Of a stretch of 64,000 nucleotides of DNA, positions 1-64,000 are shown in pieces; position 1 is the first letter of the stretch; every line of letters starts with the position of its first letter. A program made the position numbers and the translations under genes. The stretch spans positions 50,485,986-50,549,985 of the forward strand of contig OZ024875.1 of NCBI GenBank assembly GCA_964017185.1, given 5' to 3'. The notes under the pieces were generated by a model. That model ran no database searches, was not told where the DNA came from, and worked only from the letters and a program-made list of their open reading frames with translations. This DNA comes from Rugalucina vietnamica (lineage: Eukaryota > Mollusca > Bivalvia > Lucinida > Lucinidae).

Positions 1-124
1 TAGCAAAATTTTGGAGGAATGTTTGAATAACATACATCTTCAAATTTGGTTGATTGTATATTAGAAGCACATAAGTGTTAAGAATAAAGTTTTATTGAAT
101 CATTGTCATTAATTCTTGAATGAC
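1..124. other. Unassigned AT-rich flank
   Basis: No coding signal. Read on the minus strand this looks like the downstream tail of the repeat at 125-305, because an AATAAA-type signal lies near 82-90. Confidence 0.3.
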
Positions 125-305
125 CCCCGTAGGTGGCCACTCAGTTACCTTAACTTAACTAAAAATATGAAAACATACATAAGGCGCCAACAGCACAAAA
201 TTTTTTTTATACTCCAAGACATAAAACAAAAAGAACCACCACAGAAGTATCGACTTTGAACGATCAGTAACAAAAAGTTACTGGCGGGCTTAAACCGGTT
301 TTACA
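125..305 (-). repeat. Retroelement terminal repeat, copy A (inverted)
   Basis: The reverse complement matches 3467-3625 and 36262-36410 almost base for base over about 160 bp, including the shared words GGTGGTTCTTTTTGTTTTAT and GTTGGCGCCTTATG. The copy at 36262 follows a reverse-transcriptase fragment directly, so this is probably the 3' untranslated end of that retroelement. Copies A and B face each other around 3.1 kb that contains two LINE fragments. Confidence 0.7.
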
Positions 306-310
306 TGGTA

Positions 311-1457
311 GATCCCAGCGGGTAGTGATTGACGGGGAGGAATCGGAATCGATACCTGTCACGTCCGGTGTCCCCCAGGGCTCTGTCCTGGGCCCGATTC
401 TTTTCCTTGTCTATATGCAGACGATACAGCCCTATACCTCACCCTGGAGAGCGAGGAGAGCGAGGATGACAGCTCCACACCCCAGTCTGACCTTGACATT
501 CTATCGGCATGGGAATCCAGGTGGGATATGGAGTTCACCCCTCGAAGTGTCAGGTGGTGCATGTGACAGGCTCCAAGTTAAAAAAGCCAATTAAAACAGA
601 CTACCTATTGCATGGCCAAGTCTTGGAGGCTGTCACATGTGCCAGGTATCTTGGGGTTGATATTTCCAGCGATCTCTCTTGGAACTCCCATGTTGACCGC
701 ATAACAGGAAACGCAAACCGGACCCTCGGCTTTATCCGTCGCAATATCAAAACGAAGATGTCAAGGGTTCGTGAAACTGCATATAACACCCTCGTCAGGC
801 CACAGCTTGAGTATGCCTCAGCTGTATGGGACCCGCATACTGACAGGCGGATAAACTAGAATGAACAAATCCAGAAAAGGACGGCCCGCTGGATTGTCAG
901 TAACTTCGATAGGCAGGCAAGTGTAACTCGGATTATACAAGAACTGGGATGGAGAACATTGGCACAAAGACGGGCTGATGCCCGTCTTTGCTTGTTTTAC
1001 AAAGTAACCCATTGTTTAGTTGCTGTACCCCTCCCAGATCACGTGCAGTATTCAAACAGAATATCACGGTACTGCCATTCCATGACCTTCAGGCAGGTCT
1101 ACACATCAAAGGATTACTACAAATACTCCTTCTTCCCCTTGGCCATAGTACAGTGGAACTCCCTCCCTGAGTCTATTGCAACCTTGCAGAGCCTTGATGC
1201 CTTCAAGGCAGCAGTCTGCAAGTTGCAGCACTCACGCCCATAGATCCCAAATTGCTTGTTTTTATCTGATTTTAGCTATTCTTATCCATTTTAACCTATC
1301 ATCTGTTTTTATCCTTCACTTTTAAACTTTTAAACCTCTGTACTATAATCCCCCTTTTTCTGTCTGATACTAACAGACGCTGCGCTAGCCTGCCTAGAAT
1401 GTCCGTTAGGGCGTATGGCAGTATAAAGAGATAGATAGAAGAGATAGATAGATAGAA
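311..1457 (+). mobile_element. LINE fragment 1, 5'-truncated, broken reverse transcriptase
   Basis: The translation contains the RT motif SGVPQGSVLGPILF near 358-405 and the downstream RT/thumb region (LGVDIS, LVRPQLEYASAVWDP, SFFPLAIVQWNSLP) to the stop at 1241. The reading frame is broken: the catalytic FADD block is deleted around 410-430, frames shift near 510-550, and a TAG stop lies at 857. The fragment ends in a GATA-type microsatellite at about 1427-1457, a typical tail of this LINE group. The domain layout fits a non-LTR element of the jockey/CR1 superfamily; the clade is inferred. It is dead. Confidence 0.85.
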
Positions 1458-2815
1458 TGGTCACTTGCTAATATTTGTCCACTTTTCAAGAAAGGTGACA
1501 GGTCCCTTGCTTGTAATTACCGCCCAGTTTCTTTGACTTGTATTCCTTGCAAACTTCTAGAACATATTGTCTGCTCAAATATCATGGGTCATCTTGACCA
1601 GTATAATCTTTTGTCAGACAAACAGCATGCATTCAGGAAATGGCATAGTTGTGAAACTCAGTTGATTACAGTAATAAATGATTGGGCAAAAATATTGGAC
1701 AAAAAGGGTCAGGTTGACACTTTTATTTTGGACTTTGAAAAAGCTTTTGACACCCCTCCACATGAACTTCTTAAAAGCAAATTGTTTAGTTATGGTATAG
1801 GTGGAAAGACATTGGAATGGATAAATGCTTTTTTGTGCTTCAGGCAGCAAAGGGTAGTAGTTAATGGTGTTAAATCTGACTGGGCCCCTGTTGTGTCTGG
1901 TGTCCCTCAGGGCACCGTTCTCGGTCCATTGTTGTTCTCATTGTACATAAATGACATACCCGTTGGCATTGACTCTCAAATCAGGCTTTTTGCTGATGAC
2001 TGTGTTTGTTACCGTGAAATTAGAACAGTAGAAGATACATTGAAACTTCAGAAAGACATTGACCTTTTAGGGAGCTGAACCCGAAAATGGGGCATGAGGT
2101 TTCAACCTGTCAAATGCAACATGATGCAGCTGACAAATAAGCGGATAAATAAAATTGAAGCCTCGTACACTCTCGAGGGAACGGTATTGGAAAATATTGA
2201 TAGCATTAAATATCTAGGTGTAACAATTACAAATGACCTCAAGTGGAATACTCATATTAATAATATCTGTACTAAAGCCAACAGAACACTTGGATTCTTG
2301 AGGAGAAACTTATTTTCTTGCCCCCAAGATGTTAAAGAAGCAGCTTATAAAGGACTGGTGCGCCCAGTCCTGGAATATGGAAGCTCTGTGTGGGATCCTC
2401 ATACTAAATGCCTCCAGGAGGAATTGGAGAAGGTACAGAATCGTGCCGCTAGATTTGTAACTAGGAATTATACTTTCGAGGAAGGTAGTATGACTGGCAT
2501 TCTCGAACAACTCAAATGGGAATCTCTCAAGAAAAGGAGGACGAATAATCGACTTATATTACTATACAAAGGTCTGAAGGGTAAAGCCAGAATACCTACA
2601 GATGACCTTATCCCAAAGACTAGGCGTTGTAGAAATAGCCACTCCAAGGCATTTAGGCTTCCATCTGCTAGTATAGAGGCCTTTAAATGTAGTTTCTTTC
2701 CCCAGACTATCAGGGACTGGAATAACCTCCCTGACTCTCTGTTTTCTACTGCTGAAATGTCAGAGGATTGTGTGTCCAAGTTCGCTTCACTCGTGCGTTC
2801 AAGGGACTAATCCCC
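1458..2815 (+). mobile_element. LINE fragment 2, RT domain with one nonsense codon
   Basis: A 5'-truncated reverse transcriptase starts immediately after the tail of fragment 1. Visible motifs in order are NYRPVSLT, the palm motif FILDFEKAFD, YGIGGKTLEWI, SGVPQGTVLGPLLF, the catalytic FADD near 1990, YLGVTITNDLKWN and SFFPQTIRDWNNLP, ending with a stop at 2808-2810. The frame is open throughout except for one TGA at 2076-2078, which reads as a single-base change of the Trp codon in a WTRKWGMRF-like stretch. It belongs to the jockey/CR1-like superfamily. Insertion is fairly recent, since only one disabling change is seen. Confidence 0.88.
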
Positions 2816-3082
2816 CCCCCCATCCGAACCCCCTGGTGAAATAATGTCATTTGGCGTGTCACCAGTAAGCTATTCAGATTCAGATACAGTATGAAAAGAT
2901 AGACACCCTCGTTGACAAAGATAGACACCCCCTTGACAGACATTCTGGATCCGGCCCTGTGTAGCACCATCTTCCGAGTATTATATGTACAGTCACCACT
3001 CACCAATGAGCCCCCGAGTCACTGACCATATATATCCACACTATTTTACTTGTTCCTTTTAAATGGACACTAGTAAGGCCTG

Positions 3083-3167
3083 ATTCTATCTACATTTGTA
3101 TCTACCTCTATATACTGCCATACGCCATCGCGACATTCTAGACAAGTGTGCGCAGGTCTGTTAGTAT
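3083..3167 (-). mobile_element. LINE 3' tail remnant
   Basis: The reverse complement matches the 3' untranslated tail of LINE fragment 1 at about 1365-1450 (TACTAACAGAC...GCGTATGGCAGTATA and a degraded GATA tail). Only the tail is present, so this is a very short 5'-truncated copy on the opposite strand. Confidence 0.7.
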
Positions 3168-3466
3168 ATTCTTACTTTCGTCGTTGTGTAACGTTTCAAG
3201 GACAGAGTTAAAATTAATACTTCTGTATATCTTAAACTTCGAAAACTATAATATTCGAAACACGTACCGAGCAAGATGGTCTTAAAATAACTGTTTAGAG
3301 ATTCATTCAAGATGAGCCACACCAAGAGCATCGCATTGGAACGGTAAGTTATATAATTACTAGGAGACTTAAACCGGTTTATGGGATCCCAACCCTCGCC
3401 CTAGGTCATACACATCGTTTTAGAAATATTGTCTGACTATGCTGGAAAGCGATTTCAATGAATAGC

Positions 3467-3625
3467 GGCCAGTAACTTTGTGTTACTGATCGTTCCAAGT
3501 CGATACTTCTGTGGTGGTTCTTTTTGTTTTATGTCTTGGTGTTTAAAATATTTTTGTGCTGTTGGCGCCTTATGTATGTTTTCATATTTTTTGTTAAGTT
3601 AAGGTAACTGAGTGGCCACCTATTG
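3467..3625 (+). repeat. Retroelement terminal repeat, copy B
   Basis: Plus-strand copy of the repeat at 125-305 (inverted) and 36262-36410 (direct). It includes the same GTTACTGATCGTTC and GGTAACTGAGTGGCCACCTA words as copy A, so A and B are closer to each other than to C. Confidence 0.7.
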
Positions 3626-3762
3626 GGAAAATAGCTGCTCATTCGGCTTACGAAATGTTTTCATGGTATAAGTACCTGATTGTTAGTTTGTTTTTTTCCC
3701 ACCTCGGTTTTTGGAGTGGGAATCTTTTTCTGATTGCGCCTTTTCCTGATCTTTGCCTACTT

Positions 3763-4783
3763 GTACGAGGGTTGGGATTTAAGTTCGTAGACTTTGGCCA
3801 CTGATTTTCTATTACAGCATTTATCCAGTATTTGATGCCTTATTATAAAGAAACAAAGTCTCCTTGTTTCATGTTTACAATATTTTGCATGAAAATCTTG
3901 CGCAGTGCACATAAAAATGGTCTCCATAGCAACCAAGGTCTCGCTACCCGGGGCACGTCGTATTTTAAATAATTCTGAACTTATATGGCGTTGAAGAACA
4001 TGCCATTAGTAACTATATAATAGGCCAAAACTTGAGCTTAACCAATTTCAGGCATTTTAGTATATCTCCATATAAAATTTGAAGCTCTATCCCGAAGACT
4101 GATTTTGTTATTGGAGAAAATATTGAGTCAGTCGCGTTTCTTGAGAAAGAAAAATGGCGTAAACAATCAACGTCTAAGCAAGAGCTATGATCACATCTTA
4201 TATTTGAGTAGTATAAATTCCCAAAGAAATATTCAAAATGATCGGGATTTGTAGCACAGTTGTAGAACAGATGGTGCAGTGGTATTTAAATGGGTTGCGA
4301 GATTCCAGATGGCCGTATTCGAATTTTACACGATGAGAAATGCACAAAACTAAAATTAATATACAAATGCTAAAATCAGCATTCTAAAGATAAGCCTCGA
4401 GTATGCATGATACACATAAAATTTGTTATATCTGGTGAAAGCAGTATTTCAACAATAGTAATCAACAAACCCCTGAAGGAAATCTTGCAAATAAGTAAAG
4501 GTATAGCGTGTTGTGTTGTTCTAAACAAAGCATTTTAATGCTGACATTAATTGAAATTTGACGTAGTTTTGACGTCAAATTTTCCACGACGTGCCCCGGT
4601 TCTTGAAAGACCATTGTGTTTAATTCATTGTTGTGACGAAACTATTATGATTAGAACTACGCTTAATATCTTATACGAAAGGTAAAAGAATGTGTTTTCA
4701 GATGATATCATTTTTATTTCTGTGTGACAGACATCTGAACTTTTATTAAGAAAGTCTACGAACTTAAATCCCAACTCACGTAC
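3763..4783. repeat. Inverted-repeat element with outer and inner arms
   Basis: The outer arms at 3763-3797 and 4751-4783 are near-perfect reverse complements around GGGATTTAAGTTCGTAGACT. An inner pair, CGGGGCACGTCGT (about 3949-3961) and its complement (about 4588-4600), is nested inside. The interior of about 0.6 kb has no coding capacity. This is compatible with a non-autonomous DNA transposon, perhaps one inside another. The family is not recognised. Confidence 0.5.
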
Positions 4784-5369
4784 CTCCTTGTGAAACACTG
4801 TATACGCCGATTTTAATCGGGAAAACTGACAGAGTTTATTAATATGCGATTTTACATGACGAAGATTCAAAGATTCAAAGATTCAAAATTTAATCTGCAA
4901 ATAATCCAAAACATATAGGATCATAACAGACATGACATGAAAAACACATGTGTAATGGGGTCACTAAAGTACATGTACTAACTAGTGTATCCAACCACTC
5001 AACCTCAAAACTTCGTCCTTACTGCGTACGACCCCGCACAGACCTCTGTGTTACGTTTATGCATCCCAGAGGCATATGAAAGGCCACAAACAGCGGACGA
5101 CATGAAACAAAGTAGTTTGATGAATATCAAACTATGAGCTTTTAAAAAAACTTTCAATACAAACAGCAGCCTTTAGAAGAGGCCGACACACCTGGACGTC
5201 AGGTAACAGTTTGTTTGATTTCCTTAAAATAGTTTGGGATACCTTGTATTTTGGGCCACACATTACATTTTGACTCCCGCCTATATTTAGTCTTTTATGC
5301 AGCTTTAGTCTTATTTGATGAAGTTTATAGCACACAGTTATGGAACTAATGTCTAATGTTTACTAATCA
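4784..5369. other. Unassigned intergenic DNA
   Basis: A threefold short repeat (GATTCAAA units) lies at 4862-4888. I see no supported gene here; the short open frames have no family features. Confidence 0.3.
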
Positions 5370-5590
5370 TTAATCATGTCAAATTTTAACTATTGCCCTC
5401 TTGTCTGGAATGCTTGTGGAGAAGTTGATACAAAGAAAATTGTGAAAATTCAGGAAAGAGCCCTGTGATTTATTTATCAGGACTCACAAAACTCTAGCTA
5501 TGACTTTATTAGAAAGATCTCAGTCACTGCAGACCAGACGACAGAGCGCAATAGCACTTGAACTTTTTATCAAACACCTTTATATTTAAA
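5370..5590 (+). mobile_element. Degenerate LINE fragment, RT C-terminal region
   Basis: The translation reads SNFNYCPLVWNACG followed by KIVKIQERAL, a TGA stop, and an FIYQDSQNSSYDFI-like stretch. This is the characteristic region downstream of the RT palm in jockey/CR1-like LINEs. It is short, interrupted and inactive. Confidence 0.7.
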
Positions 5591-5719
5591 TGACCTTTTA
5601 ACATATAAATCTCATTCTTATTGTTTTAGGTATATAAATACAGTTAAAGTACCACAGTTACAAAGTACCATTGTTGATAACACGACCAATATTGGACTGT
5701 TCGCTTGACACATCAACAT

Positions 5720-6480
5720 CAAGGTATATGGCATAAGTGACGGTCTGCAAGACATGTCCATGAAGAGTACATTCTGATTTAATAGTTTTCTTACTCTTAG
5801 ATCATGTCACCTGAACCACATGGCATTTAGATGGGTTGAATTGCATATTTCACTTGGACTTCCAAACCGACAGTGTGTCCAGGTCCTTCTGAAGTGCTGA
5901 GCTGTCTTCCTCCCCCATTGACCATGAGGTATACAGTGAATAGAGCAGTATTATCTGCTAAAAGACGTACTTGAGAGGAGGTCCTATCAGGCAAGTCATT
6001 GATATATGCGAGAAAAGTATCGGTCCCAATACTGGTCCTTGGAGGACGCCGGATTTCACTGGTATGGAGTCAGACTCTTCGCCATCGCTATTGTTGTATA
6101 AATTCTCCCAATCAAGGGACACTTCCTCTCGAATTGGATTAGATTATGTAATTCTTCAATACCAGTCACCCTACTTACAACCAAAAAAATCCCGCTATCT
6201 CATGCATCAATGACAACCTGCTGGGACATACTTCCAAGGAAGGTATGAATCCAGCTCAGCACTTTCTTTCTTTCTTTTTTCCGATACTTCATAACCTCAA
6301 AGGAGGACTTCTGAAGGAATTCTGGTGTTTTGCTAAAGAGATTTATTTGAAGTAAGTGGGTGAATTGGCCCTAATACCGTATTGGTGCAGTTTCCAGAGT
6401 TTCCAGAGAAGCTTATTATGGCTGACATTGCCAAAAGCCTTCGAAAAGTCAATGAGTATTAGATCTGTCTGATTTCCACA
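5720..6480 (-). mobile_element. Degenerate LINE fragment, RT palm
   Basis: On the minus strand the 6480-6300 part gives LILIDFSKAFGNVSHNKLLW and LHQYGIR. The 6060-5900 part gives SGVLQGPVLGPILF and, after a frameshift, YINDLPDRTSSQVRLLADNTAL, where the catalytic FADD is decayed to LADN. Several stops and frameshifts are present. This is an old dead copy. Confidence 0.75.
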
Positions 6481-6833
6481 AAATGGTATGGATTCTTCTC
6501 GGAATTCTTCTCAACTTTGCTCAATTTGATAAAACATCTGTGCTGTAGTTGGTTATTGCTGCAGGACCGACAGAGTACATGTAGCCCCCAAACGACACGG
6601 AATCCCTCTAGAGTGGCAGCATCAGTGATAGAGGCGGGCATCACGATCCATTATTATTTGTTTGTCTTCAGATACTGAGTCGATCAATTTCTGATCATCA
6701 CCTCAGGTGTGGGGTGGGTGGCTAAATTTTGGATTTAGCAAATTAGGGGGAAAACATTTGGGATGGGCCATTAAAACTATTTACAAGAAGCTAGACAGAG
6801 GCATACTAAAACGTATACCTCTGAAACCATGGT
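6481..6833. other. Unassigned intergenic DNA
   Basis: No motif, repeat or coding signal was recognised between the two LINE remnants. Confidence 0.3.
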
Positions 6834-7836
6834 TTAAATGAGAGCCTTAAATTCTTCCGTGGTCTTAGATGCGACCACTGAAGAAGGTAGATTATTCCAA
6901 AGTAGAATAGTCCTTGGGAAGAAAGAATTCTTCAGAGCATCAGTATAGGACATGTATCGTGTGTACTGTGATTCATGAGATGCTCTGGTATATCTTAGTC
7001 TGGGTGCCAGGGTCAGATATTTATCTTTGTCAAGAGACACTGTACCGGAGTGAATCTTGTAAAAGAAAGTTAAAGAAGACTTTAGCCTGCGGTCCTCCAG
7101 GGATGACCACTCAAGTTCATCAAGCATGTCATCGACGCTACTGGCATTATGCCATCGCCTGCAGACCCACCTGGCTGCTGTTTTCTGCACTTTCTCCACC
7201 TTTTTTGTCTCAGTTTCATTATAGGGATGCCAAATAGGAGCTGCATACTCGAACTGAGGGCGAACCAATGTTTGGTATGCAACTTCCTTTGTATGCCTAG
7301 GTGCAAGTGCCAAACTGCGCCGAAGGAAAGCCAAAGTCTTAGTTGCTTTAGAAGAAATTTCAGCAACATGTTGACACCATTCCAAGTCGTCAGTGATGGT
7401 AATACCAAGGTATTTGGCGGACTGAACCTGTTCCAATGTTTGTTGATGTAGTGAGTAGTTAAAATGTATTTGATTACTAGGGAGGTGCCGCGTCACCCTC
7501 ATTGAATGACATTTGGCAACGTTAAATTTCATTTGCCAATCGGTCTCCCATTGTTCTAGGCTATTCAGGTCATCCTGTAAGATCTGGCAATCTGTGAGGG
7601 TTTTAATATTCCTATACAGAACACAATCATCGGCAAAAAGGCGAACAGATGACCTGATATTGTCCGGAAGATCATTAATGAAAATCAAGAAAAGGACCGG
7701 TCCCAAGACCGATCCTTGAGGGACACCAGATAGTACAGGGACTGGATCTGAGGCTTGGTCATCTAACACCACTTTTTGAAAGCGCTCAGAGAGCCATGAA
7801 GCGATCTACTGATGAGTAGATCCTCTAATCCCATAG
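6834..7836 (-). mobile_element. LINE 3 (outermost of the nest), 3' half: RT palm to end
   Basis: The minus-strand frame reads SGVPQGSVLGPVLF, FINDLPDNIRSSVRLFADD, YLGITITDDLEW, LVRPQFEYAAPIW and SFFPRTILLWNNLPSS to a stop at 6834. At its upstream end (about 7810) a TAG interrupts a WIASWLSERFQ-like stretch, probably from a Trp codon. The frame starts with YGIRG at 7836, which is exactly what should follow the KLHY that ends the other half at 19670. The two parts are therefore one LINE split by 11.8 kb of inserted DNA. Confidence 0.85.
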
Positions 7837-7985
7837 TTGGTCCATGAGCCAATACCGTAAATTTTGGGGGTCGGTACCATCTGGCCTGAACAAATCCCCT
7901 TATGATTTTCATGTAGGACTATGTTTGTAGACTTGTAAAAAATCGGGGGGACTTGCATTGCTGGTAGCTTTAATGTCGAAACGAC

Positions 7986-8760
7986 ACGTTATTTACGATA
8001 CCCCATAATTAAAAAAAAAACGTCATTTTAACACAAAAAACGGTAGGGAATAGTCTTCTAGCTATCCATATCCCCCTTTCCTCCCCATGGGAAATTTGTA
8101 CACTATTATTCTCTAAAAGTACATTGAAACACCTATCAAATCCTGTTTTCTGCCATCTGAAAGTCGAGGCGTTTGCGTTTTACGCTATGTTTTATTAAAT
8201 TACTCTAAATATTCAATTTTTGCGTCAATAATGGGGGTACACATAGAAAAGTGAAAAGATCTTAATTGTTTTTTATGCTAGACCATTGAACTTGGTCTCA
8301 TTCTTAAGCTTAGACATATCCCTTTTATCCTATGATAAGTAATGGAAATTATCTTACTTGCATATTCATGAATTTTCATTAAAACTTTAAAATAAAAAAA
8401 AAAGTAAAAATCAATTATCCCATATAAACTAATTTCAGGCCTACACTATCATTGTGGCTCCTTGTTATTGTATCAATTATTCTATTTGACAAATTTGTTG
8501 ATGCCATGGGCCTAAATGAAAATCATCTCATTTGCATTTTCATGAATATTAATGAAAATGACGAAAATCAGGATTTACAAAGGGAAAATAATTATATTGC
8601 CATTTGAAGGGTTTGGTTTGGGTTATAGGATGTAATTTGAACCCTTAGAACAAATGCTCAAGGGTGCTAGTTTGGTCAGAGGATCACTTTAATGCCCATT
8701 TGTGTCACCTAAAATCACAGAGTGTTCAATACAACCCCTAATAAGCGCAGATAGTAAGGT
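7986..8760. other. Unique interior of the large inverted-repeat element
   Basis: AT-rich DNA with no open frame of note, between the left terminal repeat and the first satellite unit. Confidence 0.35.
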
Positions 8761-9127
8761 GGTACACCTATATTACCACATGTATCTTGGCTACTGATAG
8801 ACCTAGAAAGCAGAAATAGGTATCAAATGATTGCTTTTGCAATGCTATATAACAATGTAATAGGATATAATTATCAAACTGACCTAGTGTTCGAATATTA
8901 ATGAAAACTTCATGAATTAGACTAAAATCACAGAAAATGGAGAATACCAGCACAGTTGTTTATATCTCAGCAACCAAAAGCTCTAAAGAGCTTGATTTGG
9001 TATCAAATGATGACAATGATTGCTATGACAATGCTCTATAACCATGTAATAAGATATATAAACAAGCTGGCTATCTTAAGGCTCAAATATTAAAAAAGAA
9101 CTTCAGATATTAGAGAAAAATAACAGA
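8760..9127 (+). repeat. 187-bp satellite, left block (2 units)
   Basis: Two units are recognisable by TCTCAGCAACCAAAAGC, GGTATCAAATGATTGCT and CTATAACCATGTAATA. They match the longer array at 16505-19520, from which they are separated by an inserted pearl-like element. Confidence 0.8.
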
Positions 9128-10987
9128 CCAGAGGACCAATGGTCCTGTAAACGCTCACCTGAGTCTGCTGCATATACTAATAAACATGTTTGAATATTAT
9201 GGTATTTAACCCCAGTGCAGGGGCAGATGAAGCCCTTGGGACGTTTTCTTTTTTCAGACTTATCAATATTCTGTCCATGGATGCTTCATGCCAAGTTTCA
9301 TTAAAATCAATCTATTGGTTTCAGAGAAGAAGATATTTGAAGGGTTTTTACCATATATGGGCATGGCGGCCATCTTGGTCATGTGACTTAGATTATTAAT
9401 ATACACATTGGTTCCCCCATCCTATAGATGCTTCACATAAAATTTGGCTTCAATTGGCCAAGTGGTTTTAGAGGAGAAGATGTTTGAATATTATGGTAAT
9501 ATACATGTATATTGCCCCGGGGTGTGGACATATGAGCCCTTAGGTCCATTTTCTTTTCAGAATCATTAATATTTAGTCCTACTACCCATTTCCTGCAAGA
9601 TTTTCACCTCAAATGACTTTTTAAAAGTTTTCCCCATTCCAATGCATTGGCGACCTATGTTGACCTTGTCGTAAAATAGGTCAAGGCCACCACAGGGTCA
9701 TGATTTATATATACATTGTAGTACTTCAGCCATTGGTGCTTCATACCAAGTTTCTTTGAAATCGGTCCTCAAAATTCGGAGAAGAAGATTTTTGAAGGGT
9801 TTTACCATATATGGGCATGGCAGCCATCTTGGTTATGTGAACTAGATAATATATATATACATTAATTCCCCCATTCCATAGATGCTTCACATACAATTTG
9901 GCTTTGATTCGCCAAGCGGTTTCAGAGGAGAAGATGTTTGAATATTATGGTAATATACATGTATATTGCCCCGAGGTGGGGGCAGATGAGCCCCTGGGGT
10001 CCAATTTTTTTCAGAATCATTAATATTCAGTCCTACTGCCCATTTCCTGCAAAACTTTCACTTTAAATGACATTTTAAAAGTTTTCCCCATTCAAATGCA
10101 TTGGCGACCTATGTTGACCGTGCCATAAAAAAAGGTCAAGGTCATCACAGGGTCATGATTTATATGCACATTGTAGTACTTCAGCCATCGATGCTTCATG
10201 CCAAGTTTCTTTGAAATCGATCCACCTATTCTGGAGAAGAAGATTTTTGAAGGGTTTTTACCATATATGAGCATCGCGGCCATCTTGGTCATGTGACCTG
10301 GATTATTTATATACACATTGATTACCACTTCCTATTGATGCTTCACATAAAATTTGACTTTGATTGGCCAAGCGGTTTCAGAGGAGATGATGTTTGAATA
10401 TTATGGTAATATACAGGTATATTGCCCCGGGGTGGGGGCATATGAGCCCCTGGGGTCCATTTTTTTTTCAGAATCATTAGTATTCAGTCCTACTGCCCAT
10501 TTCCTGCAAGACTTTCACTTTAAATGACTTTAAATGACATTTTAAAAGTTTTCCCCATTCAAATGCATTGGCGACCTATGTTGACCTTGCCGTAAAATAG
10601 GTCAAGGTCATCACAGGGTCATGATTTATATACACATTGTAGTGCTTGAGCCATCGATGCTTCATGCCAAGTTTCTTTGAAATCGATCCACCTGTTCTGG
10701 AGAAGAAGATTTTTGAAGGGTTTTTACCATATATGGACATCGCGGCCATCTTGGTCATGTGACCTGGATTATTTATATACACATTGATTACCCCTTCCCA
10801 TTGATGCTTCACATAAAATTTGGCTTTGATTGGCCAAGCGGTTTCAGAGAAGATGATGTTTGAATATTATGGTAATATACATGTATATTGCCCCGGGGTG
10901 GGGGCATATGAGCCCCTGGGGTCCAATTTTTTTCAGAATCATTAATATTCAGTCCTACTGCCCATTTCCTGCAAGACTTTCACTTAA

Positions 10988-13900
10988 GGATGTTCGCTGC
11001 CAATGAAAAAGTATTCAAACTTTTTTTCTAACCACTCTTGTTTGATTCCAAAATACAAAACAAGACATTTGAAAACAAAATAAATATAGGGTAGTGTGCA
11101 TTTTTTCAAGCTACAGGCCTCTGAATCGGACCTCTGAGCACCATGTTTTAAATTTGGTAAAATTTATTTAATTTTTAATGTTTTGAAACATACCTGTCTT
11201 GAACAAAAATACACTTAGAATGCTTTCAAAAACCATACTATTTATGTAACGCAGACTATTTTGGACCAAAAGCATAGAAAAATTTGCAACTTGAAGTGGA
11301 TGACAAAATTTTACGATTCCTTTTCCAACCCTACCCCCATACTTGAAAAGTAGGAAAAAATCAATATTTTGAAATGTGCCAAACCCGTATTTGTTGATTC
11401 AAACTTTTTCTTGTATTTTCACACAACATAGAACTTGGTAATGTTGTTCGAATAAAAGAAAGAAATATATAGGGTAGTGAGCATATAAGAGAGAGCCAAC
11501 AACTTGAAAATCGCCATTTTCAGCCTTTCTTCGGCTGTTTTGTTTCTTAAAGCCCATTTCATAAAACCACCTAAAATTTTAAAACCAGCACACCAAAGAC
11601 ACAACGAATGACCTAGAAGACCATGTACACATATACTGCTGCTAAAATTAACATCAAACTAGTGCAATTTATTTGAAGATGTGTAATATTCAAGTTAAAT
11701 CTACCCTACCCCCTAAAGTTTACTGTCAACTTAAATTTTCTGAAAAGTTACAGAAAATGGGGTGAAAAAATGAAGTTTCTTAGATTGACAATTTTCATGG
11801 CTCATTCAATGCATATCATCAATATGTATCAAAATATGAAATATTACACGGCTACCAAACAGTTAAATGCGTAACCGCCGGTTAAGAATAGAAATCCGAT
11901 TCACGTCCTTCCGGTTTTGCATGTGAGGTGCAACAAAAGGTAAACAAAACATACACTACTCGGATCGATCGATGATTATGTTTTAGTACAGAAAGGTATC
12001 AAAAATCTAAGAATGCTATTTTGCCACTTTTTTATCATTGTTAGACAGCACCAAAACAGTTTGCAACATTACTCAATGTTTTTGGGGTTATTTGTTCCCT
12101 CCTTCGAAACAGGAGTTTCAACACGATCAAAGACGGCAAAATACAATTAAAACTAGGGCAATTTTCGGTTTAATATCAAGTTTTTGTGATTATTCCACGA
12201 CAAATTCTGCAGATATTTATTAAATAAATCACAACTGATGTCTGCCACAGTATTCACTTTTCTCAGGGTCCAACATTTCTGTTTCGAGGGGAAGGAAAAA
12301 TTGGTTAAGCATTTAATCATTAAAATAAGAAGGATTTATCTCAAGATATGTTTGGAAACTTTTGCCTGTTTTATGGTTTAACATTCTCTGAACAGCGTTT
12401 TAGATGAAAGCAAACAAAAAAGCAAATTACAGTATACATAACATAACATAACATATCTTTATTCGGTAATATAGGCCTTCAGCCCAAAATACAATACATG
12501 TATATACAAAACATAACATACTTTGAGTGACATGACCCTTCTACCAAAGTTAGTTATGTAGTTCATTTATACATAGATATATGGTGCTAATAGCGCTAAC
12601 CAAATCATTGATTATTCAACAGAGTGGTCCTTAATGTGAATGCCTGTTTAAGAATAGAAGCTATTTTTAATACACTATTTCTATCCCTTAAACCCATTAT
12701 GGTATAAAACATATTTAGTGATCGATATCTTAACCAGGTTCTTTTGAAGAACATATCCCTTATATGTTCATATGCTGTACACTCAAAGAAGAAGTGATAT
12801 TCATCTTCCATAATATGTATATTATTGGTTATGCAAATAGGACAAAATCTAAATTGGGCATCAATATCATCATGTCTACCCTTTTCTATCATTAGTTTGT
12901 GACCAGAACATCTAAAGTTAGCTAAAATAGCCCTAAGTTCGTAAGGAATATCAAATGATATATAAGATTCTACATCTAATACAGATTTAAAACATTTATA
13001 ATGTTCAGCCTTTGAGGAGTTATCAACATCTGAGCGCCATTTTTGTAAACATCCATCTATCACACGTTGTTTAAACTGTAAAAGAAAATTATTTTCATCG
13101 CCCACTTCATGAGTTATCCAAACATAACCAAATCCATACGAAAAAAGAAGTTCTCTAACACTGCTAGCCCATGTCTTTCTACCTACTTCATCAAGTCGTT
13201 TTAACATAAAATAACATTGCTTCGGGTATCTAGATTCTTGCATACGTAAAAGTCTCAGCCAATATTTGATACAATTTGACATATAAGTAGTACATAATGG
13301 TAACCTGCCACATTCTCCTAGTGCAAAAAAATCGGCAACATTAGGTGATAAGCTACAATATCTTTTACAAAACCGTATGTGTGTTTTTTCAATTACTTCA
13401 GAGTACGTAAACCCCCATATTTCAGAACCATAACAAAGTATTGGCTTTACCATAGTGTCAAACAATTTGAACATATCTTTGGGGTTAAACCGTCCAAAAT
13501 TTCTTTGATACCTATAGATATTACTAATTGCCTTTAAGGCTTGTTTAGAGAGCATATCTTTTGTTTTTGACCAAACCAATTTCGGAGTAAAATACAATCC
13601 AAGATACTTATAAAAAGAAACAACTTCAATTGGATCTCCTTTATAAAACCATTTTTCAATATCTTTCAAAAATCCACCATTTCTAAATACTATAATTTTA
13701 GTTTTTCCTAAATTTATTTTCATACCAATTAGATCACAAAAATTAGCAATAGTATCAATGATGCGTTGAAGTCTCCTAACGGTATCAGAAAAGCCAGCTA
13801 CATCATCAGCAAATAATAAAGATATCAAACTATCAGCTTCTTGAGAAACATATATACCATTTCCACAATGTACTCGTAAATAATCAACAAGATCATTGAT

Positions 13901-16057
13901 AAACAATGAAAAGATAATGGGGCTAGCTACACAACCCTGTTATGCTCCGATAGTACATTCAAAAAATTTAGAAAGCTTATCATCTATCTTAACACAAGAT
14001 TTCAATTTAGAGTATGCTGACTTAAGAATATTTAAAAATTTTCCATTAACATTTTTTCTGTTAAATGATTCCCACAATTTGTCATGATCGATACTGTCAA
14101 ACGCCTTAGCAAAATCAACAAATATACAATAGAATCGACCCTTTTTCTTAGAAATATATTTTTGTGTTACTGCCATTAATGTAAAACAGTTATCAATCGT
14201 AGAATATGTCTTTCTAAATCCAGCTTGGGCTTCATCAATTACATTAAATTCATCAGACCATTTAGTAAGTCGAATACTTAAAATATTCATAAAAATTTTA
14301 CATAGTGAGTCCATTAAGGATATTCCACGGAAATTGTTAGGGTCAAACATTGGCCCCTTCTTGTGTATGGGAACAATAAGACTTTTACCCCAATCTTCAG
14401 GAAAATTACTGGTGTCCAAAATTTCATTGAACAAGGTTTTCAAATAAGGTGTTATTATGTGCATTATACATTTATATAGCTCAATACAAATACCGTCAGG
14501 CCCAGGAGATTTATTGATATGTAAATGTTTGATACTTTCTACAATTTCAGCCTCAGATATAGGCGTGTTTAATTGGCTTGCATCTAAATTACGTCTATCA
14601 TCAGGAATAGGAGCAATATTCAAGCCATCATTAATGTTATGACGCACATTTAACAAATTTCGGAAATAATTCGACCACTCGTAACTACTTATCAGTGAAT
14701 TTGTTTGGCGGTTGACAGAGTTACCTTCCTTAAGTATATTCCAGAACTTCCGCGGATCGTTTTTTGATGATATTAATAATTGCCTTTTATGTTTTGCATA
14801 TGAATATTTTTTATCACGACATATGTTCTTAAATTTATTTCTAAGATTCTTGTAAACATTCAAATGGTGTCTAGAATTTGTGAGCCTAAATTGTCTTAAT
14901 GCACGGTGTTTATCACGTTTAGCGCTTCTGCAAGCATGGTCAAACCAAGGAGTCTGAAAAGAAACGCGAGAATAACTTTTACAAAGCATGTCCTCTGCTG
15001 ATTTCTTAATAATATCAATAAAACTTGATACACAATGCTGTAAAGTCTAAGTTTTATCATAAACAAGAATACCATACATGTGAATTATTGTATTGCATGT
15101 TTGTTGCCAAAAATGTTTGTATTTTGATATATACCAAGAATTCTCACTGCAAACATCACAAATAAACCAATTTTGGATTTTTTTTTCATTTTCCTGGAGA
15201 AGGGGTGTCTATATGTATTAACTAAGTTAATTATTTTTAACATTATCACTCACTTTAAAATAATGAGCAAAATGAAGACCAATGTATATTTAAGGCTTTT
15301 GTACATGCAGATTTTTGTTTGTTTTTTCTTGCACACCACTGTCAGTCAAAAACCCTTCAATAAATTTTATTTGAAAGGGTTAAAAACCATACAGAGATGA
15401 CGAGACACTGTGATAATTAAATTGTTAAACATAGAACTCGAGAGAGAAACTAACATACAGGTGGTTTTAATGTCGATTATTTTGCTATCATTCTAATGAT
15501 TAAATGCGTGACCAAAATTTTGACACGGCTTTTAGCCACATATACATTGAAAGCAGTGGTCAATGGCAAGGAAAGGGTTCACAGAACTTAAACAATGTAA
15601 AAATCATCTGTTGGCTGTTTTGCCGTCCGTTTATAATGACGCAATCTAAAAATATCCCTATGACTGACCCACATTTTCTTCATGTACAATGCAATCTCAA
15701 CATGCATTTTGGAGGAGGGAATAAAAATCACGATTAAAAGGAAACAAATCTGGAAATCTTTTGGGATACCATGAGATCAATTTATAACTAACAAAATTGC
15801 ATTGAGAAAATTTTAATAACTTTCTCCAGGTAAAAATAATTTACTTGGAAACGCGAGCTACGAAAGTTTGTTTACCTTTTACTGCACCTCACACGCAAAA
15901 CCGGAAGGACGTGAATCGGATTTCTTTTCTTAACCGCGGTTATGCATTTAACTGTTTGGTAGCCGTGTATTAGGAAAATATCTGCAGCCGTTTACGAGAT
16001 ATTCAAGAAAAGAAAAACCGGAAGTTCCGAAATGTCAAATGTTAGCAGCGAACATCC
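10988..16057. mobile_element. TTAA-flanked DNA transposon inside the pearl-like element
   Basis: The ends are GGATGTTCGCTGC and its reverse complement GCAGCGAACATCC. Each end is bordered by TTAA (10984-10987 and 16058-16061), which is present once in undisturbed pearl units. A second inverted pair of about 105 bp lies inside (11849-11955 against 15866-15972; shared words CACGGCTACCAAACAGTTAAATGC and CACGTCCTTCCGG). TTAA duplication is typical of piggyBac and Kolobok transposons. No transposase was seen, and a LINE occupies 12430-15048. Non-autonomous; superfamily uncertain. Confidence 0.68.
12430..15048 (-). mobile_element. LINE 4 (innermost), near-intact RT ORF with one stop
   Basis: From 14989 down to 12605 one frame runs for about 790 codons with a single in-frame TAA at about 13936, just before QGCVASPIIFSLFINDL. 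Motifs in order are LHINKSPGPDGI, PIHKKGPMFDPNNFRGISL, AGFRKTYSTIDN, IFVDFAKAFDSIDHDKLW, LLFADDVAGF, KINLGKTKIIVFRNGG and YKYLGLYFTPKLVW. The C-terminal FCPIC...EDEYHFFFECTAYEHIR is the terminal Cys/His region often seen in I-like LINEs. The minus-strand 3' end has AATAAA and a TGTTA-repeat tail at about 12436-12470. The endonuclease is missing (5'-truncated). Confidence 0.88.
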
Positions 16058-16504
16058 TTAAATGACTTTAAATGACATTTTAAAAGTTTTCCCCATTCAA
16101 ATGCATTGGCGACCTATGTTGACCTTGCCGTAAAATAAGTCAAGGTCACCGCAAGGTCATGATTTATATACACATTGTAGTGCTTGAGTCATCGATGCTT
16201 CATGCCAAGTTTGGTTGAAATCGGTCCAGTGGTTCCGGAGAAGAAGATTTTTGAAGGGTTTTTACCATATATGGACATCGCGGCCATCTTGGTCATGTGA
16301 CCTGGATTATTTATATACACATTGGTTCCCCCTTCCCATAGATGCTTCATGTAAAATTTGGCTTTGATTGGCCAAGCTGTTTCAGAGAAGAAGATCTTTG
16401 AAAATGGTGGACGACGGACGGACGGACGGACGACGGACGGACGACGGATCATGGCCATCCTATAAGCTCACCTTGTGAGCCTGACGGCTCAGGTGAGCTA
16501 ATAA

Positions 16505-19500
16505 ACGAAGGGGAAAAATCAACGAAATTCAGATATCTCAGCAACCAAAAACTCCAAAGACTTGAAATTTGTATTAAATTATTGTTATGATAATGTTCTA
16601 TATTAATGTGAAAAAATACAGAATGATTTTGACCTTCTTGGTGTTCAAATATTGATGAGAACTTTCAATTTTAGAGACAAATCACAGACCAATGTAGGTG
16701 GTATACCTACAGAAACGTTTATAGCTCAGCAGCCAAAAGCCATAGAGAGCTGAAGTTTGTAACAAATGATTGCTATGATGACATTCTAAAACGACATAAG
16801 AAGATACATCAATAGTCAGACTCTTGTGCTGTTCAAATATTGAGGAAACTTTAAATATTAGAGAAAAATCACAGAAAATGGAGGGGTATACCTACAAAAA
16901 CATGTATTTCTCAGGAACCAAAAGTCATAAAGAACAGAAATTGGTATCAAATGATTGGTATAACAATATTTTATAATTATACAATTAGATATATCAATAA
17001 GCTGACTCTTTTGTAGCGCAAATACTTAAGGGAACTTCAGATATAGGAGAAAAATCACTGGCAAACGAAGGGGGTATACAAATAAAACTGCTGATATCTC
17101 AGTGACCAAAAGCTCTAGAGAGCTAAAATTTGAATCAAACGATTGTTAGAAATATGTTCTATAATCATTAGATAAGAAACATAATTAACTTGACTTTCTC
17201 ATTGTTGGAATATAGATGAGAACTTTAAATATTAGATAAAAATCTCAAAAAATATAGGGGTATGCCAACGGAAACGTATATATCTCAGCAACCAAAAGTC
17301 CTAGACAGCTGAAATTGGTATCAAATGATTGCTATGATCATATTCTATAACCATGTAAAGGGTATATAAATAAAATGTCTTTCTTGTTTCTCGAATATTT
17401 AAGAGAACTTAAGCTATAGAAGAAAAAACATTTGCAAACGAAGGGGGTATACCAATAAAACTGCTGATATATCAGTGACCAAAAGATCTAGAGAGCTAAA
17501 ATTGGTATCAAATGATTGCAAGAATAATGTTCTATAAACATAAGATAAAGAACATAAATAATTTGACTCTCTCATTGTTGGAATATAGATGAAAACTTTA
17601 AATATTAGATAAAAATCTCAGAAAAATATAGGGAATATGCCAACGGAAACGTATATTTCTCAGCAACCAAAAGTCATAGACAGCTGAAATTGGTATCAAA
17701 TGATTGCTATGACAATATTCTATAACCATGTAAAGGGTATATAAACAAAATATGTTTTTTTCTTTCTCGAATATTTAAGAGAACTTAAGCTATATGAGAA
17801 AAAACATTGGCAAACGAAGGGGGTATACCAAGAAAACTGCTAAAATATCAGTAACCAAAAGATCTAGAGAGCTTAAATTTGTATCAAATGATTGCTAGAA
17901 TAACTTTCTTTAATCATGTGATAAAAACATAAATTATTTGACTTTCTCATTGATGAAATAGTGATGAGAACTTTAAATATTAGATAAAAAAATCTCAGAA
18001 AAATATAGGGGCTATACCAACGGAAACGTACATATCTCAATAACCAAAAGATCCAGAGACTGAAAATGCTATAATATGATTGCGTTGACAATATTCTATA
18101 ACCATGTAACAAGTATATAAACAAACTGACTTTCTTGTTGTTCAAATATTTAAAATAACTTAAGATATGAGAGAAAAATCACTTGCAAACGAAGGGGGTA
18201 TACAAATAAAACTGCTAATATTTCATCGACAAAAAGCCCTAGAAAGCTGAAATTGGTATCAAATGATTGCTAAAATAACGCTTTAAAACCACTTGGTAAG
18301 TCACTTAAACAATCTGACTTACTTTTTTTGAATATTGATAAAAACTTTAAATATTAGTGAAAAATCACAGAAAAATTGAGGGGGTGTACCACCAAAAAAC
18401 TTAATACGTCAGCAACCAAAAATATAGAGAGCTTAAATTGGTATCGAATGATTGCTATGGTAATGTTCTATAATCATAAGATAAGATTTATGAAAAATTA
18501 GACTTTCTTAGTGTTTGAATATTGATGAAAACTTAAAATATTAGATAAAAAATCACAGAAAAATATAGGGGGTATACCAAAGGAAACATATATATCTCAA
18601 CAACCAAAAGTCCCAGAGAGCTGATATTGGTATCAAATAATTGATATGACAATATTCTATGACCCTGTAAAAGGTATATAGCAAGCTGACTTTTTGCTGC
18701 TCAAATATTTGAGAAAACTTAAGATATAGGAGAAAAATTACTGGCAAAGAAGGGGATATATCAATAAAACTGCTGATATCACAATTACCAAAGGCACTAC
18801 AGAGCTGAAATTGCTATAAAATGATTGCTATGACAATATTCTATAACCATGCAACAAGTATATAAACAAGCTGACTTTCTTGTTTCTCAAATATTTAAAA
18901 GAACTTAAGATATAAGAGAAAAATCACTTGCAAACGAAGGAGGTATACCAATAAAACTGCTACTATCTCAATGACAAACAGCTCTAGAAAGCTGAAATTG
19001 GTATCAAATAATTGCTAAGATAATGTTCTAAAATCACGTGGTAAGACACACAAACAATCTGACTTACTTTTTTTCAAATATTGATAAGAACTATGAATAT
19101 TAGAGAAAAATCACAGAAAAAAGTGGAGGGGCTATACCCCCAAAAATCTTTATAACTCGGCAACCAAAAGTTATAGAAAGCCGAAATTGATATCAAATGA
19201 TTGCTATGGTATTGCTCTATAATCATAAGATAAGATTTATGAAAAACTAGGCTTTCTTAGTGTTGAATATTGATGAGAACTTAAAATATTAGATAAAAAT
19301 GACAGAAAAATAGAGGGGGTATACCAACAGAAACGTTTATATCTCAGCAGCCAAAAGTCCTAGAGAGCTAAAATTGGTATCAAATGATTGATATGACAAT
19401 AATTGATAGCCGTGTTATATAATAAGACATATGAACAAGCTGACTATCTTGTTCCAAAAATTGAAGAAAACTTAAGATATAAGAGAAAAACACAGACAAA

Positions 19501-19524
19501 TGAAGGGGGTGTACTAGAATAAAC
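16505..19524 (+). repeat. 187-bp satellite, right block (about 16 units)
   Basis: The landmark CTCAGCAACCAAAAG recurs near 16531, 16720, 16907, 17096, 17281, 17468, 17658, 17846, 18033, 18218, 18409, 18594, 18777, 18968, 19155 and 19340, a period of 183-191 bp. Each unit also carries AAATGATTGCTATGA, CTATAACCATG and TTAGAGAAAAATCACAG, with a purine-rich GAAGGGGGTATAC segment. The units are diverged. Short open frames in it are chance. Confidence 0.9.
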
Positions 19525-19669
19525 TCGAAGATTTTAACCATAAAGCTACCACCTAGAAAGGTCCCCCCGATTTTATCTAATTCTATACATGCCAAAATTG
19601 TGGAAAAAGTGTGGGGGGGGATCTGTTCAGGTCAGGTGGTACCGACATCTTAAATAGCTCATGGACCAA

Positions 19670-21627
19670 GTAGTGCAGTTTGTAGAGTAGTCTCCTGTGA
19701 GGCACCTTGTCAAAGGCCTTTGCGAAATCCATGATGACCACATCCGTTTGTCTGTGACCCCGGTTCAAGGCTCGATCCAGGTTACTAACCATGTCATGAA
19801 AGAACTGAACCAGTTGGGTTTCGCAAGACCTTTGACTACGGAAGCCATGCTGACAGTCAGCAAGAATATTTTCAAGGGAAAGATGCTTATTAATGTTGCT
19901 GACTATTATATGCTCAAGGGTCTTGCAACAGATGCAAGTTAGTGACACCGGTCGATAATTTGCATGGTCATATTTCTCACCTTTTTTAAATACCAGGGCT
20001 ACATTTACCTATCGCCAATCATCTGGTACATTTCCCTGAGCAAGCGACTCATTGTAGATATAGGCCAGAATGGGAGCAATTTCAGAACTACTTTCTTTTA
20101 ACATCCTAGCACTCAGGCCATCTGGCCCAGGTGCCTTGTGTACCTTAAGCCCATTTAACAGTTTGAGGACCCCTTTAGGGTCAACTGTGATTTCACCGAT
20201 GGCGGTGAATGGGCTAGTGCCTTTGGAGGGGATTTCAGAGTCAGTTTCGCGAGTAAAAGCTGATTGAAATTGTTTGTTACAAATATTTGCCTTATCGACA
20301 GTGTCTGTTTTAAGAATTCCATTTTCGCGGAGAGAAGTGATCCCAAACGCGTCTTTTTTGAGTGACTTTACGAATGTCCAAAACTTTTTAGCTTTTTTCA
20401 TTTTTCCTTGGGCTATCGGGATCAGCTAGTGTATTCCGGTTCCAGAGTGAAAATATTGGAAATATGTTTCCAATACGCATCTCTGATGGCTTTTTGGACA
20501 TGTGCTCTAAACCGTTTGTAATGGTTTTTAATGTCAGGGCTGCTTGACCTGCGAGCACGAAAATAAAGCCTGTCACGTTTCTTAATGAGGCGTTTGATCG
20601 TACAATCGATCCATGGTAATTGTCTTGGTGATTTTTGTCGGAATAAACCTTTCAATAGCCTCGAGAACTTCGGACTTAAAACTGACCCACATGTCATTAA
20701 CTGACATACGACTATGGTCAGATGAAAGGAACGAGTCCCTAAAACGCGCTAGATGGTCGCGTAGACCTTCCATATCCGCTCGATTGTACAGAAAATCTTT
20801 CGCGGGGCTTGCTGGATCCGTTTGGCCTTAATGTCGTATTCTACATAGACTATGTCATGATCCGCTTTGCCGATCGGGGGCATCCCTTTTACGCAGCTAA
20901 CTGGGGATGGAGAGTTAGTGAGTAGCAGATCAAGGGTCTTGTCATTGCGGGTGTGAATATTCACAACTTGGGAAAGGCAGTGATCTTGAGCAATTTCCAA
21001 AAGTTGACACTGTATTGGCCTTTGCGGTACCCCCTCGGGTACCTGCATAGTGCTCCACTCAATATCCCCGCAGTTAAAGTCATCTCCCACCAAGACATGA
21101 GCATTTTTGTTTGACATTATCCTAGTCAAGGATTTATTGAATTCCATAAGATACTCTTCTTCAATGCGTTTGGGAGGGCGATAAAAAGAACCAAGATACA
21201 AAGTCCTACATCCAATTATGTTCAATTTACACCAAATGACTTCACATTTGGCGTCCAGTTCCGGAGTTTCCGTACAAAGTAGGTCACGCCTATAAGCAAT
21301 GAAAACACCACCACCTTGACTGTCACCTGCTCTGTCTTTCCGGATAGCATCAAAAGAATCTGGGAAAATTTCTGAGTTCTTTACTTCAGGGGTTAACCAC
21401 GACTCATTCCCCAAGATGATGTCTGGTTTAGCCGAATCAATAACAGTATGAATTTCAGCCTTCTTGTTCTTGATAGACTGACAATAAATGATCAAAGTTC
21501 TAAGTGGGTGATTCAAGACCGCCTTGGTCTTTGTCTTAGCTTCTTTCTGTTGCACAATAGGCGAAGAAGCTGTATTGGGGGGGGGGGGGGCAACTTTGTC
21601 TGGTACCGGACTGTCAGGTTCGGACAA
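19670..21627 (-). mobile_element. LINE 3, 5' half: endonuclease plus start of RT
   Basis: 21627-20749 is an open minus-strand frame with an APE-type endonuclease: SIKNKKAEIHTVIDSAKPDIILGNESWL is spread across it, then GGGVFIAYR, LGSFYRPP, VLVGDDFNCGDIEW and KADHDIVYVEY near the end. 20773-20009 continues in shifted frames with the linker (LPWIDCTIKRLIKKRDRLY) and RT start (LKVHKAPGPDGLSARMLKE). 19948-19670 gives ANYRPVSLTCICCKTLEH, GFRSQRSCETQL and VIMDFAKAFDKVPHRRLLYKLHY. A TAG at about 20010 and two frameshifts disable it. It continues at 7836. Confidence 0.85.
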
Positions 21628-22346
21628 GGTTGATAGAGTTTGTTTTTTTTTTAATTTTAAACTTGAACGAAAGTGTCATGCATGCATCTATGTAGAACAT
21701 TTAGAAGCCTCTGTGGCGCGTGGTTATGTTACTCACCTTTTAATTAAACCAGGGGTCGCTAGTTCGTTTCAGGGCTTCTCCAGTCTGTCGGACGATATAA
21801 CCATATTGGTGGGACGCTAAACCCCAAATCAACAATAGCAGAAAATTTCCTCGTTACTTACTGAGCTATAGCAAACCCCAAGCCGCGGTGTTCCACTTCC
21901 GGACGAAAGTCCGGCGAACAACGGAACCAACCGTTCCGGGTTTTAGCATGAAAACCTTTGAAAGCGCTTACTGACAAAGAAAAAAGCTTTAGTGAAAAAA
22001 GAAAAGTTCTTATTTCATGAATATTTGTGTGCTTAAAAGCATTCAAGGTACATCGTATGTTTCTTTTTCTGATATATTATGGCTTTGTTTTTGTCTATGA
22101 AGAAAAATTTTCTTAAAATATTTCGTTGTACATTAAGAATTTTTATTTGTCATTAGTTTTCGCGACTGAAAATATAGCCCGGCGTAATGTGTTTCCGCGT
22201 TACTTATCACTAAACAAGTATAAGCTTTAACAAAAAGCTTGGTCTACGCTTCGCATATATAAACTAGAATGTCAAAGAATCTGACCGTACTCCCATTCCA
22301 TCGTGGTTCATGTGACTGAACAGAAATAAAACGCTGCGCAGTCAAA
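21628..22346. other. Unassigned DNA with SINE-like segment
   Basis: About 21705-21830 contains a decayed tRNA-like head (GGCGCGTGGTTA) and a tail GGTGGGACGCTAAACCCCA of the type seen in molluscan SINEs. The rest shows nothing I recognise. Confidence 0.4.
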
Positions 22347-22529
22347 GCATTCATACCTGACAATCGACCGTCACAATACTGTCGGTTCATTTCGATCCAT
22401 TGTGGCTTGGATAGAATGTAATTGGCTACACGGCAAGTGGGGCGTGGTCAAAGCTTTCATACCTGACCATATAGCGTCACAATACCGTCGGTTCATTTCA
22501 TTCCAATAATGCTTAGATAGAATGCAATC
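22347..22529 (+). repeat. Tandem duplication, about 103-bp period
   Basis: 22347-22424 and 22450-22529 are about 80% alike; both contain TTCATACCTGAC, CGTCACAATAC and CGGTTCATTTC followed by CTTRGATAGAATG. Two units only; the second runs into unique sequence. Confidence 0.7.
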
Positions 22530-24060
22530 ATGCACCAGTTCCACGAATCTAACAATTTGCCCCTTTTTTGGTACCTACTGCACCATTGGTACAAATGTTA
22601 CCAACCAAAGGGAGGTTTGCATAGGTGTTTTGGATGTTTACACGGTCCTTGGCGAAACGACACGGAATCCTACTAACACGATGGTCAAGCCACTAGACTC
22701 AGACGTGCAGTTGCAGTTGTAGCGAGGTGTATGAGTTGTCTTGAAAGTAGGTCAATCTCAAACCTTAGAGTAGTCTACGCGCTGGCGCGTAGACAAAAAC
22801 GAATACCGGAAAGACAGCTACGCTAACAATAAAAACATGGTTATTTTTTCTTATCATTAAATGTCACGCATCATCCTGACAATCAACCAGGAAGTCCCAT
22901 TTATCTTTGATTTGGCACCAGTAATTTGTTCAGTCCAACCACATCGCCGCCATCTTGGATATTCTGAATCAGTTCTCGCGTTATTTGGGAAAATCAATAT
23001 ACGGAAGCCAGTAATTGTTATACCAATATAAAAACAAGTGTACCTAAACGCAGAAACATTGGTATTAAGCCTAAATGAGAATAAAAATATTTTTTTCTAG
23101 AATTGCACTCGCAGGTATCTATTTCAAAATTTGCAACAAAATTATCTTGCAATCTCCACTTGAAAAATAGGGCACATCAAAATTGGAAAATTTAAGGCAC
23201 ACCTAGCATTGAATTTATTGATTAAAAGGTCTTACACCACAAAAATACAATAAAGGTAGCTCCAGCTTTCAATAAATTGGGGATGTGAATAAGGTGTAAG
23301 GTTTTATTAAGTGAATACAATTGGTAAGAGCATTTTAGTTTCCTTAATAAAGGAAACTTTTTCTAAAAATTTTGATGATAATTTGGTGCTACCGTACATT
23401 TTTATTTTGTGGAACTGCGGAGCGCATGTCACGTGATCAAAATATTGACACGTGCCACAGAACTGTCAAAATAAAGTGGATTTTTATTGATTTTGGCATG
23501 GATATGGAGTTTTAATTGATAGGGGTAGTACAGGTTTGTGCAGGATCTATTGATTTTCATATGGGATACTTTTTCCATTGATAACTTACCTTTTAACGGA
23601 ACATATTTGGAAAATAGTGATGGTCAGTGAAGCATAGACCTTTACGTCAAAGGTTATCCCGATAAAACACCCGGTAGGGGGCGTGGCGCTTTGTTTTCTC
23701 GCAAAATACCGTATGCCGCGATATCTGATATAACGCGGAGACACATTACTCGAGTATACAAGTAATACTTTTTAAAAACAGAAACTATATTTTTTTATGG
23801 TTTTGTTGAGATTTCATGAACATATGATTTAATAGCAAGATAATTTAGTTGGTTTTAAACTTACCAACATGATTGCTCCTGCACAAGCTTACAGACTGTG
23901 TGTAGAGCGGAACCTTTGAAATTCGGTTGCCATTGGGAACTAAAATTTATTGAATGTTTTCATGGAATTTAAGTCTTTCTTTTATAATTTATAGCTCTGG
24001 GCCAAGTGTTGAAGTTTGTCTGTTGAGGTGAAAGTCAGTTGTATGCTGTGAAGTGGTGGT
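22530..24060. other. Unassigned upstream region
   Basis: No repeat or coding signal is supported. It may contain the promoter and a non-coding first exon of the TRIM-FG gene, since the coding exon at 24905 is preceded by a splice acceptor. Confidence 0.3.
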
Positions 24061-24160
24061 TTAAATGTTTGTTTTTTTTGTTGTTGTTTGTTTTGTTTGT
24101 TTGTTTTTTTTTGGGGGGGGTGGGGGGTATTTTTTTCTTTCTTTTTTTTTTCTTTGTGTG

Positions 24161-24213
<53 letters not shown>
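24061..24213 (+). repeat. Low-complexity T/G block with (GT)n and poly-T
   Basis: Runs of T and G, a (GT)n stretch at about 24156-24174 and about 35 consecutive T at 24175-24212. The long lysine or phenylalanine frames across it are artefacts. Confidence 0.9.
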
Positions 24214-24215
<2 letters not shown>

Positions 24216-24404
24216 TTAATATTGTAAAATGTCAGGAGCATCTAAATAGAGTATGACACACACTTATTAAATTTTTTTTGCAACAAAATTTAAAGCAAAA
24301 GCTTAGCAATATATTACAGCAGGCAGGCTGATACATTTTTCCCTACCTGATTTTTTAATTTTTACTTTACTTCTTCACAGAATTTCAAAGAAGCCTCTGT
24401 GGTC

Positions 24405-24545
24405 ACTGGTGTAGTGGTTAAGTCACTCGCCTTGTAAATTAGGGGTGGCAGGTTCAATCCCTGGCTTTTTCAATCTGAGGTCTTGCCTCCCATAACCTTA
24501 GCTGTTGATTGAACATGAGATGTACTCCAAACCAACCAACTAATA
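24405..24545 (+). mobile_element. tRNA-derived SINE
   Basis: It has a Pol III A-box (TGGTGTAGTGGTTA) and B-box (GGTTCAATCCC) at tRNA-like spacing. The downstream body contains CCTTAGCTGTTGATTG, which recurs at about 63550 (CCTTAGCTGTTGACTG). The shared body identifies a SINE family rather than a tRNA gene. Confidence 0.75.
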
Positions 24546-24867
24546 GAATTCCAAAGAGATTATTTTATACACCCTATATATCCAAGTCTGATTGAGGCTA
24601 TTGCAATGCATTTCACTATAAATCAGATTTGATTATACATCTGATTCAAGTGTAGCACAGATTCTTTGTGATAGTTCAGTTGTTGTTTGTAAATTAAGCC
24701 CCATTTCACATGCCTGCATCAAGTGTATTGTGTAACAGTTGTGGGCATTTGGGAATCCAGCATTTTAGCCACATGTCAATTTTTGGATTGGTCAGTAGTC
24801 AGCAGTTCTTCTATTATGTAAAGGTCAGCATTTAGACAGTCCCCTAAATTTATTTGTTCTCTTTCAG

Positions 24868-24904
24868 ATAAAGTGAGTGTGTAACTTGCTAAAGTTACTG
24901 TAAC
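24868..24904 (+). promoter_or_regulatory. 5' UTR segment and splice acceptor of the TRIM-FG gene
   Basis: TCTCTTTCAG ends at 24867, leaving 37 nt of untranslated exon before the ATG at 24905. The context TGTAACATGG is acceptable for initiation. An upstream non-coding exon is therefore expected but was not located. Confidence 0.5.
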
Positions 24905-26126
24905 ATGGCCACAAGGGAGACTCCGAAAGCTGGAAACAGCAGCACAGATGGGTTATGTTTGTCTCCAAATACAGTTACTGGAGAGCTTACTTGCTCAATT
25001 TGCTTCGAAATTTTTGAGTCACCAAGAACTTTACCATCTTGCTTACATACTTTCTGTGAAGAATGTCTGTTCAAGGTTTTTGATCGTGCTGATAAAGATT
25101 TTGACCCAGTGTATTTGTGCCCTGTCTGTAGAAAGTCAGTGAGGCGTCCAGGGTATGGTGTGTCCATAAAGAATTGGGTCAAAGAATTTCCTGTGAATCA
25201 TGTTATCAACTCATTGCTAACAAGTTACAAGAAAAAACAAGAAGAAAACCTCCAAACGCTGAAAGGAATCAGTTCTGAGCAATGCTCCTCATGTGATGCA
25301 CTAGAAACCACAGAATTCTGTTTTGACTGCCATGAGTTCATGTGCCAAAAATGCATAGACCTACATAATCATTTCAAAGCCACCAGGCATCATAAAACCG
25401 TGTCTGTGAGTGGTATGGAAAATCTTGAAAAACAGGTCATCGAAATGTCTAAATGCACCATTTGTTCAGTACACCATGATAAAAAGCTTGAGTTTTATTG
25501 CAAAACTGACAAAATTCCTCTTTGTTCTGTCTGTGCAACTGTTGACCATAGGAAATGTATAGACATAATAACTATTGAAAATCTTATCAAAGAGACTGCA
25601 TCCATTGAAAAGGTGAAAACAGTTATGAATAAATTGAATGATATTAAACCAAAGCTAGAGTCACATGAAATGATGCTGTTAAAGAACAGAGAGAGTGTTA
25701 AAGAAGACCTGAGAAAGGTCATTAAAACAATATCTGACAGTACAAATAAAGCCATTATAAAGCTTCATGAGTTAGAGAAGAAAACTATTGAAAACTGTAA
25801 TGCACTGGAGAGGCAAATCACTGAATCGCTCAATCAAAATATTCAAAGTTGCAAGACACTAGAGCCAAATATTGGAGAATTGGTTGATAAACTGGAAGTA
25901 GCACTAAAATTTGGCTCTGAATTACAAGTGTTCCTGGAAATGGAAAAGATAAAAACTGAAGTGGATTCTGTTTTCCACTTAGCAGCTGAGAAGCATGGAG
26001 TTGCTAACACATATAAGATGACATTTAAGGAGGACAGCATTCTCTCAAAATTGATGTCAGCGTGTTCCATTGGAGAGGCTGTTAAAGAAACAGCACAATC
26101 TGAAATAAAGCCATTGACTATTGAAG
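24905..26126 (+). CDS. TRIM-FG exon 1: RING, B-boxes, coiled coil
   Basis: Residues 1-407. It carries the whole TRIM N-terminus: RING (CSICFEIF ... CPVC), B-box-like clusters (CSSC...CFDCHEFMCQKC; CTICSVHH...FYC...CSVC...H), then a heptad-rich helix. The donor is GAAG|GTAAAG at 26127, phase 1. If the intron is retained, a stop at 26153-26155 gives a 416-residue stand-alone TRIM protein. Confidence 0.88.
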
Positions 26127-29100
26127 GTAAAGTGTGTTTCATGCAGTTTGTTTGATAACCAGAATTTTCACAACTTTTTTCACACCCAGATGTTTGTGGT
26201 ACATATAATATCTCTTTTACAATTCAGACATTGTAATTTTGTTGCATTAGTCAATGATTCAAGAAACTTTATTTTCCGTCGGTTTTTATACAACAAATAA
26301 CATTAGCTACAAGAGCTATTTTCCGACATATGAAATGCTGTTCAAAACAATTACATTTTGCTAATTTGCTGTTACTTGTTGATACTTTGACTAGTAATTA
26401 TTTCAGCTGTAAAAACGATCGTTTTCCAATGAAACCCCACCTCACCTGCACTGTTCTAAAAAGTACCCACAATCATTGTTCTCAAACAAAATGTTTTAAA
26501 GAAAAAGTAGAGTGAAAACATTGCATTTTTTAAAGCTGAGCATGTTTTTATTTTGACTTTGCATTTTATTTCAGAGAAGCTTGAAAGTTCTAAACAAACT
26601 CTCTGGAAATCTATACCAAAAGCAGTGACTCCTTTGTTCAGTATAGGGACTGATCATGGACCCTTGGCTCAGCCAGCCACCAAAAACAGAAAAATGGAGA
26701 AAACAGGCGACAAAGGTATGTGTAATACTTTTAATCAAGCTCTTCTGATGCATTTTAAAGCTGCATTTATTGTATTCAAGTACCTCCTTTGTGCCAGAAA
26801 GATTACTTAATTTTTACCCCTAGATGTATGACAAAGGTAAAACCAGAATCAGTTTAACATTAACCTCTGTTAGTAGCTCTACCCAACTGAACTATTCTAC
26901 AAGTACATGTACATACAATAATACATTTATTATTCTGATAGTCGGCAAATGCATTTCAGCAGGATATACAGGTATGTTGATACATGGTTATGACAACCAG
27001 TCACAGATCATTTATATGTCAAGGACTTGTGGGTAAGCTCGGTAAGGTAGTTTTGATTCACCTGCATTTGTGGTTAGTTTGGCAGCCAATTCTATTTCAT
27101 CTATATTTTCAGGTATTGCCACCACTTTCAGTTCAGCGTCATTTGGAGGCATGGCAAATAGTTTTAGGCCACCTATAGCCTCAGGAACTACTGCATCCAC
27201 TCCCATTTCACTGACTTTTGGAGGTTTGACAACTAGTTTGAATTCACCTGTGTTCGCATTTAATACTACCAGATTCAATTCACCTGTATCTGGAGTTATG
27301 CCAACCAGTTTCAATTCACCCTTATTTGGAGGCATGGCATCCAGTTTCAATTCAACCACATCTGGATGTGTGGCACCCAGATTCAATTCAGCTTCATTCC
27401 AGGGTTTGACAGCCAGTTTCAATTCACCTGTTTCTGGAGTTATGCCAACCAGTTTCAATTCACCTGTATCTGGATGCATGACATCCACTTCCTATTCAGC
27501 TTCGTTTGGAGTTATGGCACCCAGTTTCAACTCGCCTTCATTTGGAGGTATACCACCCAGTTTCAATTCACTTGCATCTGGAGTTATGCCAGCCAGTTTC
27601 AATCCAACCACATTTGGTGGCATAGCAAATACTTCCAAGACATATTCATTTGGAGTAATGGCACCCACTTTCAACTTTCCTTCATTTGGAGGTATGCCAC
27701 CCAGTTTCAGTTCATCTTCATTCAGCCCTTTGCCACCCAGTTTCAGTTCTCCTTCATTCAGCGGTTTGACACCCAGTTTCAGTTCTCCAGTGTTCTCTGC
27801 TATGGCAGCACCTGGGACAAACCCATTTTCCATCACCACTATTGGAAACAGCTCGCTACCAAATCAGACACCAGTACATGTAACTGCCAGCAATGAAACG
27901 ATTTCAGTGAGCACCACATCTTGTGCTGGTGGGAGTGGTGGAACAACTATGCCAATGTCAACAACTGCTAATAACTTAAGGTAAAGAAGTACAACAAAAC
28001 AACAAAAGAATGTCACACATATGCTGTCGACATTTGATAAAAGTGTTGTTTTCTTTTATGTTGTTCATAACCTTATAATTCCAACTTTTCTAGTTTCCTA
28101 CATTCTGATCGGTTGTTTGGAAGACTTTATATTTTGATAAAAGCAATGTGTAAGAATACTTGGTTTTCACCTTAAGAACGGCACTACATTACGTGATTAC
28201 GTTTTGTCGGACGTTTCTTCCAAGACACGTCAACGTCTTCAAATCTAAACGTCATAAAAACAATCGATGAACGCATTATGAAAGGCGTCCAAATTAATAC
28301 GGTATTCATTCTAATTAGCGCACAGTGCCCTTAACTTTTCAATATAGCTGAAAGTTAAGGTAACAAAAAATCATTCTAATTGGCGCATACTACTAACGAA
28401 AACAACACCCCAAATTGTTGAAATAACCATGTCAAATCTATCAATGTTGATGTCATTTCAGTGTTAAAATAGTTGCAAAAAGTAGTTTTGATCAATTATG
28501 GTAAAGTGCATCTAATGTGGTATTACTGTGCAGAATTGGTGAAAAATGCTAATATACTATTTGAGCAGAGTACGCTTGTGCATGTGCTCTTCGGAAACGA
28601 CCGGGGTGTGTGCTTATTGGAGCATGTGTGCTAATTAGAACGAATACGATATTTGGATTTTTTTTCAACATGGACACACTTTTTCGTTTAACAGTTCTAA
28701 CATTGTACGGTAAGTGTTTCAATCTTGTTGTGTGTTGAAATTTGATGTTTGAATTTCTAATGTTCCTAGCCCCAGTTCTAAATCGACATGTTCTTCTATC
28801 GGTCCAGACGGCGATATTTTCTCCCAAAAGAACAACTTTGAATAAAGGGGAGGTGTTTTAAAGCTCCAGCTTTTACTGACTACCTAAAACAAGCCAGTTA
28901 TAGCTTCTATTAATTGCAAGAAGTGAGTTCTGAGCTTTGGAAATTTTAAAGATGGCTGCCTCATGAAGATCCGTTTTGCTCTATTTTCCTTCCGCTGGCT
29001 ATGAAAAATTTAAATCAATGTAAATGTAGATGAATGCAGTGTAATAAGACGAAGTTGGAATTATAAGGAATGAATCATTATTTTTGTTGATTTTATCGAT

Positions 29101-32100
29101 GTGTAAACTCAGACGAATCACTCGCAGACTTTTTCATAAAGCCCTTCCGGCTTTATTTCATAAAGCCCTTCCAGCTTTATTTAGTTAGCATGGTTAGTGT
29201 GCAGAAAGTCAGTAATTAAAGGAGTGTTTATTGTATTTTCTAATTTGAAATGAAATAACAAGGATTAATTCATTTTTTATTCAAAATCTATGGAACAGTT
29301 TCACAAAATTCTAGTGTTTTTCTGAATATCAACAGGAATTTCCCAAATTATCATTACATTACATACACATTGACCAAAAATTGCTGCTTTCTAAGATGGT
29401 TTCCCGGCAAAACCAATATAGTAACTAACCAAGTCTTTTTATCAGACAAATTGATGGAAGAAAATTATTAGTCTGCAATGACAAACAATAAATAAAATCT
29501 ATGGAAAATAATGCTTTTTTGCACTTCTTTACCTTACTTTGCACAATTTCTGGTTATAAAACTAGTGGAACAAATAAAGAATTAGCAGCACTAACGTCTG
29601 CTTCAGCAAATATCTTAACATGTAACGGAGCAAATGCTGAAAGCAAAGTATCCTCTTCAGTTATGTCTGCTAATAGTTCTGTTATAAATGGAATAAACGA
29701 ACCATCAGTAACTGCTGACAACAAAACATTCTCTTCAAATGTGTATGCTAATAGTGCTAGCATTAATGGAATAAATGAACCATCAACAGTCACTGACAAC
29801 AAAACATTCTCTCAAAAAATGTCAGCAAGTGGTTCTGGCATTAATGGAATAAATGAACCATCAACAGTCACTGACAACAAAACATTCTCTCAAAAAATGT
29901 CAGCAAGTGATTCTGGCATTAATGGAATAAATGAACCATCAACAACTGCTGATAACAAAGACACGGTTTTAACTAAGATTTCAACCAGTGGTGGGGGTAT
30001 ACCTGTGTCATCCACTGATTCAACTGGTTCTGTGTTGACATTTAGTTCATTTGCATCCAGTGTTCTCTCAACAATTGGGACTAATACTTTTTCAGTAGCA
30101 GCATCTACTACTGTTAAAGATAGTGCTAGTTCTACAGAATCTGTTTCAAAGTCTAAGACTTACAGGAAAAAGGTTCTAGAAAGGTCATACAAAAAGAAAC
30201 AAGAATCAGGAGAACAAGTAGTATCCCAGTGTCAGTCAGGTACAGCTGGAAAGGGATTTGACTTCAGCCTGAGTTCAAGTGGTGAAGGTCAAAAGGACAA
30301 CACTAATACACCAGGCGTAACAAATTTCAAGTTTGGTATCTCAGAAAATAGCTCTTCAGCTGTGCCTTTTACTAATACAGCTACTACAGTGAACACTTCA
30401 AAAACAGTTCGACCTAAACAGACATGGACTCCAGAAAATGAGCAGATGATTGATAAGATTTTCGAAAAGGTAATGCAGCTTTCAGCATCAGTGGAAAGAT
30501 GTTCTCAAGCTGCAAATCAACTTACAGTTTCAGATACCAAATTGGTAAAGAAAGCACCATCTGCATTTGTGCCATATGTTCCTATATCTGAATTAGGCCC
30601 AGTCAAGTCCAAGCCAGTTGGAATGCCTTCCACTGCAGAAGTAAAGAAAACTGTTAGCACAGAAAGGACAAGCACAAAGTCAATAGCATCTGTGAGCCAA
30701 AACTCAATATTGGACATGCCAACATCCGACAAACAGGAAAATGCAAGGAGAGTGGTGAAACCAGTGAAAAAGATGTTGCAGCATCCCTCAAACAATGCGG
30801 GTGTGAAAAAGGGAACTGGTTTAATGTTTGACACACCAACATCTGCCACCAAGTGCAATGGGAGGGGTATTATAAAACCAGTGAATAAGATATCCGAACA
30901 TTCCTCAAACAAAACTGAACAACCATTTTCACCATCAAGTCCAACCTACAATGATGCTTTTCCACCATTAACCAGTTCAGTGTCTGTACCTGATTCAATG
31001 CCAGAACACCCTGGTGTGTCCAGATCTGTGGCTAAACCCACTGGCACTGATCCTCTGAATGTTTCTAATGTAATCACTGCTAGACCAGTATCACTGACAG
31101 CAAATGTAACATCATCAGGGGCTGTAAGTGTGACACCTTTAACAACAACGCCCATAGGATCTTCAGCTTCTACAACACCTACAAGATCTTTTGCTACCAT
31201 GGCTTGTTCTGTTCCACCTGCCAAGTCAGCACCTGTAACTACTATAACCACTAAACCCACACCAGCATTGTCTGACTCTCTCACCTCAAGTTTGGCTGCT
31301 GTTAGTCTTGATACCAGCACAACAGAAGGAGGATCCCAGGCTAAACAATCTAGATCTATGCCATTACAAGGGACACCAACTTCGGGCACAATGACAGGTA
31401 AATTTGAGTTTTGCCTTTAAAGTCCCTTTTGAATTTGGCATGTAAAGGTTACTTTGTGTTTTCAAAGTCAATCTTGAAAGGATTTTAGTTCCGAATCGGT
31501 TTGTTGAACAATAATTTATGTGATAGGCTCATACATGTATCAGCCAGATATGCAGCTTCCAATACTGAATATGTGCACACGTATAAGTACGGTAGCTTGA
31601 TCAGCTTCGAATTTGGTTAAATGATAGAGGTTTATGAGAAGATTACCTGAGAGATTAAGTCTTAGGATATGGCATCTCAAAAATTGTTTCAGCCAGGAGC
31701 TTAAAATTAGTAATTTTATTGAACAGTGTCCTGGGCCCAGTTGTTCAAAACTAACGACGTCGTTAGTTAACGTTTCGTTAAAATTTCAAACATTAATAAT
31801 ACAAATACACTGTTATTTTTTGTTGAAAAAATGTGAGAATCAAGGATTCTCACATTTTTTCAACAAAAAATAACAGTGTATTTGTTACTTGAGCTGTTAT
31901 TTGCCTAACAAATTTATGTCTTAACGATATCGTTAAGCTAACGATGCTTTGAACAACTGGGTCCAGGTGTGTAAGGTCTACATGAACTAGATTTGTATTT
32001 CCTGTAGAGCCATTTAAGAAGAAAAGAAGAACAGAATGGTTTCCTGGATTGGTCAAATATACAGCGGTGCCGCCAATACATGACAGTCGGACACAGTTAG

Positions 32101-35100
32101 GTGTATGGAGGACTGGAAGTCTGGTGTTCACTTGTCCTTACTTTGAGAAGAAATGGAAATTAGAGATTTATTTTGATGGACTTAATACAAACTTGGCAAT
32201 TCCAGACTTAACCATACATGTAAGTTTGTATGTATGTATTATTTAAAAGAGGATTATAATTGTCAAATGCATATAAAATATAAATATGTAATATAAAGGT
32301 GTGACGTGTTCCACAAATTCTAGCCATTTTTCCCAAAGTGTAGAATGAATTTAATACTGTATGCAGTAAATTTATGGAAATTTTGGCATGATTTTTTGGG
32401 GGAATTTTCTGTTTTCGAATTGTGAGTTCTTGAAATTATGGTCGAATGCATGTGTAGTTTGTAAGGCTTGTAGCAGTTTATAAATAAAGAAATTTGCTTA
32501 TTTTTGTGATTTTACAACTACTTTGGCTTAATCCAAGACAAGCCAACTTCTGCTTGCTGGTAAGTCAAAGGTCTTCCCACCTAGTGTGATTTTGTTTTGT
32601 TTCAAATGAAATCATCTTATAGGAATATCTTATAGTTTCAGAAAAGGGACATACAGTGTTTACTGCTGACTGAAGCCGGACTTGTGCTCAGGGTTTATCA
32701 GCCAACAGACACTGGGGTGATGAGCAGGCTTTGCCTAAATTTCAAGCCTGAAAGCCAGGCTGTCATGCTGAATTTGAAACCCTTAGTGCACAAGATCATG
32801 AACCCACCCACTGGAGGTAAGACTGATTGCAGCCACTTTTGATGGAGGCATATAGCTTATAAGGTTTGAGACTTTGTACTGTTACTCTATATCGCTTGCA
32901 TCAAGACAGGACTAAACATACTTTTGGAAAAGCTTAAACTTGTCTTTCTTAATCATTACAAAAACCTTCCCATTGCAATGTACAGATTTTTCTAAGTTGC
33001 ACAAAAGAAAAAAAAAAAAAAGCGAAATCATAAATTTTATGAAGAAATGTGCAAAACTATTCCCTTATTATCATCAAATGCTGCTTGCTTGCAGCATCTG
33101 ACCTGGACTTTGAATAGTATGGAAAGTTCTTCAAGTTATTTTAATACACTATCATTTTCTGTTCAGGGGGAGACAATACAACAGTAACAACATCATTGCC
33201 AGCATTCAGCACAGACATTCCTACAAACTTCTCATTCAATACAGGTAATTAATGCATTGTCAAGCTATTGCAGTATGTCGAAAAACAATGCCAACAGTTG
33301 AGCCTAGATCAGGCTATCGAGGCATTTAATTCGACTTCTAGGTACGTTGATTGACAACCCTTATTTTGAAGGTATGGTTAATCAAATTTATCCACCTGAA
33401 GTACAGTTGAACAAAGCCAAAATCTCAGATACTGAAGCCCCCTTTTTAGATTTACATCTTTCTGTTGCAAATGGATTTTTAGCTCACCTGAGCCGAAGGC
33501 TCACAGGTGAGCTTATAGTATACCCATGCTCCGGCGTCCGTCGTCGTCCGTCGTCGTCCGTCGTCCGTCGTCCGTCGTTCACAATTTCAAAGATCTTCTC
33601 CTCTGAAACCGCTAGGCCAATCGAAGCCAAACTTCATATGGAGCATCCTTAGGAAGGGGGAACGAAAGTTTGTATAAATGGTCAAGGTCACATGACCAAG
33701 ATGGCCGCCATGGCTATAAATAGCTAAAACCTTTAAAAATCTTCTTCTCCAGAACCAGAAGGCCTATGATTTTGAAACTTGGCATGAAGCATCAGGCAAT
33801 GGAGCTCTACAAAGTTTGTATAAATCATGACCCTTGGATGACCTTGACCTGTTTTACGGCAAGGTCAACTTAGGCCGCCCATGCATTTGAATGGGAAAAA
33901 ATAGAAAAATGTCATTTAATGGCAGAAAACGTGCTAGGAATGAGCAAATGGACAGAATATTCATGTTTATGAAAATATTTTGGGTCCAGAGGGTTGTCTG
34001 CCCCTGCCCCGGTGCTATATACATGTGTATGACCATAATATTCAAACATCTTTTTCTCTGAAATCGCTTGGCCAATCAATGCCAAACTTTATGTGGAGCA
34101 TTCTTAGGAAGAGTGAATGAAAGTTTGTATAAATGGTCAAGGTCACATGACCAAGATGGCCGCCATGGCTATAAATAGCAAAAACCTTTAAAAATCTTCT
34201 TCTCCAGAACCAGAAGGCCTATGATTTTGAAACTTGGCATGAAGCATCAGGCAATTGAGCTCTACAAAGTTTGTATAAATCATGACCCTGGGATGACCTT
34301 GACCTGTTTTACGGCAAGGTCAACTTAGGCCGCCGATGCATTTGAATGGGAAAAAATAGAAAAATGTCATTTAATGGCAGAAAACTTGCTAGGAATGAGC
34401 AAATGGACAGAATATTCATGTTTATGAAAATATTTTGGGCCCAGAGGGTTGTCTGCCCCTGCCCCGGGGCTATATACATGTGTATGACCATAATATTCAA
34501 ACATCTTCTTCTCTGAAACCGCTTGGCCAATCATAGCAAAACTTTATGTGGAGCATTCTTAGGAAGAATGAATGAAAGTTTGTATAAATGGTCAAGGTCA
34601 CATGACCAAGATGGCCGCCATGGCTATAAATAGCAAAAACCTTTAAAAATCTTCTTCTCCAGAACCAGAAGGCCTATGATTTTGAAACTTGGCATGAAGC
34701 ATCAGGCAATGGAGCTCTACAAAGTTTGTATAAATCATGACCCTGGGATGACCTTGACCTGTTTTACGGCAAGGTCAACTTAGGCCGCCGATGCATTTGA
34801 ATGGGAAAAAATAGAAAAATGTCATTTAATGGCAGAAAACTTGCTAGGAATGAGCAAATGGACAGAATATTCATATTAATGAAAATATTTTGGACCCAGA
34901 GGGTTGTCTGCCCCTGCCTTGGGGCTATATACATGTGTATGACCATAATATTCAAACATCTTCTCTGAAACCGCTTGGCCAATCAAAGCCAAACTTTTTG
35001 TGGAGCATTCTTAGGAAGAGTGAATGAAAATTTGTATAAATGGTCAAGGTCACATGACCAAGATGGCTGCCATGGCTATAAATAGTAAAAACCTTTAAAA

Positions 35101-36786
35101 TCTTCTTCTCCAGAACCAGAAGGCCTATGATTTTGAAACTTGGCATGAAGCATCAGGCAATGCAGCTCTACAAAGTTTGTATAAATCATGACCCTGGGAT
35201 GACCTTGACCTTTTTTACAGCAAGGTCAACTTAGGTTGCCCATGCATTTGAATGGGGAAAATTGTTAGGGCAAAACTTGCAGTAAATTGGCAAATGGACT
35301 GAATCTTTATGATTTAAAAAAGAAATTGCCTCCAGAGGTTGCTCTGGGGTTATATACATGTATATTACCATTCTAGTCAAACAAATTTATTGGTATATTA
35401 TATCTCAGGTCTCAGGTGAGCGTTTACAGGACCATTGGTCCTCTGGTTTCTTCTAAAATTTATGACAAGCGCGAGGACTTTGATTTTGATATAGTAAATT
35501 TTCCGTTTTTGGATGTTGACGTTCCTCGTCGTGCTTCTTATGGTGTATACATTTCGCAACTTATTAGGTTTGCTAGAGTCTGCAATCATGTTACAGACTT
35601 CAACTGTCGAAATAAATGTTTAACGGACAAACTTCTCCAACAGGGCTATCGGTATCGTAAACTTCGAAAAACATTTTCTAAATAATTTTATCGTAGACAC
35701 TATGAATTGATTTCCAAATATAATGTTGGGTTAAATACGCTTTTAGGTGAGGGCCTTTTGGAACCAAAATTTTATGGTGACTTGGTTTACAAATTTAAGA
35801 AACTGATAGGAAGGAAGGAATTTTCTTTTCAGTTCATAAAAATCATTACACGTCACAGATGTATAGGTTATAACTTGAATGTTATGCGACAGTCTGCATG
35901 CTTAGTTTTAACCCAATCATGCTGCCTTCTTTAATTGCACGCCGGTGGGTCGGGCGTCAGACTCTATGATGGCCCTGACTTTAGTTGGTTGGGACTGGAG
36001 CTTCTTGTCTGTTGCTTGGCCCACCGGGGTCCAACTGGTGTTTTTGTTTTGCTCCGGAGTTAGTAAGTTATTCGGCGCCCATGGATCTCCATCGTAGGAC
36101 AGCTTACTCGATCTGTGAGTCCTGTTTTTTGATTCATCAGGATCTTTATCATGATTTATTTGTTTGTTCTTGATGATTCATTAACTAGTGAGAGATTCAC
36201 CACGAGGACCGAAGAACTAACTAAATGTTATGAACCACTGCAGATTCTGAGGGTGAGGTTATGTAAGACCGGTTTGAGCCCGCCAGTAATTTTGTGTTAG
36301 GCGATACTTTTGTGGTGGTTCTTTTTGTTTTATGTCTTAGTGTTAATTTTTTTTTGTGCTGTTGCCTGTTGGCGCCTTATGTGTGTTTTCATATTTTTAG
36401 TCTATGACACGGTCAGAAAAAAATGTTGGAAAAAGTTTAATTTAAAAAAACAAACAAAATAAAACAACAACAAGAAAAAACAACAATAAAAACAATGCAA
36501 AATTAGCCAGCATGCAGAGACTAGGAGCAGTTTGTTCCAATCAAACGAATGTTTCTTTTATAAAAGACTTGCATGAGGAAGCCACAAAAATGCTGTCAAC
36601 AAAGTGGTTGTTAGAAGTAATTAGTAATTATATTAGCCAATCTTTAACCACTTCTCATCTCATGTTGATGGTTATTACATTGCAGGAAATAACTCACCCT
36701 TTACCTTCAGTGGACAGACTGTGAGAAGTTCATGTGACATGTTGACAACAGACAATCATAGTGCTGGTGGTGGAGATAGTAGCTGA
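24905..36786 (+). CDS. TRIM-type RING/B-box protein with FG-nucleoporin-like repeats (8 exons)
   Basis: The coding exons are 24905-26126, 26575-26715, 27113-27980, 29566-31397, 32008-32219, 32642-32816, 33167-33244 and 36686-36786. All have GT-AG introns and compatible phases, giving 1542 codons and a TGA stop. Residues 30-75 form a C3HC4 RING (C30, C33, C46, H48, C51, C54, C72, C75). About 127-165 and 184-218 are B-box-like Cys/His clusters, and about 230-360 is a predicted coiled coil. Together these indicate a TRIM E3 ubiquitin ligase. Residues 455-700 are 12-residue FG/FN repeats, 744-1354 are Ser/Thr-rich, and 1355-1483 are a compact region of no known family. FG repeats suggest nuclear-pore or condensate association (inference). 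The chain rests on splice-site and phase logic; transcripts could show two genes. Confidence 0.75.
26575..26715 (+). CDS. TRIM-FG exon 2
   Basis: The acceptor is TTATTTCAG at 26574. 47 residues, lysine-rich linker (KLESSKQTLWKSIPKA, then KNRKMEKTGDK). Phase 1 to phase 1. The donor is AAAG|GTATGT. Confidence 0.7.
27113..27980 (+). CDS. TRIM-FG exon 3: 12-residue FG/FN repeats
   Basis: The acceptor TATTTTCAG ends at 27112. About 19 tandem units of 36 bp encode a loose consensus PSFNSPSFGGMP, with about eight true FG dipeptides (SFGG, SFGV, TFGG, LFGG) and many FN/FS variants. There are almost no charged residues, as in cohesive FG nucleoporin repeats. Because 36 is a multiple of three and the unit lacks stops in other frames, long shadow frames occur on both strands. 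The donor is TTAAG|GTAAAG at 27981, phase 2. Confidence 0.72.
29566..31397 (+). CDS. TRIM-FG exon 4: Ser/Thr-rich, 26-residue repeats
   Basis: 610 residues. The acceptor is AAACTAG at 29565, which completes the phase-2 codon of exon 3. 29687-29998 is four units of 78 bp (NGINEPSTVTDNKTF core). There is a basic cluster (KTYRKKVLERSYKKKQE) near 30160 and a short helical segment (TWTPENEQMIDKIFEKVMQL) near 30425. The rest is disordered Ser/Thr/Pro. The donor is GACAG|GTAAAT at 31398, phase 1. The open frame extends 65 nt upstream of the acceptor, so the exact acceptor is the least certain point in the model. Confidence 0.72.
31732..31965. mobile_element. Palindromic MITE family 1, copy 1 (intron 4)
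   Basis: The ends are GGGCCCAGTTGTTCAAA and its complement. The core stem CAAATACACTGTTATTTTTT...AATGTGAGAATC folds back on itself almost perfectly around 31848. Copies lie at 42134, 42866, 47944 and 55820. Confidence 0.88.
32008..32219 (+). CDS. TRIM-FG exon 5: start of unassigned C-terminal domain
   Basis: 71 residues. The acceptor TTCCTGTAG ends at 32007. A basic patch (KKKRR) is followed by WFPGLVKY, VWRTGSLVF and KKWKLEIYF; alternating hydrophobics suggest beta strands. The donor is CAT|GTAAGT, phase 0. Confidence 0.75.
32642..32816 (+). CDS. TRIM-FG exon 6: unassigned C-terminal domain, second half
   Basis: 58 residues with strand-like stretches (IQCLLLTEAGLVLRVY; LCLNF; AVMLNLKPLVHKI). 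The acceptor AGTTTCAG ends at 32641; the donor is GGAG|GTAAGA, phase 1. The length and strand pattern could suit a PH-like or Ran-binding-like fold, but no signature residues were found, so no assignment is made. Confidence 0.75.
33167..33244 (+). CDS. TRIM-FG exon 7
   Basis: 26 residues, Thr/Ser-rich, including NFSFN. The acceptor is TGTTCAG, the donor ACAG|GTAATT. Phase 1 to 1. Confidence 0.6.
33343..33478 (+). mobile_element. YLDD-type RT fragment, part 1 (intron 7)
   Basis: Translates as DNPYFEGMVNQIYPPEVQLN, then DTEAPFLDLHLSVANGF. This is the stretch just after the RT catalytic box in an RT family common in marine invertebrate genomes. It is interrupted at VANGF by a pearl-like insertion and resumes at 35447 with SSKIYDK. 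The class (Penelope-like or other) is uncertain. Confidence 0.65.
33479..35446 (-). mobile_element. Pearl-like element, copy 2 (reverse orientation)
   Basis: It begins with the AGCTCACCTGAGCC/GGCTCACAGGTGAGCT hairpin and GACGG-type repeats and ends with CTCAGGTGAGCGTTTACAGGACCATTGGTCC at 35446. Inside are four tandem units of about 455 bp (landmark TGGCCAATCA near 33611, 34068, 34524 and 34976). It splits the RT fragment without an obvious target duplication. Confidence 0.8.
35447..36260 (+). mobile_element. YLDD-type RT fragment, part 2
   Basis: Reads SSKIYDKREDFDFDIVNFPF, RRASYGVYISQLIRFARVC, LLQQGYRYRKLRKTFSK, one in-frame TAA at about 35683, then FYRRHYELISKYN, FYGDLVYKFKKLIG and GYNLNVMRQSACLV. 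Degenerate after 35934. Together with part 1 it is one element disrupted by the pearl-like insertion. Confidence 0.65.
36262..36410 (+). repeat. Retroelement terminal repeat, copy C
   Basis: Same repeat as 125-305 and 3467-3625, here lying directly downstream of the RT fragment. That identifies it as the element's 3' untranslated end. Confidence 0.7.
36686..36786 (+). CDS. TRIM-FG exon 8 (terminal)
   Basis: The acceptor CATTGCAG ends at 36685. It encodes SPFTFSGQTVRSSC and a Gly/Ser-rich tail ending in TGA at 36784-36786. The FTFSG motif resembles FG-protein spacer sequence. Separated from exon 7 by 3.4 kb of transposon-filled intron, so its membership is the weakest after the phase check. 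Confidence 0.55.
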
Positions 36787-36797
36787 GAAGTTGCTAG

Positions 36798-36867
36798 AAC
36801 ATGTCCATGAAAAGTATATCCCCATAAACCCCTTTTTTTATAGCAAAACTGGGGTGTATCGTGGTAC

Positions 36868-36904
<37 letters not shown>

Positions 36905-37045
36905 TGCTCTAAAATTTAGATTGTGGGTGCTCGTTTGAATCACTTGGCCAAGGTAGTTCTAGCAAGTACCCTGAATCTATGTTTTGAGCAAAAATACGAA
37001 AAATATTAAAAATATTCAAGTGAAATCTCTGTTTATTCCATGGGG
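36798..37045 (+). mobile_element. Hairpin MITE family 2, degenerate copy with poly-T
   Basis: Starts ACATGTCCATGA and ends near TTTATTCCATGGGG. The central TTAGATTGTGGGTGCTCG / AGTACCCTGAATCTATG arms are diverged relative to the copies at 37885, 45138 and 50085. Contains about 33 T at 36869-36901. Confidence 0.6.
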
Positions 37046-37137
37046 ATTTTTTTCATTAGATATGCTAGAATGAGTACTGCTGAAAAAACTGAATGAGATA
37101 TCAGAAACACAGTTCATATGCTATACAGGCATAATTT

Positions 37138-37345
37138 TAGGGAGCATGGTGGCGTAGTGGTAGAGCGTTGGACTCCAAATCAAGAGGTCCTGGGTTCGAT
37201 CCCCATATGCGTCATCGTGTTGTGTCCTTGAGCAAGACACATTAAATCCCTACAGTACTGGTTAAACCCAGGAAGCTTTGGTTCCGTCCCGACATGACTG
37301 GAAAATTGTTGAGTGGGACATTTAGCCTCAACACAAACAAATAAT
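37138..37345 (+). mobile_element. tRNA-derived SINE
   Basis: The A-box is GTGGCGTAGTGGTAGAGCG, the anticodon-like loop CTCCAAA, and the B-box GGGTTCGATCCCC. The body is TTGAGCAAGACACATTAAAT and the tail GTGGGACATTTAGCCTC. The acceptor stem does not pair fully and there is a 3' body, so it is a SINE rather than a functional tRNA gene. Confidence 0.75.
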
Positions 37346-37605
37346 TTTGTACTTTTGGAAAGTCACCGTAGTATACTGGGTAAACATAGAAACAACACCT
37401 TGACCTGACCATGACTGTTATCTGTCATGTTAAGAAACGAGACAAACAAACATGCCAAGCTTCCATGAAACTGTGTATGTAGCATTTTGGACTCTGCCCA
37501 GTAAAGTCAAATGCCATAATATATCTTTTCTAAAACCTTTGAAGGGCTATTTAATAATGTTGAATTTAATTTTGTTATTTGAAAGCTGGTCAGCCAAGAG
37601 TCTTT

Positions 37606-37607
<2 letters not shown>

Positions 37608-37646
<39 letters not shown>

Positions 37647-37664
37647 AGAGAAAGAGAGAGAGAG
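37608..37664 (+). repeat. (GT)n(GA)n microsatellite
   Basis: About 17 GT followed by GA-rich units. It creates spurious Cys-Val and His-Thr frames. Confidence 0.95.
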
Positions 37665-37884
37665 CAAGCAAGCATACATGCATATTAGCTTGTATCTGTG
37701 CATTTGTATGGTATTATATATTATTCCAGTACTTTTGACTATGCATTTGCATGTGATTTTTTTTTGCTCTATTCGTATTTGCCCATGACATGTACATTCA
37801 TAATTTTTTGTTATATTAACCACACACGAGAAATCATTTCAAAGATTACTGTGGAGATATGATGGAGAGGTAAAAGTTAGCAGT

Positions 37885-38102
37885 CATCAGGAAAACATGT
37901 CCGTGAAATAATTACCCCCTTATACCCCACTTTTATATAGTAAAACTAGGGTATGCAGGGGTATACCTATTGTTCTTATTTTTGTTCCAAAACATAGATT
38001 GTGAGTACTAGTTAGAACCGCCTCGCTAAGGCGGTTCTAACGTGTACCCACAATCTATGTTTTGAGCAAAAATTAGAAAAAATATCAGAAGTTTTTCTCC
38101 TG

Positions 38103-38142
<40 letters not shown>

Positions 38143-38188
38143 CAACTTTAAAAATTTCTGTATATTGCACGGGCAAGTTTTCGTAATG
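37885..38188. mobile_element. Hairpin MITE family 2, copy 2
   Basis: The ends are AGGAAAACATGTCCGTG and CACGGGCAAGTTTTCG (inverted). The central stem is AACATAGATTGTG...GAACCGCC/GGCGGTTC...CACAATCTATGTT. A poly-T of about 34 lies at 38109-38142. Confidence 0.85.
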
Positions 38189-38509
38189 AATCAGGAACTG
38201 GTACATCAGAACCAAAGTTCCACCCTAAAAATAAAACTATAAGACAGCTAGGCGCTGGTGCAAAAAGAACATATCGCAAGCTGGATGGCCAGTTGTTTCC
38301 CTAAAGGTGACCACACAATTACTGAACTAAATGTATGAATACAAACAGATTTCACTGAAACATGAAAAAATAGAACCGCAATTACATAACCAATATCAAA
38401 TACTTAGAAACTTAAACCAGTTTTACAGACACCTTAATCAAGAATTACATGTAGTTTCTTCAGTTCATGTCTTTCTTTAATTCCTTATGCAACTGACTGT
38501 TTTGTAAAC

Positions 38510-39261
38510 AGGTTCATGATTTATATATACATTGTAGTACTCAAGTCATCGATGCTTCATGCCAAGTTTCTTTGAAATCGGTAAACCAGTTCCAAAGAAG
38601 ATTTTTGAAGAGTTTTACTATATATGGGCATGGTGGCCATGGGCATGGTGGCCATCTTGGTCACGTGACCTGGATTATTTATATACACATTGGTTCCCCC
38701 TTCCTATAGATGCTTCATATAAAATTTGGCTTTGATTGGCCAAGCAGTTTCAGAGAAGATCTTTGAATGTTGTTGTAATATACATGTAAATTGCCCCGGG
38801 CAGAGGGCAGACCAACCTCTAAGGGTCCATTTCTTCAGAATCACATACCTTCAGTCCATTTGTCCATATTCTGCAAGTTTTTCCTTTCAAATGACATTTT
38901 AATAGTTTCCCCATTCAAATGCATGGGCGACCTATGTTGAACTTGCCATAAAATAGGTCAAGGTCATCCGAAGGTCATAATTTATAAACACATTGTAGTA
39001 CTCCAGTCTCCGATGCTTCATGCCAAGTTTCGTTGAAATCGGTCCAGTGGCTCCGGATTACAAGAATTTTAAAGGGTTTTTACCACATATGGGCATGGTG
39101 GCCATCTCGGTGATGTGACCTGGATTTTTTATAACCTTCCCATAGATACTTCTTATAAAATTTGGCATTGATTCGCCAAGCGGTTTCAGAGAAGATCTTT
39201 GAATATTATTGTAATATACATGTATATTGTCCCTGGGTAGGGGTAGACCAACCCCTGGGGT

Positions 39262-39297
<36 letters not shown>

Positions 39298-39722
39298 CAG
39301 AATCACACATCTTCAGTCCATTTGCCCATTTCCTGCAAGTTTTTCCTTTCAAATGACTTTTGAACAATTTCCCCCATTTAAGTGCATGGGCGACTTATGT
39401 TGAACTTGGCGTAAAATAGATCAAGGTCATCCAAAGGTCATGATTTATAAACACATTGTAGTACTCCAGTCCCCGATGCTTCGTTGAAATCGGCCCAGTG
39501 GTTCCGGAGAAGAATAATTTTGAAGAGGGGCGTGTCGGCCATCTTGGTCATGTGACCTGGATTATTTATTAACACATTGTTTCCCCCTTCCAATAGATGC
39601 TTCCTATAAAATTTGGCTTTGCTTTGCCAAGCGGTTTCAGAGAAGATCTTTGAAAATTGTGGACGACGGATCATGGTCATCCTATAAGCTCACCTTGTGA
39701 GCCTAACGGCTCAGGTGAGCTA
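38510..39722 (+). mobile_element. Pearl-like element, copy 3 (5'-truncated)
   Basis: About 2.5 units of the 455-bp core, including GGTCATGATTTATA, GGCCATCTTGGTCA and TTGCCCCGGG, ending in GGACGACGGATCATGGTCATCC and the GCTCACC...GGTGAGCT terminal hairpin at 39688-39722. A poly-T of about 34 interrupts the last unit at 39265-39298. Confidence 0.82.
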
Positions 39723-39860
39723 AAAATGCATGTCACATGACCAAGATGACCGCCACGCCCATATAATGGTAAAAACCCTTCAAAAATTCTTTTGTCCAGG
39801 GACTGTACTTCCTAACTCATAGGTGAGCGATCGTTGCCCTTTGGGCTACTTGTTTTCCAA
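39723..39860 (-). mobile_element. Pearl-like element terminal fragment
   Basis: Carries CATGTCACATGACCAAGATG and then GGTGAGCGATCGTTGCCCTTTGGGC, the other terminus type of this repeat class, abutting copy 3. Confidence 0.6.
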
Positions 39861-40224
39861 TTAGAGTAGTTACCGTGACGTACGATTTGCGACCGGTCAA
39901 ATGAAAACCAATAAAATATAGACATAATGAAAATCACGAATAAATAAGCGTGAAAAACGTGCTATTTAGCTCATAATTATTATCTGACTGCGTCCAACTT
40001 CCCCAACTTCCATACCAACAAGCAGTCTACATGTACTTAAGAGCATAGTTTATCATTCTGATAAGATTATATGCTCCCGACAATTTCTTTGTATAATTGA
40101 TTCATCACATATGTCACTTGTATTGTAAATGTTGATTGTATGTTTGATTATTATGTATATATGTCTTTAGAGGGCCTCAGGGAAGATTGGTCATACCAAC
40201 TGAGTCACCCTCTTTAAATAAAGT

Positions 40225-40256
40225 CATTACTTACTTACTTACTTACTTACTTACTA
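40225..40256 (+). repeat. (ACTT)n microsatellite
   Basis: Seven ACTT units. It sits at the end of a segment (AGGGCCTCAGGGAAGATTGG...AAATAAAGTCATT) that looks like a LINE or SINE tail. Confidence 0.85.
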
Positions 40257-40311
40257 TCATCATTGCACCTCGAATCCAGTATTGCATCCGAGATTACACT
40301 GGGAACATATT

Positions 40312-40582
40312 AGCCGCCTCGTGGGAAAACCAACCATGTGGTTTCCGAACAGGTCCGACACAAACCGACCTGTGCAGTCACAGAAAAGAGCGAGAAGCTT
40401 GAAATTTCAGATTTGAGTAGAAGAGGAATCGTACTATCCGAGTAGCGAAAACAAAGGCGCTGATCAGCTTCGCGGCATAACCGCGAAGCTGATCTGCGTC
40501 TTTGTTTTCGCCTTTGCAGATCGTTGATCTGCGTCTTTTTTTTCGCCTTTGCAGATCGTTGGTTTTCTCATGAGGCGACTCA
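40312..40582. mobile_element. Hairpin MITE family 3, copy 1
   Basis: The ends are CGCCTCGTGGGAAAACC and GGTTTTCTCATGAGGCG. The central palindrome is GGCGCTGATCAGCTTCGCGG/CCGCGAAGCTGATC at about 40456-40497. An internal duplication of GATCTGCGTCTTTGTTTTCG follows. Confidence 0.85.
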
Positions 40583-40995
40583 TTTTTGCTTGGCGCGACA
40601 GCGTCAAGCAATTGAAACGGAATGAGGATTTCTCCTTAATCTGTGGGGTTTTTCCTTCAACCTATGGGGTTTCCCTTTGACATCCAGGGGCCTGGTTTCA
40701 GTCGCTATATTTTGCTACACTTCTTGCAAAATAAAGCGATTGAAGACGGAAACCAGACTTGCTTTCCGCCGTTTTTATAAGGACTTGTGGGAAGAATGAC
40801 GTATTTGGATCTAACGTTAAACATTTAGGTGGCGTTCTGGGCGGATAATGTTAAAACCCGGAACTTTGTGCTAGGTCCGACCAAGTACGAAAGCTTGAAA
40901 TCCACCGTAGCGAGGAAGTGTTCATGACCGATGTGATCCATCGAGTTACCGAAAAACTCCACAAACCTACGAAAAACCACAACACACGGACAAAT

Positions 40996-41230
40996 GAGCC
41001 TCGACGCGAGAAAACCGGTCTTCGGGGTTTCCGACCAGGTCCGACACAAACCGGCCTGTACACGCTCAGAAAAGAGCTAGAAGCTTGAAATTTCGGATTT
41101 AAGTAGAAGAGGAATTGTACTATCCGAGTAGCGAAAACAAAGGCGCTGATCAGCTTCGCGGTTACCGCGAAGCTGATCTGCTCCTTTGTTTTCGCCTAGG
41201 CAAAAATCCGGTTTTCTCACGATGCGGCTC
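40996..41230. mobile_element. Hairpin MITE family 3, copy 2
   Basis: The ends are GAGCCTCGACGCGAGAAAACC and GGTTTTCTCACGATGCGGCTC. It has the same GCGAAAACAAAGGCGCTGAT central stem as copy 1 at about 41130-41195. Confidence 0.88.
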
Positions 41231-41524
41231 AAATAATGGTATATACAGACTAGCCAAGCGTTCCTTTTAACAAGGAAAATTTATTAAAACCAGTTTCAAA
41301 ACGTACGTCTCAGAGCTGAAAAACAACTAAATAGGACCGCTTGCGCCGTCGTGTTCAAACTCACGCTAGATACACTGCAGTGAATACGCCAGGAACCCGA
41401 ATCCACCCATGTATGACTATAAAAAGTTTAGAAATAAGCTGCGATATTGTTGGGTCTGTAACGTTTTGGAAAACAAGAATGGCAAAAATAGTGACGCTAA
41501 CAAACGTATGACTGCAGTGTAACG

Positions 41525-41592
41525 CCGCTTATTGTCAACTCGCTGCTTAGTGTAAATGTTGACAATAAGCGGTGCAGTTTACACTAAGCGGC
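41525..41592 (+). repeat. Interleaved inverted repeats (A-B-A'-B')
   Basis: A (41525-41539, CCGCTTATTGTCAAC) is exactly complementary to A' (41558-41572). B (41542-41556) pairs with B' (41578-41592) with one mismatch. The interleaved order is that of an H-type pseudoknot, not a nested hairpin. Confidence 0.8.
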
Positions 41593-41959
41593 GCGTTGAC
41601 ATTTGTGTTCAATTCCAGAACAACTGACTACTGACAGTATTGACAGGTTGTTTGATGGTCGAATAGACTTATCACGAGTGAATGTATGAAAAAAGAAACC
41701 ATGCAAATTGAGGCAGTTAAAATGCCGAGATTCTGAAAGAGAAAGACTCAGTGCCAGAATCTTCATCGACAGGAATCGAAATATGCTAGATAAATGCAAA
41801 ATGTGCTGAACTTGATTAAAAAAAAAACTTAATGGAAGAACCTGCAACTGATGACATTTTGGAAAAATCACGCGATCCATATTTAAAGATAGCATGGAAT
41901 CGTCAACGGCCGGTAAGTGTTCGAATTAATTTCAAGGGGTTTCGATTAAAATTGAGTGG

Positions 41960-42046
41960 ACTGTCGCAATGGTATAATCAAGAGTGTAATGAGGACTCTA
42001 GTCCCAGAGGTCTCGGGTTCGATCATAAGCCGGGGCGCCGTTGAGA
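41960..42046 (+). mobile_element. tRNA-like SINE head
   Basis: An A-box-like TCGCAATGGTATAATC and a B-box-like CGGGTTCGATCATA at tRNA spacing, with no matching acceptor stem. Probably a SINE fragment. Confidence 0.5.
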
Positions 42047-42133
42047 TAAATGGTAAAAACAGTGAAAGTAAAGACAAAGTCACCAGATTCTCGTCATTGT
42101 TCACTCTAATCATAGAATTCATATAACAGACTG

Positions 42134-42343
42134 AGGCCAGTTGTTCAAAACTTTGCTAGCTTAACGTCATCGTTAAGACCTCAACTTGTAAAGTAAATGC
42201 CGACTACATAAGCAAATACACTTTTTTTTGTTGTTGTTGTTGTTGTTGTTGATAAAATGTGAAAATGCAAAGGATTTTCACATTTTTTTCAACAAAAAAT
42301 AGTGTATTTGCAATATTGCCATTTTTTTAAACACCTGAGCCCT
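42134..42343. mobile_element. Palindromic MITE family 1, copy 2 (degenerate)
   Basis: GGCCAGTTGTTCAAAAC start, a GTT microsatellite expansion at 42230-42250 within one arm, the core TTTCACATTTTTTTCAAC, and a decayed right end. Confidence 0.75.
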
Positions 42344-42865
42344 GCATGCGTATGAACTGATCATGGACTGGGAATGAAATGAAAAGTAAGACAGAATACA
42401 ATGTATATACATGTTATAAAATTATAAAACATGAACTGACAAAATGTTTCGTACCCTACATAACAATATCTGGTCACTGGTTGAAATATCAGTCCTGATG
42501 ACATCTCCCAGTAGTAAAACTGCACTTGAGTCTCTATACGATAGCAAACGCATGCGATATAGTCTAGACATTCTTTGGAAGAAAATTGAACAAACGGCAC
42601 TTGTTATGTGTAGAATTGCAAGAATGCTTCACCACCATGAGACAATGTATTGGATACTTTGCTTTGCTGCTCGGGCACCTGTACACGCGACTAATGTTCA
42701 TCCGTACTTGCTAAAGGCAAATCGCACATAGGGTGTACCAACACCTTTTAAGTTTTGCAAATTTATACCTTAGTTTTCAAATCTTTATAATCTCAGCTCA
42801 GATCTTAGTCATTCTCAGGCACAGTTCTTGTCCTATTGTCGATCACACAACCCTAGATAACACCA

Positions 42866-43102
42866 GGGCCCAGTTGTTCAAAGCATCGTTAGCTTAACGA
42901 TATCGTTAAGACAAATTTGTTAAGCAAATATCAGCAAATACACTGTTATTTTTTGTTGAAAAAATGTGAGAATCCTTTGCAGTGCAAAGGATTCTCACAT
43001 TTTTTCAACAAAAAATAACAGTGTATTTGTAATATTAATGTTTGAAATTTTAACGAGTCGTTAACTAACGGCGTGACGTCGTTAGTTTTGAACAACTGGC
43101 CC
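42866..43102. mobile_element. Palindromic MITE family 1, copy 3
   Basis: The most symmetrical copy. The stem of about 60 bp centres on CCTTTGCAGTGCAAAGG at about 42975, with GGGCCCAGTTGTTCAAA and TTTGAACAACTGGCCCC ends. Confidence 0.92.
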
Positions 43103-43341
43103 CTGGTCAGTTAATCCGTCAGTCCATCACAACTGATAGTCATGAATAAGGTGAATTTTAGAATACACACACCATTCCACACAATGTCATATTCTAACCA
43201 CAAGTAACAGTAATTTTGTTATTAATGGTCTCGTTGAAGATTGTAAAAGCCAAACAGGTCTAAGTGAAAACATCACTTCACATTGCTGTGCAGAAAATAT
43301 ATATATTATAAAAACACTGACAAAGCCTCTATACTTCATTT

Positions 43342-43458
43342 TTCGTTTAAAAGCACTTCATTTTTCGTTAATTGTTTATGAGCACTTCATTTTTGTTTAT
43401 GAGCACTTCATTTTTGTTTATGAGCACTTCATTTTTGTTTATGAGCGCTTCATTTTTA
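43342..43458 (-). repeat. 21-23-bp minisatellite downstream of SLC26
   Basis: Five to six units of GAGCACTTCATTTTTGTTTAT, just past the SLC26 stop codon, so possibly in its 3' UTR. Confidence 0.9.
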
Positions 43459-43517
43459 GTGAATGGACTGATGATGAAAACATATCACAAAGAGCTTCAA
43501 TAACCCATCCATATGGC

Positions 43518-43667
43518 TCAATATCTTTCAGTTAAAGGCACCATTTCAAAATCCTCATCTTTAATCATCAAACTAACATGCTGTTCCGTCATGTTCAGTG
43601 CTGCATCGAAATAGTCATCCGGGTCCTCTTGTGACGTGTCGTATTCAGAGTCGCTCCCTACCGCTTC
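43518..43667 (-). CDS. SLC26 exon 18 (terminal)
   Basis: 49 residues plus stop. Acidic tail ([17 protein letters not shown]) ending PLTERY; no class I PDZ ligand is visible. The acceptor is TCCTACAG. Confidence 0.9.
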   Translation of the reverse strand, partial: EAVGSDSEYDTSQEDPDDYFDAALNMTEQHVSLMIKDEDFEMVPLTERY

Positions 43668-46600
43668 CTGTAGGAGAAATAAGATGAAGGTGTGATTAAA
43701 TATGAGATATGAGCCTGTGCATGAGAAAACCAACAATTTGGGTTCCTACCAGGTCTGACACAAACCTAGCTGTACAGTCACTGAAGCAGGCTAGAAGCTT
43801 GAAATTTTGAATTTAAGTAGAAGAGGGACTCTACTATCTCTGTAGCGAAAACAAAGGCGCTGACCAGCTTCGCGGTTACCGCGAAGCTGGTCTGCGCCTT
43901 TGTTTTCGCCTATGCAAATTATTGGTTTTCCCATGCAGCGGCTCATATTTCGTAGAGATTCAAAAGTTTGAAGAGTTCTGTCGAAAAATGGTCATGATCA
44001 CAAGCACGTATATGCATAAACCAATCAGAAATGCATCAGCTAAACCAAAATTATTCTTGATCATAGAATTTTTCACGAATCCCAAATGCGCAAATAGAGA
44101 ATCTCTCAAATGTATGGGTATACAAACCAGCAGGGTTGATCCAGACTTTCTTAGGACGGGCGGATCCAGAATTTCTCGGGTGAAGTGGTTCAAATCTAGT
44201 AAATAGTGGCTCGTTTTCTGAATTTCACAAAATTTTTTCAAATTCCCCATGAAAATGCAATAATTTAGTCTTCAGAGTGGGAATCATAAGAGAGGGTTGA
44301 AGAGAACCCACTCTAAATCCGCTACTATACGTACCTTTGGTTTTTCATCATCTGTTTCATCTTCATCATCAGCGTCCTCGTCTGTCTCTCTACCACCTGG
44401 TGTCTCCTGGATCGCCGAGATCTCCCTAAACAGCTTCACGTCAATAGGGTTTGCCAACTGACTCTAAAAAAGAGACGCAAATATGATGTGAAGAATGGCC
44501 GAATATGCGGTATGGACTTTTTCCCCATCTTAAAAATTCATTATCTGGTGTCTGCTCTTGGGATACTTTATCGAGATTGCGACATGGCTATACGGAAATG
44601 TTATATAGCACCATGTTGGAACATTTGTTTCTCTCCAAGCAACTGAAGAACAGTCATGAAATGGCAAATGGCTCCAACAAATACCTTGCAAATTTTGCAT
44701 TTTCGATTATTCTCAAAACAAATTAAAAAAAAAAGTTTGATCGAACTTGGTTTTATATGACGTACCTTTGCCTCGTCGTCCAGAATTTCCTCTCCAATAA
44801 CAACGGCCTCGTGAATGGTATAATATATACAATTATAATTCACGGACCTGTAAAATTCGGCCTGCCGCAACATGTTCCGAACTTCAGCTGTAAAAGGAAA
44901 ACGATCTGGCATAAATCGTATGAACTTTTTTCATGTAGTTCATGCCTTTCAGGCTCAAAAACGTACATTTGATCATTATTCATTGAGATACATTTTAATT
45001 CTGCACTGTAAGCTGGGCAAGGACATTTCTTCTTTCAGAAAGCTGTTCCATAAAGATATTGTAGCCAAATCTCACATTGGAGTCAACAATGTGACTAATA
45101 CAGTACTGTTCAGTCTAGCGACTTGTCAGTAGTTACAATACGAAAACTTGCCCATGCAATAAACAGAGATTTTTTGAGGTTTAAAAATTGAAACTTTTCA
45201 GGTGAAAATTTTTGATATTTTTCTTATTTTTGCTCAAAACATAGATTGTGGGTACACGTTAGAACCGCCTCGCCGAGGCGGTTCTAACGAGTACCCACAA
45301 TCTATGTTTTGGAGCAAAAATAAGAAAAATAGATATACCTCCGTATACCCCAGTTTTACTATATAAAAGTGGGGTATAAGGGGGTATTCCTTACACGGAC
45401 ATGTTTTCCTGATGACTAGCTTCAGACCAGAATAGAAGTTACCATTGAAGTTATTTGTCTACCCAGTTTTAGTCTAAAAACGTGCCAATGTTTTATGTTC
45501 ATAGATGTTTGAAGTAGTGGTACATTATGTATAGAATGTAAACTTCTAACACCAAAAGCATTGTTATCGTTTACTTGTATGATATGTATCTTCTAGTACG
45601 ACTAGTATTATTCTACTTACTTTTACAACCGGCAAGGAAAACTTTGATTCCAATTTCCTTATAATCATTGACTATCTGAAAAAAAAAAATAAATGGTTCT
45701 GATTTAAAATAATTTAAAATTCTTCAGAACACCGATGGGTCACCCATAATAGCTGTGATATCAATCTTTTCTAGATATTACTTTTATAAGTTTATTCTTA
45801 ATTTCATTCTTTCAGCATTTAAGATTATCTTCAGGCGCTGAACACGATCACATCTCCAGTCACGGTATATGTTTTAAAATCTATTTTTTTTTAAATTTCT
45901 TTCACAATGTACCTTTTTTTCTATATTACTCGACTGCAAAATATATAATGAGCTGTACAATGATTGGAACCTATCAACTTACGGCGGTTAGAGTTTTTAT
46001 TCCAACAGTGTCCACATAGCTGACCAGAGACAGGTCTATAATGAGTATTTTGATAGGCGGTTGCCATGCCGCCTTAAACCGCTCCAAAATAATTCTATTT
46101 TCTCTTTTCTTTTTCTCTTGTTCTTCGTATGGGTCAACATGCTGTACTGCTACTTCGAACGAATATTTGGACTTGTAAGTCTTTTCCTGAAATTAATGGA
46201 TATAGAGTAAATTAGTGACGGCAAAAAATCTAAAACACTAAGTCTTGACGCTGTAGGTAGAAATTTTCTGTTAAAGTTTTTATATGTCTGTATCTCTTGA
46301 ATATGTAGATGGGTCAAGTTGATACTTTGCATGTTGGCAGATATTGGTCTGAAGTTTTATATTGTACCATCACGACCCACCTGTGTGACCTTGAGGTCAA
46401 TGTCATGGGTCATAGATTTTAATAGATTTACTGGGAAAGCACAAGTCAGGCGAGCTACGCTGTCCTGCGACAGCTTTTACTGAGTTTTGAACCTGAATTT
46501 TCTTCTAATTTTGACTATTTCAGCATTTGTGAGCAGTTGAAATTTCATGGCATGAAAAAAAAGTTTTATAACCTCGAGGTCAGGAACTCATTTATTCACT

Positions 46601-49600
46601 AACCTTTTCTTTTCTCCTCTGTTCCTCTGCCTCTGCCACTTCTTGTTTTCGCCGTAACAGTGTATCATGCATCGCACGTCGCTTCTTTTTCCGCAGTTTA
46701 CGCGGTATCAGGCCCGTCTTCTGGTATAATCGGTCTCGAAAGTGTTCGGCGTTTGCGAAATAAATCGAGGATTCAAATCTAAAGATTTTCATTCCTTTGA
46801 CTTCGTTCACCTAAAAAGGAGGCAGATTTTCAATAATGTGTATGTTCACATAATAGACTGGACCAAAAATCACCAGTGCTAAAATCGCATTTTTTTCCAA
46901 GTTTTAGTCTTTACGGAATTCTGTCTAGACATTACTTTTAAGGTATCACTTCTCAGTAGACGGCTATTATGAGCCATAATTAAATAATTAGTAACGTTAG
47001 TTATATAATTATTCAATAAATATAGAGAGGGAAATAGAATCTTTTTTTATATAATGGTTGTAAAACTATTTTTATCATCATATTTAAATATTCATAGATT
47101 GTTTCTGCAAATAGTATGCAAATCGTACATATTTGCATTAAGAACAATCTTATTTACCTTATTTGATGTTCTCATGTCTTTATAAGCTCCCGTTCCTGGG
47201 ACCTGGCCCAACTGGGACATATGAGGTCTGCAATAGCATAAAGTATAGAAATTAATAATAAGAATGATTGCACGTGAATAATATTTTTTTACTCGATTCT
47301 AGCTTGAATCATAGTATCGATGGATGATCGAAAAAATTATTTTGACATGCTTCCTACGAAAGCGTGCTCACTTTAAAGATACAGTAAGAAGGGGTTATTC
47401 CTATGAGAAGAGGCGCTAAAAATATCCCCACACCACCAAAAATCACCAACCCCACCCACAACTCTAATAATGGTATGGTGTAACTTACTTTTGTGAGTGT
47501 CTGAGGACAAAGTAGAGGGAGAACGTTATTCCTATGAGGAGACCAATCGCCACATCAAACACCACTACGGCTATAAACGTCACAAGCCATACCGCCTATA
47601 ATGAAGAATAACATCGTGATTCACCCATATTTGACGAATGGTTTTTCCCATGATTATCAATGGGGTGAGTCCACTTTCATTTTTAGGGGTGTTAGGAGTG
47701 ATTTTTATTTTTTATCTTATTTTTCGATGAAATTTCTCTGTGCAAACAGAAAAGCCCCAGATGCTGCGGCGTCCCATCTGGGGCTATTCTGTTTGCCTAT
47801 GTCCCATAAAAGGGACGCCAGGATTAAATGAGTTAAGACATCTGAGAAAGCGAAAGAAAAATGTCTTCCAAACATCAGCACATTACACAAGGAGAAGAAA
47901 ACGTTACAGTTGTGCCGGGATTAAGAACAGAAACAACAGATGAGGGCCCAGTTGTTCTAAATTAACGACATCTTTAGTTAACAATTCGTTAAAATTTCAA
48001 ACATGAATATTACAAATACACTGCAAAGGATTCACGCTTTTTTTCAACAAAAAATAACAGTGTATTTGCTTTTGAAGTCGATATATAGTTAACAAATTGA
48101 GGGCTTAAAAATGACAGCGTTTAGCCAACAAAGTTTTGAACAAATGAGCCCTGGCCGGCAACACGGTAACTACAGAGGGAGTGTTAGGAGATATACTGGA
48201 TGGCACGTGAAGGACATCACCTCCAAGAAATGGTAAAATTATTGATTCAAATTCAAGTCAATTCCCGTTTACCATGAAACATAATATCATGAATATGTGA
48301 CACTGTTACTGTCATTAATCATGCATAAACATTTTCAAAGGTCGATATTTCTGATTATTTCAGTTTATTAGTAAGTTATACTGAAATAAGTCACAGGAGT
48401 GCTTTAAAGCATCGACTGTCACACTATACGTATTGATATTTCAAATGTTTATGGGAAGGCTTAGTAATTTATCCAGTTTTTGATGCAAGTTGGACGTATC
48501 TAAATTTTTAAAACGTTTATGTTTTAACGATAGGACTAGAAAATAATGATAATATCCCGAAAGATTTTTTAATGTGTTATTTGTTTTTCTGAAAAACACT
48601 GACACTAAATTATTCTCACCTCTGAATCTGTCAGTCCCGATGTTTTGTGGAGAAGTGACGTAGCATTGCTAAAACTGCCATTGCTGACCGTGTACAAATT
48701 TAGACCGTGAGTAACATTGTACACACTAACGTTCATTTCAACCTTAATTTTTCCACACAAACGTTCATTTCAACCATATTTTTTCCACACTAAAGTTCAT
48801 TTCAACCTTAAATTTTCCTCACAAATGTTCACTTCAACGTACATTTCAACCTTAATTTTTCCACACTAACGTTCATTTCAACCTTATTTTTTCCACACTA
48901 ACGACACTAATGTTCATTTCAACCTTATTTTTTTCCACACTAAAGTTCATTTCAACCTTAATTTTTCTTCAAACATATAAACTACCATGTTTTGAGAGCT
49001 ACATGTCTCTGACATTCTTTGGCATATCATTCGTTGTTTTGCTTGAGTCAGTTTTCAACATGTAAAAGCTGTCTGTCAAATTATCTATTTATTAATCATC
49101 AATGATTTCAGTTTTTGTAAACACCATCCTTTTAACTAATAATTAAATTGCTTTATTTCCAAAACAAACTGGACAGTTGCGAAAATTGTTGCACACCAAC
49201 ACTATTAAAGATACATTCTGATACACCTTCACGCTTTTTTTGAAAATTTGTAATTTCACAGAATAATCAAGGAATTGCATATCTTATAAAATGTACATTT
49301 TATAGTAAACTGTAATAGATGCAGGTATCATGTTTCCATAACTCATTAATGCGTGGTAAACCTCACTCAATATTCCTAAATTATTTTCCAGGAGATACTG
49401 TCATACTCGTAGATGCACGGTCTCGCATATGAGATGACTTCAAAGCCTTGTTTGCAGTTAATTACTTTATTAAAATTTATGAGAATCAGTGAAGCATGAC
49501 AATACTGGGCCTTTATCGTGTACAAAGTAATGCATTATTCTTTTAACCCATATTTGACGAATGGATTTTCCCATCATTATCATTAGGGTGAGTCCACTTT

Positions 49601-52600
49601 CATATTTAGGGGCGTCAGGAGTTATTTTTAATTTTTATTAAAATTTTCGATAAAAATTCTCTCAGCAAACAGAAAGACCCAGATGGGACGCCGCGTTTTG
49701 CGGCGTCACATCTGGGGCTATTATGTTTGCCAGCTCCCATAAAATGGACGCCAGGCTTAAATGAGTTAAACAATTCCCAAAGGTGCGAGGCTCATATCCC
49801 AACAATCAATTCTACATGGAAAATTATATTTCTGTAACAAACTTCAAAACTATATAGAAATTTTATGTTTTATTCAAAGCTAATTAGATTATTTCACTAG
49901 AGAATTTATAAAGCTTTGCAAGCCAGATCTAAAGGTTCGGCGCTAGGTAACGTTTTCACATGCTTTAAAACATATAACCGATAAGCACAGAGACAATAAA
50001 CTTATAATCTCTGAAAACGGAAAAAAAAAACTTAGTATCTCTCTTATATTTTTTATATCTGCAAATTCAACAAACGTACATTTTCCTATTTTTGCCCCAA
50101 AACATAGATTGTGGGTACTCGTTTGAACCGCATCGGCGAGGCGGTTCTAACGTGTACCCACAATCTATGTTTTGAGCAAAATTTTTCAATTTTTACAACT
50201 TAAGAAAACTCTATATATTAACTCACAAAATCTTTTTTCGACAGTTTCCAAAGTCTTCCAAGCTCCCCGAATTGTAGGAACATTCCCTTTAGCGTCACGA
50301 TAACTATGGCAGCTAGAATACACTGAAAAACAAAAACAATTTTGAAGAATTACATCTAGTTCGAAATCTATCTCATCAATCATAAAATCTAGAGACATTT
50401 TAAGTAAACGTGCTAATAACGCAGGTACATTCAGTATCATATATGTACTGAAATAGAAGCTCTGCATGTATTTTGAAAACTGCATGCGCTAGATTTTGCT
50501 TGGCTATTACCAAACACCTCTAAATCACCAGGGCTTGAAATTATCGTAAGATATCATCAGTAATGATATCTTAAGAAAATTTTAAAAGAACACAGATATT
50601 GCAAAACAACATGATCTTACCTCGGGCAAAGAATGGAAGAGAGGTCCGATATATAAAAGCACCACCAGAACCACGCAAGATGATATGATACCCACAAGCT
50701 GAGAAAATAAAGATATTACATGCATTAAATGGTGCATTAAAATGAAGAAGAAAATCTCATTTGAACAAATACTGAGGACAGAACAATAAGAAGAAAAGAC
50801 AAACGTTGCAATGACGTTTTTTTTTTTTTTTCTGTCTAAAAATGACGTTCGAGCTATTTTTATTTAGAAAGCATCATTCCTTGGAATGAGCCGTGTTTTA
50901 GTATCGTAGATTTGAAATAACAGTACTCTATGATACCATTGGGATAAATCCAGATAGTATCAACAACCACACATATGTCGGTTTCCACAAAAAATATCCA
51001 TTCATTTCTTAAAATTACCAGATGTACATCTAAAAGACAAATTTATTCAGTTCCTAAAAATATAGACCTACATAAAGGAGGCCGGATATTTTTTATCACT
51101 TTTAGATAATCTGAAGGAACTTTCGAATTAAAGAAGAATACATGATCATATATGAGATAAAATAGAATAAGTTAACCAAAACGCAAACAAATTTATACAA
51201 TGCAGTGAATGAAAAGGAAGGCAGCTGTTGCATCATATACAAAACCGACTTTAGTCGTGCATTCCGACAGATACCATTTTGTCCAATTGATTATGAACAT
51301 GTCACAATTGTGAGCATATTTTTGTGACTATGTTCTTTCGATGGTAGACATCTCGACATCTCGATATGACTGAAACTTTGTTGACTTGGACGTTAGAAAA
51401 TCAAGAGAACTTACAAATTTTGTGCTGTGTAATTTGATTGGTTAGCTGAAATTCGCGTACCTGCGTTTTCCCGCCAACAGAATCTTGAACGAGGCTGTCT
51501 AAAATTGATCCAGCGCAACACGTGGCTCTGAACATGGACCCAATCAAATTACACAGCCCAAGTGCGACGAGCTCCTATAAATAAACAGTGACGTCAACAT
51601 TAAGGGGTGTGGCCTACCTGAGACTTGCCTCCGGCTCCATCCTGAACAAGGCTCCGAGACAGAGAGGCAGCACAGCAGTAGGAGGAGAAAAATGAAGAGA
51701 TGAAGTTACACACACCCAGAGCGACCATTTCCTAGTATAGAAATAATAACAGAGGTTTCAGATATGCCACGGTAATACATAGGACAGGCGGTATTCGAAA
51801 TGTTTCTAAAAGATAACTGATGGACGTGAAAACAGAGATTTTAGTTGTAAATTGTTCCATTAAACTAAATGAACCGCGTTTGTCAAGGAACCTACGATTT
51901 CACAATGGTTAATTGAAATTAAAATGGGTGCTTCTAAGTGTGATCTTAAAAAATAGATAAAAGTGTCCTTTTTGTAAAACCCAAAAACGTTCGTTTTATT
52001 TGCATTTTCAAACATTAAATGTAATTTATTTCTTAGCGAGATTTGAAACTAAAACCAACCTGGTTAGCATTGACTCTGTATCCATGTCTGTCCGCAAGTA
52101 TCTTGGCCATCGAGTACGATATGGCATAGGCAATGAAGCCTATGATCAGTCCGTCCCCTAGAACCTCGGGGATATACTTGAAATAGCCTACGGTTGGTGC
52201 TGGCAATCTAGAGAAAGAAGCGAAAATGTACATCAGAACATTTGTATTACGATAACCACAAACATATAACGTCCGCCTAATTGATGGGCTGTTGAATACA
52301 ATTTGTAATCAAGTTTGCTCAATCAGAATGCTTGGAAATTATCATCTAGTATATCAGATATAGATATAGTCTGTATTGCTTCTTTCTATTTGGTTTTATG
52401 GACATGGTATTCATTTCTTGGTTTGATTCTCAAGAGACAATTTTATCATGCACAAAAAAAGCAAACTGCTTGAAGGAGAACGTGGCCAAGTGGCCAAAAT
52501 ACTTAGATATAATTACCCCTGTGGTATAACCCCAACAACAGTTACATTGAATTCTGACTCGAGCTTGGTGTAATAGGATATAATAGTACTGGCACAAATC

Positions 52601-55600
52601 TGAAAAATAAGCAAGAAATATGACATGAAAGCAATATATATCACAATGTTACATGATTGTTTAGACAGAATGTGTACAAAAAAAGTATGTTGCTGTTCCG
52701 ATTCTGATTCAAGACAAATCTCGTTCATATTGCTATAAATTGACGTTGCTTAAATTAAGGCGGTTTATTGTATAAATTGAATGTAGGATCACCAAACGAC
52801 TTGTAGGCAGATTTTGACGCTTGGTACATGTTTCATTTCCAAATATCAAACATTTCCAGAAAATTACTAGTGAATAACCCTTAGTTATCTATACTTCAGG
52901 TAAAGTCGGGCTTACCACGATAAGTTCTATGGGTATTGGCATCGGGAGGTCTGGTTTACAACTGTCGTTATTGTTGATACCTTCCTTGATGAGCACGAGC
53001 ACAAGTAGGCACGTGAGAGAGGCCGTGAACGTGACCATATTCGTCTGCATTATATTGGAGAAGAACTCCGCGTAAAACTGTAAATAAAAACAAGATAGAC
53101 GTACGTTCTGACAAGTATTTTACGATTCCAAATGAGAAACCTCTCGTTTCCTGTAAGTGGATTGACTGTGTAATTTTATTGAGCGTTTAATGAGCTGACT
53201 AACTATTTTGCTGTTACAATTTCGTGGAACACCAATGTTACACTATGTTGCTTCTTGATTCCAAAACAATGCTGTACTGGAATGGATTCTTATTATTAAT
53301 CATGATCTGATGATGAGGCAAGAAAATTCTTGATTTGAACTTCTTATTTAAATATATAGAAATTGTATTTGTAGGAAACTTACATAGACGAGAGCCAGGG
53401 GTCCATGGTAGTAATGTACGTGCACGCCAAAGATGTGTTTGATCTGACTGGAGAACACGTGACAAGCAGCCCCTGTTGTAAACCCACTGATAAAGGGGTC
53501 AGACATGAACGACGCCATCCCACCGACTCTCATTATACCAAACACAAGCTGCAAAATGAAATACAAGTATTACATACAGCAGCAGAAACAAATAGCACGT
53601 GCCTATGTGGACAATGGTTGTGGGAAAACGGAAACAAACGGTCGCGCTTCATATCAAAATGCTTTTGTGGTGTGCATGTGGAAAAATTATCCTCAGTGCG
53701 TCTTTTGTCTTATCAGCTGAGGGGATTAGTGATACAGGTACAAAGTTCAGAGACTTTATTTCCTCAGGCAAGAAGTAAACCAGGTGAGCCGGACTGACAG
53801 ACAGACTGAAGAATTCAAAATAATTATTATGTATTTTGACATTATTAACTTGTACACAATTCGACTAGCCGGTGTCCAAATAACTGCACTTACCTGAAAG
53901 CAACCGACAACAAACGTCACTGACAAGGCGTAGCCGAGTTTCACAGGGTTGGCATAGCCTTCAGCAGTGGACGGAGTGGGTGTCACGAGAGGTACTATTA
54001 CCGGGTTCGCCACCGTACCGTTGGCCGCCGTGGCCGCCGTTGTGTTGACTATCTCGGCGGCATTACCCAGGTGCATCTGGTACCCACGGTTCACAACCTG
54101 TCCTACCATCAGGCTCACAACAGCGAATGTACCTGAGAAAACGATAAAGATAAACATGATTCATGGCGTGTTAAATTATGAAATAATCATTTTGAATTCT
54201 TCAGATGAACCGACACTAATTGATGGCACCTCAAAATACACGTAGGTGTTAGATACTGATCAGGACATCTTATTTTTAACGTTTACCTCACGTCTATATA
54301 CAACTCATATAGTCTTGAGACGAAGGCTCAGTTATAATCAAGATTGCTTGTAAACCTTGGATAAAGAATTGCTTCCTATTTGTGCTTTACCATGCATCTC
54401 TTACACATAGCCCACACAACCAGCTGCCTTTTAACACATCATCGTGGTCATCCCCTATCCTACCCATCTCACCCTATTTTACCATTTCTGACTGCCAACA
54501 TTATCTATACCTTTGAAACAGTCAGGCAAAAGTTATAATTTTTTTCTAGCACTAATTGTAATTTTTGCAATGCTTAAATAAACTCCAATGCTTAACGGTA
54601 ATTTAATTAAATTGTGAAAAATCTTCTATTTGTACCTGCCTCTTCTAAAATTAAACATAAATTTTCCTCAAATCTAAATTTGATGATTATATTGGCGTAT
54701 TTGGCAGATATTTTTCCCTTTTCTGTTGAAATTTTGTTACTTTGATGAGACGAATTTCTAAAATATAGATATGGAATTTTCTTTTCATTTCTTAATACAC
54801 AATTACATTCTTTCTACTTTTCTGCGGTCATCTTGAATTTTAGCGACCATTTTTATTTTTTTATCTTAGCTTTTGTTACGTATTCGTGAACAATCTTAGC
54901 TTTATGCACCTTAAATGTGCTTTAACATTTCATCACATATATGTATGAAATTCTATATATGAAAATATTTTGTCGGCCATTTTGGATTTTGGTGGCCATT
55001 GTGATGTTTTATTTATTTTGATTTTGTAGCATAGTAATGGAAAAATGTCTTGACTTGATATTTTCTCCACTTTAAATGTCATCTTTTAATATTTACATAC
55101 ATGTAGGACGTTCTATCAAAAACCCTTATTTCATCGGCCATCTTGGACTTTGGTGGCCATCTTGATTTTTTAGTTTTATTTTGTTGCATTTTGATGAAAA
55201 AAGCTCAAATTTCATCAGATATATGTACGAAAATCTATCAAAAACCCTTCTTTTGTCGACCATCTTGGATTTTGGCGGCCATCTTCATCCGGATATCAAA
55301 TCAGGATACCAAATTATTTCTACAAAAACATTTTCTATAGACGCTATTGCACGGTCACATCGGGTTCATGCCGGACTATACAGTTTTCACCACAAAAAGG
55401 CGACTGCTGTCAAATGCCTCCTAATTATTAAACTAATCAAATGGCCATGTGGTTAACACATAAAACGCCGCACAAGACAATAGGCCCAAAAGATCGTGCG
55501 TTGGGTGAAGCTGAACGGTACTGTATGTCTCAACACTGTGAGTAACTTACCGACGGAGATATGTCTGGAAGAGCCGAAGAAGAAATACAGTAACACAGGA

Positions 55601-58246
55601 AAGAATGATGTATACAGGCCGTAGATAGGGGGTAACTGGGACAGGAAACCATATGCCATACCTGGAATAAAAATCGTGAGAATTGCTAAATGCATGGCAT
55701 ACGAGGGGTATTCACTTGAAAACATAAAAAAAACGAATGTTGTTAATAAAATAATCATTTAAAACGTCGATGATTCAAATGTACAGTCTGCAGTGTTGTC
55801 TTAAGCTTTTTAAAAAGCAGGGCCCAGTTGTTCAAAACGACGTCGTTAGTTAACGTTTTGATAAAATTTCAAACATTAATATTACAAATACACTGTTATT
55901 TTTTGTTGAAAAAATGTGAGAATCCTTTACACTGCAAAGGATTCTCACATTTTTTCAACAAAAAATAACAGTGTATTTGTTACTTTAGCTGATATTTGCT
56001 TAACAAATTTGTGTCTTAACGATATCGTTAAGCTAACGTTGCTTTAAACAACTGGGTCCAGAAGTTTAACGCAGCATGTCTTAATGCATCGCATAGAAAT
56101 ACACAATGCGTCATGGGAACATATCCGTAAACGGAACAGACAAGTTTGCAAATCGGATACGGTGAAAAGGGAATTCATATGATATATGAGAATCACCACT
56201 GAATAGTTTATGAACGCATTGTTCATCATTTTATGGGGTTTACGTGGAATCCCCCACTTGGAATGATGTAATTTTCTATTAACTATACGACAATAGTGTA
56301 AAAATATGTGTTTTTGACTGAACATTTCAGTTTCTTTATTTGATATTTCAGTACTGTGATAACTTGTTCAAATCATGGCACGTTTGCAAAACTGTCTGAT
56401 AAGTGATGCTCCGAGGATAAGTCAACCAAGACGTTAACCGTCAAAACGAAAATCACAAAACCGGTATTCGAATGTGCCAGATGTGAAGAAATTTTCAATC
56501 ACGCATTGACTCGCGCCTAGAAGATGCATAACGTCGAAACATAAAGAATTCGAAAGTCAGTGTGCTTCGAAAACGTTCAACGTGGAATTTTTGACGTCAT
56601 AGGCAACATTTTGACCACTGCACAATAATAGAGACATTCAAAAGGCAATCATTTTCTGCAGCAAAATTGCGATAAAATCACAGATGTGAGTCGTTCTGTC
56701 CAGAAATCGTGCCCATAACATCATAAACGCTTAGGATTTTGACGTTCAATTGCTAACGTAAAGCGTTAAAATCATATACACGTGGAACCTAAATGACCTG
56801 TATATTTTTTATTGTACGGTTATATTCATCTCGACAAACAAAAACAATTTTCAGAAATTCTGACTCGATAGTGTTTCCGTAAGCGGCTGGAGAGAAGCTT
56901 AAAATTGACGTCAGTCATCAAATGTCATTCTAGAAAAGGATTTCAGTGACGTTTTGCATATGTTTAAGATTCGTATTCCCAACATACACTGTATTTGGAA
57001 TATCTGTAAGAAGGAAACCATTTATGAACGTTTTTTGACCGAATCCGCAAGACTTTGCGTTTTTGAGGCGTGCATAGTGACGCGTAGAGCGTTTTTACCG
57101 CGTTTTGTGATGCAATGTAGCGGTTTACTAGGCGGTGAATAGTTCGTAGAGCTACCCAGGAAACTCATTTCTGGGATTCCTGGATCAGTCATAGTTTACG
57201 TAAAATTGAATAAACGTAATTTGTAGTCTGACGTAACGTCGCGTACAAACCGTCGCTGGGGAATAAACGTTTTGCGTAGAAACATTGTATTTAACCTATT
57301 TAACATAAGGAAACATCATATGTGTATACAGGATTTGATATCCCGCAACTAAGAGCATCACAGGAGTGGTACGTTTTCATTGGACATGAGTATATATGAC
57401 AACGCAGATATAGAGGATATTCAAGTTTTTGGAGTGAATATGAGTTTTATTTCATCGAGTGAAGTGAAAAAATTTTATATTTCATGAGTGCCGAAGGCAC
57501 GAATGAAATATATAATTTTTCACTTCACGAGATGAAATAAAACTCATATTCACGACAAAAACTTGAATTTTCTTTTTATTATATTGCATGTAGTCATTGT
57601 AACGTTGCGCGCTAAAGCATATGACGTCAAAATCTTAAATGACGTCATTACGTCACGTCATTACGTCGCTATTGTGTGTGAACGTTCATTGCGTCAACAA
57701 TAGCATAGATTATAAAATTTAGTTATCTATAAATTAGAAATAAAACGGTGGAATCGTAATTTGCGTATTCCCAAATCTTATATTTTCACATGTGAAAATA
57801 TAACTTTTTTTATATTTTCACATGTGAAAATATAACTTTTTCAAATATTGGTTATATTTAATACATATTTCTCTATATTTCATCACTTGTCATATAATAA
57901 ATTCTGATAAAACTGTTTCCCTACCTTGTGGTATGTGCATAATCCCGACCGTGAGTCCTGCGACAACGTCTTGGAGTAAGTTCTTCCGCATGCTGTACCG
58001 CTTCATAATCCTCACGAACGGGAACACTTCGTTCAGAAAGTCACTCGTACATTTCCGATCACACTTCATCTTCGGACAGAGTTTCTGAGTCTCCGCAACG
58101 AGTTCTTTGGTATAATGTTTCACACGGAGTTTGTTTTCGACAGTTTCGCGTATCCGCTGTTGGGATTCGTTCAACATGTGTACACGGAACCTGTGCTTCT
58201 TTGTTTTCGTCAAAAGCTGTTCACGTAATTCTCTGTTGATCGACAT
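43518..58246 (-). CDS. SLC26/SulP anion transporter with STAS domain (18 exons, alternative exon 8)
   Basis: The exons, 5' to 3', are 58246-57925, 55661-55551, 54132-53894, 53548-53384, 53077-52916, 52599-52517, 52207-52060, 8a 51731-51618 or 8b 51574-51461, 50698-50621, 50322-50227, 47595-47489, 47227-47158, 46810-46604, 46186-45983, 45675-45621, 44887-44766, 44463-44335 and 43667-43518. All are GT-AG and phases agree, giving 853 residues with either exon 8. The SulP signatures [23 protein letters not shown] and [16 protein letters not shown] are clear. A STAS domain (core [17 protein letters not shown]) carries a long charged insert. The family exchanges or conducts anions (chloride, bicarbonate, sulfate, oxalate) at the plasma membrane. 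It is closest in style to the SLC26A5/A6 group; substrate and exact paralogue are unknown. Confidence 0.95.
43711..43944. mobile_element. Hairpin MITE family 3, copy 3 (SLC26 intron 17)
   Basis: GAGCCTGTGCATGAGAAAACC start, GGCGCTGACCAGCTTCGCGG central palindrome, GGTTTTCCCATGCAGCGGCTC end. Confidence 0.88.
44335..44463 (-). CDS. SLC26 exon 17
   Basis: 43 residues: end of STAS ([16 protein letters not shown]) followed by an acidic stretch of Asp/Glu. Phase 0 to 0; the donor is AAG|GTACGT. Confidence 0.9.
44766..44887 (-). CDS. SLC26 exon 16
   Basis: STAS helix and strand ([12 protein letters not shown], then [15 protein letters not shown]). The acceptor is TTTTACAG. Confidence 0.92.
45138..45412. 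mobile_element. Hairpin MITE family 2, copy 3 (SLC26 intron 15)
   Basis: Best-preserved copy. The stem AACATAGATTGTGGGTAC...GAACCGCCTCG pairs with CGAGGCGGTTC...GTACCCACAATCTATGTT around 45276. The termini are CGAAAACTTGCCCATG and CACGGACATGTTTTCC. Confidence 0.9.
45621..45675 (-). CDS. SLC26 exon 15
   Basis: 18 codons, STAS strand ([14 protein letters not shown]). The donor is AAAA|GTAAGT. Confidence 0.9.
45983..46186 (-). CDS. SLC26 exon 14: STAS core
   Basis: 68 residues: end of the charged insert ([17 protein letters not shown]) and the STAS signature [19 protein letters not shown]. The acceptor is TAATTTCAG, the donor GCC|GTAAGT. Confidence 0.93.
46604..46810 (-). CDS. SLC26 exon 13: STAS start and charged insert
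   Basis: 69 residues. [21 protein letters not shown] is the first STAS strand and helix. It is followed by a basic helix ([20 protein letters not shown]) and an [10 protein letters not shown] tract, the variable insert found within animal SLC26 STAS domains. Confidence 0.93.
47158..47227 (-). CDS. SLC26 exon 12
   Basis: Linker from membrane domain to [23 protein letters not shown], matching the family's LGQ-PGT-YKD pattern. Confidence 0.93.
47489..47595 (-). CDS. SLC26 exon 11: last membrane helices
   Basis: [20 protein letters not shown] followed by [14 protein letters not shown], the conserved final helices of the SulP core. Confidence 0.95.
47620..47837. mobile_element. MITE family 4, copy 1 (SLC26 intron 10)
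   Basis: CACCCATATTTGACGAATGG start, internal stem GCCCCAGATG...CATCTGGGGC, and TTAAATGAGTTAA end. It matches 49552-49768 along its length. Confidence 0.82.
47944..48151. mobile_element. Palindromic MITE family 1, copy 4 (SLC26 intron 10)
   Basis: GGGCCCAGTTGTTC start and GAACAAATGAGCCC end. One arm of the central hairpin is deleted, so the long stem is lost. Confidence 0.82.
48717..48968 (-). repeat. About 30-bp minisatellite (SLC26 intron 10)
   Basis: Seven or more irregular units built on ACGTTCATTTCAACCTTA plus TTTTTCCACACTA. Confidence 0.88.
49552..49768. mobile_element. MITE family 4, copy 2 (SLC26 intron 10)
   Basis: TTAACCCATATTTGACGAAT start and TTAAATGAGTTAA end give a short TTAA-type terminal symmetry. 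The central stem is CCCAGATGGGACGCCGCG / CGGCGTCACATCTGGGG. Confidence 0.85.
50085..50219. mobile_element. Hairpin MITE family 2, copy 4, next to exon 10
   Basis: Central stem AACATAGATTGTGGGTAC / GTACCCACAATCTATGTT. Truncated at both ends. It stops about 7 nt from the 5' splice site of exon 10 (GT at 50226-50225). Confidence 0.82.
50227..50322 (-). CDS. SLC26 exon 10
   Basis: [18 protein letters not shown] helix and [14 protein letters not shown] loop. Phase 0 to 0; the donor is TTT|GTGAGT. Confidence 0.95.
50621..50698 (-). CDS. SLC26 exon 9
   Basis: [20 protein letters not shown] and FHSLPE: transmembrane helix with the conserved PL-LP ending. Phase 0 to 0. Confidence 0.95.
51461..51574 (-). 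CDS. SLC26 alternative exon 8b
   Basis: 38 codons, phase 0 to 0, acceptor TTTATTTATAG and donor CAG|GTACGC, no stop. It starts [15 protein letters not shown], continues [15 protein letters not shown] and ends DSVGGKTQ. It aligns without gaps to exon 8a (about 55% identical). At the family anion-site pair it has Leu-Asp (51502-51497) instead of Ser-Arg. The open frame, sites and conserved flanks argue for a functional alternative exon rather than a decayed duplicate. A stand-alone pseudo-exon remains possible. Confidence 0.85.
51618..51731 (-). CDS. SLC26 exon 8a
   Basis: 38 codons, phase 0 to 0, acceptor CTATACTAG and donor CAG|GTAGGC. It starts [20 protein letters not shown], continues [10 protein letters not shown] and ends DGAGGKSQ. 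The SLSRSLVQ block is the canonical family sequence around the half-helix that holds the substrate anion (Ser398/Arg399 in mammalian prestin). This is the reference version of the exon. Confidence 0.95.
52060..52207 (-). CDS. SLC26 exon 7
   Basis: [20 protein letters not shown], then [20 protein letters not shown] and GYRVNANQ, the conserved pre-helix and GY-V-NQE segment leading into exon 8. The donor is CAG|GTTGGT, a weaker 5' splice site than its neighbours and the one that would have to choose between 8a and 8b. Confidence 0.95.
52517..52599 (-). CDS. SLC26 exon 6
   Basis: [20 protein letters not shown] then VIPQG: the extracytosolic stretch with an NVT sequon and the V-G-IP-G motif. Ends phase 2; the donor is GG|GTAATT. 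Confidence 0.93.
52916..53077 (-). CDS. SLC26 exon 5
   Basis: [20 protein letters not shown] and [16 protein letters not shown], then [13 protein letters not shown], a conserved P-PIP-E-I motif. Confidence 0.94.
53384..53548 (-). CDS. SLC26 exon 4
   Basis: [40 protein letters not shown]: the strongly conserved [17 protein letters not shown] motif of SulP transporters. Confidence 0.96.
53894..54132 (-). CDS. SLC26 exon 3
   Basis: [18 protein letters not shown], then a Thr/Ala/Pro-rich loop with NTT and NGT glycosylation sequons, then [16 protein letters not shown]. The loop is the expected extracellular one between helices 3 and 4. Confidence 0.94.
54830..55300 (+). repeat. Diverged tandem repeat (SLC26 intron 2), 4 units of about 135 bp
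   Basis: Units share GGCCATCTTGGATTTTGG followed by TGGCCATCTTGA and a T-rich spacer, near 54830, 54970, 55135 and 55257. Confidence 0.75.
55551..55661 (-). CDS. SLC26 exon 2
   Basis: [38 protein letters not shown]: the SulP family signature region. Confidence 0.96.
55820..56059. mobile_element. Palindromic MITE family 1, copy 5 (SLC26 intron 1)
   Basis: GGGCCCAGTTGTTCAAAAC start and ACAACTGGGTCC end. Perfect core stem around CTTTACACTGCAAAG at about 55930. Confidence 0.92.
57418..57570. repeat. Long near-perfect hairpin (SLC26 intron 1)
   Basis: Arms of about 70 bp (ATATGAGTTTTATTTCATCG, GTGAAGTGAAAAA) fold back around GAGTGCCGAAGGCACGAA at about 57487-57505. Single copy here; MITE-like. 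Confidence 0.85.
57765..57850. repeat. Duplicated short palindrome
   Basis: TATTTTCACATGTGAAAATA occurs twice in tandem, about 32 bp apart, each a perfect 20-bp palindrome. Confidence 0.92.
57925..58246 (-). CDS. SLC26 exon 1 (start codon)
   Basis: 107 residues: cytosolic N-terminus ([20 protein letters not shown] onward, strongly basic) and the first helix [18 protein letters not shown]. The ATG is chosen because the frame is closed upstream. A possible acceptor (TTTTTTATCAG) lies 20 nt upstream at about 58267, implying a non-coding first exon. The donor is CAAG|GTAGGG. Confidence 0.94.
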
Positions 58247-58267
58247 GATGGCAATCTTTTTATCAAC

Positions 58268-59514
58268 TGATAAAAAAAGTTAAGTTTATGAAATGGATTT
58301 CTTAAGTTTGAGTCAAAGACCTACTTTGTATTTCAGAGGGTCTGAAACGTGTTTAGTCCATAACTTGTTCTGATGTTTTCATTTTGGTCAGCCACACGCT
58401 TTTCAATGATAGCAGGGCGCAGTGTTTGTTGTATAAGTTTTGTTAAAGTTCCGCCTCAGTTGATGTAAATAGCGCACACAGCATCAGCCATAGTTCTGTG
58501 AACATCCATATGAAAAATTTCACTGATGTTGAAAACCAATATGCTGCCATAAAAACAAACATTTTCAAACCATTTAATACAATAGTTTGTATCTAAAATA
58601 GTTTGTTTTCACATTTAACAAAATAATTAACTGCTTCTTTCCGAAGAATTATTCTGTATCCGTTTATCATGTACACAATTTCTCAAATAGCCCTCCCAGT
58701 TTCCTTTGAAGCTGTTTCAGTGAACAAAATTGAACAATTTTGAACAAAGTATTGTTGAACAACTGCTTTGCCATTTTAACAGTACTTATTTTTTACAGAA
58801 TAAGTTTTGTTTAACGTCTTTTCAATCGTAGATAAATGCACTCCAAAATAGTCTCATTTATGCTCTGCTTACTTGAACTAGCTTTCGATCAAGTGAAAGT
58901 TAAACAAATGATGCACTTTGCACATTTGCTTGTAAAATTTCAAAGGATTTTGACACTGACTGACAGTTTAACATGTACATCAATTTGTGAAGCGAGAAAA
59001 CATTAGCTATCGATTACAAGAAACAAAAAGTATTGTTCAGTTGTGCCCCGGGCTTCAAATACGTCAAGGATACGTCAAAATCACATTTTAAAAATTTAAA
59101 AGAGTTAAATTTTACAACGAAGGTGAAATAAATCACACTCATGCCAATTTGCACACTTCGGTTGACGCTGGAAGCATTTTAGATCGAAATGAAACAACTG
59201 ATATTGTAGTACGTATGATCGGCTATTCTATGTGGCTTAACAGCTCCAGAGCAGAACTAGAATTTCACAGTCCATAATATGGCTTATTTTACGAATAGTA
59301 ATAATAGTTAACATAACTTAAAGGTGGCGCGAAAGTCTGCATGCTAATAACCCAGCTACCTTTCTGCAGCTACCTTTCTGCAAAGTAAGAATGAATTGAT
59401 ACAATGACTCCCATACACTAGACAGGAAAGGACAATTGCAAAAACTTTAGCAACCCACTCGAAGGCTAGTTCTTTCCAAGCGAGGTAGCCATTCGGCTGA
59501 TGTCAACAACAACA
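58268..59514. other. SLC26 upstream region, no feature recognised
   Basis: AT-rich, no repeat family recognised. Expected to contain the promoter or 5' UTR exons, but no element can be named. Confidence 0.3.
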
Positions 59515-59517
59515 ACA

Positions 59518-59560
59518 GTAATAATAATAATAATGATAATAATAATAACAATAATAATAT
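59518..59560 (+). repeat. (AAT)n microsatellite
   Basis: Interrupted AAT/GAT triplet run. Confidence 0.85.
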
Positions 59561-59789
59561 GATGAGCACATGCATGAGACAGGTTAGACAGAACAAGCAG
59601 ACAACATAAATAAATATAAGCTGCGCGTTATAACAATCTTGGAACTGTCAGTGAAAATACTCGGGAGGGCTTGAATCGGTTTTATAGAGCCTCAAGCTTT
59701 GCCCTGTGATTCAATAAAATAATTTGTTCGGTCTTCTAAATAGAAGCTTCGTAGCCCGTTAATGAAGCATCACATTATAGGATCACATC

Positions 59790-59866
59790 GAGAGTATGTC
59801 GCGGTAGATAGCGTATTCGCTTGGCAATCCGGATGTTGCGGGTTCGATACCCGGCTGGTACATGTC
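59790..59866 (+). mobile_element. tRNA-like SINE head
   Basis: A-box-like GTCGCGGTAGATAGCG, anticodon-like loop CTTGGCAATCC, B-box GCGGGTTCGATACCC. The acceptor stem does not close, so it is a SINE head rather than a tRNA gene. Confidence 0.55.
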
Positions 59867-61773
59867 TTTAATATTGATGACAATGTTCATCCTGGCGTAA
59901 TAAAGGCACACTGTCCATAGGGTGTAACATCTGTATGTGTTTCGCCGTACGATATCGCGTCGTGCGATATCGCACATTTCGTGAGTGCCGAATTCTATCT
60001 AGACTTCAGTATTGGTATCTAAATACATGTAAGCACACCGTTCATCCAGATACAACAAACGCGGAAAGGTCTGCTAAACGCGGATGTAAACAATAGTATT
60101 TTAGACGGCGATAAAAAAGAGTGAGTATTTATTATCTTTGATTATATCGAATATCGACCGAGTTGATTTTTGTTTGACATACAGTGAAAAAGTACATCAC
60201 TTTGAAAATGTTTGCCCTAAATCCTGCCTCACAAATTATATTAGTCTGAGAAATATAGGCTTCGAAATCTGTCTTGGCTGCACGAAAAGCGAAAAATCTT
60301 GGTAGGAATGTCTGTAAATCGTTATTAAAACACGAAAATATGGCCAAATTGGTGTTTTTAGGAGGATCGGGGATCGCTTCAAATGTTGCCTTTACGAGAA
60401 CTCTTTCAAAATTCTAGAAAGAGAATAAGAACTTTTTGAAAGTGAGTACTATCATTTAATATGGTGCAACATACCACGGTTCAAATTCTCAAGCAAGTGA
60501 AACAAACTCGGACCATTCGGTACAACCGACACGGATGATAAAAACCAAATTCTGATCTTCTTTTATGGAAAACTGGGGGTAGTACTGAAATGCGAAATCG
60601 GCTTGATTTCGCGAAATCGTCTTGATTTCGCGAAATCGTCTCTACTGAATAGCGTAATCGTCCCTTAAATTTTCAACATACTTTTTAAAAACATTTGACT
60701 TTGCAATTATTCTATAGAACCAAATTTTAATCAATAATATTTTAATTTATTTTTAAATTGTGTTTTTTGTGAGGACTTATAGGGTGAATTAAATGACTTG
60801 TGATTTCTCTTGAATGGCGAACTCAATCCGCTTGTATGGCATAAAAGGTCTGTTTTACATCAAATGAAGGATAAACATTGTTGACCTACAGAAACATCTT
60901 GATTATTTTAGGCTCGACCATTAACTTTGATTTCTTCTCTGTTAGTAAAAACCGATGACCCTTAATAGCAAAAGGAAGGTGAATGCATTTCTTACATAAG
61001 CAGTCACCAGCTCCATTGCTCAAAGGGGTCATCGTGTACATGTATGTTGACCACTTCTTTATATTTTTGTCTGAAATGAGTCCGGCATTATTTCACAGTA
61101 AACACACACAATATGTTAACAAAACACTATAGCACAGAAAATACACTAGTTAAACAAAACACTAGAACACAATAAATCCAAAATGAAAGTCACTGTCTTT
61201 CTAGATAACAAAATCACTCCGTATAGGACTGAAGAAAAGTCGCTGTCTTTTCGGAATTAAAAAAAAAACACAATTAAAATAAAACAGAAAGAGAATAAAA
61301 AGATAATCCCATTTGCGAACGTACTCTGCAACAGAAGAAGCAGCGGGATGAATTCTATTAAGAAAGATCATGTTTTATACTTAAACATAAAATTTAGGCA
61401 TGCTCTTTAAAGTACAATTTTACAAAAAAAAAAATAATTCCTATTGAGTATTGAGATCTTTGAAATTTAAAGATTATTTTTTTTTTTTTTTCATTTCTAA
61501 ATTCATTTCTAATTAAAGATCAAAGAAAAAATGCTTCTGTGTCTGTTTCTATGTAAAGATCAAGGATGTCGCTTTCTTTGTTATAATATTATCAGATCAA
61601 TTGACACCTTCCGTGTTAAATGACACCTAAGACGATAATCCAATTAACAAGCACGCGCTGAAGGTAATCATCAACAACTAATCTAAGTAAAGGCCAAGAA
61701 AGGATTATCGAATTTCTTTAATGTACCTGATCACTAAGAGACGCAGCAGATAATTTCATCGGAACACCTGGAA

Positions 61774-61775
<2 letters not shown>

Positions 61776-61837
<62 letters not shown>
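61776..61837 (+). repeat. (CT)n microsatellite
   Basis: About 30 uninterrupted CT units within the 2.4-kb element. Confidence 0.97.
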
Positions 61838-61839
<2 letters not shown>

Positions 61840-61964
61840 ATTTTTGTGTTTTCTTACGTGTTCTCTTAAATTACTAAATTATGCGAGTTCGCTATTCACT
61901 ATAAATCATTACGAAAATATGTCCGCCAGAACATATTTAAAACCGCCCACAATCTTTTTTTTTC

Positions 61965-62042
61965 ACAATATTTCAGCTAAAAATTTTCAATTTTTAAAGC
62001 TAAAAAATTCTCTGTTTATTGCATGGGCATGTTTTCGTTATG
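61965..62042 (+). mobile_element. Hairpin MITE family 2, terminal fragment
   Basis: Matches the right end of family 2 (TCTGTTTATTGCATGGGCAT and GTTTTCGTTATG). Nested inside the 2.4-kb element. Confidence 0.6.
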
Positions 62043-63359
62043 TGATTTCGTCAAATCATGTAGTGTAAAATTAAATTTAAACTCCAATAAAAGAGACAAT
62101 GACGGTGTTATAAGTTTGGTAATTAATTCTTGAACTTTTTTCATGTAGAGAAAGGATTAATTATTTGTTACATAAATTAAGTATTGTACAAGAAGCGATT
62201 TCGCTAAATGAATTTTGACTTCTTTAAGATTATCGCGCAGAATCTCTTAACAATAATTAAAAGATATATTCTTTTACTTTAAGATGTTGGATTATTACTA
62301 CTAAAACATTTTATTTTATTCAGTAAAATTTGTATCTGTGTAACTACGTTAATTTAAGAGGCGATTTCGCTAATTCATGAACTTTGATTTCGTCAAGTTT
62401 GTTGCGCGAGAAGCTTTACCAGCAAGCTCGAATATTACTCGAATAATTGTTAAAATTTCTCATCGTTTACATGTTCGCACATTTCTTATTAAATATATTA
62501 TTGAACAGATAATGTATCTGGGTTATAAATTTGATTGTAAGGCGATTTCGCTGACTGAACTTTGATTTCGGAAAACTTGTTGGCAAAATCGTCTCCCGAA
62601 GCTCGATTATCATTTAACAATTGTCCAGATATATCATCTTTCTATGTCAAGATATTGGTATATAGCTTACCAAATTATATTTGTGCTTAAATAATGTATC
62701 TGGGTTGTAAATTTGATTTTAAAATTTAATATTAGATGCGATTTCGCTGATTGAACTGGTTGATTCCGTTGAGCTTGTCGCGCGAAATCGGCTCTCCTAG
62801 GTCGATTATTACTTAACAATTATCAAATTTTATTATCTTATACATCGATATGTTGGCCTATAACTAATTAAACGTATTATCAAGGAAAAACTGTTTTCTG
62901 GTTACCAATTTGCCTTTAAATTATTAAAAAAAAGGGGCGATTTCGCATTTCATTTTGATTTCGCGAAATCAAGCCGATTTCGCATTTCAGTACTACCGGA
63001 AAACTGGCAGCAGTCATTGTTAAAACCAACTTTAAATGGTATAGAGTCCATAGATGATTGGTTGAATACCAATTATGGCGAGATAAAACCACAAGGAACG
63101 TGCCGATGAGCACTTTCACTACGCTTTGGCCACGGCATTAGGTTTATATGTTTATATGTTTTATAAAGCAGCTACATGTTAACCGAGAAGCTGTCCGTGC
63201 CTTTGTGTTCGCTCTTTAAATTTGACAATTAAAGGCCTTAGCATGCAGTTTGAAAATGTCAGATAAGGGTGGTCGGGTGGGAATATGGGCCCCGCCCATT
63301 GGGACCTAAAGAAATAGATGGGCTGCTTGTGCCTCCAGTCAAAGCTTGTACGATGCTGA

Positions 63360-63600
63360 CTGGGTATCTGATTACTGGTTAACCGCTCAGGTCTGAGCCT
63401 GCCCAGGAAAAGTGGTTTCAAGTCGAACCATCCGCACATGTAAGCCCTTTTGGCTTTGTTGGATGGTTATATTTGAAGCACTTGTTGGGTGTCATGACAT
63501 CCTCATTTTGGTTAAGAGTCTCATAAAGTGGAGGCAACGTCCCGATATGACCTTAGCTGTTGACTGGGACGTAAAGCATCAATTCAAACAAAACAAAGTT
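63360..63600 (+). mobile_element. SINE fragment with shared 3' body
   Basis: 63545-63595 carries ATGACCTTAGCTGTTGACTG and CGTAAAGCATCAATTCAAAC, the same body as the SINE at 24405. A related piece (TATATGACATTGGCTGTTGA) lies at about 63938. The head is diverged. Confidence 0.6.
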
Positions 63601-64000
63601 TCGCCTTTCTTATTCAAACACCAACTCTACTACGAATCTCTGTAGATTATTACATGCAAAACCTACGGTGTATGGATGCATTTTTTGCATGCAGATAAGG
63701 CCAAGAATACTGATATTTGTCAGATTGTTTTTCTCACTCTTAAGTGTGGTGTAGTGGAAGACTAAATATGAAAGGCCCTCTGTGACAACATGTAAAACAA
63801 ATTATGAATACCAAAGCACATAGATTACGTAGATTTAAGAAGAGCAGTTATTTGTGATGAAAAAAAATGTGTACAAAGAATTGGTAATCATGCCTCTGGA
63901 AGCCTTTTAGTGTGAAAATAATGGCTGACCGTCCCTATATGACATTGGCTGTTGATCCTGTACGTAACAAAACTTAGCAACGTGGCATCTCCTGATTCGG
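63601..64000. other. Unassigned DNA at window end
   Basis: Nothing beyond the SINE-like tail at about 63935-63975 was recognised. Confidence 0.3.

Follow-up and report, generated by a model that had tools for sequence, protein, structure and literature searches.

Adjacent copies of exon 8 encoding arginine or aspartate at the anion site: probable mutually exclusive exons in an SLC26 gene of the bivalve Rugalucina vietnamica

Introduction

Can a single SLC26 gene carry two versions of one exon that replace each other in the transcript, and what would such a swap do to the transporter? The question is raised by a stretch of 64,000 nucleotides of Rugalucina vietnamica (positions 50,485,986 to 50,549,985 of contig OZ024875.1, assembly GCA_964017185.1; hereafter the window), in which a minus-strand SLC26 gene was predicted from the letters alone to hold two alternative exons 8 of equal length, termed 8a and 8b. 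Mutually exclusive exons in an SLC26 gene were not described among the literature matches listed, most subscription journals lying outside that search. An alternative first exon before exon 11 is reported for a new isoform of Slc26a4 (PMC13375699).

Results

The gene and its two copies of exon 8

The gene was modelled on the minus strand with a coding span of 43518..58246, in which 18 coding-exon positions are separated by introns that are all GT-AG, and it yields 853 residues and a stop with either 8a or 8b, in agreement with the two full-length 853-residue transporters that swapping had been said to produce. The modelled protein carries a Sulfate_transp domain (residues 90-512) and a STAS domain (residues 566-748); PF00916 matches the 8a form with E 4e-114 (381.7 bits) and the 8b form with E 2e-111 (373.2 bits), and the STAS match is the same in both (E 5e-19). 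The solved proteins closest to the 8b form are prestin and SLC26A6. Outside exon 8 the anion site looks canonical, since the IPQG turn of TM1 and the TM3 phenylalanine F137 align to prestin.

Exon 8a (51618..51731) and exon 8b (51461..51574), both on the minus strand, agree with the original prediction in coordinates, in their lengths of 114 bp, in phase 0, in their open frames and in their peptides, and have GT-AG sites. Either fits, as had also been claimed, between exon 7 (52060..52207, minus strand, ending in NANQ at 52060) and exon 9 (50621..50698, minus strand, starting with LVGII at 50698), and these boundaries match the gene model. The two copies are identical at 23 of 38 residues and 67 of 114 bases, the 47 differing bases ruling out an assembly duplicate. 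On searching the window with 8a by tblastn, 8b was found with E 6e-13 and the next match at 0.029, so the likeness is far beyond chance; in the PF00916 genome scan each copy was a separate match over the cut-off. We also considered 8b as a separate gene or pseudogene, which is ruled out as it lies between 8a and exon 9 on the same strand. The locus thus presents two homologous exons side by side that agree in length and phase, both of them flanked by usable splice sites.

An 18-nt direct repeat (94%) with its copies 131 bp apart (47394-47411 and 47525-47542) links exon 11 of the same minus-strand gene to the intron that follows it, a piece of the exon (LLIGIT) recurring there inside an open stretch; the intronic copy is perhaps a decayed partial exon duplicate. 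Elsewhere in the window there are frames at 1452-2807 (plus strand) and at 6837-7805, 12608-15046 and 19586-21675 (minus strand) that we take to be reverse-transcriptase-like and endonuclease-like frames of non-LTR elements, and a 420-codon open frame at 24893-26152 (plus strand) whose resemblance we presume to be to RING/B-box (TRIM-like) proteins. A further 642-codon open frame at 29492-31417 (plus strand) is Ser/Thr-rich with short internal repeats.

Other SLC26 loci of the genome

The genome (1.09 Gb in 47 contigs) was searched with 8a plus exon 9, with 8b plus exon 9 and with Pfam PF00916, giving at least 11 (E up to 0.001), at least 15 (E up to 1) and at least 40 matches, respectively. 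Besides the gene with 8a and 8b, at least 13 SLC26 loci are present. Among the best 18 candidates per search, scanned over 9.9 kb around the exon at five loci and over less at the others, a second exon 8 was not found at any other SLC26 locus. Exon 8 has a length of exactly 114 bp and phase 0 in all 6 of the 6 paralogs for which its boundaries were read; 8a and 8b therefore represent a clean tandem duplication of an ancestral exon. Five further loci have the transporter domain in a single open frame, and in the remaining two the segment is split differently, with an exon that ends just after the arginine.

Column 26 of the exon is arginine in 11 of 11 aligned paralogs, and also in the two split loci, both read from tblastn fragments, of which one may be degenerate. 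Of the five columns invariant in the 11 paralogs, column 26 among them, 8b retains the other four and 8a also four, having S for T at column 37. If only the six paralogs are taken, 14 columns are invariant and each copy retains 12 of them, 8b lacking A22 and R26 and 8a lacking L2 and T37.

It may be noted that the single-frame genes (L002, L003, L016, L019, L021; 649-874 codons) have P-P-R instead of S-x-S-R at the anion site. Four of the single-frame genes were aligned and used to scan GTDB, which gave one bacterial locus only, and a scan of viral contigs found no relative. At C3:54830702-54843687 (L025, L026) the matched fragments contain stops and a frayed segment before the arginine, and this is possibly a decayed copy, some of whose stops may be intronic. 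At a neighbouring SLC26 locus (L012, C1:79.26 Mb) exon 5 is present in a partial second copy whose N-terminal half is almost identical (L012:1682-1801 and 1974-2126).

Age of the duplication and selection on 8b

Codon positions 1 and 2 of the two copies are identical at 27 and 30 of 38 sites (57 of 76 together) and third positions at 10 of 38; the corresponding pS is 0.82, which is saturated, and pN is 0.28. As pS is saturated and pN low, 8b appears to have been under protein-level selection since an old duplication, and the same can be said of both exons so far as codon comparison indicates. The mean third-position identity over all pairs of the 11 other SLC26 loci in the genome is 13.7 of 38 (range 8-29), and therefore the duplication is not visibly younger than many of these genes. 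By these third positions it is old, at an age to which saturation permits no date.

In a neutral simulation started from 8a, with all the change placed on the 8b branch, we scored how often no stop arose and so few changes fell at positions 1 and 2. This occurred in 25% of runs at 0.3 substitutions per site, 5% at 0.4, 0.9% at 0.5 and none of 4000 from 0.75 upwards. These figures exclude a young neutral 8b only for an 8b branch above about 0.4, a length that is likely in view of the saturated third positions. In the protein tree the branch of 8b is 0.44 against 0.13 for 8a, with a support of 74 for the clade of the two.

The anion-site residue encoded by exon 8

On alignment with prestin, position 1 of the exon corresponds to residue 374, and positions 23, 25 and 26 to S396, S398 and R399. 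Exon 8 by this alignment supplies the N-terminus of TM10, which makes up half of the central anion site, together with the preceding stretch, which we take to be TM9. The original prediction had the two forms differing in one half-helix; in the prestin alignment exon 8 covers more than that, namely the stretch leading up to TM10 and the beginning of TM10, where the anion site lies. Exon 8a reads S-L-S-R at residues 433-436, so that S433, S435 and R436 match S396, S398 and R399. Exon 8b reads S-I-L-D, retaining S433 and placing L435 and D436 where prestin has the S398-R399 pair, D436 replacing R436. The N-terminus of TM10, where coupled exchangers are expected to have a basic residue, thus has R in 8a and D in 8b.

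Among solved SLC26/SulP sequences, the R399 position was viewed in 15 of 22 distinct ones (thermostabilised prestin being one of the 15 and SLC26A9 one of the seven unviewed), with R in 13 and K in 2. The prokaryotic SulP sample consisted of 34 loci, of which 30 were among the highest-scoring of many more matches in 146 genomes of one phylum and four more came from one genome of the same phylum; with L031 dropped, the 33 scored loci have R in 17, G in 14 and Q in 2, and none has D or E. Arginine is not universal in the SulPs sampled here, and in the sequences examined an acid was not seen at this position.

The basic residue (R399, R404 and R409 in SLC26A5, SLC26A6 and SLC26A4) is reported as important or essential: antiport by SLC26A4 and the motor function of SLC26A5 are said to require it, and in exchange by SLC26A6 it is said to be important; the same source gives V at this position in SLC26A9 and states that prestin R399V abolishes nonlinear capacitance (NLC) (PMC11078650). 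In prestin, chloride is described as stabilised by S396 and R399, with helix dipoles contributing more than R399 in simulations (PMC9584906), and anion binding is reported to fold the N-termini of TM3 and TM10 (PMC10699807). Prestin S398E is reported to have normal NLC, the electrical sign of the motor, and to be salicylate-insensitive, and one sentence of that source gives R399E, the engineered mutant closest to 8b, similar effects (PMC8755724); therefore an acid here need not break the protein, yet anion-site pharmacology is lost. With R399V abolishing NLC and R399E behaving like S398E with NLC retained, the functional effect of 8b is uncertain in both directions.

The 43-nt intron and splice-site strength

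The intron between the copies (51575..51617, minus strand) is only 43 nt long, as against 261 nt or more for each of the 17 others in the coding span when both exons are modelled. It contains branch-point-like adenines (yUnAy) suitable for the 8b acceptor, at distances of 18 and 24 nt from the 8a donor, that is, 25 and 19 nt from the 8b acceptor. In vertebrate genes the steric limit between 5′ splice site and branch point is given as about 50 nt (PMC7969005; PMC5740500), and potential steric interference is reported for 57 human clusters, or 9% (PMC5740500). Joining of 8a to 8b should be sterically blocked because the intron is so short, and the locus would thereby have a mechanism against joint inclusion, provided that the limit of about 50 nt is valid in Rugalucina vietnamica. 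It may be noted that joint inclusion would remain in frame; therefore nonsense decay cannot police it and steric exclusion would have to. The two donors score alike (7.8 for 8a and 7.8 for 8b), whereas the acceptor of 8b scores 3.3 against 5.7 for 8a, the other predicted acceptors of the gene ranging from 1.5 to 14.0. The weaker 8b acceptor suggests 8a as the default.

The inverted repeat around the 8b donor

An exonic arm of 22 nt inside 8b (51540..51561, minus strand) is complementary at 21 of 22 positions, 18 of them a perfect core, to an intronic arm (51420..51441, minus strand) that starts at base 20 of the intron following 8b. Between the arms lies a loop of 98 nt, which takes in the final 79 bases of 8b along with its 5′ splice site. 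The 18-mer core occurs exactly twice in the 1.09 Gb genome, at the two arms, by which an origin from a repeat family is ruled out. We also considered the intronic arm as a competing selector that pairs with 8a, which is ruled out as well: its best pairing there is 13 of 22 as against 21 of 22 in 8b, and the arm is therefore specific to 8b.

The minimum-energy fold includes the stem and encloses the 8b donor in it. Energetically the fold of the region is ordinary (z -1.17; 26 of 200 shuffles as good), and the window has ten inverted repeats with at least 17 perfect bases within 300 nt, whereas 50 shuffles gave none; of the nine others, at least 5 are copies of two repeated sequences. In view of the ordinary energy and the nine other repeats, the hairpin may be a mutational by-product, and a templated inversion could have produced the intronic arm without function. 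We place the chance that the hairpin regulates 8b a little short of even. Among the inverted repeats of the window, a perfect one of 41-47 nt (ACAAATACACTGTTATTTTTTGTTGAAAAAATGTGAGAATC) is present in three copies (31801-31885, 42935-43029 and 55884-55980) that have the look of a small foldback element.

Discussion

The view that the gene has two interchangeable exons is partly supported: on the side of the DNA, length, phase, splice sites, saturated synonymous divergence with a constrained protein and the short intron speak for it. The original prediction stated neither the change from R to D at the anion site, nor the 43-nt intron, nor the inverted repeat. From the genomic evidence both exons are very probably used in RNA and, given that they are, we have high confidence that they are essentially exclusive. 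The explanation we favour, and hold to be probable as a whole, is that 8a and 8b are mutually exclusive exons which swap a canonical anion site for a charge-reversed one. An old tandem duplication in an SLC26 anion transporter would have given rise to the pair, and transcripts would be spliced either 7-8a-9 or 7-8b-9, the 43-nt intron presumably leaving no room for the U1 and U2 snRNPs together and so preventing the joining of 8a to 8b. The 8a form would have the ordinary SLC26 site and probably be an anion exchanger. In the 8b form, D436 would reverse the charge that attracts the anion, its carboxylate perhaps standing in for the bound anion, so that this form may fold and move while no longer answering to or carrying anions in the ordinary way. 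It could also tune the transporter by co-assembly in the SLC26 dimer, and the hairpin around its donor might keep 8b off by default. Given use of 8b, markedly altered transport is the likely outcome.

That 8b is instead a relic, a duplicated exon once used and now decaying or silenced while only 8a is spliced in, we consider improbable. Such a copy might be expected to show what 8b does show in its weaker acceptor (3.3 vs 5.7), its faster protein evolution (0.44 vs 0.13), the inverted repeat over its donor and the loss of an arginine that no paralog has lost, and among the candidates scored in the genome a second exon 8 is present in one gene only. But synonymous divergence is saturated with low pN and no stop has arisen, 12 of the 14 invariant columns are retained, and the acceptor is intact with a donor that equals that of 8a in score. 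A different objection concerns exclusivity, namely that the exons are included jointly or the 43-nt intron, whose length is not a multiple of 3, is retained, giving regulatory or non-functional mRNA. Joint inclusion (114+114) is in frame and so would escape removal by nonsense decay, and special factors are reported to aid some short human introns, of 56 nt in the model used (PMC8363638); against this, 43 nt is far under the other introns of the coding span, the branch point is inside the published steric limit (PMC7969005; PMC5740500), and 76 tandem residues would be expected to wreck the fold. We regard this outcome as very improbable. The chance of an assembly or haplotype artefact is negligible, as 47 of the 114 bases distinguish the two copies, which follow one another in order within a single gene on a contig of 66 Mb, and no point in support of such an artefact was found.

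A variant compatible with the favoured explanation accepts that both exons are used but supposes the change at the anion site to be mild, with affinity tuned as in NKCC2 exon 4, because helix dipoles dominate binding or other changes in 8b compensate; we think this combination somewhat unlikely. It would agree with the greater weight of helix dipoles than of R399 in the prestin simulations (PMC9584906), with the frequent lack of R in bacterial SulPs (G in 14 and Q in 2 of 33), with the valine of SLC26A9 (PMC11078650) and with the report that prestin R399E resembles S398E in retaining the motor signal (PMC8755724). It is harder to reconcile with a basic residue that is essential or important in SLC26A4, SLC26A5 and SLC26A6 (PMC11078650), and with aspartate being a charge reversal absent from the sequences examined. 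At the other extreme, one SLC26 gene would give, through one splicing switch, a canonical anion exchanger and a charge-reversed isoform with a built-in acid at the central site, the switch changing the kind of activity under the control of the hairpin that 8b itself forms, and the 8b form acting as an anion-independent mover, a regulatory dimer partner, or a cation- or proton-coupled or channel-like transporter; this reading, taken with those activities, we hold to be doubtful.

Anion binding by SLC26 proteins and the working of prestin both centre on the arginine at the beginning of TM10. If the mutually exclusive use of 8a and 8b is true, nature would here supply a ready-made experiment on that charge, R being swapped for D in an otherwise unchanged protein, and the animal could retune its handling of anions or bicarbonate by splicing alone. 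SLC26 genes have been discussed as bicarbonate transporters in connection with larval shell formation in mussels (PMC6662379).

Among known systems, NKCC2 (SLC12A1) is comparable in that its transcripts take one of three homologous tandem exons 4 (B, A, F) encoding a transmembrane stretch, and the variants have different ion constants; it belongs to another transporter family, and the residue differences are described as of relatively low Grantham distance (PMC7818487), unlike the change from R to D here. The laboratory mutants S398E and R399E of prestin similarly place an acid in the anion pocket, with NLC retained and salicylate sensitivity lost (PMC8755724), but they are single-residue changes, whereas 8b has 15 of its 38 residues changed, the replacement of S398 by L among them. 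Natural variation at the same position separates SLC26A9 (V393) from SLC26A5, SLC26A4 and SLC26A6 (R399, R409 and R404), where it accompanies uncoupled chloride transport as against exchange or motor function (PMC11078650). That variation separates genes, whereas 8a and 8b would separate isoforms, and with an acidic residue. SLC39A14 and SLC25A3 belong to families, and have folds, unrelated to SLC26. The alpha-tropomyosin and alpha-actinin exons, which are not from transporters, reportedly owe their exclusivity to a branch point close to the upstream donor. Even so, SLC39A14 and SLC25A3 are solute carriers with mutually exclusive exons (PMC5740500), and in OGDH, though no transporter, exons 4a and 4b are likewise kept exclusive by a branch point less than about 50 nt from the upstream donor, the intron of 43 nt here being shorter than the 60-500-nt class scanned in that work (PMC7969005).
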